Shown: positions 1-42,403 of the stretch, one piece after another
Layout: every line of letters begins with the position of its first letter
Numbering within the stretch: the first letter of the stretch is position 1
Assembly (NCBI GenBank): GCA_009839725.1
Contig: VXPF01000124.1
Location: 1 to 42,403 of the forward strand
Direction of reading: 5' to 3'
Source: Dehalococcoidia bacterium
GTDB taxonomy: Bacteria; Chloroflexota; Dehalococcoidia; Tepidiformales; Tepidiformaceae
Length of the DNA: 42,403 nucleotides
The notes under the pieces: model-generated
What the model was told of the DNA's origin: nothing
The model's input: the letters and a program-made list of their open reading frames with translations, nothing else
Databases searched by the model: none
Program-made: the position numbers and the translations under genes

Positions 1-1
1 A

Positions 2-370
2 ACCCCCACGCCAGCGCCAACACCAACCCCCACACCGTCGCCCACGCCGACCCCCACGCCAACGCCGAATCCCACGTCAACTCCCAGGGCCAACGCCGAT
101 CCGGAGGCCGCGCGCGCCGCGAGGACCACAGCCGCTCCGAAAGCCACCACCGCGCCAGAGCCCGCGCCCACCCCAATGGCCGCGCCGACTCCGAGCCCAA
201 CACCTGCATTGAGCCCTACGCCCACCCCCGCCGCCACACCTGCACGGAGCCTCACGCCCACTCAGACCCCCGCACGGACACCGACCCCGTCACCCACTCC
301 GACCGGCACGCCCGCTCCCACGCCTACCGCCACGCCGATGACCACCCCTTCGCCGGCGCCCACTCCCATG
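2..370 (+). repeat. Low-complexity Thr/Pro codon repeat
   Basis: This is an irregular run of ACN-CCN and GCN-CCN codons encoding the TPTP/APTP linker of the partial gene at the left edge. The unit is degenerate and in frame with the coding sequence, so it is protein-level low complexity and not an independent DNA repeat. Comparable tracts lie at about 20150-20490 (plus) and 24150-24345 (minus). Confidence 0.8.
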
Positions 371-685
371 TCTGCTGGCGCGAATGCATCGACAAGCCGG
401 CTCGCGGCTCGCGCCACCGTCAGCCCCGGTGCGGCGCCACTCTCGGTCGATCCGACCCCCAGGGGGGCGCAGGAAGCAAAGCTGGTGCGCGACACGGGGA
501 CTGATGCCCCGCAACAGACCGAGATCTACGTGGAGGGGAGCAGCCCTGACTCCGAGCTGGCGATGAACATCTCAGCGGCGGTTGTCTCGTTCACGGTGAC
601 GGCAGGCGCCACCTCGCTGGCGTTGCAGGTCCTGAGGCAGGCGCTGCGCCGGCGGAGCCAGGACGGCGGCAGTGACGTTCGTTGA
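2..685 (+). CDS. Thr/Pro-rich surface protein, 3' end only
   Basis: The reading frame is open from base 2, so the start lies outside the window. About the first 120 visible residues are a low-complexity Thr-Pro/Ala-Pro tract, as in extended extracellular linkers. A short mixed region follows, then a hydrophobic stretch near the C terminus (AMNISAAVVSFTVTAGAT) and an Arg-rich tail, RQALRRRSQDGG. The hydrophobic segment followed by positive charge suggests a C-terminal membrane anchor. The functional domain, if any, is upstream and unseen. Similar Thr/Pro tracts occur in the proteins at 19717 and 22599. No catalytic motif is visible, so no function is assigned. Confidence 0.6.
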   Translation, partial: TPTPAPTPTPTPSPTPTPTPTPNPTSTPRANADPEAARAARTTAAPKATTAPEPAPTPMAAPTPSPTPALSPTPTPAATPARSLTPTQTPARTPTPSPTPTGTPAPTPTATPMTTPSPAPTPMSAGANASTSRLAARATVSPGAAPLSVDPTPRGAQEAKLVRDTGTDAPQQTEIYVEGSSPDSELAMNISAAVVSFTVTAGATSLALQVLRQALRRRSQDGGSDVR

Positions 686-722
686 CCGTGCGCCGCCCTG
701 AGAGGCAGGCTGAGGGCACGCC

Positions 723-1673
723 ATGCGCGCCATCCGACTTGCCGACGGACCGATCATCCACCCGCACCTGGAAGGCCTCGCGGGGGACAACATCAATGGG
801 CCCTCCCTGATCCGAGCCCCGCAGTGGCTCGCCGGCACGGAAGCGGGAAGGCTGGGCGAGTACTACCTGTACTTCGCCCACCACAAGGGCCGGCACATTC
901 GTCTCGCCCATGCGGACCGGCTGACCGGCCCCTGGACCGTCTACGCGCCGGGCACGCTCCAGCTCGAGGAGTCGCACTTCCCGGCGACGCTCGACGAGTT
1001 CGCGCCCGAGCTCGCCGAGTCCATCACGGCTGGGCAGGTCTATCCCCACGTTGCCTCCCCGGACGTGCAGGTGGACAACAAAGCGGGGCAGGTCCGGCTG
1101 TACTACCACGGCCAGCTGGCCGACGGGCGGCAGGTTTCACGGGTCGCGCTTTCGAAAGACGGGGTTCACTTCGAGGCCCGAGAGGAAGTCCTGTCGACGA
1201 GCTACCTGCGCATGATCCGGCTCGACGACATCGAGGGACCGGGCTGGTACGGCATGTCGATGCCCGGCATCGTCTACCGGTCGGCCGATGGGCTGGGGGC
1301 ATTCGAACAGGGACCCCAGCTCTTCCCTGACACCATGCGGCATTGCGCCCTGCTTCGCCGCGGCGACACGCTCTGGGTGTTCTGGAGCAACGTCGGCGAT
1401 ACCCCGGAGCGCATCCTGGCCTCGCCGGTGGTGCTGCGGGGCGACTGGCGCGGGTGGGCGGCGGGACCGGCCCGGGAGGTCCTTCGCCCGGAACGCGATT
1501 GGGAGGGAGCGCACCTGCCGGTGGCTCCGAGCGTTCGGGGCTACGCGCCCGAGCCGGTCAACGAGCTACGCGACCCCGCGATCTTCGAGGAGGGCGGCCG
1601 CGCCTGGCTGCTCTACGCGGTGCAGGGCGAGCACGGCATCGCGATCGCGGAGCTCCAGGTTTCCGAGGGCTAG
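723..1673 (+). CDS. Beta-propeller glycosidase-like protein (GH43/GH32-like fold)
   Basis: This 316-residue protein has no signal peptide. The text around residues 25-75 (NINGPSLIR, YYLYFAHHKGRHIRLAHA, GPW) and repeated blade-like elements (SPDVQVDN, VRLYYHG, ELRDPAIFEEGGRAWLLYAV) resemble the five-bladed propeller of GH43/GH32/GH68 relatives. In that superfamily acidic residues in the blades cleave or bind sugars, but I cannot pick out a confident catalytic triad, so activity is uncertain. The gene starts 37 bp after the preceding stop and has only a weak upstream purine run. Its stop codon shares the bases CTAG with the stop of the convergent VOC gene, so the two genes overlap by 4 bp. Confidence 0.6.
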   Translation: MRAIRLADGPIIHPHLEGLAGDNINGPSLIRAPQWLAGTEAGRLGEYYLYFAHHKGRHIRLAHADRLTGPWTVYAPGTLQLEESHFPATLDEFAPELAESITAGQVYPHVASPDVQVDNKAGQVRLYYHGQLADGRQVSRVALSKDGVHFEAREEVLSTSYLRMIRLDDIEGPGWYGMSMPGIVYRSADGLGAFEQGPQLFPDTMRHCALLRRGDTLWVFWSNVGDTPERILASPVVLRGDWRGWAAGPAREVLRPERDWEGAHLPVAPSVRGYAPEPVNELRDPAIFEEGGRAWLLYAVQGEHGIAIAELQVSEG

Positions 1674-2044
1674 GCGCCCGCCCGGGTCTCCGGCGTCTCG
1701 ACGAGCTGGCAGTAGTTGCCATCAGGGTCGAGGAAGGTGGAGATGCGACCACCCCAGGGCTCCTCGCCCTTGCTGCGCACGAACTCGACCCCGCCCCCCT
1801 CAAGACGTGCCTGCTCCGCGTCGAGGTCGTCGACGACGAAATTGATGAGGTAGCGAAAGGGGTCGGTGGCGGGGCCTGTGACCTCGCTGTGGCCGCTCAC
1901 GATGAAGAAGCCCGAACCGAGGCCGAAGGCGCCGGGACTCACCTCGGGGGCGGGCGTGAGCCCGAGGGTGTCGCGGTAGAACGCGATCAACCGCTCGGGC
2001 TCGGGGCTCCCGAGGTTGAGCGAGAGCGCAGGCAGGATCGCCAA
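1670..2044 (-). CDS. VOC family (glyoxalase/bleomycin-resistance-like) protein
   Basis: This 124-residue single VOC domain has the typical elements: an N-terminal LSLNLGSPEPERLIAFYRD strand-helix, a central INFVVDDLDAEQARLE, and C-terminal FLDPDGNYCQLVE. VOC proteins bind a metal between paired beta-alpha-beta-beta-beta motifs and include glyoxalases, dioxygenases and resistance proteins; which applies here cannot be told from sequence. The gene starts 3 bp after the aldo/keto reductase stop, so the two are probably co-transcribed. Its stop shares CTAG with the convergent upstream gene. Confidence 0.8.
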   Translation of the reverse strand: MAILPALSLNLGSPEPERLIAFYRDTLGLTPAPEVSPGAFGLGSGFFIVSGHSEVTGPATDPFRYLINFVVDDLDAEQARLEGGGVEFVRSKGEEPWGGRISTFLDPDGNYCQLVETPETRAGA

Positions 2045-2047
2045 CGG

Positions 2048-3007
2048 CTAGCTGGCGAAGGCGTTGATGGCGGCCACGTCGTCGCCGGTCAGGTTCCAGT
2101 CGCCCGCAGCCACGTTCGACTCGAGCTGGTCGGGGCGGGTAGCGCCGGAGATGACGCTGGGGACGCCGTCCTGGGCCAGCAGCCAGGCGATGGCGAGGTC
2201 GAGCACGGAGTGGCCCTGGTCGGCGGCGTAGGCCTCGGCAGCGTGCAGGATGCCCCAGTTGTGGTCGTTGATGTACTTGCCGGCGAGGCCGGCAAGGGCG
2301 CCCTCGGTAAGGCGGCCGCCCTCCGGCATCGCCTCGCCCTGCTTGTACTTGCCGGTGAGGAAGCCGCCGGCGAGGGGGAAGTAGGGGAAGATGCCGTAGC
2401 CGCACTCGACGGCGGCGGGAGCGGCATCGGCCTCGATATTGCGGTCGACGAGGCTCCACTCGTTCTCGACAGAGATGTAGGGAGCGAGGCCACTCGACTC
2501 GGTGACCTGCTTCGCTTCGCGGATCTGGTCGCCGTTGACGTTGGAAATGCCGGCGTGCCGGATCTTCCCTTCCTTGACCAGGTCGTCGAGGACGCCTGCG
2601 GTCTCGGCGGCAGGGGTGTCGGGGTCGGGGAAGTGGACCATGTAGAGGTCGATGTAATCGGTGCCGAGCCGCTGCAGGCTGTTGGTGACCGCGTTCGTGA
2701 TGTACTCGCGCGTGCCGCTGCCGGGCGACTGGATGCCGGTTGGGGTCATGGCCGTGGGCATGCCGAACTTGGTGGCGATGATGACGTCGCCGCGGCGGTC
2801 GCCGAGCGCCTTGCCCAGGATCTCCTCGGAGGGTCCGTGCTCGCCGGCGTACATCTCTGCGGTGTCGAAGAAGTTGACGCCGAGCTCGATCGCCTTGTCG
2901 ACGACGGCGTTGGCGCCGTCCTGGCCGATGCGCATGCCGAAGTTGTTGCAGCCGAGCCCAACAACCGAGACCTGCAGGTCCGAGCTGCCGATGTTGCGGT
3001 AATCCAT
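2048..3007 (-). CDS. Aldo/keto reductase
   Basis: This 319-residue NAD(P)H-dependent oxidoreductase has the full AKR catalytic tetrad: Asp48 and Tyr53 in FFDTAEMYAG, Lys80 in IIATKFG, and His125 in DLYMVHFPD. The N-terminal beta hairpin (YRNIGSSDLQVSVVGLGC) and C-terminal cofactor region (PSVISGATRPDQLESN) are also present, and the length is normal. It probably reduces aldehydes or ketones, substrate unknown. The ATG is preceded by AGGAGG at 3019-3024, 11 nt away. The VOC gene follows after 3 bp, forming a two-gene unit. The 126 bp between this gene and the HAD gene probably carries its promoter. Confidence 0.92.
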   Translation of the reverse strand: MDYRNIGSSDLQVSVVGLGCNNFGMRIGQDGANAVVDKAIELGVNFFDTAEMYAGEHGPSEEILGKALGDRRGDVIIATKFGMPTAMTPTGIQSPGSGTREYITNAVTNSLQRLGTDYIDLYMVHFPDPDTPAAETAGVLDDLVKEGKIRHAGISNVNGDQIREAKQVTESSGLAPYISVENEWSLVDRNIEADAAPAAVECGYGIFPYFPLAGGFLTGKYKQGEAMPEGGRLTEGALAGLAGKYINDHNWGILHAAEAYAADQGHSVLDLAIAWLLAQDGVPSVISGATRPDQLESNVAAGDWNLTGDDVAAINAFAS

Positions 3008-3133
3008 TAGGGGGTGCGCCTCCTGTTCGGTTCGTTCGCGGAGGCAGTGTAGGGCAACGGGGCGCGGGGCGCGCCCGCGGGCCGTGCCATCGTCGGACGC
3101 ATCAGCGCTGAGGCAGCGCCGCTCTCGCGCTGG

Positions 3134-3778
3134 CTAGCCCGTCAGGCCCGCGATGGCAGCCGGCAGTTCCCTGAACGTCGCGACCCTGGCGGTGGCCGTG
3201 GAGAAGTCGTGAGTCGCCGTGAACTCGTTCGCCACGACGATGCAGTCGATACCCGCCCCTACCGCCGACTTCAACCCTCTCGCCGAGTCTTCGATCACGA
3301 CCGCTTCAGCGGCAGGGGCGCCAAAGCGTTCGAGGCCTGCCAGATAGGGTTCGGGATGTGGCTTCGCCCGCTCGTAATCCCCCCTGGTCAGACAGAACTC
3401 CATGTGGTCCAGGATCGATCGCTTCTCGTGGATCAGGGCGAAGTCCGGTGGCTTGGCTGTCGTCACGACACCCATCCTGTAGGTGCCGGACAGCTCAGCC
3501 AGCGTTTCCAGGATGCCCTCGATCTCGATGTCCTCGGTCATCAGGTATTCCTGGTAGTACCGGTTTCTTTGTTCCCGGGCGCGCCCGATCTCCGACTCAG
3601 CTATGCCTGAGTCCCGTGCCCTCTCCCACGCGGAAACGCCATTGGCCATGTTCGCCAGGTAGACGTCGCGGGGGAGGTCGATGCCAAGGGATGCCAGCGC
3701 CCGTTCGTTTGCCAGGTAGTACCACTGCTCGGTCTCGACCAGGACGCCGTCGTGGTCGAAGAGGATGTACTTCTTCAC
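3134..3778 (-). CDS. HAD superfamily phosphatase / beta-phosphoglucomutase-like hydrolase
   Basis: This 214-residue protein carries the four HAD motifs: the nucleophile and general acid Asp8 and Asp10 in FDHDGVLVETE, motif II Thr106/Thr107 in VVTTAKP, motif III Lys139 in RAKPHPEPY, and motif IV acidic residues Glu163-Asp164 in VVIEDSARGLKSA. The helical cap between motifs I and II (about residues 16-95) matches subfamily I phosphatases and phosphoglucomutases. The start is GTG. It lies 22 bp downstream of the P450 gene on the same strand and is probably in one transcript with it. The substrate cannot be predicted. Confidence 0.88.
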   Translation of the reverse strand: MKKYILFDHDGVLVETEQWYYLANERALASLGIDLPRDVYLANMANGVSAWERARDSGIAESEIGRAREQRNRYYQEYLMTEDIEIEGILETLAELSGTYRMGVVTTAKPPDFALIHEKRSILDHMEFCLTRGDYERAKPHPEPYLAGLERFGAPAAEAVVIEDSARGLKSAVGAGIDCIVVANEFTATHDFSTATARVATFRELPAAIAGLTG

Positions 3779-3800
3779 TTGCGCTCGATTCAGTCTCGGC

Positions 3801-5066
3801 TCAGGCGGGTTCGAACTCGATGTCGAGGGAGGTCACGGAGCGCATGCCGGCGTTCCCGCCCATCACGGGGTTGCGGCCGGGCTTGATGCGAACGTCGGAG
3901 ATGGCCTCGAGGATCATGCGCGTGCCGACGACAGCCTCGGTGCGGGCGAGCTGGTAGCCCACGCAGAAGTGCTTCCCGAGCCCGAATCCGATGTGGCTGG
4001 ACCTACCCCCCTCGCGGTAACCGACTCGTATCTCGCGGCCGGTGTAGAGGTCGTCGCGGAAGATGTCGAACGTCGCGGGGTCGGAGAAGACGCGCTCGTC
4101 GTGGTTGGCGCCGTGGATGGAGAGGTTCACGACGCTGCCGGCGGGGACGGTCACACCCCGCATCTCCCAGTCGCGCATCACGAGGCGCACCTCGCCCCCG
4201 ACCGGGGCTTCGCAGCGCATCGTCTCCGTGAACGCCTGGTCGATGAGGGAGTGGTCTTGCTTCACCGCCTCGAACTGCTCCGGATGGTTGAGGAGGAGCC
4301 ACCAGAGGTTTGCGATAGCGCGGTCCGTGGTCTCGCCGCCGGCGGTCAGGAGCAGGCTCACGAACGACTTGATGTCGTGCACCGTCAGCTTCTCGCCGTC
4401 GACCTCGGCCTCGCAGAGCCTGGAGATCAGGTCCTCTCCGGGGTTGCGCAGGCGTTCCTGGACGAACGGCTCGAGGTACTCGTGGAACTCGGTGTTGGCC
4501 TCGATGCCCTTCTTGCGGAGGACGGGGTCGGGAGAGAGCCCGGCGAGGAAGGTGGGGTACCAGTAGTGGAAGCGCTCGTGGTCGGACTGGGGGAGGGCGA
4601 GCATGTCGACGATGACGTTGACGGGCAGGCGGGTGCTGAAAGTGTCGACGAGGTCGGTCTCGCGGCGATCGATGAAGCCCTCAACGAGCTCGCGGGCGGC
4701 CCTCTCGGTGAACCCCACGATGAGGCGGCGCACGTTGTCCTCGATGACGGGGAGGAAGGCCTCGAGTTTCCGGCCGACGAACTCGGGAGCGATGATGGCG
4801 CGCTTCTGGGAGTGCTCATCGCCGTCCATGGCGGTGAGGGAGGGGCCGAAGACGGCGCTGTGGGAGGACTCGAAGATGGTGCTGGAGAGCGTGTCGTGGT
4901 CGAGGAAGCCGGCGACGACGTCCTCGTAGCGGGTCACGAACCACAACCCCTGCGTGGGGTGCTGCCAGACCGGATGCTCGTCGCGCAGCCGCTTGAGGGC
5001 GGGGTAGGGGTTGAGCTGGAACTCCTCGCCCTCGAGCAGGGCGGCGTCGAAGGTGTCGGCGGTCAT
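3801..5066 (-). CDS. Cytochrome P450
   Basis: This 421-residue soluble bacterial-type P450 shows the I-helix oxygen-activation motif (LLTAGGETTDRAIAN), the K-helix ExxR (FTETMRCEAPV), and the haem-binding loop HIGFGLGKHFCVGYQLAR with the thiolate Cys368. It would mono-oxygenate a small hydrophobic substrate using external ferredoxin and reductase, and no such partners are visible nearby. A TATCCT hexamer lies 9 nt before the ATG (5076-5081, minus strand) and could be the -10 of a short-leader promoter. The HAD hydrolase follows after 22 bp. Confidence 0.95.
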   Translation of the reverse strand: MTADTFDAALLEGEEFQLNPYPALKRLRDEHPVWQHPTQGLWFVTRYEDVVAGFLDHDTLSSTIFESSHSAVFGPSLTAMDGDEHSQKRAIIAPEFVGRKLEAFLPVIEDNVRRLIVGFTERAARELVEGFIDRRETDLVDTFSTRLPVNVIVDMLALPQSDHERFHYWYPTFLAGLSPDPVLRKKGIEANTEFHEYLEPFVQERLRNPGEDLISRLCEAEVDGEKLTVHDIKSFVSLLLTAGGETTDRAIANLWWLLLNHPEQFEAVKQDHSLIDQAFTETMRCEAPVGGEVRLVMRDWEMRGVTVPAGSVVNLSIHGANHDERVFSDPATFDIFRDDLYTGREIRVGYREGGRSSHIGFGLGKHFCVGYQLARTEAVVGTRMILEAISDVRIKPGRNPVMGGNAGMRSVTSLDIEFEPA

Positions 5067-5132
5067 GGCGGCGTCAGGATAACGGGTGGAGTTGGGGCGG
5101 GAGGGGACGACGTGGTGCCGGCCGTACGGAAG

Positions 5133-5552
5133 CTAGGGGGTTCCCTCCTCAAACTCGAAGGGGTCAATGACGCTCACGCCCAACGGTCGGAAGTCACGCA
5201 CGTTCCGCGTTGCGACCGTCAGCCTGTGAACCTTGGCAACCGCCGCGATGAGAGCGTCCTGCATGAGCGTGTTCGAACGGCGGTGCATGAGCCTCGCCCA
5301 CTCTCGGAACACCGGGGCGTCAACCACCAGCACTTCATAGGCATCAAGCACCTGGTCGAGCCAGGCCTCAATCTGCTCTGCCCTGGTCGCGTCCTGCTCA
5401 CGTGTCAACTCTATGCCCGCCTGGATTTCTCCGACCGTGACGGCAGAGAGAAAGAGGTGCTCAGCGGATTGGTGGCGAATCCAGTTGAGCACCGGCGCAG
5501 CTGGGCGGGGCCGTCGCAACTCGGACACGACGTTCGTATCGAGCAGAAACAC
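5133..5552 (-). CDS. vapC: PIN-domain ribonuclease toxin (VapC family)
   Basis: This 139-residue PIN domain has conserved acidic residues Asp5 (LLDTN), Glu42 (VTVGEIQAGI), Asp99 (LMQDALIAA) and Asp120 near TRNVRDF, the set that coordinates magnesium in VapC RNases. The start is GTG. The antitoxin gene ends 4 bp upstream on the same strand, the usual toxin-antitoxin order. VapC toxins typically cut tRNA or rRNA; the target here is unknown. Confidence 0.9.
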   Translation of the reverse strand: MFLLDTNVVSELRRPRPAAPVLNWIRHQSAEHLFLSAVTVGEIQAGIELTREQDATRAEQIEAWLDQVLDAYEVLVVDAPVFREWARLMHRRSNTLMQDALIAAVAKVHRLTVATRNVRDFRPLGVSVIDPFEFEEGTP

Positions 5553-5556
5553 GGGC

Positions 5557-5814
5557 CTAGTCGAAGCGCGGCGCTTCCCGCCGCAGGTACTCGCGGCGAG
5601 GTGGCGCCAGGGTCTCTGTACGCGGCTCGGGCGCCAGCAACAGTTCCTTCAGATCCGGCTTTGCCATGCGCAGGAGGCGTCGCCACTGGTCGATGGAGAC
5701 GAGCACCGCGGTTTCGACGCCCCGCTTGGTCACGACCTGAGGTCCTTCGGCCAGGCTCGTTTCCAGCAGTTCGCTGAACCGCGCCTTCGCATCCTGCACC
5801 TGCCAGGCACCCAT
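5557..5814 (-). CDS. Phd/YefM-type antitoxin
   Basis: The protein is 85 residues. The N terminus, GAWQVQDAKARFSELLETSL, is the classic Phd/YefM DNA-binding dimerisation domain. It is followed by VVTKRGVETAVLVSIDQWRRL and a disordered basic tail that would wrap the PIN toxin. I chose ATG at 5814 because GGAGGG lies 5 nt before it; a TTG one codon upstream is also in frame. An inverted repeat at 5840-5859 lies upstream and is the likely autoregulatory operator. Confidence 0.88.
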   Translation of the reverse strand: MGAWQVQDAKARFSELLETSLAEGPQVVTKRGVETAVLVSIDQWRRLLRMAKPDLKELLLAPEPRTETLAPPRREYLRREAPRFD

Positions 5815-5839
5815 CAAGTCCCTCCATGAGTGACAACCG

Positions 5840-5859
5840 GACTAGTTACAAGTCTAGTC
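5840..5859. promoter_or_regulatory. Inverted repeat, probable antitoxin operator
   Basis: GACTAG, an 8-bp spacer, then CTAGTC form a perfect 6-bp inverted repeat 25 bp upstream of the Phd-type antitoxin start and in the divergent intergenic region with the Rieske gene. Phd/YefM antitoxins usually bind short palindromes overlapping their own promoter. Binding here is inferred from position and symmetry only. Confidence 0.5.
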
Positions 5860-5942
5860 ATTGGCGATGCAGCCAGCAACACCAAGGGCCGCACGTACCC
5901 GTACAAACCCACCCGGGCGCACCCACCCCAACCACACCGGCG

Positions 5943-5984
5943 TAAGATTGGCGGCACGAGCGGCCCTCGTGCGGGCCTCGGAGG
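5943..5984 (+). promoter_or_regulatory. Probable -10 element and ribosome binding site for the Rieske gene
   Basis: TAAGAT at 5943-5948 resembles a -10 hexamer, with no clear -35 upstream. GGAGG at 5980-5984 lies 7 nt before the ATG at 5992. This strong site decides the start: the frame is open further upstream to an ATG at 5830, but that extension overlaps the antitoxin operator region and has no ribosome binding site. Confidence 0.5.
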
Positions 5985-5991
5985 TTCGACC

Positions 5992-7680
5992 ATGCGAAGC
6001 GAAGTGCACGCCATCAGCGGCGCGACGTACGACGACCTGGGCGATGGACGCGTGCGCGTCCACAAGGGCGAGAGCTACGGCATCTTCGACTGGGAAGGGC
6101 GCTGGGAAGAGGGCGACATCACGCGCGCCGATCCCCATTTGCTCCAGTACGTGGGAGGTCCCGACCTGCCGCCCGGCGTCGACGAGATGGCGGCGCAGCT
6201 CGATGCGGCGCGCGAGAAGGCGGCGCAAGAAGAAGCGCAGCAGCAGGAACTGAGCGCCGGCGACCTCGCCGAGGACGCCTACACGGGCTCCGTGCGCGAC
6301 CCGCGCTACGGCGTTCGCAACATGATCATGGCGCAGGGCCAGACAACGGTCGCAAGGTACGTGGGCGATCCCGGGCGCGATACAGAGAAGGGTCCGCGAT
6401 CGAAGGGCATCTCCTTCCACGAGGTGCTGGCGGGCGACACGTACCCCGAGCGCATTCCGCCCGAGCTGTGGGAGGACTCGCCCATGCCGGGCGGCGTCAC
6501 GCGCGTGCCCACGGTGCGCTTCACGAGCAAGGAGTGGCACGACCTCGAGGTCGAGAAGCTGTGGAAGAAGGTGTGGCAGTACGCCGCCCACATGGATGAC
6601 ATCCCCGAAGTGGGCGACTACATCGTCTACGACATCGCCCACCTCTCCTACATCGTCGTGCGCACGGGGGAGAACGAGTTCAAGGCGTACAACAACGCCT
6701 GCCTGCACCGCGGGCGCCAGCTGCGCGAGTTCGACGGGAAGAAGGCGACCGAGTTTCGCTGCCCCTTCCACGGCTGGTGCTGGGAGATCGACGGCTCGCT
6801 GCGCGAGATTCCCTCGGAGTGGGACTTCCCCGAGGTGCGCGAGGACGCCGACCACCTGCGCGAGGCGAAGGTCGGCACGTGGGGCGGGTTCGTGTTCATC
6901 AACCCGGATCCTGACTGCGAGCCGTTCGAGGACTTCATCGGCTCGCTGCCGCAGCACTATGCGAAGTACGAGTACGAGAAGCGCTACAAGCAGATGCACG
7001 TGGCGAAGGTCATCGCGGCGAACTGGAAGATCACGCAGGAGGCCTTCATGGAGGGCTACCACGTGATGGCGACGCACCCGCAGGCGATGGCCTTCGGGGG
7101 CGACGGCGCGAACATGCAGTACGACATCTTCGGGAACTGGTGCCGGGCGATCACGGTGGGCGCCAACACGAGCCCGCAACGCGGCATCTACCCGGACAAC
7201 GAGGAGATCTTCGCGATGCGGAAGGGCGGCGCGGAGATGGCCCGCGAAGGTCTGCGGCAGGTGATGGGCGACCAGGCCGACATCTTCTGCGACGCGGAGG
7301 TGCTGGACGGGTACTTCAACAACCTGTTCCCGAACTTCCACCCGTGGGGCTGCTTCAGCCGCATCGTCTATCGCTTCCGGCCGTATGGCGACGACCCCGA
7401 CCGGAGCATCATGGAGGTGCTCTACCTGGTCCCGTGGCCGGAGGGCGAGGAGATGCCGCCAGCAGCGCCGATGCACTGGCTGGAGGAGGACGAGGACTTC
7501 ACGCTCGCGCCGGAGATGGGCGGGCTGGCCCGGGTCCTGAACCAGGACTGCTACAACCTGCCCAAGATTCAGCGGGGGCTGAAGACGAAGGCCGACCCGT
7601 ACGTCTACTTCTCCGCCTACTCGGAGGGGAAGATCCGGCACTTCCACGAGCTCTACGACCAGTGGCTCGGGGTTGAGTAG
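5992..7680 (+). CDS. Rieske non-haem iron ring-hydroxylating oxygenase, alpha subunit
   Basis: This is a 562-residue protein. The Rieske [2Fe-2S] ligands are Cys237/His239 (CLHRGR) and Cys257/His260 (CPFHGW). The mononuclear iron site follows in NWKITQEAFMEGYHVMATH with His357 and His362. These oxygenases hydroxylate aromatic or other hydrophobic rings using electrons from a separate reductase, not seen here. The family is usually about 420-460 residues with a short N terminus; this one has about 180 extra residues before the Rieske domain, including an Ala/Glu/Gln-rich helical stretch (AAREKAAQEEAQQQE). A P450 gene follows after 6 bp, so the two oxygenases are probably co-transcribed and may act on the same pathway. 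No beta-subunit gene is present. Confidence 0.93.
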   Translation: MRSEVHAISGATYDDLGDGRVRVHKGESYGIFDWEGRWEEGDITRADPHLLQYVGGPDLPPGVDEMAAQLDAAREKAAQEEAQQQELSAGDLAEDAYTGSVRDPRYGVRNMIMAQGQTTVARYVGDPGRDTEKGPRSKGISFHEVLAGDTYPERIPPELWEDSPMPGGVTRVPTVRFTSKEWHDLEVEKLWKKVWQYAAHMDDIPEVGDYIVYDIAHLSYIVVRTGENEFKAYNNACLHRGRQLREFDGKKATEFRCPFHGWCWEIDGSLREIPSEWDFPEVREDADHLREAKVGTWGGFVFINPDPDCEPFEDFIGSLPQHYAKYEYEKRYKQMHVAKVIAANWKITQEAFMEGYHVMATHPQAMAFGGDGANMQYDIFGNWCRAITVGANTSPQRGIYPDNEEIFAMRKGGAEMAREGLRQVMGDQADIFCDAEVLDGYFNNLFPNFHPWGCFSRIVYRFRPYGDDPDRSIMEVLYLVPWPEGEEMPPAAPMHWLEEDEDFTLAPEMGGLARVLNQDCYNLPKIQRGLKTKADPYVYFSAYSEGKIRHFHELYDQWLGVE

Positions 7681-7686
7681 CGGATC

Positions 7687-8961
7687 GTGACGCAAGCGCT
7701 GGAGAGCTACGGTTTCCTCAAGCTGAACGAGGAGATCCTCGCCAACCCGTACCCCTTCTACCGGGCTCTGCGGGAACAGGCGCCGATCTACCGGGAGCCC
7801 GACTACGGGGTGTTCCTGCTCAGCCGCTACGAGGACATCCTGGAGGTGAACGCGCAGCCCGAGCTGTTCTCCAGCATCCTCGTGGCGAACGCGCCCTACA
7901 CGGACCCGCCAGCGGCGCTCGAGGACCTGCCAGCGTGGCGCGACTCGCAGCCATTCAGCGACAAGATCCTGTCGAACGACCCGCCCGACCACACGCGCCA
8001 CAAGCGGCTCATCAACCGCTTCTTCACGCCGCGGCACGTGGCGGGGCTGGAGCCGCGGGTACGCGAGATCACGAACGAGATCATCGACACGTTCATCGAC
8101 GAGGGCGAGGTCGAGTTCGTCACGCAGTTCTCGCACATGCTGCCGCGGTTGGTGGTCGGGGAGCTGATCGGCCTGCCACCCGAGGACCACGACTACTTCA
8201 AGCAGTACTTCATGGACCGCCTCGCCGTGATGGCGAGGGCGGCGGCGGACCCGACGGGCTCCTACAAACAGCAGGAAGAGGAGCGCGAGGAGATCACGGA
8301 GAACGAGTTCCTCACCGACTACTTCATGAAGGCAATGGCGGAGCGGAGGGAGCGGCCTCGGGGCGACATCATGAGCGATCTCGCCAGCGCCACGTTCGTG
8401 GACTCGGGCGAGCCAGTGGCGCTGGAGTCGCTGGTGAGCATGATCACGCTGCTCTACGCGGCGGGTGGCGACGCGAACACGCCAGAGCTGATGACGAACG
8501 CCATGCTCGTGCTGCTGCGCCAGCCTGACGTGATGCAGGCGCTGCGGGACGACCCTTCGCTGGCAGGCGGCTTCATCGAGGAGGTGCTGCGGTACGACAC
8601 GCCCGTCCCGGGCGTGTTCCGCATCGCGCTCCAGGACACAAGCGTCGGCGGCGTCCCGTTGAAGCGGGGCGAGAAGCTGATGGTCATCTACGGGTCGGGG
8701 AACCACGACGCGGAGAAGTTCGAGGACAGCGAGGTGTTCGACCTCGGCCGCGAGCAGAACTGCCCGCACCTCGGCTTCGGCCACGGCGTGCACTACTGCC
8801 CGGGGGCGGGGCTGGCCCGGCAGGAGGGGCGCGTGGCCATGCAGGAGCTCCTGCGACGCATGGGCGACATCCAGATGCTGGAGGGCGACCCGCCCTACGT
8901 GCCGAGCGTCATCCAGCGAATCCCGATCCGGCTGAAGCTAGGCTTCACGAAGCTCGCGTAG
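7687..8961 (+). CDS. Cytochrome P450
   Basis: This 424-residue P450 has the I-helix motif LLYAAGGDANTPELM, where the usual acid-alcohol pair is Asp-Ala-Asn-Thr, then ExxR in FIEEVLRYDTPVPG, and the haem loop HLGFGHGVHYCPGAGLAR with Cys371. The GTG start is 6 bp after the Rieske oxygenase stop. It is clearly diverged from the P450 at 3801. Tight coupling to a Rieske oxygenase suggests sequential oxidation of one substrate, an inference from position. The gene is convergent with the molybdenum oxidoreductase gene, 17 bp away. Confidence 0.95.
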   Translation: MTQALESYGFLKLNEEILANPYPFYRALREQAPIYREPDYGVFLLSRYEDILEVNAQPELFSSILVANAPYTDPPAALEDLPAWRDSQPFSDKILSNDPPDHTRHKRLINRFFTPRHVAGLEPRVREITNEIIDTFIDEGEVEFVTQFSHMLPRLVVGELIGLPPEDHDYFKQYFMDRLAVMARAAADPTGSYKQQEEEREEITENEFLTDYFMKAMAERRERPRGDIMSDLASATFVDSGEPVALESLVSMITLLYAAGGDANTPELMTNAMLVLLRQPDVMQALRDDPSLAGGFIEEVLRYDTPVPGVFRIALQDTSVGGVPLKRGEKLMVIYGSGNHDAEKFEDSEVFDLGREQNCPHLGFGHGVHYCPGAGLARQEGRVAMQELLRRMGDIQMLEGDPPYVPSVIQRIPIRLKLGFTKLA

Positions 8962-8978
8962 CCCGGACCCGCGAGTCC

Positions 8979-10220
8979 TTATGTAACCCTCACGGGGTGG
9001 GGGACCGGCTGGTTGAAGAGATAGCCCTTCCGGTTGAAGGGGACGCTGTCGGGCTGGGTCGCGCCGGCGGCGTCGGTGGCGCGGGTCATGATCGTGTGCT
9101 CGCCCTCGCGAGCCTCCCAGGCGAATTCGAAGCGCGCCCAGGAGTATTGCACCTGGGGGTCGAGCACGGTGGCCTCGTACCACGTGCGTCCCGAGTCGTC
9201 GCTCCACTCGACCCTCGTGATGGGCCCGTCGGGCGACTGGGCGTAGCCGTGGAGGCGATGCGAGCCGGCCTCGAGTTCGGCGGGCCAGGGGAGGGCGAGG
9301 GCGCTCTTCACCGTCTGCCGCGTGACCGGCTGGCCATCCGCATCGCCCTCGGGCGGGTAGTCGTCGCCGATGAGGACGTAGGAGGTGGTGTTGTTGCGCG
9401 TCCAGAGCTTCTCCGAGGAGACGACGATCCGCTCCAGCCACTTGATGCTGGAGGCGCCCACCCAGCCCGGGATGAGCGCGCGCAGGGGGTAGCCGTGGTC
9501 GCGGGGAAGGGGGTCGCCGTTGAGGGCGTAGGCGAGGAGCGTGTCGGGGTGCCTCGCCTTGTCAATCGGCAGCGCGCGCCGGAATCCCCTCTCCGGGGAC
9601 TCAACGTCCAGGCCTACCAACAGCACGCTGACCGCATCTGGACGAAGCCCGACGAAGTCCAACACATCACGCAGCGCCGCCCCGGTCCACTCCCCGTTCC
9701 CGATGCCACCGGGGCCCCACTGGGTCCCTTCGGCGGCGCGTCTCTGGACGCGGTCGAACATGGCGCGATGGTTGCCGGCGCACTCAAGGTAAGAGGTGAG
9801 CGTGCGGGTGGGGAGAGCGCGAATGGCCTCCATCGAGAAGATCGCGCTATTGGTGACGCCGTCACCCTCCACCCTCAGGCGCCAGCTCGCAGCATCTACG
9901 TCGACGCTCGTGGAGTTGTTACGGACGAAGAAGTGCGAAGCAGGGGTGATCAGGCCCGGCATGAGCTCCAGGCGCGCCTCAAGGCTCTTGCCATCGTCAT
10001 GGGCGATGAAGGGGCCGGTGTCCTTGAACCAGCCGGTAGCCGGGGCGACTTCGGCTGCAGGAGCGTCCTCGTCGGCGTTCCCGGCGCCACAGGCAGCCAG
10101 GACGGCGGACGCCCCGCCCGCCACGAGCAACTGCAGGAAGCGGCGGCGAGGCATGCCGCGCCGCTCGGCAAGATTCCAGAGGCCCGTTGGGTCTTCCTGA
10201 TTGCGCCGGGAGTTGAGCAC
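8979..10220 (-). CDS. Sulfite-oxidase-family molybdopterin oxidoreductase, Tat-exported probable lipoprotein
   Basis: The protein is 413 residues. The N terminus has a twin-arginine signal (MPRRRFLQLLVAGGASAVLAAC) whose end fits a lipobox, with Cys44 as the likely lipidated residue. The oxidoreductase domain carries the molybdenum-ligand cysteine Cys147 in SYLECAGNHR. The C-terminal immunoglobulin-like dimerisation domain is recognised by ITRVEWSDDSGRTWYEA. The family includes sulfite oxidase, SorA/SoxC-like and related enzymes, and the exact substrate is not certain. No haem c motif is present. The start used is GTG; an internal ATG at residue 23 would put the signal at the extreme N terminus and is a reasonable alternative. 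It follows the VapC gene by 28 bp on the same strand. Confidence 0.87.
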   Translation of the reverse strand: MLNSRRNQEDPTGLWNLAERRGMPRRRFLQLLVAGGASAVLAACGAGNADEDAPAAEVAPATGWFKDTGPFIAHDDGKSLEARLELMPGLITPASHFFVRNNSTSVDVDAASWRLRVEGDGVTNSAIFSMEAIRALPTRTLTSYLECAGNHRAMFDRVQRRAAEGTQWGPGGIGNGEWTGAALRDVLDFVGLRPDAVSVLLVGLDVESPERGFRRALPIDKARHPDTLLAYALNGDPLPRDHGYPLRALIPGWVGASSIKWLERIVVSSEKLWTRNNTTSYVLIGDDYPPEGDADGQPVTRQTVKSALALPWPAELEAGSHRLHGYAQSPDGPITRVEWSDDSGRTWYEATVLDPQVQYSWARFEFAWEAREGEHTIMTRATDAAGATQPDSVPFNRKGYLFNQPVPHPVRVT

Positions 10221-10248
10221 CGTGCCGGGAATTCTAGGGCGCGGGCCG

Positions 10249-10644
10249 CTACAGCAGCCGCGAACGGGGGAGGCCGGCCATCCGGCGGTCGAGGGTCAGC
10301 GTCTCGACTTCGTTCCGGGAGTAATCGTCGACGATAAGGCGATCGACGAGGCCGGGGCCGCCCGGCTCACGCAGCAGGTTCAGCACAGACTCGCCGTTTA
10401 GGGGCGCAACCATCCCACTCTCAAGCACATCCAGCAGTGTGGCGCGCGCAGCGACCTTGGTAGCGCCGTAGTGCTGCTGAATTGCCACGTACGCCTCTCC
10501 TATGACCTGGTTCGAGGCGGCAATCTCGGCACCCTCTGCCACCAGCGCGTTGAGTTCCCCGACACAGCGCAGAAACTCCCGCTCCGGCTGCCTGGTGGTC
10601 AGGCGCATGAGGACCGACGTGTCAATCCCGAAGCGACCAGTCAT
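10249..10644 (-). CDS. PIN-domain toxin (VapC family)
   Basis: This 131-residue PIN domain has Asp8 (FGIDTSVL), Glu50 (QVIGEAYVA), Asp101 and Asp119 (TLTLDRRMAG) as probable metal ligands. I chose the ATG at 10644 because the PIN fold begins immediately after it; a longer frame to 10674 adds unrelated residues. The start lies inside the 3' end of the AbrB-type antitoxin gene (23 bp overlap), so translation is probably coupled. The molybdenum oxidoreductase follows 28 bp downstream and could share the transcript. Confidence 0.85.
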   Translation of the reverse strand: MTGRFGIDTSVLMRLTTRQPEREFLRCVGELNALVAEGAEIAASNQVIGEAYVAIQQHYGATKVAARATLLDVLESGMVAPLNGESVLNLLREPGGPGLVDRLIVDDYSRNEVETLTLDRRMAGLPRSRLL

Positions 10645-10861
10645 AGCCCTCTTCCCGGAACTTCGCGATATCAAAAGGCGGAGTGTCGGGAGGAATCTTC
10701 AGCGTCCCCAGCTTCTCGAACCTGATGCGCCGCGGGCGAAGGACGAATCCCTCGGGGTGCTCCTCCAGCTCGATCTGGTCGCCCGGACCCACGCCGAGCG
10801 TTTCGAGGACGCGCTTGGGGAAGGTGACCTGCCGTTTCGAGGTGACTTTGACAACCAGCAA
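10622..10861 (-). CDS. AbrB/MazE-type antitoxin
   Basis: The protein is 79 residues. The N terminus (VVKVTSKRQVTFPKRVLETL, then GVGPGDQIELEE) is a swapped-hairpin AbrB DNA-binding domain. The C-terminal part (FDIAKFREEGYDWSLRD) is a typical toxin-contacting tail. I chose the TTG at 10861 because AAGGAG lies 7 nt upstream and the AbrB fold begins directly after it. The frame continues upstream to 10987, but those 42 codons overlap the neighbouring gene and look non-coding. An inverted repeat covers the ribosome binding site. Confidence 0.85.
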   Translation of the reverse strand: MLVVKVTSKRQVTFPKRVLETLGVGPGDQIELEEHPEGFVLRPRRIRFEKLGTLKIPPDTPPFDIAKFREEGYDWSLRD

Positions 10862-10870
10862 CCCGCAGCT

Positions 10871-10897
10871 CCTTACCTTCAGGCTACACAGGTAAGG
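10871..10897. promoter_or_regulatory. Inverted repeat over the antitoxin ribosome binding site
   Basis: CCTTACCT, an 11-bp spacer, then AGGTAAGG form a perfect 8-bp inverted repeat directly upstream of the AbrB-type antitoxin start, with one arm overlapping its AAGGAG ribosome binding site at 10869-10874. It could be the operator bound by the antitoxin, or an RNA hairpin that hides the ribosome binding site, or both. Neither role is shown. Confidence 0.5.
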
Positions 10898-10907
10898 TAG
10901 CACGTGT

Positions 10908-11825
10908 CTACACGATCTCGAAGCGCTCGAACTCCTCGTCGGGCAGGTCGTCGGGGACGGGATGGTCGGGCCCAAAGACGAGGGCATTCGGCCCCCCGCT
11001 GGTGACCGACATGCGACCGAGCTTGACGAGTTGCCGCACCGCGCGGTCGACGGCGCGTGAGTCGTGCAGGATGGGCAGCCCTAGGCGGGTGCGAAAGACG
11101 GAGCGGGCGCTGGCGACGTCGCCACCGAACAGCTCCCGCTCGGTCGACTGGAGCTCGGCCAGGGCCACGTCGAAGCTCTGCTGGGGGAAGCGCTCGTAGA
11201 GGAGCGGCAAGAGGTGCATGGAGAGGCTGTCGGCGGCGCCGGCGAGGCGCAGGGGCTCCTCGCGGGTTCGCCCGTGGGGAAGGGGCGCCTCCCACCAGAC
11301 CCATTGCCCGTACAGCTCGCGGAGACACTGCCCGAGGGGGGTGTGGGCGGTCCAGCGCTCGCCCTCATTGGCCCCCGACGCCTCGAAGTCGGCAGCCTGG
11401 CGGCAGAGTTCGAAGACCTCGCGGGCCACGGGTGAGCCCGGATCGGTCAGATCGCAGCCCGGCTCGGCGGGTTCGACCAGCAGGAAAGCGTTGGCATGGG
11501 CCGTGCCCCAGTCGACGACAAGGCGGCGCTCGTCCTCGGGCAGGCGGCGAAGGGAGAGCAGCAGGGTGAGATGGCCGGTGTCGAGGGCTCGGCGGGCGCG
11601 AAGGAACCGCCTCCAGGAGGACGAGCCTTCGAGGTAGACGGGGCTGAGCGGCAGCCTGAGGGGGCGATCGCGAATGGGCACGTCGTAGACGACGCCACGG
11701 GCAGCCCCGGCAAGGTCCTGGAGGCCCTGCAGGAGGATGCGCTCCTCCTCGGACGAGAAGCCGGTTGCGCTTGTCTCGGTCGCACCGGCCCTGCGTGCTC
11801 GCCGCCACAACCCTCGGATGGCCAC
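10908..11825 (-). CDS. Conserved-looking protein of unknown function
   Basis: I do not recognise this 305-residue protein. It is soluble, with no signal or membrane segment, and rich in Arg, Leu and Trp. Visible elements are an N-terminal WRRARR patch, a region about residues 35-120 with strand-like VVYDVPI and LLLSLRRLPEDERRLVVDW, Trp-rich LYGQWVWWEAPLP near the middle, and an acidic C-terminal tail (DLPDEEFERFEIV). The GTG at 11825 is preferred over the GTG two codons upstream because TAGGCT stands exactly 6 nt before it, the same layout as the divergent gcvT promoter. It is divergent from the glycine cleavage operon and upstream of an AbrB/VapC pair. Confidence 0.6.
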   Translation of the reverse strand: MAIRGLWRRARRAGATETSATGFSSEEERILLQGLQDLAGAARGVVYDVPIRDRPLRLPLSPVYLEGSSSWRRFLRARRALDTGHLTLLLSLRRLPEDERRLVVDWGTAHANAFLLVEPAEPGCDLTDPGSPVAREVFELCRQAADFEASGANEGERWTAHTPLGQCLRELYGQWVWWEAPLPHGRTREEPLRLAGAADSLSMHLLPLLYERFPQQSFDVALAELQSTERELFGGDVASARSVFRTRLGLPILHDSRAVDRAVRQLVKLGRMSVTSGGPNALVFGPDHPVPDDLPDEEFERFEIV

Positions 11826-11831
11826 GGGCAC

Positions 11832-11837
11832 AGCCTA
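11832..11837 (-). promoter_or_regulatory. -10-like hexamer TAGGCT, leaderless layout
   Basis: On the minus strand TAGGCT is followed by 6 nt and then the GTG at 11825. The same spacing is seen for gcvT (11931-11936) and the DUF2339 gene (16388-16393). A -10 hexamer at this distance would place the transcription start on or next to the start codon. No clear -35 is visible. Confidence 0.45.
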
Positions 11838-11930
11838 TCGCATCGCGGCCCGGAGCCACCGGAGCCGACCGATGGCGGGATTGATGCTTCTCTTTACCTG
11901 AAGAGGTGGCCCCGTGGACGGGCCGTGGGC

Positions 11931-11936
11931 TACAGT
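11931..11936 (+). promoter_or_regulatory. -10-like hexamer TACAGT, leaderless layout for gcvT
   Basis: TACAGT is followed by 6 nt and then the gcvT ATG, and no ribosome binding site is visible. This matches the TANNNT-then-start pattern of leaderless bacterial promoters. No glycine riboswitch fits in the 117-bp divergent intergenic region (11826-11942). Confidence 0.5.
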
Positions 11937-11942
11937 CGCAGC

Positions 11943-13061
11943 ATGGCTGGACACGACGACTCCGGCGGAAACCCCACGCTCACCCGGCTCACGCTTCACG
12001 AGCGGCACGAAGCGCTGGGTGCACGGTTCGCGCCCTTCGCGGGGTGGGAGATGCCGCTCCAGTACGAGGGCATCGTGGGTGAACACCAGGCCGTGCGGGA
12101 AGGCGTCGGAGTCTTCGATGTCTCGCACCTGGCGCGAGCCTGGGTGGAGGGCCCGCAGGCCGTCGAGCAGTTGCGCTCGGTGACCACGTTCGACGTGACC
12201 ACGCTCCCCGTCGGGAAGGCGCACTACTCCCTCTACTGCAACGAGGCAGGGGGTATCGACGACGACATCTTCATCTACCACCTGCCCGGCGAGCGCTGGC
12301 TGGTGATTCACAACGCCGCAAACGCGGACGAGGACTTCGAGCGCCTGCGCGCCGTGGCCGGCGATGCCGCGTCGGAGGTCACGCCGGAGACCGTGATGTT
12401 GGCCGTGCAGGGACCCGAGGCGGTGGCCCTGCTGGGGCGGGTTCTCGGCGAGGGGTTCATGGCGCTGGAACAACGCGACTGCGCCGAGCTGCAGTGGAAC
12501 GGAGCGTCGGTGCTGGTCGCGCGCACCGGGTACACGGGCGAGGACGGCGGGGAGTGCATCGTTGGGGCCGAGCAGGCGGCGGCGCTCTGGGACGCCTTCA
12601 TCGAGGGCGGCGCGGCTCCGGCGGGCCTGGGCGCCCGGGACACGCTTCGGCTGGAGGCGGCGCTGCCGCTCCACGGCAACGACATCGACGCGGACACGCA
12701 CCCGTACGAGGCGGGGCTCGGCTTCGCTGTGACGCTCGACGACGGCGCGCCGTTCACGGGCCGCGCCGCGCTTGCCGCGGCGAAGGAGCAGCCGCGGACC
12801 CGGCGGCTGGCGCACCTCGCGGCGCGGGACCGGGGGGTCCTGCGGGCAGGCTTCGCGGTACGCGAGCCCGAGAGCGGGGAGGAGGTAGGCCACTTGACCA
12901 GCGGGGCCTTCAGCCCGAGCTTGCGCCTCGGAATAGGCATGGCCTACCTTCCCGTGCGGCTGGCAAAGCCGGGCGTCATGCTTGAGGTCGACGTTCGCGG
13001 CCGGGCGCTTCCGGTCGAGGTCGTGCGGCGGCCGTTCTACAGAAAGCCGAAGGACTCCTGA
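11943..13061 (+). CDS. gcvT: Aminomethyltransferase, glycine cleavage T-protein
   Basis: This 372-residue protein has typical T-protein sequence: FAPFAGWEMPLQYEGIVGEHQAVREGVGVFDVSHLAR at the N terminus (written here as one family signature spanning residues 27-63, recognised through GWEMPLQY and GVFDVSHL), the folate-site region AGGIDDDIFIYHL, and VARTGYTGEDGGE. It takes the methylamine group from lipoylated GcvH, giving methylene-tetrahydrofolate and ammonia. Length and C terminus are normal. The start is set by TACAGT 6 nt upstream and the family N terminus. gcvH begins 2 bp after the stop. Confidence 0.95.
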   Translation: MAGHDDSGGNPTLTRLTLHERHEALGARFAPFAGWEMPLQYEGIVGEHQAVREGVGVFDVSHLARAWVEGPQAVEQLRSVTTFDVTTLPVGKAHYSLYCNEAGGIDDDIFIYHLPGERWLVIHNAANADEDFERLRAVAGDAASEVTPETVMLAVQGPEAVALLGRVLGEGFMALEQRDCAELQWNGASVLVARTGYTGEDGGECIVGAEQAAALWDAFIEGGAAPAGLGARDTLRLEAALPLHGNDIDADTHPYEAGLGFAVTLDDGAPFTGRAALAAAKEQPRTRRLAHLAARDRGVLRAGFAVREPESGEEVGHLTSGAFSPSLRLGIGMAYLPVRLAKPGVMLEVDVRGRALPVEVVRRPFYRKPKDS

Positions 13062-13063
13062 CG

Positions 13064-13462
13064 ATGGACCACGAGACCCCCGAGAACCTGCTCTACACGC
13101 CGAACCATGAATGGCTGCGCCGCGACGACGAGCGTCCGGATGAGGTCACGGTCGGGATCACCGACTACGCCCAGGACCAGGTGGGCGACGTGGTCTACCT
13201 CGACCTTCCCGGCGAAGGGGACGCGGTGACGGCAGGGGAGCGCTGCGGCGAAATCGAGTCGGCGAAGACCGTTTCGGACCTCTACGCGCCGGTCAGCGGA
13301 GAAGTGGTGGCCGCGAATGCGGCGTTGGAGGACCAGCCCGAGCTCGTGAACGCCTCGCCCTTCGACGAGGGCTGGATGGTCCGCCTGCGCATGTCGGACG
13401 AAGCGGAGCTCGAGGGCCTGCTCGATGCGGGCGCGTACCGCGCGCAGATTCCGGAGCACTAG
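13064..13462 (+). CDS. gcvH: Glycine cleavage system H protein
   Basis: This 132-residue lipoyl carrier has the modified lysine Lys68 in EIESAKTVSDLYAP. The N-terminal YTPNHEWL and central ITDYAQDQVGDVVYLDLP are family signatures. It shuttles the aminomethyl group from GcvP to GcvT and then to lipoamide dehydrogenase, whose gene is not in this window. It lies 2 bp after gcvT and 2 bp before gcvPA, so the four genes form one operon. Confidence 0.96.
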   Translation: MDHETPENLLYTPNHEWLRRDDERPDEVTVGITDYAQDQVGDVVYLDLPGEGDAVTAGERCGEIESAKTVSDLYAPVSGEVVAANAALEDQPELVNASPFDEGWMVRLRMSDEAELEGLLDAGAYRAQIPEH

Positions 13463-13464
13463 CG

Positions 13465-14847
13465 TTGGCGTCACCGGCGGACGGCGCGGCGAACGGGGGG
13501 GCGCCCCATCCGTACATCCCGGCCACGGAGGCCGACCGCGCGCGGATGCTGGAGCGGGTCGGCGTGCCCGACCTCGACGCGCTCTTCTCCGACCTGCCCG
13601 CGGCCTTCCGTGACCCGGCGATCGACCTGCCCACGGCGCTGACCGAGCCGGAGCTGATCGCGCTGCTCGAGGAGCGGGCAGACGAGAACGCCGACCCGGC
13701 GCGGCCGAACTTCCTCGGCGCGGGGGCGTACCGGCGTTCCATCCCGGCGATCGCGGCCCACCTGACCGCCCGTTCGGAGTTCGTGACGGCCTACACGCCG
13801 TACCAGCCCGAGATCAGCCAGGGGACCCTGCAATCAGCCTTCGAGTACCAGTCGGTGGTCTGCGAGCTGACGGGCATGGACGTCTCGAACACGGGGCTCT
13901 ACGACGTGGCCAGCGCAACCGCCGAGGCCTGCCTCCTTGCGGTGCGCGCCACGAAGCGGGAGGCCGTGGCCCTGCTGGAACCGATCCACCCGGGAACGGC
14001 GGAGGTGGTGCGCACCTACTCCCGGGGCGCCGGTCTGCGGGTCGACCTCGTGCCATCGGTCAGCGACCTGACCGAGGAACACGCCTGCCTCGTGGTTCAG
14101 CAGCCGGACTTCCTCGGCGCGATCGTGGACCTCGAACCGCTGGCCGAGGCGGCACACGCCTCGGGCGTGCTGCTGGTCACGGTTGCGGACCCGTTCGCGC
14201 TGGGTCTGCTGCGGTCGCCCGGCGAGGCGGGAGCGGACATCGTCACGGGGGAAGGCCGGGACCTCGCGGGCGGGCCGGGCTTCGGCGGGCCATCGCTCGG
14301 GCTGTTCGCGGCGCGCTCGCCCTTCATGCGGCAGATGCCCGGGCGCATCGTGGGCCGCACGCAGGAGCTGTACCCGCCGCCGGACGGGGCGGGGGAGCCA
14401 CGCACCGGCTACGTGCTCACGCTGCAGGCGCGCGAGCAGTTCATCCGGCGAGAGCGGGCGACCTCGAACATCTCGACGGCGCAGGCGCTCATCGCGCTGG
14501 CGTTCACGATCACCACCCAGGCGCTCGGACCGCGAGGCCTGCGGGAGGCGGCGGAGCTGTGCTACCAACGGGCGCACGACGCCTCGGCCCGCATCGCCGC
14601 GCTGCCCGGCTACGAGACGCCAGAACGCGGACCCTGGTTCCAGGAGTTCCTCGTGCGTGGGCCCGTCCCCGCCGAGGACCTCGCGGCCGAGCTGCGGGCG
14701 CGGGGCATCGGGCCGGGCCTCGACGTGTCGGCGCGTCCCGAGCCGGAGGCCCGCGAGGCGCTGCTCTTCGCCGTGACCGAGGCGACGCCCAACGCCCACG
14801 TCGACGCGCTGGTCGCCGCCCTCGCCGAGATCGGGGGCGGCGCGTGA
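13465..14847 (+). CDS. gcvPA: Glycine decarboxylase subunit 1 (GcvPA)
   Basis: The protein is 460 residues. YIPATEADRARMLERVGV and LDALFSDLP near the N terminus, FLGAGAYRRSIPAI, and TAYTPYQPEISQGTLQ are signatures of the N-terminal half of P-protein. It forms the pyridoxal-phosphate decarboxylase with GcvPB. The two-subunit form is usual in Firmicutes, Deinococcus-Thermus, archaea and Chloroflexota, unlike the fused GcvP of most Proteobacteria and Actinobacteria. The start codon is TTG, with no alternative upstream except inside gcvH. Its stop overlaps the gcvPB start by 4 bp (GTGA). Confidence 0.95.
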   Translation: MASPADGAANGGAPHPYIPATEADRARMLERVGVPDLDALFSDLPAAFRDPAIDLPTALTEPELIALLEERADENADPARPNFLGAGAYRRSIPAIAAHLTARSEFVTAYTPYQPEISQGTLQSAFEYQSVVCELTGMDVSNTGLYDVASATAEACLLAVRATKREAVALLEPIHPGTAEVVRTYSRGAGLRVDLVPSVSDLTEEHACLVVQQPDFLGAIVDLEPLAEAAHASGVLLVTVADPFALGLLRSPGEAGADIVTGEGRDLAGGPGFGGPSLGLFAARSPFMRQMPGRIVGRTQELYPPPDGAGEPRTGYVLTLQAREQFIRRERATSNISTAQALIALAFTITTQALGPRGLREAAELCYQRAHDASARIAALPGYETPERGPWFQEFLVRGPVPAEDLAAELRARGIGPGLDVSARPEPEAREALLFAVTEATPNAHVDALVAALAEIGGGA

Positions 14848-16337
14848 CTCTTCCGCGACCCAAGACCGAGGACTTTGGCGCGCGCCTCAGCTTCGACCGC
14901 GGCAGCCCCGGCCGGCGGGCGGTCGACGTGCCCGCATGGGCCGGGGACGAGAGGCCGCTTCCCGACACCCACCTCCTGCGCGATTCCCTTCGCCTGCCGG
15001 AGCTGAGCCAGGGCGAGCTGGTGCGCTACTACACCGCGCTTTCGGCGCGGAACTTCGGCATCGACTCGGGCACGTATCCGCTGGGCTCGTGCACGATGAA
15101 GTACAACCCGAAGGTCGACGACCTTGTCGCCTCCTCGGCGGGCTTCGCGACCGCCCACCCGCAATCGCCGGCGGAAGAGGCACAGGGGACGCTGCGCACG
15201 CTGCTGGAGCTTCGCCGGGGCCTGGGCGAGGCGACGGGCCTGCCGGCGGTAAGCCTTGCGCCGGCCGCCGGGGCGCAGGGGGAGCTGGCCGGGGTCCTGA
15301 TGATCACGCGGGCGCTTGAGGACCGGGGCGAGCTGGAGACCCGCCGCCGCATCCTCGTGCCCGACTCGGCGCACGGCACCAACCCGGCAACCGCCGCAAT
15401 GGCGGGCTTCGCGGTCACGCAGATCCCAACCGCCGCCGACGGTTCGCTCGACCGCGCCACGATCGAGCAAGAGCTCGACGAGTCGGTGGCGGCCGTCATG
15501 GTGACGGCGCCCAACACGCTGGGGCTGTGGGAGCAGGGGATCGAGGACGTGGCGGATCTGATCCACGGGGCGGGCGCCTACCTGTACGGGGACGGGGCCA
15601 ACTTCAACGCGATCATGGGGCGGGTCCGCTACGGCGACCTCGGATTCGACGTCGTCCACCTGAACCTGCACAAAAGCTTCAGCACGCCCCACGGCGGTGG
15701 CGGGCCCGGGGCGGGGCCGGTGTGCTGCAGCGAGGAGCTGGCCCCGTACCTGCCGACACCGGTGGTGGAGGAGTGTGAGGACGGGCTCGTCCGCCTGACG
15801 GCGCCCGAGCGCAGCATTGGCCAGTTGCAGCAGTTCCACGGCAACGTGGGCGTGCTCATCCGGGCGTACGCCTACATGCGCGCGCTCGGCCTCAAGGGGC
15901 TGCGCGCGGTCTCGGGCCAGGCGGTGCTCAACGCGAACTACCTGCGAGTCCTGCTGCACGGCCACTACGACCTTCCCTACGACCGGCCGGTGCTGCACGA
16001 GGTCGTGTTTTCGGGGTCGCGTCAGCGCCGGGAGCACGGCGTACGCACGTACGACATCGCGAAGCGGCTGATCGACCACGGTTTCCACCCACCCACCGTC
16101 TACTTCCCGCTGATCGTGGAGGAGGCGCTCATGATGGAGCCGACTGAGACGGAGCCTCCCGAGGCGATCGAGGCGTTCGCAGCGGCGATGATCGCGATCG
16201 CGGAAGAGGCGGAGGAAGACCCCGAGGAGCTTCACGGCGCGCCCTGGACGGCGCCCATCGGCAGGCTGGACGAAGCGACCGCGGCACGCCGCCCCGTGCT
16301 GCGCTGGCAGGAAGAGGGCGCAGACTCGCCCGCCTGA
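14844..16337 (+). CDS. gcvPB: Glycine decarboxylase subunit 2 (GcvPB)
   Basis: The protein is 497 residues. The pyridoxal-phosphate lysine is Lys277 in HLNLHKSFSTPHGGGGPG, with YPLGSCTMKYNP near the N terminus and DSAHGTNPATAAMAGF as further family signatures. It forms the active site with GcvPA and releases CO2 from glycine. The GTG start overlaps the gcvPA stop (GTGA). This is the last gene of gcvT-gcvH-gcvPA-gcvPB, and no lipoamide dehydrogenase or lipoate gene follows. Confidence 0.96.
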   Translation: MTLPRPKTEDFGARLSFDRGSPGRRAVDVPAWAGDERPLPDTHLLRDSLRLPELSQGELVRYYTALSARNFGIDSGTYPLGSCTMKYNPKVDDLVASSAGFATAHPQSPAEEAQGTLRTLLELRRGLGEATGLPAVSLAPAAGAQGELAGVLMITRALEDRGELETRRRILVPDSAHGTNPATAAMAGFAVTQIPTAADGSLDRATIEQELDESVAAVMVTAPNTLGLWEQGIEDVADLIHGAGAYLYGDGANFNAIMGRVRYGDLGFDVVHLNLHKSFSTPHGGGGPGAGPVCCSEELAPYLPTPVVEECEDGLVRLTAPERSIGQLQQFHGNVGVLIRAYAYMRALGLKGLRAVSGQAVLNANYLRVLLHGHYDLPYDRPVLHEVVFSGSRQRREHGVRTYDIAKRLIDHGFHPPTVYFPLIVEEALMMEPTETEPPEAIEAFAAAMIAIAEEAEEDPEELHGAPWTAPIGRLDEATAARRPVLRWQEEGADSPA

Positions 16338-16387
16338 TGCCGCCCGCAACAGTCCGGCGGGTTAGGGTAATTCGCCGATCGGGTCCC

Positions 16388-16393
16388 TATCAT
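16388..16393 (+). promoter_or_regulatory. -10-like hexamer TATCAT, leaderless layout
   Basis: TATCAT is followed by TGAGTC and then the GTG start at 16400, again a 6-nt gap and no ribosome binding site. This is the third instance of this spacing in the window and supports separate transcription of the DUF2339 gene from the glycine cleavage operon. Confidence 0.5.
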
Positions 16394-16399
16394 TGAGTC

Positions 16400-19300
16400 G
16401 TGGCCTTCACGTGTCGCAGCTGCGGGCTCGAAGTCACCAGCAACGCGGACTGTCCCTGGTGCGGGGTTTCTGAACCGATCGCGGAAGTGGCGGGGCTGGA
16501 CGACGCGTCACCGGAGGAGGTGCTGCGCGAGCTCCAGGCGAGGGTGATCGCGCAAAACGAGGAGCTGGAACGGCTCTCCCGAAGGCTGGAGGCACTTGAA
16601 TGGGGCGGGCCTCCCTCGCCGGCGGAACCGCCACCTGCCCCTGCCCCCACCGAGGAAGCAGCGCCAACCCCAGCCGCGCCGGAGGCGCCGGCCGCCGCCC
16701 CGCCCACGCCCACGCCGGAACCGCCGGCAGCAGTCCCGTTCCTGCAGGCCGGTGAACGCGCGGAACCCTCATCGACGGTCAGATGGGCCAGTGAGCGTGC
16801 CGAAGTCCCACCGGCCGTAGCGGCTCCCCGCGCGCGGGCTCCCCTGCCCTGGGAGGAAGGGGGGAGGCGGTCGCGAGGCGGGAGGCGACGGGGCGGACAG
16901 GGTCTCCCCACGATGGCCATTCCGAACTGGAACTGGGAGTGGCTCGTCGGCGGCAACTGGCTGGCCCGCATCGGCGTGGTCGCGCTGATCGTGGGCGCCG
17001 CCTTCTTCATCAGCCTCGCCATCGACCGCGGCTGGCTGGGCGAAGCCGAGCGAGTCATCCTCGGCTTGATCGCGGGACTCGCGTTCATGGGAGCGGGCGA
17101 GTTCTACCGCACCCGCTACCCGATCTGGGCGCAGACGGTCGCGGGCGGCGGACTGGCGATCCTGTACCTGTCCGTCTACGGCGGGTTCGCCCTGTTCGGC
17201 CTGATCGACCCGGTGCCGGCATTCGGCCTGTTCGCCCTCATCACCGTTGCCGGGGTGGCGCAGGCTCTGCGCCAGGAGTCGGTCGGGCTCGCCGTGCTGG
17301 CGATCTTCGGCGGCTTCGCCACGCCGCTGCTCCTGCAAGAAGACCTACCCGACGAGCGGCTGCTGCTGGCCTACGTGCTCGTGCTGGACATGGGCGTGCT
17401 GGCGCTGGCCAGCATGCGGAACTGGCGCTGGTTCACTCTGCTCGCATGGGCATGGTCGCTGGTGCTGTTCGCCTTCTGGTACTGGGAGCTGGAACCGTCA
17501 ACGGGACTGGCGCAGATCGGCATCTCCACGATCTTCCTCATCTTCGCGGGGTCCACGGCCGCCTTTCACATCGTCCGGCGAAAGCCGGCGGGCATCCTCG
17601 ACATCGCGCTGCTGACGGCGAACGCGATCGCCTACTGCCTGATCAGCTACGGGATTATGTTCGACGCCTACCGCCCCTGGATGGGGGGATTCACGGCGCT
17701 GCTGGCGGCCTTCTACATCCTCCTGGTGGCCGCCTGCCGGATCCGGGGAGGGGCGCCGCTCAACCTCACGCTGTACACAGCGGCGCCGGCCGTGGGGTTC
17801 GCCGCCCTGGCCGTTCCGATACAGCTCGACGGCCCCTGGGTCAGCCTGGCGTGGGGCATCGAGGCGCTCGTGCTGCTGTGGCTGTCGTTCCCGCTGGCAA
17901 TGCGCGAGCTGCGCTGGTCGGGGTACCTCGTGCTGCTCGTCTCGGCCGTCTGGGTGCTGGCCGTCGACACGCCCGCTGCGGTCGAGCGCGATCTCACGCC
18001 GTTCCTGAACCTGCCGATGATCGCCTATGCGGCCGCCGTCATCGCGCCGGCGCTGGCCGCCTACCTCCTGTACCTGCGCCGGGAGGCGCTTCCCGACCGG
18101 GAGCAGCTGCGAATGTCGGCGCCGGTCGCCAGCTTCCTTGGCGTGCGCCGAGACGCGCTGGGGGTTCGGGAGGGGCCGGCGGTCACGGTGTTCGCCGTGT
18201 GGGCGGCCTTCTTCGCCGTCGTTGCGGTCCCCGTGCAGCTCGAGGGCATCTGGATCACCGTGGCCTGGAATGTCGAGGCGCTGCTGCTGGTGTGGCTCGC
18301 GTTCCGCCTGCGCATCCCGGAGCTGCGGTGGTCCGGCTACGTGGTGTTCGCGTTCTCCGGCCTGTGGTTGCTGGCGGTCGACACGACCGACGCGATCGAG
18401 CGGGATCTCACGCCGTTCCTGAACCTGCCGATGATCGCTTACGCGGCCGCCGTCGTCGCGCCCGCGCTGGCCGCCTGCCTCCTGTACCTGCGCCGGGAGG
18501 CGCTTCCCGACCGGGCACAGGTGAACAGCCAGACCCTCGCTAGGAACTGGGAGGGGCTGGCGGTCCCGGTATTCGCCGTGTGGGCGGCCTTCTTCGCCGT
18601 CGTAGCGGTCCCCGTGCAGCTCGAGGGCATCTGGATCACGGTGGCCTGGAACGTGGAGGCGGCGCTGCTGGTGTGGCTCGCACTCCGCCTGCGTCTTCCG
18701 GAGCTGCGGTGGTCGGGATACCTCGAGTTCCTCATCTCCGCCATCTGGCTGCTGTCAGCGGACACGCCCGATGCGGTCGAGCGCGACCTCACACCCTTCC
18801 TGAACGAGCCTATGATCGGCTACCTCGCGGCCATCGTCCTGCCCGTACTTGCCAGCTACGTCGTGTACCGGGGCCGGGCCGACGTGCCGGAGCAGGAGTG
18901 GTCCATCCCGGCGCTGGCGGTCTGGGGCGCGGTGGTCGGGGCGGTCGCGCTTCCCGTTCAGCTGGATGGCGCCCTCGTGAGCGTCTCCTGGGCGGCCTAC
19001 GCCGTGTTCCTGCTGCTGGTGTCGGTGCGGCTTCGCATGGACGCCCTGCGCTGGGCGACCTACGTGCTGCTGGCGGCGCTGGTGATCCGCCTGGCGGCGA
19101 TCGAGACGGCGGACATCGACCTCGACACCCTCCGGCCGATCATCAACTGGCGGTTCCTCGCCTTCGGGTCGGGCATCGCGAGCCTGTACGCAGCGCTGTG
19201 GCTGGCGCGCCGGAACGGCCCGAGCTTCGGCGCCCGCTTCAGGGAAGTGGAGGCGACGGCGGCTCCGGTGGCCCTGTTCGGACTGGCGACGCTGGCGAGC

Positions 19301-19645
19301 CTGTGGATCCTTTCGGCCGAGATCCTGGCCTCGGCGGACAGCGCCCGCCTGAACCTGTCGGACCAGGCGAGCGACAACGTTGCGGTGCTTGGGCTGACCC
19401 TGCTCTGGGCCATCTATGGGGCGACGCTGATGGTGCTGGGCGTGTTACGCCGGATGCGACTGGTGCGGGTGACCGGGCTAGGGCTCCTGATCGTCTCGGT
19501 GATCAAGCTCTTCGCCTACGACTCGGGCGCCCTGGAGCAGGAGTACCGGGTGATTGCGTTCCTGGCGCTGGGCGCCCTGCTGGTGGCGGGCGGCTTCCTC
19601 TACCAGCGCCACAGCAGCGCCGTGCGGGAGTTCCTGTTCGAGTAG
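16400..19645 (+). CDS. DUF2339-type polytopic membrane protein with N-terminal zinc ribbon
   Basis: The protein is 1081 residues. Cys5, Cys8, Cys18 and Cys21 (CRSCG...CPWCG) form a probable zinc ribbon. A short coiled coil (about 36-72), a Pro/Ala-rich linker (about 72-115) and a basic stretch follow. From about residue 175 it is almost entirely hydrophobic helices, including GGNWLARIGVVALIVGAAFF, GGFATPLLLQ and other DUF2339 features. Within the membrane part a unit of about 127-138 residues is repeated four times, with the sequence ELRWSGY and ERDLTPFLN recurring. The family role is unknown, and a cell-envelope function is plausible. The GTG start follows a TATCAT promoter. A hairpin at 19670 may end the transcript. 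Confidence 0.85.
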   Translation: MAFTCRSCGLEVTSNADCPWCGVSEPIAEVAGLDDASPEEVLRELQARVIAQNEELERLSRRLEALEWGGPPSPAEPPPAPAPTEEAAPTPAAPEAPAAAPPTPTPEPPAAVPFLQAGERAEPSSTVRWASERAEVPPAVAAPRARAPLPWEEGGRRSRGGRRRGGQGLPTMAIPNWNWEWLVGGNWLARIGVVALIVGAAFFISLAIDRGWLGEAERVILGLIAGLAFMGAGEFYRTRYPIWAQTVAGGGLAILYLSVYGGFALFGLIDPVPAFGLFALITVAGVAQALRQESVGLAVLAIFGGFATPLLLQEDLPDERLLLAYVLVLDMGVLALASMRNWRWFTLLAWAWSLVLFAFWYWELEPSTGLAQIGISTIFLIFAGSTAAFHIVRRKPAGILDIALLTANAIAYCLISYGIMFDAYRPWMGGFTALLAAFYILLVAACRIRGGAPLNLTLYTAAPAVGFAALAVPIQLDGPWVSLAWGIEALVLLWLSFPLAMRELRWSGYLVLLVSAVWVLAVDTPAAVERDLTPFLNLPMIAYAAAVIAPALAAYLLYLRREALPDREQLRMSAPVASFLGVRRDALGVREGPAVTVFAVWAAFFAVVAVPVQLEGIWITVAWNVEALLLVWLAFRLRIPELRWSGYVVFAFSGLWLLAVDTTDAIERDLTPFLNLPMIAYAAAVVAPALAACLLYLRREALPDRAQVNSQTLARNWEGLAVPVFAVWAAFFAVVAVPVQLEGIWITVAWNVEAALLVWLALRLRLPELRWSGYLEFLISAIWLLSADTPDAVERDLTPFLNEPMIGYLAAIVLPVLASYVVYRGRADVPEQEWSIPALAVWGAVVGAVALPVQLDGALVSVSWAAYAVFLLLVSVRLRMDALRWATYVLLAALVIRLAAIETADIDLDTLRPIINWRFLAFGSGIASLYAALWLARRNGPSFGARFREVEATAAPVALFGLATLASLWILSAEILASADSARLNLSDQASDNVAVLGLTLLWAIYGATLMVLGVLRRMRLVRVTGLGLLIVSVIKLFAYDSGALEQEYRVIAFLALGALLVAGGFLYQRHSSAVREFLFE
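17795..18900 (+). repeat. In-frame tandem duplications inside the DUF2339 gene
   Basis: Corresponding points recur at about 17813, 18227 and 18608, giving periods of 414 and 381 bp. The last two copies are nearly identical over long stretches, for example TTCGCCGTGTGGGCGGCCTT at 18191 and 18572. A fourth, more diverged unit starts near 18900. The high identity between copies suggests recent duplication or ongoing gene conversion. Confidence 0.75.
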
Positions 19646-19669
19646 CGCTCCGACGGACCCGGGGAGACA

Positions 19670-19696
19670 CGCTCGGGTGATGTAACCCCCCGAGCG
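19670..19696 (+). terminator. Hairpin between the DUF2339 and LuxR-peptidase genes
   Basis: CGCTCGGG and CCCGAGCG form an 8-bp perfect stem around an 11-nt loop, 25 bp after the DUF2339 stop and 20 bp before the next start. There is no T tract. It may be a terminator or a regulatory hairpin in the leader of the downstream gene. Confidence 0.4.
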
Positions 19697-19716
19697 CCTG
19701 TGCAAGCATCCGCCTC

Positions 19717-22479
19717 ATGGAGCGCAATCGCGGCGGGCGACCACGCCACCCCGGCATCCTCACGCCGGCGGAGCAACGGGTGCTGGAGGAGCTCCGCAAG
19801 GGCGGGACCAACGCCGAGATCGCGGTTCGCCTCGGTCTCAGCCCCGAGACGGTCAAGAGCCATATCGCCTCGATGCTCTCGAAGCTGTACCTGGCCGATC
19901 GCCGTCAGCTGGCCGCCTGGAGTCCGGAGGCCGAGCGAACGCCAAGCCGCCTCCGCGCGGTGCTGGCCGTCCCCGCCGGCCTGGCGAGCCTTGGGCGTGC
20001 GGCCCCCTGGCTGGGGGGAGGCCTGGCGGGGGCGATCGCCGTGGCGATCGTCGTTGCCGTGCTCATCGTCGTGCTGGACACCGACGAGGACCTGCAGCCT
20101 GGGCCGGGACGGGAGGCGACGAGCAACACCGAATCCGTCTCCCGGGCCACGACCCCACCAGCGCCTCCGCCGACGGCCTCTCCAACCCCTGCCGCGACGC
20201 CCCAGACCACACCTGCACCCACATTGGCGGCGACGCGTACGGTCGAACCCGCCCCAGCGGCGCCTGTCTCGACGTCCGAACCTGAATCAACAGCCACTCG
20301 TACGCCCGTGGCGGCGGCCACGCCTCAGACAGCCCCCACGCCCGAGGTGACCGCTACACCGGAGACGGCGCCGGCGCCCACGCCAGAACCGACCGCCACA
20401 CCGTTATCGGAGCCGACCGCCACGCCCACACCCGCAACCACGCCAGAACCCGCCGCCACACCGTCACCGGCGCCAACCGGCACGTCCGAGGAAGACGAGT
20501 ACTTTGCCTTCCACGATCGATTGGACGAGCTGGCCTGGGTTGTGGATGGAACCACGGACTCCGAAGCGCGTGCTCTCGACTCGCTGAGGAGGCTGAGTGG
20601 TTCCGATGTCGAGCTGGCCACTTCCGTCCTGGGCTTCGCCTGGGTGGAGGACGGCATTACTTGGCGCGATGCAAACACCCTCATCAATATGCAGGTCACT
20701 GCAGGTTTCGACGTGCCCGTGGCGAGGGAGCTGCTTGGCTACCCGTGGGTTCACGACGGCATTACGAGGGCGGAGGATCTTGCCATCCTGAGTGTCCGCG
20801 AACTCGTCAGGGACAACTTGCCCCTAGCCCGGGAGGTAGTCGGGCAACCGTTCCTTGAGTTGCCCTTCCTGCAGCGGGACGAGTACGCCCTGAACTCGCT
20901 CCAACGCATGTCCATCCCTGGCTATGCCCAGGGACCCGCGCTGCTGGCGCGGATTACCAGCGCTCCGTGGTTTGCGGACGGTGTGGATGATGACGACGCG
21001 GCCCTCCTGCACGCCCTGGGCAACAACAGCGATGCGTATCGCGACGCCCTGCTGGAAGAGCACCACGTGCAGGCCACGTCAATCACGCTTCCCCTTGCTG
21101 GTGCGGTAGGCCTTGCCGTCGTGCGGCACACCCCGTTCCCGGCGGACGACGACATGCTGGCAACGCTTGTCGAGGCGGTGACACTCCTCGAGGAGTTCAT
21201 GGGCGTTCCGTTTCCCGTTGGCGACGTCACGCTCCTGCTGGTTGAACCGGAATTCTGGACTCCGAGCTCAAGGGGGCAGCTCTCGAGGTTCACCCAGGGC
21301 AGTGGTCCTGAGCCCTCGTACACCAGGTCCATCGTGGTTGCAGAAAACCCGGAGGGGGGTCCTCCCGTGGGGACCATCTATCACGAACTGGGCCACTACT
21401 ACGATGCGGCGGGACCCAGGTGGTTGCATGAAGGTACCGCCGAATTCCTCGAGGCCTACCTCCACTCCCGTACAGGCGGAGCTCAAATCGAAGAGAGGCT
21501 GCCACATGCGGAGGCCGCCAGCACCTGTTCGGCCAGCACCATCTGGGAGCACGTCAATCCCTATCGGGGCGGCATCTGCGACTACTGCCTTGGAGAGCAG
21601 TTCCTTCTCGGGATGTATCAGGCCCTGGGAGGGGACGCCGTCGCCGCGGCCCTGGGGGACCTGCACCTGGCGGCGCGGTTCTTCGAGAGCCCGAATCACG
21701 ACAGCATCTACTATGCGTTTCTGTCGAACGCGCCGCCTGGGCGGGAGGAGGCGTTCAAGGCAGCCTTCCGCCGCTACCACGGCGGGCCGTTTGTCGACCG
21801 GACGGTCACGGATACACCCGAGCGCTCCGCCCTGGTGGCCCTCTACAACGCCACGAACGGCGATGACTGGACCATCAACCGCAACTGGCTCAGCGACGCG
21901 CCCCTGGGGGCGTGGCACGGCGTCTCGACCAATTCGACCGGTCAGGTCACCCGGCTCATACTCGTGCGCCACGGCCTTGTTGGCGAGCTCCCCTCAGCAC
22001 TGGGACGCCTTCCGAACCTTGTGTACCTGGACCTCAGCGAAAACGAGCTGACCGGGCCGCTCCCGCCCCAGCTCGGGCGGCTCACGAACCTGGTCCAGTT
22101 GCGACTCCAGGCCAATCAACTGGAGGGGGAGATACCAGCCGAGCTTGGCAACCTCGCGAAGCTGGAGCAGTTGATGTTGTTTGGGAGCCAGCTCAGTGGG
22201 CGGCTGCCTCCCGAGCTTGGGCGCCTCACGAATCTCCGGACCCTGTGGGTCGGCGGGAACCAGCTTGGCGGAACGATCCCTCCCGAGCTTGGCAGGCTCG
22301 CGAGCCTCACCTCACTGTCGATCTACGGCAACGACTTCAGCGGATGCATCGCGCCTGAGCTCCCGGATCTCTGGGTCTCGGAGACGAGGCTCCCTCGCTG
22401 CGGGGCGGAAGGGGACGCTACCTCCACAACGGACCCGACGCTCACCCCAACCTCCGACACAACCCCGGAGCCACACTGA
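19717..22479 (+). CDS. LuxR-HTH, transmembrane, metallopeptidase-like and LRR multidomain protein
   Basis: The protein is 920 residues. About residues 12-66 (LTPAEQRVLEELRKGGTNAEIA, LGLSPETVKSHIASMLSKL in two adjacent segments) are a LuxR/GerE helix-turn-helix. One membrane helix follows at about 98-120. Residues 143-258 are a Thr/Pro-rich linker. The middle contains HELGH (His556-Glu557, His560) with Glu572 in WLHEGTAEF as third ligand, a gluzincin zinc-peptidase signature. From about 700 there are six 24-residue plant-type leucine-rich repeats (LxGxIPxELGxLxxL). The predicted topology puts the DNA-binding part in the cytoplasm and the peptidase and LRR outside. A membrane-bound transcription factor with an external sensor is the simplest reading. 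It is convergent with the Cache lipoprotein gene. Confidence 0.85.
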   Translation: MERNRGGRPRHPGILTPAEQRVLEELRKGGTNAEIAVRLGLSPETVKSHIASMLSKLYLADRRQLAAWSPEAERTPSRLRAVLAVPAGLASLGRAAPWLGGGLAGAIAVAIVVAVLIVVLDTDEDLQPGPGREATSNTESVSRATTPPAPPPTASPTPAATPQTTPAPTLAATRTVEPAPAAPVSTSEPESTATRTPVAAATPQTAPTPEVTATPETAPAPTPEPTATPLSEPTATPTPATTPEPAATPSPAPTGTSEEDEYFAFHDRLDELAWVVDGTTDSEARALDSLRRLSGSDVELATSVLGFAWVEDGITWRDANTLINMQVTAGFDVPVARELLGYPWVHDGITRAEDLAILSVRELVRDNLPLAREVVGQPFLELPFLQRDEYALNSLQRMSIPGYAQGPALLARITSAPWFADGVDDDDAALLHALGNNSDAYRDALLEEHHVQATSITLPLAGAVGLAVVRHTPFPADDDMLATLVEAVTLLEEFMGVPFPVGDVTLLLVEPEFWTPSSRGQLSRFTQGSGPEPSYTRSIVVAENPEGGPPVGTIYHELGHYYDAAGPRWLHEGTAEFLEAYLHSRTGGAQIEERLPHAEAASTCSASTIWEHVNPYRGGICDYCLGEQFLLGMYQALGGDAVAAALGDLHLAARFFESPNHDSIYYAFLSNAPPGREEAFKAAFRRYHGGPFVDRTVTDTPERSALVALYNATNGDDWTINRNWLSDAPLGAWHGVSTNSTGQVTRLILVRHGLVGELPSALGRLPNLVYLDLSENELTGPLPPQLGRLTNLVQLRLQANQLEGEIPAELGNLAKLEQLMLFGSQLSGRLPPELGRLTNLRTLWVGGNQLGGTIPPELGRLASLTSLSIYGNDFSGCIAPELPDLWVSETRLPRCGAEGDATSTTDPTLTPTSDTTPEPH

Positions 22480-22526
22480 GCCTCCGTACGACTCCACCGG
22501 TGGACCTGACTCGACTGCAGGCAGCA

Positions 22527-22567
22527 CCACACAGGCACCTGCGGCGTGGCCGCAGGCGCCTGTGTGG
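22527..22567. terminator. Bidirectional terminator-like inverted repeat
   Basis: A 19-bp stem with a single mismatch and a 3-nt loop (arms 22527-22545 and 22549-22567) lies between two convergent genes, 48 bp after one stop and 32 bp from the other. The stem is very GC-rich, and no T run follows on either side. Position and strength suggest it ends transcription from both directions. Confidence 0.6.
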
Positions 22568-22598
22568 TCAGGGACTCAAGGGAACTGCCCAGAACCGA

Positions 22599-24479
22599 TC
22601 ACGGCGCCTCTGGAATGTCGGGCTGGTCGTCGTAGTAGCGCGACATGAAGAGCAGCCCGTCATAGCGGATGGCCCACGTATGCGCGTACAGGGTCTCCGA
22701 GGACCTGATGTTGGGGAAGATGTTGCTTACCCAGACCCCATCCTCGGTGGCTGACGCAAGCTCCTGGCCGAGATGCCGGTCTCCCGATGAGGGGAGAGCC
22801 TTCAAGTCCGTGCCAATGAACTGCGGGGCGATGTGGGCGACCAGCAGAAGGTCGTTCTCGTCCGCGAGGGTGAGGCCCCACTGACCGTCAAGGCTTTCCT
22901 CGCTGCTATAGAGGGCGATGGTGGCGTCCAGGCCATTGCTCTCGTAGTAGTCGATAGCCTGCTGCACATAGGCCATCGTGTGGCCCACAGGGTCTTCGAT
23001 CCGCACGTAGTAGCCGGAGGCGAAGAGCATGCCATCGCGACGCACGGCGTACCCAACCTTGGGGACTTCCTTCAACGTGACCGGGTGGGGCCACAGGTAC
23101 TCCACCCAGACCCCCTCCTCGGTGGCCTCGGCCAACGCCTTGCCCAGTTCGTAGCCATCGGAACCGACCACGTCCTTGATGTCCGTGCCGATGAGTGCCG
23201 GGATGAGCGGGTGGACGTGATAGATGTCGCTCGCGTCGGTGGCGAAGAGATACCACTCGCCCTCGAAGCTGGCGACGCTGTTGTAGTAGTTGAGCATGGA
23301 CTGCAGGCCGTCACGCTCGTATCGCGCGATGGCGGCGTTCACGTACTGAACGGTGTATTCCCTCGGGTCGGCGTCGCGCCAGGCCGGGGGTCCCGTCTCG
23401 GGCTCGCCGGCGTAGTAGCCGGAGGCGAAGATCAGCCCGTCGTGGCGGATGGCCCAGGTAACCTTTTGCTGTTCCTTTCGGGAGACAGGATGGGGCCACA
23501 GGTACTCCACCCACACGCCTTCCCCGGTGGCCTGGGCAATCTCCCTGCCCAGTTCCTGCCCGTCGGAGCCGACCACGTCCTTGATATCCGTGCCGATGAG
23601 GTGCGGGAAGATGGGATGAGCCAGGTAGATGTCGTCATCGCCGATGAGGAACAGGTAGAACTGCCCCTCCAAGCTGTCCCGGCTGTTGTAGTGGGTGATG
23701 GCGGCGTCGAGGCCGTCCGCGTCGTATTTCGCTACGGCCCGGCTCACGTACTCCTTGACGGATTCGGCAACGTCTTGCACCAGGGCCGAATGGCTGGCCG
23801 CGAACACGAGGCCGTCGTGAAGGACGGCGAGAATTCGCCGTGGCTCTTCCTGCTTGGTGTCAGGGTTTACGCCCCGAGCCGTCGCCCAGAAACCCTCCTC
23901 GGTCGCAATTGCTGTCAGCTCTGCGAAGCCGGGGAATGATGAATCCGGGCCAACGTATTGCCCCTGCAGCGCAGGGAGAGCGTGGTGAACCAGCAATATG
24001 TGATCGGCTGTGTTCACGATGGTGAGCGCTCGCCCGTCCCCGAGTCCCGCCTCGGACCTGTAGAACTCGACGGTCGCGTCCAGGCCGTTCTCCCGGTAGT
24101 ACTCAATGGCGGCTGTTACAAAGGCTCGGGTCAGGTCGTCTTCGGTCAGGGGAGCGGGTTCCGGCGTCGGCTCCGGCGTCGGGGTCGCCGTGGGCTCCGG
24201 GGCCTCAGTAGCCGCGGGCGGCGGCTCCGGCGTTGGGGTGGCCGTGGGTTCGGGGGCCGCAGTGGCAGTGGGTTCAGGGGTTGGCGTGGCTGTGGGGTCG
24301 GGGGCCTCGGTGGCGGTGGGCGCCGGCGCCGGGGCAGGATCGTCCCCGCCGCAGGCAACTGCCAGGACGGCGATGGAGGCCACTACCAGAAGCACGAACA
24401 GTGCGTTCACGCCAGCGGGTGCTCGCCGGCACCTCGCTGCTGACCAACTCGCCCACGGTTGCATTCTCGCTCGATTCAA
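22599..24479 (-). CDS. Lipoprotein with four tandem Cache-like sensor units
   Basis: The protein is 626 residues. A signal peptide ends in the lipobox LAVAC with Cys43 lipidated, then a Thr/Pro/Glu-rich linker (about 45-110). Four related units of about 110-130 residues follow. Each starts with a helix like AAIxYYxxxGLDAxxxxYxS and contains a ligand-pocket-like strand, GTDIKDVVGSDG or similar, and GVWVEYLWPHP. These resemble single Cache domains, extracellular small-molecule sensors normally attached to kinases or chemoreceptors, but no signalling domain is present. Units 2 and 3 are the most alike. TTG 24479 is favoured by AGAGGGG 7 nt upstream; ATG 24464 is an alternative. It is divergent from the NCS2 permease and might be its binding protein (inference). 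Confidence 0.75.
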   Translation of the reverse strand: MNRARMQPWASWSAARCRRAPAGVNALFVLLVVASIAVLAVACGGDDPAPAPAPTATEAPDPTATPTPEPTATAAPEPTATPTPEPPPAATEAPEPTATPTPEPTPEPAPLTEDDLTRAFVTAAIEYYRENGLDATVEFYRSEAGLGDGRALTIVNTADHILLVHHALPALQGQYVGPDSSFPGFAELTAIATEEGFWATARGVNPDTKQEEPRRILAVLHDGLVFAASHSALVQDVAESVKEYVSRAVAKYDADGLDAAITHYNSRDSLEGQFYLFLIGDDDIYLAHPIFPHLIGTDIKDVVGSDGQELGREIAQATGEGVWVEYLWPHPVSRKEQQKVTWAIRHDGLIFASGYYAGEPETGPPAWRDADPREYTVQYVNAAIARYERDGLQSMLNYYNSVASFEGEWYLFATDASDIYHVHPLIPALIGTDIKDVVGSDGYELGKALAEATEEGVWVEYLWPHPVTLKEVPKVGYAVRRDGMLFASGYYVRIEDPVGHTMAYVQQAIDYYESNGLDATIALYSSEESLDGQWGLTLADENDLLLVAHIAPQFIGTDLKALPSSGDRHLGQELASATEDGVWVSNIFPNIRSSETLYAHTWAIRYDGLLFMSRYYDDQPDIPEAP

Positions 24480-24517
24480 AGGTTTACCCCTCTAGAGTCG
24501 TACTGTTTGCGACTGCG

Positions 24518-24523
24518 TATCAT
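24518..24523 (+). promoter_or_regulatory. -10-like hexamer TATCAT before the permease gene
   Basis: TATCAT lies 19 nt before the ATG at 24543 in the 63-bp divergent intergenic region shared with the Cache lipoprotein gene. No convincing -35 or ribosome binding site is visible. Confidence 0.35.
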
Positions 24524-24542
24524 ACGTTGTGCGCTGCCGTCT

Positions 24543-25256
24543 ATGAGCAAGATGTCCCGAACATCCCAAGGCCGACCCGTAATTCACTACGAGCCCGACG
24601 AGAAGTGCCCGCCATTGCTGGCGGTAATCTCTGCGCTACAAATATTCATTCCCAACACCATTAGCCTCATCATATTGGCGGCGCTTGTGGTGCGGGCATC
24701 CGACGAGTCGGACGCCTATCTGTCGTGGGTGACCTTCACCGTGCTGGCCGTCACCGGAGCCGGCATGATCCTGCAGACCCTGCGGCTCCGTCAGGTCGGC
24801 TCGGGCCGCCTCATCGTCGCGAACTTCAACGTTCCGTTCCTGGCGGTTTGCGCCCTGGCGCTCTCTGTCGGCGGACCTGGTCTGCTGGCCAGCCTGGTGG
24901 TGGTTTCCACCGTCGTCCAGTCGGTCCTCACCCTCCGCCTTGCCTCCCTCCGCCGAGTATTCACGCAGACGGTGAGCGGCGTGGTGGTGATGCTGGTAGC
25001 GGTTTCGGCCATGCCCTTCATCATCAGCAGAGCGGTCACGCCGCCGGAAGGCGAATCGACGCTGCTCTTCCTGGCGCCGGGGATGGCGGCGCTGGCGGCC
25101 GGGGTCCTGATATCGCTGCAAGACAAGCCGGTCTGGCGCATGTGGATCCTGACGGTGACCGTGGCCGTCGGTTTGCTCGTGGCTGTGCCCCTGGGCTTCT
25201 ACGACACCGCCATCATTGCCGACACCGCATGGGTCAGCCTGCCCGACTACCGGTGA
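24543..25256 (+). CDS. NCS2 (uracil/xanthine permease-type) transporter, N-terminal part
   Basis: These 237 residues hold about six to seven hydrophobic helices, starting with LLAVISALQIFIPNTISLII, which is typical of the first helices of nucleobase-cation symporter 2 proteins. The frame ends at TGA (25254-25256), but the same frame stays open after it and continues into the second half at 25272. The text across the stop (SLPDYR, stop, PALDLVFDADFWALLP) reads like an uninterrupted permease loop. The gene is therefore either a one-codon pseudogene, a sequencing error, or two pieces translated separately. I chose the ATG at 24543; a longer frame from 24459 overlaps the divergent gene. Confidence 0.7.
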   Translation: MSKMSRTSQGRPVIHYEPDEKCPPLLAVISALQIFIPNTISLIILAALVVRASDESDAYLSWVTFTVLAVTGAGMILQTLRLRQVGSGRLIVANFNVPFLAVCALALSVGGPGLLASLVVVSTVVQSVLTLRLASLRRVFTQTVSGVVVMLVAVSAMPFIISRAVTPPEGESTLLFLAPGMAALAAGVLISLQDKPVWRMWILTVTVAVGLLVAVPLGFYDTAIIADTAWVSLPDYR

Positions 25257-25271
25257 CCGGCGCTGGATCTG

Positions 25272-26288
25272 GTGTTCGACGCGGACTTCTGGGCCCTGCT
25301 TCCGGTCTTCGTGGTCGTGAATCTCACCGCCTTCATGAAAGCGGTGGGAGATCTATCGGTCATCTACCGCGCTTCCTACCGGACTCAATCCGCAGTCGAC
25401 TTCCGGACGGTGCAGGGGGGCTTGAATGTCTACGGCGTGGGTACCCTTGTTTCCGGCCTCCTGGGAACCCTGCCTGTAGCCGCGCCCTGGGCGGCTACCG
25501 CCGTCTACATCAGCTTCACCGGCGTCGCGGCCAGGACCGTCGGCCTCTACCTGGGCGCATTGACCATCGTTGTTGCGTTCTTCTCCAAGTTCCTTGCGTT
25601 GCTGATCGCCATTCCCAGCCCGGTGGTGAGCGCGGCTTACATCATCATCTTCGCCATGCTCTTCATCGAAGGGGCGAAGACCGTCTTTACGGGCCAGGTT
25701 GACCAGAGAAAGGCCACCATCACCGGCGTGTCCATGGTTCTGGGTTTGTCGGCAGCGGCCTTCAGCGGCTTTTTCGAGGGAGTCACCAGTCACCTGGTGG
25801 GGAACACGATCGTCGTCGGCGGGATGGCGGCCATCGCCATGACGCTCTTCACGGAAGTCTCGAGTCTTCGCGCCAAGAAACTGCAGACCGAGCTATCCCA
25901 GTCTTCCCTCGCTGCCATCGACGAGTTTCTCTCCCAGTACGCCGAGAGCCATTCCTGGACCGAGGAGGGGGGAAACCGGCTGCGCCTGGTAGGAGAAGAG
26001 GCCATCCTGAGCCTGCTCGAAGAAGAGCAGGACGGTGCCGCCACGGACAACCGCAGGTTGGTCGCCACCATTCGCCCCGACGGCGGATCGGCCGAGCTCG
26101 AGATCGTTGTCGCCTCAGGCGAAGCCATACAGGGGAATATCGAGAATCGCATGGCCTATCTGGGCCAGGATCAGGCCCTGGAGGACGAGCAGGAATTGTC
26201 GGTCCGGATCCTGCGCCACTACGCCTCGTCGGTACACCACCGCAAGTACTACGGGCTGGACATCGTCAGCTGCCGCGTGGACCAGTAG
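25272..26288 (+). CDS. NCS2 transporter, C-terminal part with extra cytoplasmic domain
   Basis: These 338 residues are in the same frame as the upstream half, with a GTG start 15 bp after the TGA. Residues 1-195 continue the NCS2 fold: ALLPVFVVVNLTAFMKAVGD, then the substrate-site region with PVAAPWAATA, and hydrophobic helices. About residues 200-338 form a soluble domain not usual for NCS2 carriers. Its GNRLRLVGEEAILSLLEE and AELEIVVASGEA loosely recall a degenerate GHKL (RsbW-like) ATPase lacking the key Asn; this is a weak inference. The intact C-terminal half, with no further disruption, argues that the interruption is recent or not inactivating. Confidence 0.7.
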   Translation: MFDADFWALLPVFVVVNLTAFMKAVGDLSVIYRASYRTQSAVDFRTVQGGLNVYGVGTLVSGLLGTLPVAAPWAATAVYISFTGVAARTVGLYLGALTIVVAFFSKFLALLIAIPSPVVSAAYIIIFAMLFIEGAKTVFTGQVDQRKATITGVSMVLGLSAAAFSGFFEGVTSHLVGNTIVVGGMAAIAMTLFTEVSSLRAKKLQTELSQSSLAAIDEFLSQYAESHSWTEEGGNRLRLVGEEAILSLLEEEQDGAATDNRRLVATIRPDGGSAELEIVVASGEAIQGNIENRMAYLGQDQALEDEQELSVRILRHYASSVHHRKYYGLDIVSCRVDQ

Positions 26289-26601
26289 CGCAACAGGGGC
26301 CTTGACCGTCCACCGGGAACCGGGGGAAAACTGGTTCTGGCACGGGACCGCGCCGCTACCGGCCGCCTCGGTTGGCGCGGGTGGTGGACCTACACGTACT
26401 GTACTGCGAACTTTCCGGTGGGCGGTGTCCCTGTAGGGGAAGAACGGCATGCGCCGACCAGGGCGGTCGCCACGTATCGCGGCGTCAAAGGTCACACTCG
26501 CTAGCCTGGTGATTCCGGCAGTACGTCGAGAGACTCGTGTCTGCCCAGTGAGACTGCGGTAGTGTCCACCCGCTTGGCGCAACACGGCGATGGGCAATCA
26601 C
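26289..26601. other. 313-bp stretch without a supported gene
   Basis: This separates the permease from the accessory region. Open frames here lack coding-like codon use and recognisable products. A weak stem (GGAACC and GGTTCT around 26320-26340) could act as a terminator. No tRNA, attachment site or insertion sequence end is visible, though this is where the gene content changes from chromosomal to accessory. Confidence 0.5.
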
Positions 26602-27570
26602 TCACGTCAGCACCTCGAACTCATCGGACAACGGATCGAAGCCGTTCTGCATGGAGGCGATGAACCTGTCTACCACCACGCGGACCCGCTTGACGAAGTC
26701 CTCGCGCTGCGCCCCAGACAGCATGCGACTATCGCCATGCGCCTGGAGATGCCTTGCCGTCGCGATGTCATCGATCCACGACCTCTCGATGCGAAGCTGG
26801 GTTCTCATGCGCTTCCACGAGGGCTTCGCATCGCCACTCGCGTCGCCCGGTTCGACGTAGCATTGTCGGATGTTCTCGATGGCCCGGAAGCAATGAAGGG
26901 CCGTGTCGTGTGGATTTCGGATGGACTCCCGAATGTCTCCCAAGGCTTGGGTGAGCTGACCTACGGATCGAACCCGCCTCTCGTCATGGCGATCGGACGG
27001 CTCCAGCATCACAATTCTCAGAAGGCTGTCGAAAGTGACACCCACGTCTTGCGGAAGGTCAAGAGACCCTACCGTGAACGGCCTAACCCAGTTCTCTGAG
27101 TCAAGTGTACGGTGATCAATGTAATGGCTAATGTAGACATCATACGAGCCACCTTGAACATAACCGTATACATCTAGCAAGACTCGGATCAAGCGGTCAA
27201 CGTAGTTTCCTACGCTCGAGTGGTTCCCGCCGCTCACGGTACTAACCGAGACCTCTATACGCGAAGCCACTATCCGGATAGAAGCATCGAACGAGAGTGA
27301 CCCATCGAGCGTCATGGAAGAAACGACAATCGGTTCTAGATTGCCCTCTCGCACGAGGGCGATGGTCACAGGCTCTTGATTTGCTCTCAAGACTGTGCCG
27401 AGAAACGTGTATGTGGGCGCTCCAGCTACCACCGCCGGCGACATCTCGTCGAATGCAGCTTCAATCTCCTGGGCCAACTCGTCCTCGGTCTGCGATTCGT
27501 AGTGCCGAATTACGTCCTGGACGCGCGCTTCGTCCCAACCGGGCGGGAACCGGAGCTTCGTCTCGCTCAT
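26602..27570 (-). CDS. Antitoxin-tail protein fused to a large domain with a HEPN-type RxxxxH motif
   Basis: The protein is 322 residues. Residues 5-40 (RFPPGWDEARVQDVIRHYES, TEDELAQEIEAAF) match, from memory, a small antitoxin-like protein that usually stands alone, paired with a toxin having YYIDP and HIYRHG motifs. Here it leads into about 280 further residues. Near the C terminus, ATARHLQAHG contains Arg273-x4-His278, resembling the R-x4-6-H active site of HEPN RNases, within a helical context (ALHCFRAIENIRQCY before, REDFVKRVRVVVDRFI after). GGAGAA stands 4 nt before the ATG. The broken toxin remnant upstream overlaps this start by 4 bp. The function is inferred to be defence or toxin related. 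Confidence 0.6.
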   Translation of the reverse strand: MSETKLRFPPGWDEARVQDVIRHYESQTEDELAQEIEAAFDEMSPAVVAGAPTYTFLGTVLRANQEPVTIALVREGNLEPIVVSSMTLDGSLSFDASIRIVASRIEVSVSTVSGGNHSSVGNYVDRLIRVLLDVYGYVQGGSYDVYISHYIDHRTLDSENWVRPFTVGSLDLPQDVGVTFDSLLRIVMLEPSDRHDERRVRSVGQLTQALGDIRESIRNPHDTALHCFRAIENIRQCYVEPGDASGDAKPSWKRMRTQLRIERSWIDDIATARHLQAHGDSRMLSGAQREDFVKRVRVVVDRFIASMQNGFDPLSDEFEVLT

Positions 27571-27852
27571 CGGCTTCTCCTTCGCCTTCGCCGCCGGAAA
27601 GCCCTCAGAGCATTTTCGGACAACTCGTAGGCGGTGATCACAAATGCGCCGTCAGACTCCGAGTCACGCACATACACTACTAGAAGGTTGCGCCCTCCGA
27701 GCGTTTGGCCGATAGCGAGCCGGGAGTCGCGCTGCCCGGGCAAGGTCCTCAGCAGGTGAAGACATCACGTCCTCAACCCTCGTCCTCGCGCACCCCATGC
27801 CGGTAGATGTGAAGGTCGCCGGCTGGGGGTCAATGTAGAACCGCAAATCCAT
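27567..27852 (-). pseudogene. Frameshifted toxin gene, partner of the downstream antitoxin-like gene
   Basis: Reading all minus-strand frames together restores one protein. Frame 1 gives MDLRFYIDPQP, frame 2 gives GDLHIYRHGVREDE, frame 1 gives VEDVMSSPAEDL, and frame 2 gives PGQRDSRLAIGQTLGG, then LLVVYVRDSESDGAFVITAY and an Arg-rich tail. This matches, from memory, a small toxin-like family with a YIDP start, HIYRHGV and ITAYEL. Three single-base changes are needed: one missing G near 27822, one extra G near 27775 and one extra base near 27740. Two lie in G runs. The stop TGA overlaps the next start as ATGA, an intact operon junction. Decay or homopolymer sequencing errors could each explain it. 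Confidence 0.65.
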
Positions 27853-28156
27853 CCCTCGAGTCTTCGCCTCCGCGTGATGGCACTATCAATTGGATCTTGT
27901 ACCGCTGGAAGCATCGGCCCGAGATCCCGGCCTCGACATACTGCACGCTCAGGGGACGACGCCCCGCTGCGGACCCCAACACTCTCAGCCTGGTCGTCGT
28001 GCAGCGCGTCGCTGGGTGTGCCCTCATCCAGATCGACTGAGCACTACGACTTCGTGGCGCCCGTCCACCTGGCCGGTCTGGTATGCGCTCAGCACGCGCA
28101 TTCTTGACCGACCCTCCCGGACAGGCTTGCCATGAGTCAGGCGTCTCCGCCTACTC
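27853..28156. other. 304-bp stretch without a supported gene
   Basis: Short frames on both strands lack consistent coding bias and end quickly. It lies between the stop of the protease gene and the toxin remnant, all on the minus strand, so it should hold the toxin promoter. I see no clear promoter or repeat in it. Confidence 0.4.
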
Positions 28157-29038
28157 CTACTCGAACTCCTCGACGTCATTGCGGACGTAATTCTCGAGGC
28201 TGAACTCATTATGGCCAGTAGCGGAGAACCGGTGGCGGCGCAGTTCCATCTGGTGTTGCGTCCCATGAGCTACTGCGTGGTTCACGAGTTCCTCAATACA
28301 ACTTCGCTTCCACACCAGCCCGAGGTCTGAGTCCGGGCGCAATCTGCCGGAGTAGACACCGACGAAGTAATTCATAGGCCTTCTCGCTTGCCAGTTCTGT
28401 CCCTTGTGCTCGACCACGGCTCCTGCACGAAACTGCGCGAACACAGGAGAACCGGACTGACCGGGGCGCGACCTACAGTCGATAAGGAACACGGGCAAGC
28501 CCGAGATGTCTATGTCGGGTTCCGATGCGATAGACCCCTTCGACCAGATCGGGAACGGTCCGCCGATCTGACCGTACGGGTAGCCGACGACATGCAATTC
28601 GCTGCCGACGTCCCATCGATGCCAGTCGTCCTTCAATGAGACGCTATTAATCTCCCCTACGATGTTCATCATCTCCTTGACCGGCAGGGCGACAATGTCC
28701 GCCCTGGCCCCCAGCGTCGGGTGCTCGGTCCAAGCAGGCGCTTCCGGGTTCGCGTGGTCCACTAGGTCAATGTGGTAGTGGACTTCGTGGGGACCGTGCA
28801 TCGTCACGATCGCATGGTCCGGGATGCCGCCTTGCTTGTGCAGCGGCTGCCCGGTGATATTGTGGCGCCCGGTGAAGTTGTGGCGGTTCGTGACGAGCAC
28901 CGGTCCATCTTCGGACATCACGAAAAAGCAGGTTCCGTTACCAAGCAGCGTCTGCCCGTAGTACATCCTGATGTAGCGGGACACGGCTGAAAGGCTATCG
29001 TAGTAGCCAGCCACTTCGAGTTGGTCTAGGTCGCTCAT
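28157..29038 (-). CDS. Trypsin-like serine protease
   Basis: This 293-residue chymotrypsin-fold protein has the triad His53 (LVTNRHNF), Asp114 (ARADIVALPV) and Ser195 in SRPGQSGSPVF. No signal peptide is present, so it is probably cytoplasmic. The C-terminal part (VNHAVAHGTQHQMELRRHR) is not typical of the family. ATG 29038 is favoured by CGGGAG 8 nt upstream. An ATG 6 codons further up (29056) sits 8 nt after TACAGT at 29065-29070 and is an alternative. Single-domain proteases of this kind occur among phage-defence genes, and the surroundings suggest such a role here, which is inference. Confidence 0.78.
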   Translation of the reverse strand: MSDLDQLEVAGYYDSLSAVSRYIRMYYGQTLLGNGTCFFVMSEDGPVLVTNRHNFTGRHNITGQPLHKQGGIPDHAIVTMHGPHEVHYHIDLVDHANPEAPAWTEHPTLGARADIVALPVKEMMNIVGEINSVSLKDDWHRWDVGSELHVVGYPYGQIGGPFPIWSKGSIASEPDIDISGLPVFLIDCRSRPGQSGSPVFAQFRAGAVVEHKGQNWQARRPMNYFVGVYSGRLRPDSDLGLVWKRSCIEELVNHAVAHGTQHQMELRRHRFSATGHNEFSLENYVRNDVEEFE

Positions 29039-29209
29039 GGGGTTGGCTCCCGTCATTGGCAGTGACTGTATGGAGCAGCCCGCTACTTGGATGCGGGTTC
29101 GTCCCTATTCTGCGGAGCGACGTGTCGACCGACAACAAGTGGCTGCCGGTAGCAGGACAGCATCGTAGCCCTGTCCGCCACTCGATATCCTCCTTGCGGC
29201 GAATGGGCT

Positions 29210-30271
29210 CTAGCGGGTGCGGTCGGAATCCTTGTTGGCGGTGACGCGCTTGCGGCCCCCGTCAGCGGGGAGCGGGCTACCGTCGCGGCCGTTCCAATAG
29301 ATGCCGGGGCGTGGTACCCGGTAGTAATTCGACGGGTGCTCTGGATCGGCGGAATGCCGCGCCGTTTCGTGCGCTGGCCGAAGGAAGCGCCCGAGGGCCG
29401 CTTCGCAATACTCGGGCAATATCTCGATGCAGAGCCACTGCCGCTCAGTGCGCTCGCAGACTTCCCCAGTGACGCAGCTGCCCGCGAACGGATCCAGCAC
29501 GAGGTCTCCTGGCTCGGTCAGCATGCGGATGAAGTACTCGGGTAGGTCTGCCGGGAACCGCGCCGGATGTGGCTTCAGGCCCCGCTCCGCGCAGTAGCGG
29601 AGGTAGAAGCTGTTGCTCTCGGTGTTTGGAATCGCGATCAGGTTAGGTGGGATCGCAGCTCCGTTGTCGCGAAAACTATCGCCGAGGTCATGGCCGGACG
29701 GTCGTCTTCTAGGGGTGAAGCCGCTATTGAGCAGACTGCGCATGCTCGAGCTGTACGGCTGTAGCACGCGGCGGTTGCTCGCCTTCGGCCAAGGCGTTTT
29801 CGCGAGCCACCATACTGTGTTGATAGCGTCCTTCACCCGCAGCCGGCGCACAGTCACCCATTCGGCTGGCGTGGGCAGCTTGGCCGGATTCCACCAGTAG
29901 AAGTCTTGGGCGAGATGAAACCCGTACTCCTCGCAAAGCATAATCAGAAGTTTGAAGTGATATAGGCTCCGCGTCGGAAAGCCCTTATTCCAAGCGCCCC
30001 CGATGTCGATCACCAAGCTGCCGCTCGGCTTGAGCACACGATGAAACTGCTCGGCGAACGGCCGGAACCATTCGGTGTAGTCGCCAGCATCGACGTTCCC
30101 GTAGTCCTTCTTGCGGACCAGTCCGAAGGGCGGACTCGTCATGATCAGATCAACGGATTCGTCGTCGTACGTCGCGAGCACGTCCACGCTGTCGCCGCGC
30201 ACGATAGACCCGAGTCGCGTCTCGTGGAACGTCTCGAAACCGGTTCCCGGGCCGCCCACCTTGTCCCTCAC
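29210..30271 (-). CDS. N4-cytosine DNA methyltransferase, M.PvuII-like
   Basis: This 353-residue beta-class methyltransferase has the catalytic motif TSPPF (45-49) first and the cofactor-binding motif DPFAGS (260-265) near the C terminus. Long stretches recall M.PvuII, a CAGCTG-specific N4-cytosine enzyme: TSPPFGLVRKKDYGN, FYWWNPAKLPTPAEWV, RVKDAINTVWW, RPSGHDLG and HPARFPADLPEYFIRMLTEP. The comparison is from memory of that sequence. The frame is open further upstream, but the start is GTG 30271, because it overlaps the nuclease stop as GTGA and the family N terminus begins there. Its target is therefore probably CAGCTG or a close variant. Confidence 0.9.
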   Translation of the reverse strand: MRDKVGGPGTGFETFHETRLGSIVRGDSVDVLATYDDESVDLIMTSPPFGLVRKKDYGNVDAGDYTEWFRPFAEQFHRVLKPSGSLVIDIGGAWNKGFPTRSLYHFKLLIMLCEEYGFHLAQDFYWWNPAKLPTPAEWVTVRRLRVKDAINTVWWLAKTPWPKASNRRVLQPYSSSMRSLLNSGFTPRRRPSGHDLGDSFRDNGAAIPPNLIAIPNTESNSFYLRYCAERGLKPHPARFPADLPEYFIRMLTEPGDLVLDPFAGSCVTGEVCERTERQWLCIEILPEYCEAALGRFLRPAHETARHSADPEHPSNYYRVPRPGIYWNGRDGSPLPADGGRKRVTANKDSDRTR

Positions 30272-31641
30272 AGTTCCAACCGCTTCAGGCGCATGGCGTG
30301 CCTCGCCTCCCGGTTCAGCACGTCGACGATGGCCGCGGGGCGGCGCTCGATCACGTCGAGATCGGAGCCATCTATCATCACCACGCACAGGTTCATGTCG
30401 CGCATGATGCTGTTCGCATACGCCCTCGCATCGTCGCTGATCGAGCCTGTCGTCACGATGAGCACCGCGTTGCTCTTCAGAAAGTGCGTGAGGCCGACCT
30501 CCTTCGCTACGTCGTCGAGCCGCACCCGCCTGGTGTTCTTGCATTGGATCTGCCAGCGCGAGAAGACGAGTCGGTCGCTGTCGAAGATCAGGTCTACCTC
30601 GGCTCCGCCCGTGTCTTTGCCGCGAACACGCGTGCCGACGTACTTGAGATCGATGGACTGCATCAGTTTGAACGCCAAGGCCTCAAGCGCGAGCCCACGC
30701 CGATGGTGGTCGTCCGGCGTATCGATCTCGGCCCGGATGTCCGCCAGCGACCTGCGTAACAGCGGTCGAATATCGGGGATGACCTGTTGGTCGATCTGCT
30801 CGAGCAGGGGCGCGATGATATCGAGGTCTAGCCGGTCAGTTGCCGTGACCAAGAACGGCTTCGCGCCTCGCCCGCCCTGGCCAGTGCCGCGCTCAAGGGC
30901 GATGTACCCAGCGTCACGGAGCGGATAGAGCACCTGCTTAGGCAGGTTCTTCTCGTTGAAGTCACCGCCGTAGACCGCTGCGGCGAGCTGCTCCACTTCG
31001 TTCGAGAGATGGGGCCCCCCGCCACCGATATTGGCTAGCGCCTTGAGGTACGCTCGCTGCTCCAAGCTGAAGGTCGCGAGGACTTCGATCTCCACGGGGG
31101 TGACGCCCAGAATCTCCTCGAAGCGCCCCAGATCGACCCGGTAGTTCGTTACGAAGACACCCGCCCGCTCAAGCCACAACCGCATCGTGCTCATGTGCTT
31201 GCCGCCGCGCGGCACGACGATGCCGGTCGCCTCCAGGCGTTGGCGTAGGCTTATCAGCGTGATGCGGTCTCCGGCCGACTGCATGTCCATGATGCACTGA
31301 ACGAAGGCCGCACCTTGGCATTCTCTGAGGATGTGCCGCGCGAGAGCTTCGTACAGTTCGGCCTCGCTGCTCCTGACGGCGTAGAGCGAACGCCCAAACG
31401 GCGTCAGCGTCGCATCATCGGTCCCGATGATGCCGTACGCTCGCAGCGAGAGCTTGGTGTTGTTCGCCAACTTCCGCTTGTTGGCGTCAGATGTCGGACG
31501 GTCGGCGAAGTAACGGATGCGGACGGCATCCTCGAAGGCACGCCAATCACTAGCGTGTTCGTGAGCCAGCTCCAGCAGCACCGCCAGCTCGATCTGGGCC
31601 GGTGAGAACTCACTACCGAACGGTAGGTCGCTGCGAGCCAT
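30268..31641 (-). CDS. Restriction endonuclease, Mrr_cat-like C-terminal domain
   Basis: The protein is 457 residues. The C-terminal part has a PD-(D/E)xK core of the Mrr type: RGLALEALAFKLMQ (candidate Glu320), then Asp350 in GGAEVDLIFDS, and Gln366-Cys-Lys368 in WQIQCKNT. The N-terminal 300 residues are predicted helical and winged-helix-like (KLSLRAYGIIGTDDATLTPFG and LPKQVLYPLRDAGYIALERG), probably DNA recognition. It overlaps the M.PvuII-like methyltransferase by 4 bp, so they form one restriction-modification unit. It does not resemble the 157-residue R.PvuII. A promoter-like TAGACA-18-TATAGT lies upstream. No controller-protein gene is present. Confidence 0.82.
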   Translation of the reverse strand: MARSDLPFGSEFSPAQIELAVLLELAHEHASDWRAFEDAVRIRYFADRPTSDANKRKLANNTKLSLRAYGIIGTDDATLTPFGRSLYAVRSSEAELYEALARHILRECQGAAFVQCIMDMQSAGDRITLISLRQRLEATGIVVPRGGKHMSTMRLWLERAGVFVTNYRVDLGRFEEILGVTPVEIEVLATFSLEQRAYLKALANIGGGGPHLSNEVEQLAAAVYGGDFNEKNLPKQVLYPLRDAGYIALERGTGQGGRGAKPFLVTATDRLDLDIIAPLLEQIDQQVIPDIRPLLRRSLADIRAEIDTPDDHHRRGLALEALAFKLMQSIDLKYVGTRVRGKDTGGAEVDLIFDSDRLVFSRWQIQCKNTRRVRLDDVAKEVGLTHFLKSNAVLIVTTGSISDDARAYANSIMRDMNLCVVMIDGSDLDVIERRPAAIVDVLNREARHAMRLKRLEL

Positions 31642-31676
31642 CCGACTTCCGGCCTCGGCCGCCCCTCTCCTGAGCG

Positions 31677-31706
31677 ACTATATGTTTACGCGCTTGTTCT
31701 TGTCTA
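31677..31706 (-). promoter_or_regulatory. Sigma70-like promoter of the restriction-modification unit
   Basis: On the minus strand TAGACA (31701-31706) and TATAGT (31677-31682) are separated by 18 bp, 35 bp before the nuclease ATG. It is the best-formed two-part promoter in the window and faces away from the replication-relaxation gene. Confidence 0.5.
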
Positions 31707-31796
31707 CTGACTCCGGATTTGGGGCCTTTCTGCGCGAGGGGGATGCGGGTCGTAAAGAACATATGTACTCTGAATGGCGGATGCCGGAGTACCACC

Positions 31797-33731
31797 GTGG
31801 AACCGGAACTGACCGACGCCATCGGCGACTACCTGCTCGCGCACATCGAGCGCAACGGTCACGCACGCACGGCCGAGGCGTTCGGCGTCTCGCGCCACAC
31901 GCTGTGGCGCTTCCTCGAACGCGGCCAGCCGGGACGCGCCCTGCCCCGCGCCGTGATGGCCCGGGCCGGCGACACGCCCGCGAAGCTCCGTGCGGCGACG
32001 CGCGCCCTCAGGGGCGAGACGCGCCCGGCACCCCTTGAGCGCCCCCGTGCCCCGCGCCTGACGCAGGCCCTCCACGAGACGCTGCTGCTCGTCTGCGAGA
32101 CCCCCTTCGCGAGCGTCGAGAACCTCTCGCGCCTCAAGCGCCTGCCCGCCTCCAGCCTGCGCGAGCGATTGGCGAAGCTGCGGCGGATGGGCCTCGCCGA
32201 AGCGCATCCCCACCGCCTGGCGATGCTGAGCGACCGGCCGCTGCGGCGCCATGTCCCCACCGCGGCGGGCGTCGACGCCCTGGGCGACGACGACGTGCTG
32301 TACCGCCACCCCGTATCCCGCCAGTGGCTGCGCCTGCTCGCCGAGCGCCTCGACGGCGTGGCGCTTCTCTACGAGCTCGCGGCGATGATTGCCGACGCCG
32401 ACCCCGAGGAGGACCCCGTGCGCGTCGAGCACTGCCGCAGCGGTCCCTACGACGCGCTCGTTACGCTCTCGGGGGACCGCACGCTGGGCGTCGTGCGGCA
32501 GGGGGCGATGCTGAGCTCGGCCAGCCTGCGCTACCGCCTGCGGACGCTCGAGCGGCAGGACGTGCAGCAGCTGCCGCATGTGACGCTGGTCGCGACCGAC
32601 TCCGACCAGGACACGCGGCGCGCGGTGCGCGCGCTGCGGGAGCCCTCGGGCTTCCACCACAGCGCCGTGGCGACGCTGGGCGCGGTGATCGGCGGCGGGG
32701 CGCGGGCGCGCGTCTGGCAGCCCGCTCGCTACGGTCGCGGGAACACGCCGGTCGTGAAGCCGAGTTCCAGCCTGGCTTGGCTGGTCGACGTGGCGGGACG
32801 CGAGGCGGAGCACCCCGTGCACCGGGTGATGCCGAAGCGACTCTGGGCATGGCGAGCGTCGGGCGGCACGCGGGCGGCGCCGCCTGAGCCGGGAGACCTC
32901 GCGGACGCGGTGGCAACAAAGCTCGGGAGCGCAGAGAAGCGGATGCTGGACCTGCTGGCGGCGTGGCCGCTGTGCACGACGGAGCAGCTCGCCAACCTGA
33001 TGGGCGGCCTGACCGACCGGCGCGCGAACCAGTTGCTGCGCGCCCTGCGGCGGCTTGGCCTCGCGCGCCGCGACGGGGAGGCGCACGTGCTCACGGACGA
33101 GGGGCTGGCTTATCTCGCGCGGCGAGACCGGGCGGCGGTCGGTACGGCGCTGGGCCGCTGGAGCGCCGAGCGCACGGCTGATGGCCTCTACGCCGGCACG
33201 GCGCTGCGCGCGCTCGCCGCGCAGGTAGAGCACCAGCGGGGGCTGGCGGAGTGCGTCTCGATGCTCGCCCTCGACGCCCGCTACTCGCGCGATCACACGC
33301 TGCTCGACCTGTTGCCCACGCACCGCTCGCAGATCACGTACCGCCATCGCGAGACGAACTACGCAATCCACCCCGACGCCTCGTTCCAGCTCGGCTACAG
33401 GGACGAGTGGACTTGGTACCTGCTCGAGTACGAACGGCGCGCCGTCACCCCGAAGCGGCTGCCCGAGCGGCTCGTATCGTACGCCCGCTACTTCGGGAGC
33501 GGCCGTGCCCGGCTCGACCACGAGGGACGCTCGCCGATGGCGCTGTTCGTCTTCGAGACCGAGCACGCCGAGGAGATGTTCCTGCGGGCCGCCTCACGAC
33601 TGTCCGGAGTCCCACTGGCGAGCGCGACCACGGAGTCGATTGGCTTCGATGGTCCGCTGGGGCCGGCCTGGCGGTTGCCGGCTCCCGCTGCACCCGAACG
33701 CCGTCGCCTGCACTTCCTCGCACGGGGGTGA
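31797..33731 (+). CDS. Replication-relaxation family protein of a mobile element
   Basis: The protein is 644 residues. Residues 22-42 (HARTAEAFGVSRHTLWRFLE) are a helix-turn-helix closely similar to that of the gene at 36230. Winged-helix segments follow (about 90-150 and 375-430). The C-terminal part (NYAIHPDASFQLGY, WYLLEYERRAVTPKRL, LVSYARYF, about 520-565) resembles the Replic_Relax family found on plasmids and integrative elements, with a nuclease-like pattern of acidic and basic residues. The GTG start has GGAG 7 nt upstream; the frame is open back to 31719. It is divergent from the restriction-modification unit. Confidence 0.65.
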   Translation: MEPELTDAIGDYLLAHIERNGHARTAEAFGVSRHTLWRFLERGQPGRALPRAVMARAGDTPAKLRAATRALRGETRPAPLERPRAPRLTQALHETLLLVCETPFASVENLSRLKRLPASSLRERLAKLRRMGLAEAHPHRLAMLSDRPLRRHVPTAAGVDALGDDDVLYRHPVSRQWLRLLAERLDGVALLYELAAMIADADPEEDPVRVEHCRSGPYDALVTLSGDRTLGVVRQGAMLSSASLRYRLRTLERQDVQQLPHVTLVATDSDQDTRRAVRALREPSGFHHSAVATLGAVIGGGARARVWQPARYGRGNTPVVKPSSSLAWLVDVAGREAEHPVHRVMPKRLWAWRASGGTRAAPPEPGDLADAVATKLGSAEKRMLDLLAAWPLCTTEQLANLMGGLTDRRANQLLRALRRLGLARRDGEAHVLTDEGLAYLARRDRAAVGTALGRWSAERTADGLYAGTALRALAAQVEHQRGLAECVSMLALDARYSRDHTLLDLLPTHRSQITYRHRETNYAIHPDASFQLGYRDEWTWYLLEYERRAVTPKRLPERLVSYARYFGSGRARLDHEGRSPMALFVFETEHAEEMFLRAASRLSGVPLASATTESIGFDGPLGPAWRLPAPAAPERRRLHFLARG

Positions 33732-34078
33732 CACTCTGTCCGATGGCCGTTCGCAGGACTTCCAGTAGGGGGACTCGCCCGCCACGACGTTGGGGCAGCA
33801 CTGCCCCATGGAAACGCCTTGTCCCGCATGCACACGCGCGGTCCCGATGGGGCATTTCTACCTACGTTGTTCTTCCTACTCCCTCTGTCAGCCACAAACA
33901 GCCCGGATTGGGGCACATGGTGCAAAACCCGGTGCGCTGGGTCACGGCGTCCTGTAGGAGGCTGAGAAGCACATCGGGCGGTTCGCCCTGGGCGTGATCG
34001 AGCAGGATCCGCACCCTGTGCGAGAGTGTGCACCCACGATCCGGCAAGCCTGGCTCGGGATGGCCACGCGCCACGACC
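33732..34078. other. Non-coding or weakly coding stretch with TGGGGCA motifs
   Basis: This lies after the replication-relaxation gene and before the 3' end of the HEPN-motif gene. It holds a perfect palindrome, TGGGGCAG-CA-CTGCCCCA (33791-33808), and single TGGGGCA copies at 33848 and 33909. A possible small minus-strand gene covers part of it (33862-34107). Confidence 0.45.
33791..33808. promoter_or_regulatory. Perfect palindrome TGGGGCAG-CA-CTGCCCCA
   Basis: Eight-base arms around a 2-bp centre give an operator-like site 60 bp after the replication-relaxation gene. Its half-site recurs nearby and upstream of the HTH/coiled-coil gene. It could bind one of the element's HTH proteins; this is not shown. 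Confidence 0.4.
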
Positions 34079-34107
34079 CTACGAGACCAGACCTCGTGCA
34101 CGCGCAA
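33862..34107 (-). CDS. Possible small Cys-containing protein
   Basis: The frame is 81 residues and contains CTLSHRVRILLDHAQGEPPD and a CTMCPNPGC cluster that could bind a metal. It overlaps the 3' end of the upstream HEPN-motif gene by 29 bp in another frame. Codon bias is only moderately coding-like and no ribosome binding site is clear, so it may be spurious or start further in. Confidence 0.3.
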   Translation of the reverse strand: MRVHEVWSRRVVARGHPEPGLPDRGCTLSHRVRILLDHAQGEPPDVLLSLLQDAVTQRTGFCTMCPNPGCLWLTEGVGRTT

Positions 34108-35689
34108 GCAGCCAGATCAGGACGATAGCGTCAGCGCTCGGTCCTCCGAGCGTTCTCGCCGTACGTACGGACAAGAACCGGTGCCTGTGGCTGACGAGAT
34201 TGCGGGTCGCGACCGCGGCGGCAAGGGTGTTCGCGATGACTTCGGCGTGGCTGGCTCCGACTGCAAGCGCCGCCTCGGTGAGGGCAGCGGCGCGCTGGTC
34301 GAGGTCACCCTGCTTGTCGGACGTTCGGCCGCTGCCGATCAACGACTTGAACCGAATCAGCCACGGTGCCTCCGCCTTGCCGAGGATCATGACCAGCTTG
34401 CGGTACGGTTCCCCGTGATGACTCACCGATGCCTCGTGCCCGAGGTCTGCCTGTGCATCGAGGATGCCGCGGGCGAGTTGCTCGCCCGCCAAGGCCAGTT
34501 GCCTCAGGCCGCGGTGGAAGAAGCCCGGGTACCGATCTCTGCGCAGGTCAGCGTCGGTGTATGAGTATCGCTGGAGGCCGAACAGAACCTCCCAGAGGTC
34601 ATGATCGAGACAGAACCTCACGATTTCGTCTGGCACGGTGTCGATGCTGCCGTACTCGTTGGCGATCGCCGCCACCGGCTCCCGGCCAAGGATCGCTTTC
34701 AGGTTCCTCCGGGCGGCGTCCGCAGCAGCCTCAACCGGATCGAACCTGCGCAGCTGGACGGAGAGGCCCGGCCCGACGTGTTCCTCCGCAGCCGCAAGGA
34801 GGCCATCCCAGTCGTACTCGAACGCGTACTGGCAGAGCCTCTGGGCGTCTCGCAGGTATTCCTCCGCGTCGTCGGCCAATGCGATGCGCTCGTCCCGGCG
34901 GTAGTCCCCGATCAGCAGGGTGAGTTCGCTGAGGAACCGGAAGAACGCGGGCTCGTCAAGGTTTGAGACTTCCAGGGATCGCCGTGCCCAGGCCGCCATG
35001 GTGGAGTGCAGCTCTTCGGTCGCTGGCTTCGTGAGGGTTCCGCCGCTCACCCCGTCGAATGCTTCGGCGAGGGCCATCTGGTCCGCGTAGAGATAGCGCT
35101 CCAGCGCCTCGAACCCGTTGGCCATGCCTCGAAGCGACCGCATCTCCTCGGTGTCCTCGGGAAGGCGGTACCAGTCCCAGAGATGGTGTGGCGGGTCGAT
35201 GTGCCTCAGGAACCGCGAGTGCACGTAGTAGTACTCCCGCTGCCGGAGCCACGAGACGACGTGGACCTGCCACGGAGCGTAGTAGAGCTCGACCGTGCTC
35301 CGTCGCACGGTGTGCCCGTCCGGCGTGGTTAGCGAGATGGTTTCGTCAGCATCCCACGGTTCGAACGCTTCGCAACCGGGAGTGACCAGAAGAGAGTTCC
35401 GCTCACGCTCCGCGTCGAACGGGTGTAGGCCTCCTGCGTGGCGTTGCTGTAGCCGTCGCAAGGCATCGGGCGGGTCGAGATCGTCGGGATTCGTGACCGG
35501 CCAGAGGTTGTTCCTCTGGGTCACGGCGAGCAGATAGGCGGCTGGCTGGTGGAGCCGCAGCGCTGGCAACAGCAGGCAGTTCTCCTCGTAGAACTCCAAC
35601 TCGCGGTCGTTCAGGAACTTCACGTTGAGCGAGTTGGCATGGTCCTTGAAGGCCCGGAGGTCGATATAGCGTCGTCCGTGTCGATTCAT
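34079..35689 (-). CDS. Putative defence effector with C-terminal HEPN-type motif
   Basis: I do not recognise this 536-residue protein as a named family. It is soluble and mostly helical. The start (MNRHGRRYIDLRAFKDHAN) is chosen because earlier codons lack coding bias. The C-terminal 70 residues contain ATRNLVSHRHRF, where Arg496-Asn-x3-His501 matches the RNxxxH active site of HEPN RNases, within a helix-rich region like those of Abi-type proteins. N-terminal features such as LRQREYYYVHSRFLRHIDPP are distinctive but unassigned. It sits between mobile-element backbone genes, consistent with anti-phage cargo, which is inference. Confidence 0.6.
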   Translation of the reverse strand: MNRHGRRYIDLRAFKDHANSLNVKFLNDRELEFYEENCLLLPALRLHQPAAYLLAVTQRNNLWPVTNPDDLDPPDALRRLQQRHAGGLHPFDAERERNSLLVTPGCEAFEPWDADETISLTTPDGHTVRRSTVELYYAPWQVHVVSWLRQREYYYVHSRFLRHIDPPHHLWDWYRLPEDTEEMRSLRGMANGFEALERYLYADQMALAEAFDGVSGGTLTKPATEELHSTMAAWARRSLEVSNLDEPAFFRFLSELTLLIGDYRRDERIALADDAEEYLRDAQRLCQYAFEYDWDGLLAAAEEHVGPGLSVQLRRFDPVEAAADAARRNLKAILGREPVAAIANEYGSIDTVPDEIVRFCLDHDLWEVLFGLQRYSYTDADLRRDRYPGFFHRGLRQLALAGEQLARGILDAQADLGHEASVSHHGEPYRKLVMILGKAEAPWLIRFKSLIGSGRTSDKQGDLDQRAAALTEAALAVGASHAEVIANTLAAAVATRNLVSHRHRFLSVRTARTLGGPSADAIVLIWLLARARGLVS

Positions 35690-35783
35690 GGGCGCCCTGA
35701 GAGTCTGGCGACTCAGCGTCGCATGAGGTAGTCGCATGCCGGAACCGGGTTGAGGCGGCCCAGCTGGCTGGTACCCGAGTGAC

Positions 35784-35963
35784 TCACGCACTTTGGTCGC
35801 GCTTACGCTGGGGCTGCGTCGCGTCCGTCTGCGTCCCGTTTCTCGAGATGGCGAGAGCGCGGGAGTCAGCGAGCGCGCGGCGCGCGATGATGCGCGCGAG
35901 TGCGCGCAGGCCCTCGATGCGGAGCCGCTCCTGTTCGTCGCTCAGCGCTTGCTGCGTCTTCAC
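35784..35963 (-). CDS. Small helical protein of the mobile element
   Basis: The frame is 59 residues: MKTQQALSDEQERLRIEGLR, then ALARIIARRALADSRAL and a polar tail. The first 40 residues form a clear amphipathic helix with strong coding-type third-position GC. The start is GTG at 35963; GGGAG lies 11 nt before it. It is divergent from the HTH/coiled-coil gene. Function unknown. Confidence 0.45.
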   Translation of the reverse strand: MKTQQALSDEQERLRIEGLRALARIIARRALADSRALAISRNGTQTDATQPQRKRDQSA

Positions 35964-36175
35964 GGTCAGTCCATCTCCCAGCGGGGCGCAGTGGCCGTCC
36001 TGCCCGCGCAGGAACCCGTGGCTTTCTGACTCCAGCGTCGGAGGTGGGAACGGGCTTGACCATCCCCTGTAGGGGTATTGCGCGCGTGCAACCCCTTCCA
36101 GGGGGTGCCCTCCCTATGCACGAGGCGTCTTTCATTGCCGGGGGAGCCCCCGTTCCGCCGCGATGGGGCGCAAAA

Positions 36176-36196
36176 TGGGGCAGTTGGGGCAGCCCC
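36176..36196 (+). promoter_or_regulatory. TGGGGCA direct repeats before the HTH/coiled-coil gene
   Basis: TGGGGCA occurs at 36176 and again at 36185, a 9-bp period, and the second copy extends into GGGGC-A-GCCCC. A near copy (TGGGGCG) is at 36164. They lie 34-66 bp before the start at 36230 and match the palindrome half-site at 33791, so autoregulation by an element HTH protein is plausible. Confidence 0.35.
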
Positions 36197-36229
36197 GAAG
36201 GCGAGGCCAACGGGGGCAGCGGGGTGACG

Positions 36230-37027
36230 ATGAACGGCAACGAGACCGCGGAGCGGGAGCCCGAGCAGGTGCTGCTGGCGAGCCTGCGCGAGCTGATCGA
36301 CGAGGCGGGGCACGGCGAGGCGGCGAGGCAGCTGGGCGTCGACCGCAAGACGCTCTGGCGCGTGCTGGACCAGGGTCGGCTCACCCCGCGTGTCAGGCAG
36401 GCGCTGGAGCGGCGCGGCGCGAACCCCGAGGCGGCGCGGCGGCGCGGACGCCTGGACGTGCTGGAGCGCCGGACGGAGATGCTCGACAAGGACGTGGAGG
36501 CGCTGGCTGAGGCCGTCGAGGCGCTGCGCGAGGAGTTCGGGAGGCTGGCGGACCTACAGGCCGAGGCGCTGGGCGCGTGGGAGCGCAGGCTCTCGGCGGT
36601 GGAGGCGCGACTCGCCGGGACCGCAGCCGAGCCGCCCGGAGCGGGCCGCGACGGCGGCACCGAACCGCAGGTGAGCCACCCCGAGGTCGTGACCCTGGAA
36701 CCCGTGCAGGGCGACGAGATCGTCTACGGCGAGGCCGCCCCCGTCGTCTTGGAGTGGCGGGACCAGCGCATGACTCACCTCGACGAGGGTGCAAGGCGTG
36801 TCGAACGGGCGCGCGCCCTGGTGCGCATGTTTGAGCTGGAGATCGTCCTGATCAGGGATCACGAGCTGACGCTGCCACCCTCGGCGTACCCTTGGGACGA
36901 GTCCCGCCGCCGCGACGAGCTGACCAAGGTGAAGTTCTCCCTCGTGAGCGCTCGCTGGGAGCTGGCGCAGGCGTTGCTCTGGCGCTGGGTGCGGCTCGCG
37001 CTCACGCTCGGACGCTGGCGGAGGTGA
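36230..37027 (+). CDS. HTH and coiled-coil protein of the mobile element
   Basis: The protein is 265 residues. Residues 28-48 (HGEAARQLGVDRKTLWRVLD) are a helix-turn-helix closely like that of the replication-relaxation protein. About 75-135 form a heptad-rich coiled coil (DVLERRTEMLDKDVEALAEA and following). The C-terminal part (LEPVQGDEIVYGEAAPVVLE, PPSAYPWDESRRRDELTKVK) is unassigned and ends in hydrophobic-basic LLWRWVRLALTLGRWRR. The ATG has GGGG-rich sequence upstream; a longer frame from 36117 is possible. It is probably a DNA-binding partner or regulator of the element. Confidence 0.6.
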   Translation: MNGNETAEREPEQVLLASLRELIDEAGHGEAARQLGVDRKTLWRVLDQGRLTPRVRQALERRGANPEAARRRGRLDVLERRTEMLDKDVEALAEAVEALREEFGRLADLQAEALGAWERRLSAVEARLAGTAAEPPGAGRDGGTEPQVSHPEVVTLEPVQGDEIVYGEAAPVVLEWRDQRMTHLDEGARRVERARALVRMFELEIVLIRDHELTLPPSAYPWDESRRRDELTKVKFSLVSARWELAQALLWRWVRLALTLGRWRR

Positions 37028-37072
37028 CCACGTCAGCAGCGTGGAGGGTGAGACGTGGTTCTTGAACGCCCC

Positions 37073-39337
37073 TCAGGCGTCTGCTGAATCGCGCTCGGCG
37101 ATGTAGCGGTCGCACGCCTCCGCAGCCCACGAGCGTTCTGCGGCATTCTGAGCCCACCGACGCACGAACGCGATGATCGAGTCCTGAGTGGCCGGTGGCG
37201 CATCGCTCAGGAAGCGCAGCAGGTCGCCAATGACACCGCGTTGACCAAGGCCAGTATCGCTCGCGAACTCCGGCTCCGATTCCAGCAGGTGCTCCAAGAG
37301 CTTCGTGAGCACCTCCACTCCTCGCTCGTGAAGTTCCTCCTTGAAGCGATCCTCGTCGTACTCATTGTGTGTGTGAGTGCGGTCCGGGATCGCAGCAACG
37401 ACCGCGGCCCACCACTCGCCGAGCCAACGAAAGCCGTACCGCAGGCTCCAAGAGCGATCAGGGTCGGCCTCGATCATCCCTTCGACGCTCCGTTCGACCA
37501 TCGTCATCATCCAGCCAATCGGTGTCGAAGGCTTCCGCGTAAGCGTCGCCAGTCGTTCGAAGTGCCATGGCCAGCCCGCATCGTGGTACGGCTTCATGGT
37601 GTCGATCACGGAGAGCCCAGCGCTGATCGTGCCGCGGCGATTAGCAACCTCCAGGCCAGTAAGAACGGCCCAGACGACCGCCTCGCGGTCTTCGTCGCTT
37701 CCCGTGGGGCCAGGCTCCGCGAAGGTGGCCACTGACTTGAACGCCGCCTCGGCATAGTCAAGCGTGTCAAAGAGGTCGTCATCGTCGGTAGGCCAAGCCC
37801 GTTCCGCCCACGCGATTGCGAGTTCGATACGGTTTGACCAATGCGCGGAAATCAACCAGCGCACCAGCCGTCGGTCTTCGGCGTTCGCCGCGTACACAGT
37901 GAGCGAGCGGAGGAACCGGAACCCCGGTGGGTCCGATCCGAACAAGCCAGGATGGAACGGCTGCTTCGGATCAATTGCGGGGTACACAATGTCCAGCATC
38001 GGAGCGAGCCGAGCGAGGTATTCCTTGAAGTCTGGCCGCGCCGCCAGGGCTGATGAGAGGTGACTCAGGCCGGTATCCAGGCCTTCGAAGAAGGCCGCCT
38101 TGTCCCAAGCCAACGGAGTGTCGAGGAGGGCTGTCCGTCGCTGCTGCGGATTCCCCGCAGGACGATCGAGCTCTGCGATCACCGGCTGCGTGCGTGCGTT
38201 GAAGGTCCACCCGTAGACGAGCGCGTCGAAGAGCGATACGTCCGACTGGCGCATGGCCCCAAGGAGCGAGCGCTCCATCACGCGCAGCGAGTTGGGCAAT
38301 TGCCTCCCTCGCCCGGCGTTCCATCCGTACATCCGGACCTGCTCGGGCCAGTCGGCAACCAAGACGCTGGTGCCCACGAAGGCAACCAGCGGCTCGTTCC
38401 GCGTCAGCGAGGACACTGACTTGAACGTCACCCAGAGGACATACACTGTCGCCAGGATCGATAGCTGGACCGAGATCGACGGCAACAGCCCCCAGAACTC
38501 GTTGTGAAGGGTGCTCCACCTTCCAAGGAGCACCACGGTCAGCAGCGCGGCGAGTGATACGAGAGGGAGGGCTGCCAGCAACCGCCGCCGTGGCACGACG
38601 GCCAGTGCAATCTCGCCACCGAATCCCGCGGACCGTATCTGCAAAGCGATTCCGGTCGCCGTGGCCCCGATCGCGGCGACGGCGATAGTCGTCGCGAGGA
38701 GTGCCTGGAGGAGAGGCGCCGAGTCCTGGATGGTCGAGCCTGGCTCCACCCACGTGAGAGAGCCGTCCAGAACGCCGCCAGTGGACCCGGCGATGAGAAC
38801 GATCATGAGGAAGTAGAGAGTGGTAGACGAGTCCCAGAACAGCTGGACCATTCTGGTGTGCTCGCCGGACGCCCGGAGCCGCAGTTCTTCCCGGACCGCG
38901 CTGAATCCGTCCGCGAGGAAGAATAGGATGAAGATCGCCACGTAACTTGCAGAGCCTCCGGCCAGCGCGATCCCGAGAGCTACGAGGACACGCCCGATGT
39001 GCCTCCTATGCCGAGAGCGACTCAGCGCGGTGATCGCGATGGGCTGCGTGTAGAGGCAGTGCATCTGACGAGGCAGCAGCACCCGTTCGTTGATTTCCGA
39101 CCCCCACGCAGTCACCAGGCCGGCCGCAATCAGGGTTCCGCCCGTGAAGGCTCCGAGCCATGTCAGATGAGGTTGAGCGAGAAGAGGAACCAGCGCCGCC
39201 GCGATGAACGGGGCTGCCACGGTCTGGAGCGAAATGCGCTTGGCTCCCAAGCGGGGTCCCGCCCAGGTCGTGGCGACCACGCCGGCGAAAAACAGGCCCC
39301 ACGCGACGAAGGAAGGCCACTCGTACCCGTCGAACAC
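37073..39337 (-). CDS. Membrane protein with large cytoplasmic domain, unknown function
   Basis: The protein is 754 residues. The first 330 carry about eight hydrophobic helices, beginning WPSFVAWGLFFAGVVATTWA. The remaining 420 residues are soluble and helical with many Trp, Arg and Asp residues (AIAWAERAWPTDDDDLFDTL, ADPDRSWSLRYGFRW). I recognise no family or catalytic motif. The GTG start is supported by GGAG 5 nt upstream. Lying between mobile backbone genes and on the opposite strand to them, it is likely cargo; a membrane-associated defence role is speculation. Confidence 0.6.
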   Translation of the reverse strand: MFDGYEWPSFVAWGLFFAGVVATTWAGPRLGAKRISLQTVAAPFIAAALVPLLAQPHLTWLGAFTGGTLIAAGLVTAWGSEINERVLLPRQMHCLYTQPIAITALSRSRHRRHIGRVLVALGIALAGGSASYVAIFILFFLADGFSAVREELRLRASGEHTRMVQLFWDSSTTLYFLMIVLIAGSTGGVLDGSLTWVEPGSTIQDSAPLLQALLATTIAVAAIGATATGIALQIRSAGFGGEIALAVVPRRRLLAALPLVSLAALLTVVLLGRWSTLHNEFWGLLPSISVQLSILATVYVLWVTFKSVSSLTRNEPLVAFVGTSVLVADWPEQVRMYGWNAGRGRQLPNSLRVMERSLLGAMRQSDVSLFDALVYGWTFNARTQPVIAELDRPAGNPQQRRTALLDTPLAWDKAAFFEGLDTGLSHLSSALAARPDFKEYLARLAPMLDIVYPAIDPKQPFHPGLFGSDPPGFRFLRSLTVYAANAEDRRLVRWLISAHWSNRIELAIAWAERAWPTDDDDLFDTLDYAEAAFKSVATFAEPGPTGSDEDREAVVWAVLTGLEVANRRGTISAGLSVIDTMKPYHDAGWPWHFERLATLTRKPSTPIGWMMTMVERSVEGMIEADPDRSWSLRYGFRWLGEWWAAVVAAIPDRTHTHNEYDEDRFKEELHERGVEVLTKLLEHLLESEPEFASDTGLGQRGVIGDLLRFLSDAPPATQDSIIAFVRRWAQNAAERSWAAEACDRYIAERDSADA

Positions 39338-39496
39338 GCTGACTCCGAGCCTCCCGCCGTACTATGGATTCGCTGCGTTCAGTCTACGTCCCAGAGTAGC
39401 CGGGACAGCCCGGCGAGCGGTGGGTTGCGCGGCGATCTGCGGGGTACCCATCGGCCCGTTGTCTTGCCCCATATCTTGTCTTAGACCGTATATCAG

Positions 39497-39754
39497 GTGT
39501 CGGACGCTGTGGTGCTGGCTGTCTCCATACTCCAGTTCGGCAAGCGGTTCGGGAACAGGCACGTCGAGTGCGCCAACCGCCTGCTCCTCAGGCAGTTCAG
39601 CGCCCTGACGAACGTGGTCGCGGATTGCGTCCAGTGGGCGAGCATGAAGCAGCGCGGCTGGCCGCTGCGCGTGGGCGCGAGCGAGGCTTCCAGCTCATCG
39701 GATGGCAACTTCAATATCTCCCAAGTAATCATCGAGCCGCCCCACGTTCCATAG
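39497..39754 (+). CDS. Small protein of unknown function
   Basis: The frame is 85 residues: VSDAVVLAVSILQFGKRFGN, then LLLRQFSALTNVVADCVQWA and a polar tail. Third codon positions are almost all G or C, unlike the overlapping minus-strand frame, so it is probably real. The GTG follows TATATC closely. A TGCCCCA motif, the reverse of the element half-site, is at 39465-39471. The 3' end overlaps the convergent DUF6602 gene by 60 bp. Confidence 0.45.
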   Translation: MSDAVVLAVSILQFGKRFGNRHVECANRLLLRQFSALTNVVADCVQWASMKQRGWPLRVGASEASSSSDGNFNISQVIIEPPHVP

Positions 39755-40519
39755 CAGCCGTTCATTCACGGCGTTGATTGCCGCCCATAGCACAAGCAGC
39801 TCATGTTCTTCGCCGGAAATCCAAATCGCACTCTGTCGAACATTGACGCCTTCCTCGATTGCAATGTCGACGTGGCTCCTCCACGGAAGGGCGTCGAGGA
39901 AGACGAAGCCAACGCCGAGGACGAACACCCCGTCGATGAAGAGGTGCGGGAAGAAGGATCGCTTGTCGGGTTCTGTCTCGGTCAGCTCGTGCAGCCTGAA
40001 ATCGTCCTCGTTCGCGACTTCCCAGAGCCAACGAACGAGCGTGTCGATCGTTCGGGGGCCGTCGTACGCGAAGACAAAGGAAAATGGCCTTGGCGTATCG
40101 ACCAATCCCGCAGGATTCAGGCCCTGCGGCGGAAACGTCGCAGTAATCTTCGTCGTCTTGGTCGCTTGGGCCGCTTGGCGGACGTGTTCCTTCGTCAGAC
40201 GCGACTTGATCTCGATGAACGAAGACACCGATTCAATGAAGAAGAGATCAATGCCTGTCGCTAGCGAGAGCTTGGGGTACTTCCGGTTGTGGATCACGAC
40301 ATCGATCTGCGGCCGCGCCTCTCCGGGCGCTGCGTCCTTGTGGATGATCTCGCCGGTTCCGATTTCCCACAGGCTCGATATGTTCTGTGAAAGGAACTCG
40401 CGCACGAAGGCTTCCCTGATCTGGCCCCTGTTCAATCCGTGGTGGAAGGACGCCGCGGCCGCCCCCTCAGCGTGAAGCCTTCTCTGCACGCGTTCGAAGT
40501 AGGTAGCAAGCAGTGTCAT
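39695..40519 (-). CDS. DUF6602-like PD-(D/E)xK nuclease-like protein
   Basis: The protein is 274 residues. The start at ATG 40519 (MTLLATYFERVQ) is chosen because the family-like part begins there. FHHGLNRGQIREAFVREFLS and IGTGEIIHKDA recall DUF6602 proteins. Asp73 in PQIDVVIHN, then Glu103-x-Lys105 in FIEIKSRLTK, form a PD-(D/E)xK-type nuclease core. The biological role is unproven. Such proteins are often found beside restriction or defence genes, and this one is just upstream of the recombinase, on the other strand. Confidence 0.65.
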   Translation of the reverse strand: MTLLATYFERVQRRLHAEGAAAASFHHGLNRGQIREAFVREFLSQNISSLWEIGTGEIIHKDAAPGEARPQIDVVIHNRKYPKLSLATGIDLFFIESVSSFIEIKSRLTKEHVRQAAQATKTTKITATFPPQGLNPAGLVDTPRPFSFVFAYDGPRTIDTLVRWLWEVANEDDFRLHELTETEPDKRSFFPHLFIDGVFVLGVGFVFLDALPWRSHVDIAIEEGVNVRQSAIWISGEEHELLVLWAAINAVNERLLWNVGRLDDYLGDIEVAIR

Positions 40520-40768
40520 GGCACGGTATCCCGCGTGTGGCCGCAGACGGTAACTCGATTCTCTTGGGCCATCATAGTTGGCGGGGACGCGCTGGTCGGG
40601 CTGTGGCCTACGTCCGCAGCAGCAGACTAAACGCAGACCCAGACCGCGCGGTCCCTGCATCGGATGCGGCAGTCGCCTTAGCCGATGGATCCGGGCCGGA
40701 CCTCGGCCAGAATCCATGGACCGATGCGCGCACCAGCCATGGGCGAACACTGTCCACCCTGTGCGCGC

Positions 40769-40774
40769 TACCAT
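40769..40774 (+). promoter_or_regulatory. -10-like hexamer of the recombinase gene
   Basis: TACCAT lies 43 nt before the recombinase ATG, and AAGGAA (40803-40808) is a plausible ribosome binding site 9 nt upstream of it. No good -35 is visible. The rest of the 298-bp divergent gap (40520-40817) shows nothing else I can support, including no obvious attachment-site core. Confidence 0.35.
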
Positions 40775-40817
40775 AGGGATTACCGCGCGCTCCCCGCCCG
40801 CCAAGGAACGGCAACCG

Positions 40818-42403
40818 ATGTCTGACCAGCAGCAAGACCCCACCCCAGTCGCGCTCTACGCGCGCGTCTCCAGCGACCGCCAGGACGTCGACCTCTCAGT
40901 CGCCGCCCAGCTGCGCGCGCTGCGCGACTACGCCGAGAAGAACGGCTACGTCGTCACCCGCGAGTACGTCGACGAGGCGGAGAGCGGGCGCGTGGCCGAC
41001 AGGCCGCAGTTCCGGCTGATGCTGGACGCCGCAACTGCGGACGACGCGCCCTTCGCAGAGATCCTTGTCTGGAAGTTCTCCCGCTTCACCCGCAAGCGCG
41101 AGCACGCCGTCGCCTTCAAGTCGATGCTGCGCCGCCGCGGCGTGCGCGTCGTCTCCATCACCGAGCACGCCGACGACTCCCCCACGGGCAAGCTGATGGA
41201 GGCGATCATCGAGAGCGTCGACGAGTTCTACTCGGCTAATCTGGCCGAAGAGGTCACGCGCGGGATGCGCGAGGCCGCCTCGCGCGGCTTCTGGGTCTCC
41301 ACCTTCGCCCCCTACGGCTACAGGAAGGTGAAGGTGCAGGACGGCGCGAAGGAGCGCCCGAAGCTTGAGCTCGACCCGCCCGCCGACGCGGTCGTGCGGC
41401 GCATCTTCACGATGGCGCTCAAGGGACACTCCGTGCTCGACATCGTGCGCACCCTCAACGACGAGGGCATCCCCACCCGCAACGGCGGCCGGTGGTTGAA
41501 AAACACCGTGCACGGCATGCTCGGGAACGAGGCCTACATGGGCACCCTGGTCTGGGGGAAGCGCAGCAAGGGCAAGAACCCGCCCGTGCGCGTCGAGGGC
41601 GCCGTGCCCGCGATCGTGAGCGGTGATGAGTTCGAGCGCGTGCAGGAGCTGCTGCGCTCGCGCGCGCCGAAGGTGGAGCACCCGAGGCGCGTCTCCAGCC
41701 CCTACCTGCTGAGCGGGCTCGTGCGCTGCGAGAGTTGCGGGCGCAACCTCACCGCCGCCGAGGCGAAGAGCGGCAAGTACGCCTACTACGTCTGCCAGTC
41801 GCTGCTCAAGCGCGGCAAGGAGGCCTGCGTCACGCCCAGGCTGAACGCGCGGCGCTTCGAGGAGACGATCATCTCCCAGCTCCGCGACCACATCCTCACC
41901 GAGTCGAACATCCGCGACCTCGTGCGCCTGCTCGACGAGGAGATGGACGGCGTGGCGCGCGAGCAGCGCGAGAAGCTGGAGACGATCGAGGCGGAGCTGG
42001 AGGAGGTGCGGCGCAGGCTGGGGCGCGTCTGGCAGGTGGTGGAGAACACCGACCTAGAGCTGGCCGACGCCTCGGAGCGCATTCGCGAGCACCGCGAGCG
42101 GCAGCGGCAGCTGGAGGTGGCGGCGGACGAGGCGCGCGCGATGCTGGCGGAGCGGCGCGTGCTGCTGGACTCGGCGGAGACGGTGGCGGCCTTCGCGGAG
42201 GAGATGAGCGAGTTCCTGAGGACCAGCGAGATCACGGAGACGCGGTCGTTCGTGCGCTCGTTCGTGCAGGCGGTCCTGGTGCGGCCCGGGCGGGCCACGA
42301 TCCACTACACGATGCCGACCCCGCCCGACGGCCCCCTCGGGGGCGGAGACGAGGCCGAGGTCGCCCTCTCGGGTCGAGTTATGAGTTCGGTACGTGCTGG
42401 TGG
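40818..42403 (+). CDS. Large serine recombinase, 3' end outside the window
   Basis: At least 528 residues are visible, and the frame is open at the right edge. The resolvase-type catalytic domain (about 10-155) has Arg16 and the nucleophile Ser18 in YARVSSDRQ. A Recombinase domain follows (FAPYGYRK to EAYMGTLVWGK). A zinc ribbon has Cys304, Cys307 (CESCG), Cys326 and Cys337. Then comes a long coiled coil (about 375-440). This is the organisation of large serine integrases that move integrative elements by site-specific recombination between attP and attB. It is in the same orientation as the element's other backbone genes. Confidence 0.95.
   Translation, partial: MSDQQQDPTPVALYARVSSDRQDVDLSVAAQLRALRDYAEKNGYVVTREYVDEAESGRVADRPQFRLMLDAATADDAPFAEILVWKFSRFTRKREHAVAFKSMLRRRGVRVVSITEHADDSPTGKLMEAIIESVDEFYSANLAEEVTRGMREAASRGFWVSTFAPYGYRKVKVQDGAKERPKLELDPPADAVVRRIFTMALKGHSVLDIVRTLNDEGIPTRNGGRWLKNTVHGMLGNEAYMGTLVWGKRSKGKNPPVRVEGAVPAIVSGDEFERVQELLRSRAPKVEHPRRVSSPYLLSGLVRCESCGRNLTAAEAKSGKYAYYVCQSLLKRGKEACVTPRLNARRFEETIISQLRDHILTESNIRDLVRLLDEEMDGVAREQREKLETIEAELEEVRRRLGRVWQVVENTDLELADASERIREHRERQRQLEVAADEARAMLAERRVLLDSAETVAAFAEEMSEFLRTSEITETRSFVRSFVQAVLVRPGRATIHYTMPTPPDGPLGGGDEAEVALSGRVMSSVRAG

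Follow-up and report, generated by a model that had tools for sequence, protein, structure and literature searches.

Membrane-bound transcription factors are common, and how they find their promoters and gain new inputs is poorly understood. ToxR and CadC carry an OmpR-type winged helix-turn-helix (HTH). Transmembrane transcription regulators (TTRs) such as ToxR, CadC and TcpP were described in a survey as combining a cytoplasmic DNA-binding domain, at least one transmembrane (TM) segment and an outside part, with single-pass proteins being the commonest at about 56% (PMC10269533). LuxR and GerE are not mentioned in the main text of that survey, and the hybrid TTRs with Y_Y_Y outside domains that it reports from Bacteroidota and others contain kinase or receiver domains. 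LuxR-type regulators of the membrane were reported from Coriobacteriia, where DadR, HcdR and CadR are described with 10-12 TM helices and activation of genes was demonstrated by deletion and complementation (PMC9734109).

In the window, which is the whole stretch of 42,403 nucleotides that was analyzed, an uninterrupted open reading frame with an ATG start at positions 19717-22479 of the forward strand (on which all features below are located unless stated otherwise) encodes a protein of 920 residues. The order along the chain is arm, HTH, TM segment, stalk, helical repeats, gluzincin and leucine-rich repeats (LRRs). A GerE domain was detected by Pfam at residues 14-67 (E 8.6e-14, 51.4 bits against a curated cut-off of 23.5), which makes the protein a member of the LuxR/GerE HTH superfamily. 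The HTH (19756-19917), delimited from Pfam, AlphaFold (pLDDT blocks of 91-98) and the covariation scan described below, includes a recognition helix at about residues 42-56. It is preceded by an arm at residues 5-12 (RGGRPRHP, 19729-19752), recognized by family conservation and containing an AT-hook-like RGRP/GGRP motif. In the genus set, G7, R8 and P9 of this arm are kept in 40/40, 39/40 and 40/40 proteins, and within the first 16 residues RGRP occurs in 54 and GRP or GKP in 70 of 100 family proteins, the window protein having GGRP. Hydropathy revealed one strong TM segment at residues 102-120 (20020-20076; KD 3.07), also indicated by charge bias and AlphaFold, and a second, borderline hydrophobic stretch at residues 451-469 (KD 1.67). 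The original prediction, made from the letters alone, had placed the HTH at 12-66 and a single TM helix at 98-120, in both cases within a few residues. DNA-binding domain and TM segment are thus joined in one chain, as in TTRs. Since the 30 residues preceding the TM segment exceed the following 30 in positive charge in 99/100 family proteins, the HTH is predicted on the inner side and the peptidase-LRR part outside, which fits the one-protein membrane regulator that had been proposed. Pfam and NCBIfam yielded no receiver or autoinducer-binding domain in the window protein, and Trans_reg_C, the OmpR-type winged HTH, was absent from its Pfam matches and from the 25 families listed for 84 members of its family. 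Partial NCBIfam matches to the EpsA, CsgD and NarL models were far under the cut-off.

Outside the membrane, the chain would continue with the expected long Thr/Pro linker, a stalk at residues 121-258 (20077-20490) identified by its composition (49% Thr+Pro). Helical repeats with W(V/F)xDG motifs at residues 274, 309, 344 and 418 follow at approximately 20491-21036, based on alignment and on AlphaFold helices of mostly low confidence. The M1-like gluzincin domain, delimited by alignment and profile at approximately 21037-21846, contains the HELGH (residues 556-560, 21382-21396) and the downstream WLHEG glutamate (E572, 21430-21432) that had been noticed before, giving an HExxH-x11-E spacing, and conserved Cys604/Cys621. 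H556, E557, H560 and W569 are identical in 18/18 aligned ectodomain rows and E572 is kept in 17/18, the exception being the broken gene L032. Searched as a single sequence, the window protein gave no peptidase match in Pfam (E up to 1) or NCBIfam (E up to 0.01) and its ectodomain only two weak unrelated matches in the PDB, whereas a profile of the 18 rows matched M1 aminopeptidases (ERAP1, E 5.8e-12), so that the suggested zinc-peptidase-like domain is borne out at the level of the profile. Zinc and catalytic residues are intact, and the domain may be an active peptidase. A GAMEN motif was not seen by eye in the aligned gluzincin region. The full-length AlphaFold model, proposed earlier as a check, was good for the HTH and the LRRs and did not resolve the peptidase. 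For L109, a relative with a pseudo-peptidase, a model with a mean pLDDT of 62 gave matches to M1 peptidases (best E 1.3e-5; TM-scores by query low, 0.20-0.29) and lends weak support to an M1-like fold.

The C-terminal part is a plant-type LRR domain with N-cap (21877-22407; Pfam, AlphaFold and pattern), detected by LRR_1 (E 8.4e-15) and LRR_14 (E 3.9e-14, residues 754-897). Its 24-residue LxxLxLxxNxLxGxIP repeats are of the plant type as proposed; the six repeats claimed can be counted by eye, but only four fit the strict pattern. Among the ectodomain relatives scanned, a retrieved subset of the matches, every peptidase-LRR protein lacked the HTH-TM module and the window protein alone had the order HTH-TM-gluzincin-LRR; therefore, the window protein is regarded as a fusion.

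The first ~125 residues (RGRP-like arm, HTH and TM segment) form a module that was found in 94 different proteins of Chloroflexota, almost exclusively from Dehalococcoidia, and that carries many unrelated ectodomains. GerE was present in all 84 of the 94 that were scanned by Pfam, and a TM segment in 96/99 listed proteins, the other three being two ordinary regulators from other phyla and one sequence that is cut off. A whole-protein search of named genomes gave no match, while the module alignment matched 36 loci, including ordinary regulators from other phyla (L111-L114, L116-L121) that were excluded from the family. Per-genome searches scored 21 and 14 candidates per genome, and counts may therefore be low. 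The own genome contains ten other genes in which the same module is joined to other ectodomains, and this recurrence, often via a similar stalk, makes it unlikely that an assembly error had joined two genes, the condition under which the single-gene claim would have fallen. The HTH core is conserved across the family, and in 11 ortholog pairs HTH identity was 0.89-1.00 while ectodomain identity fell to 0.30. At the level of sequence, the family is a large one within one class, built on an output module of arm, LuxR HTH and TM segment with interchangeable ectodomains.

A 16 bp promoter box, CGGGTGATGTAACCCC (19674-19689), begins 43 nt before the start codon of the window gene. By position only, CAAGCAT (19703-19709), 7 nt before the ATG, was assigned as a -10-like element; it differs from the prevailing form (CTAGnnT or similar in most family genes), and its position suggests a near-leaderless transcript. 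Box, CTAGnnT-like element and start codon are at near-fixed spacing among family genes. In a search from -55 to -36, the box was located at -41 to -43 in 41/44 near relatives, and L029, L193 and L151:4401 had no recognizable box. With a cut-off of 14, which was set after inspection of the score table, 66/100 family genes scored as positive versus 1.8% of 3000 random windows; the 34/100 genes under 14 were excluded from the covariation scan, the likelihood tests, the conservative independent-pairs test and the test on the rest of the class. The exact TCGGGKRRKGWAA pattern occurs at six sites in the 2.83-Mb own genome, five before family genes and the sixth in 16S rRNA, and with one mismatch allowed the window has 3 matches to the core pattern, where chance predicts 2.8. 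An 8-bp perfect inverted repeat, CGCTCGGG/CCCGAGCG, is located at 19670-19696 (no strand assigned); it overlaps the box and may be due to chance or belong to the 3' end of the preceding gene. Between 19500 and 22700, scans for sigma-70 promoters and terminators yielded nothing clearly over chance. A resemblance to the CsgD box is not claimed, as a consensus for it was not found in the papers searched, and conservation of neighboring genes, dominated by shadow ORFs, was not used.

When 70 HTH columns were scanned against the 16 box positions, the nine best-covarying columns were 48, 44, 6, 45, 51, 52, 54, 46 and 42. Eight of these nine are located in the recognition helix (p 4e-6), compared with 3/9 and 1/9 for two flanking windows, and arm residue 6 covaries with box positions 13-14. 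A rank test over all variable columns gave p 0.009 at the box and also 0.035 at the upstream flank. Correlated-evolution likelihood ratios (LR), calculated on a tree built without helix and arm columns, were 51.8 for T/S at residue 48 with GA at box positions 6-7, and, for pairs tested after the scan had chosen them, 38.8 for T45 with G6, 35.4 for R6 with T14 and 21.7 for G42 with G5. Swapped pairs remained low (48-T14: 1.6; 6-GA: 5.4). One of four control pairs (residue 63 and GA) gave p 0.01, and together with the signal at the upstream flank this indicates that the phylogenetic correction is imperfect. The box template gave A and G equal weight at positions 6-7 and thus did not favor GA over AG. 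For L194, the best-scoring copy at -61 was used in the GA and pair tests and the copy at -41 in the scan and likelihood tests, neither of them being GA. In the rest of the class, outside the discovery set of the 48-GA link, GA was present in 4/5 T/S48 genes and in 0/20 others, the upstream letters having been viewed before the formal test; the bootstrap check was made on 20 out of 1000 topologies, all branches being set to the same length. One T/S48 gene, L183:2727, has no GA. A conservative independent-pairs test had only four pairs, three agreeing and one without difference (p 0.25), and in the near set 2/2 agreed (p 0.5). Because box bases covary with recognition helix and arm, the HTH of the window protein most likely binds its own promoter, in line with the direct action on DNA that had been supposed.

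Taken together, the window protein is probably a single-pass type-II transmembrane transcription regulator that binds a box in its own promoter and uses its ectodomain as sensor. The AT-hook-like arm and the LuxR-type HTH, both inside, would bind the 16-bp box in the -35 region, in which CGGGTGA on the 5' side would be recognized by the helix and the 3' bases by the arm (AACCC in this gene, AATTC or AAATC elsewhere). On the outer side, the stalk would hold helical repeats, gluzincin and LRRs, a set otherwise found in proteins without HTH, which may bind a peptide or polymer with the LRRs as binder and the gluzincin as binder or trimmer. Ligand binding would alter how the HTHs dimerize on the other side of the membrane, by analogy with ToxR/CadC, and thereby switch on or off the own gene together with all others that have this box, in the own genome the paralogue L024.

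Part of the box could instead be a sigma-factor element, given that the GGGGTAATTC/CTAG layout also occurs before exported non-HTH genes. According to this explanation, the box would be the -35 element of a dedicated (e.g. ECF) sigma factor for exported and membrane proteins, and the HTH-TM proteins would be mere regulon members whose HTH acts elsewhere. The near-fixed spacing to the CTAGnnT-like element and start codon would agree with it, as would 14 own-genome sites with this layout (0 for the reversed pattern), found before genes such as those of lipoproteins. At least 8 of these sites lie ahead of an ORF for an exported protein or a Thr/Pro-lipoprotein, the layout also precedes the DUF2339 gene at 16359, and the sites exist although no E04-type receptor was found in the draft genome. 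However, a sigma site is not expected to covary with residues in the recognition helix and arm of the very protein whose gene it precedes. Moreover, in six genomes of the genus with an E04-type HTH-TM gene, ACGG(A/C)C preceded GGGGTAATTC at all 22 sites that were read (in one case shifted by 2 bp; five of the sites are those of the E04 genes themselves), against 0/4 sites in two genomes without such a gene. We consider the sigma factor unlikely.

Somewhat less credible still is regulated proteolysis, in which a ligand triggers cleavage, an HTH fragment is released to act in the cytoplasm and the gluzincin may cleave neighbors or itself. A long flexible stalk and the near-invariant HExxH and downstream Glu of the aligned ectodomains would suit it, but HExxH is lost in 5/5 rows of the related, HTH-anchored, gluzincin-like A5 ectodomains, and peptidase activity is therefore not needed for the design. 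That the HTH is a degenerate anchor without regulatory role on a surface peptidase or adhesin appears very improbable, even though the ectodomain looks complete and HTH-less relatives exist as separate proteins: HTH dN/dS was 0 to 0.36 in the 11 ortholog pairs, all of relatives as the window gene has no ortholog, and below that of the ectodomain in 9/10 comparable pairs, and the conserved core and covariation with promoter bases also speak against it.

With own-promoter binding as the preferred explanation, we tentatively propose a receptor array of Dehalococcoidia, in which one output module was joined by recombination to many different ectodomains, some of them exported enzymes that became sensors. 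Each receptor would recognize the promoter of its own gene through a code that links residues to bases, with residues 42-54 of the recognition helix assigned to box positions 1-9 and residue 6 of the minor-groove arm to positions 13-14. Some receptors, of the E04 type, would control a lipoproteome of the cell surface whose genes have matching boxes. In the window protein, a swap would have put an intact gluzincin-LRR protein on the module. One conserved output module combined with dozens of naturally occurring sensors and a DNA code that can be read makes the family well suited for testing: the HTH-box pairs predict the base changes that are tolerated by each residue, and the fusions point to enzymes and propellers recruited as sensors in mostly uncultured Chloroflexota.

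M1 peptidases have HExxH-x18-E spacing and a GAMEN motif. The window gluzincin resembles M1 aminopeptidases in HExxH, downstream Glu and profile match to ERAP1, but differs in its x11 spacing, in that no GAMEN was seen, and in the helical repeats ahead and LRRs behind. With LuxR/NarL/CsgD-type proteins it shares the GerE domain, yet its HTH is N-terminal and no receiver or autoinducer domain was found. In joining DNA-binding domain, TM segment and outside part it is like TTRs as the survey describes them; unlike ToxR and CadC, its family has a LuxR-type HTH, the RGRP arm, lineage-wide interchangeable ectodomains and a self-box. The large outside domain recalls the Y_Y_Y hybrid TTRs of the same survey, but no kinase or receiver was found in the window protein or among the Pfam families listed for 84 members of its family. 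As reported for DadR, HcdR and CadR of Coriobacteriia, a LuxR HTH is placed on a membrane protein with large paralogue sets (PMC9734109), whereas that type has 10-12 N-terminal TM helices and a C-terminal HTH and the window protein an N-terminal HTH, one strong TM segment and a large outside domain. Among the papers listed by literature searches that covered few subscription journals, titles and abstract starts gave no description of the architecture of the window protein. The original prediction of an architecture without known parallel stands for the exact order, but not for the module, which recurs in 94 proteins. Membrane LuxR regulators are already known from Eggerthella; the HTH-TM-ectodomain layout together with the box is new.

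The window gene is an uninterrupted open reading frame of 920 codons (19717-22479, + strand). Its product carries a LuxR-type HTH (GerE, residues 14-67) and leucine-rich repeats (LRRs; LRR_14 over residues 754-897), both above the curated cut-offs of Pfam. Hydropathy revealed a single strong hydrophobic helix (TM, residues 102-120), followed by acidic residues and then by a 138-residue stalk with 49% Thr+Pro. W(V/F)xDG repeats lie between this stalk and the HELGH motif (556-560) of the peptidase-like domain, which also contains E572. The original prediction had named an HTH at 12-66, a TM at 98-120, a long Thr/Pro linker and HELGH with a downstream WLxEG glutamate, all of which were recovered; its six 24-residue LRRs were obtained by eye, while a strict pattern yielded four. 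In the AlphaFold model the HTH was confident (mean pLDDT 91-98 in 10-residue blocks) and a helix at 103-120 and the LRRs were also modelled; the peptidase domain was not recovered.

The protein is a member of a family and not an isolated case. The HTH-TM module, comprising arm, HTH and TM, was found at 12 loci, including the window gene, in the draft genome of the organism itself (2.83 Mb in 160 contigs), and one copy, interrupted at a contig end, shares 33% identity with the window copy. RCC1-type repeats were detected in 5 of ten other own-genome loci (by motif; in L022 also by Pfam), L029 and L030 have peptidase-like ectodomains without HExxH, and the ectodomains of L024, L027 and L028 had no firm assignment. 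Genomes with the module number 8 of 9 in the genus (E 1e-10), 30 of 38 in the taxonomic family (E 1e-12), at least 25 of 197 in the class and at least 8 of 301 in the phylum (both E 1e-16). Five phylum matches lie outside the class: three span the HTH alone and two extend to model position 102-103. Named relatives, several of them labelled Dehalococcoidia, include the MAGs SB0661_bin_22, IRC3_bin_22 and jk18x1bzbins.86. A hydrophobic segment begins at residues 60-190 in 96 of the 99 distinct listed proteins. The family set that was kept comprises 94 proteins: genomes of the window's class contributed 91, and MAGs labelled merely Chloroflexi or Chloroflexota the remaining three (L095, L096, L103). 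GerE was found in all 84 of these that were scanned with Pfam, with RCC1_2 (13), PD40 (10), SH3_3 (6), CarboxypepD_reg (3), LRR (2) and fn3 (1) as further matches. Single-linkage grouping of 100 ectodomains (the 94 plus six more) gave 44 similarity groups, 27 of them singletons. Tandem arrays were observed at L186 (G146:C61:1-14000; seven HTH-TM genes in 10 kb), L187 (seven in 20 kb) and L188 (five in 19 kb), and one HTH-TM protein (L146, G003:C111, 2480-6163, +) combines RCC1-type and LRR motifs by pattern.

Conserved islands were found by aligning the upstream regions of orthologues. In 41 of 44 near relatives (near set), CGGGKRRKGWAAnTC or a close variant starts 41-43 nt upstream of the start codon (search range -55 to -36), and ~16 nt after this 16-bp box (19674-19689 at the window gene) CTAGnnT or a similar element follows, a few nt 5' of the start codon. 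Exact copies of the core, TCGGGKRRKGWAA, number six in the own genome: five lie upstream of HTH-TM genes (window gene, L021, L024, L026, L027) and one is within the 16S rRNA. Across nine genus genomes, 16 of 38 exact core matches are located at HTH-TM genes; the four in G001, a genome without HTH-TM gene, represent background. With one mismatch allowed, 59 core matches vs 19 for the reversed pattern were obtained in the own genome; in the window three were found vs 2.8 expected by chance, so the relaxed pattern is noisy. A box score of at least 14 (maximum 17.5) was reached by 66 of 100 family genes vs 1.8% of 3000 random windows.

A weighted, background-corrected covariation scan of 70 HTH columns against the 16 box positions ranked columns 48, 44, 6, 45, 51, 52, 54, 46 and 42 highest, in this order. 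Eight of these nine belong to the recognition helix (hypergeometric p 4e-6), compared with 3/9 for the 16 nt before the box (p 0.30) and 1/9 for the 16 nt after it (p 0.91); a rank test over all variable columns was weaker (p 0.009 box, 0.035 before, 0.41 after). The ninth, residue 6 of the N-terminal arm, pairs with the opposite box end: in the near set the arm RGR occurs with AATTC, AAATC or TAATC, and GGR with AACCT, AACCC or AACTC. Among genes with a box score of at least 14, GA at box 6-7 accompanies T/S48 in 14/14 near-set genes (0/27 others) and in 4/5 genes from the rest of the class (0/20 others; Fisher p 4e-4). Residue 48 is presumably a base-contacting position in NarL. Likelihood tests on a tree from which the helix and arm columns had been left out supported correlated evolution of 48-GA (p 1.5e-10), 45-G6 (p 8e-8), 6-T14 (p 4e-7) and 42-G5 (p 2e-4), whereas the swapped pairs 48-T14 (p 0.80) and 6-GA (p 0.25) had no support; two further control pairs gave p 0.14 (20-GA) and p 0.01 (63-GA). 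The 48-GA link was stable on 20/20 bootstrap topologies tried, and a strict, underpowered independent-pairs test (four pairs) gave three agreements and one without difference (p 0.25). The window protein agrees with this code (S48 with GA, S42 with T5, G6 with AACCC). The covariation supports a model in which arm and HTH would bind the promoter of their own gene.

Related boxes were also found at other genes. GGKGTAATTC has 14 own-genome matches, all GGGGTAATTC (reversed control 0), with CTA at the -10 place in 12 of the 14 by reading, and an exported or Thr/Pro-lipoprotein ORF follows at least eight, two clearly with RCC1 repeats. At the own-genome loci L318-L331, GGGGTAATTC and then a CTAGnnT-like element lie upstream of exported lipoproteins, which probably form a surface-protein regulon. 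The frequent context of the sites, ACGGACGGGGTAATTCG, is the box of one HTH-TM gene type (E04). SGGGGTAATTC has 46 genus matches, 35 outside the own genome, 26 of which were read for preceding bases: ACGG(A/C)C precedes it at 22/22 sites in six genomes with an E04 gene (one shifted by two bases, five being E04 genes themselves) and at 0/4 in two genomes without. An E04 gene was not found in the own draft (completeness 92%), although such sites are present. This tracking of E04 genes suggests that some receptors may control a surface lipoproteome via matching boxes, but a sigma factor could also account for this lipoprotein box set. Directly upstream of the window gene lies a DUF2339 multi-pass membrane protein gene (16359-19645, +), which has a related box of its own, GGGTTAGGGTAATTC, 41 nt 5' of its GTG start. 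The convergent gene (22599-24479, -) encodes a lipoprotein-like protein that combines a Thr/Pro stalk with repeated Cache domains (sCache_2, dCache_2); no box scoring at least 13 was found near its start. The plus strand of the window further encodes a Rieske oxygenase (5830-7680) along with the glycine cleavage proteins T and P (11496-14847); an N6_N4 DNA methylase (29213-30544) is encoded on the minus strand.

Relatives of residues 259-715, the gluzincin-like (M1-like zinc-peptidase) ectodomain, were detected in 14 of 294 class genomes including the own (E 1e-5). Fifteen were fetched by place and examined together with L031 and L032; the latter (L032:4058-6825), an own-genome gluzincin-LRR relative, is a broken gene of two ORFs. 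All 17 carry HExxH, and hydrophobic segments lie close to the frame start in 14 of the 15 (not L238), in L031 and in the first fragment of L032. The HTH-TM module had no match in any of them. Of the architecture originally regarded as unfamiliar, the HTH-TM part recurs in a family of proteins; its union with this peptidase domain is absent from the fetched relatives. An 18-row alignment shows HExxH and W569 in every row, E572 in 17 rows and nearly invariant Cys 604 and 621. Among PDB entries the profile matched M1 aminopeptidases, ERAP1 included, and four of the 18 members match Pfam Peptidase_M1. In contrast to M1 peptidases, the HExxH-E spacing is x11 and no GAMEN was seen in the alignment, which argues that the domain is M1-like rather than an M1 member. 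Five HTH-anchored relatives retained WLxEG and lost HExxH, a pattern suggesting that enzyme domains were converted into receptors. L104, L106, L107, L109, L029 and L030, HTH-anchored with gluzincin-like ectodomains without HExxH, are possible pseudo-peptidase receptors; the HTH-anchored L148 and L149 do carry HExxH, and the window copy retained its catalytic residues.

On a tree of 44 modules, 13 ectodomain labels required 16 changes (minimum 12, shuffled mean 27.8), so ectodomains are mostly inherited along with the module, yet exchanged; the RCC1 type required six changes, at least two of them forced by well-supported branches. The three nearest rows to the window module by path length carry RCC1, and its origin is unsure because all well-supported sets exclude it. 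In 11 ortholog pairs HTH identity was 0.89-1.00 (dN/dS 0 to 0.36) and ectodomain identity as low as 0.30; HTH dN/dS was below that of the ectodomain in 9/10 comparable pairs; only L157/L162, two very close orthologs, deviated.

The analogy to ToxR/CadC and to the Eggerthella TM LuxRs suggests that the HTH would lie inside the cell, and that signal transfer to it and the sign of regulation may be similar. From the LRR/gluzincin pair, a peptide or polymer might be guessed as ligand. Among the publications listed by the literature searches, which held few subscription journals and included part of a study on sponge Chloroflexi (PMC6306507), no description was found of an N-terminal arm-HTH-TM with exchangeable ectodomains and a covarying self-box. 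TM LuxRs are already known: deletion identified those of Eggerthella as activators (PMC9734109), and transmembrane transcription regulators (TTRs) are an established class (PMC10269533).
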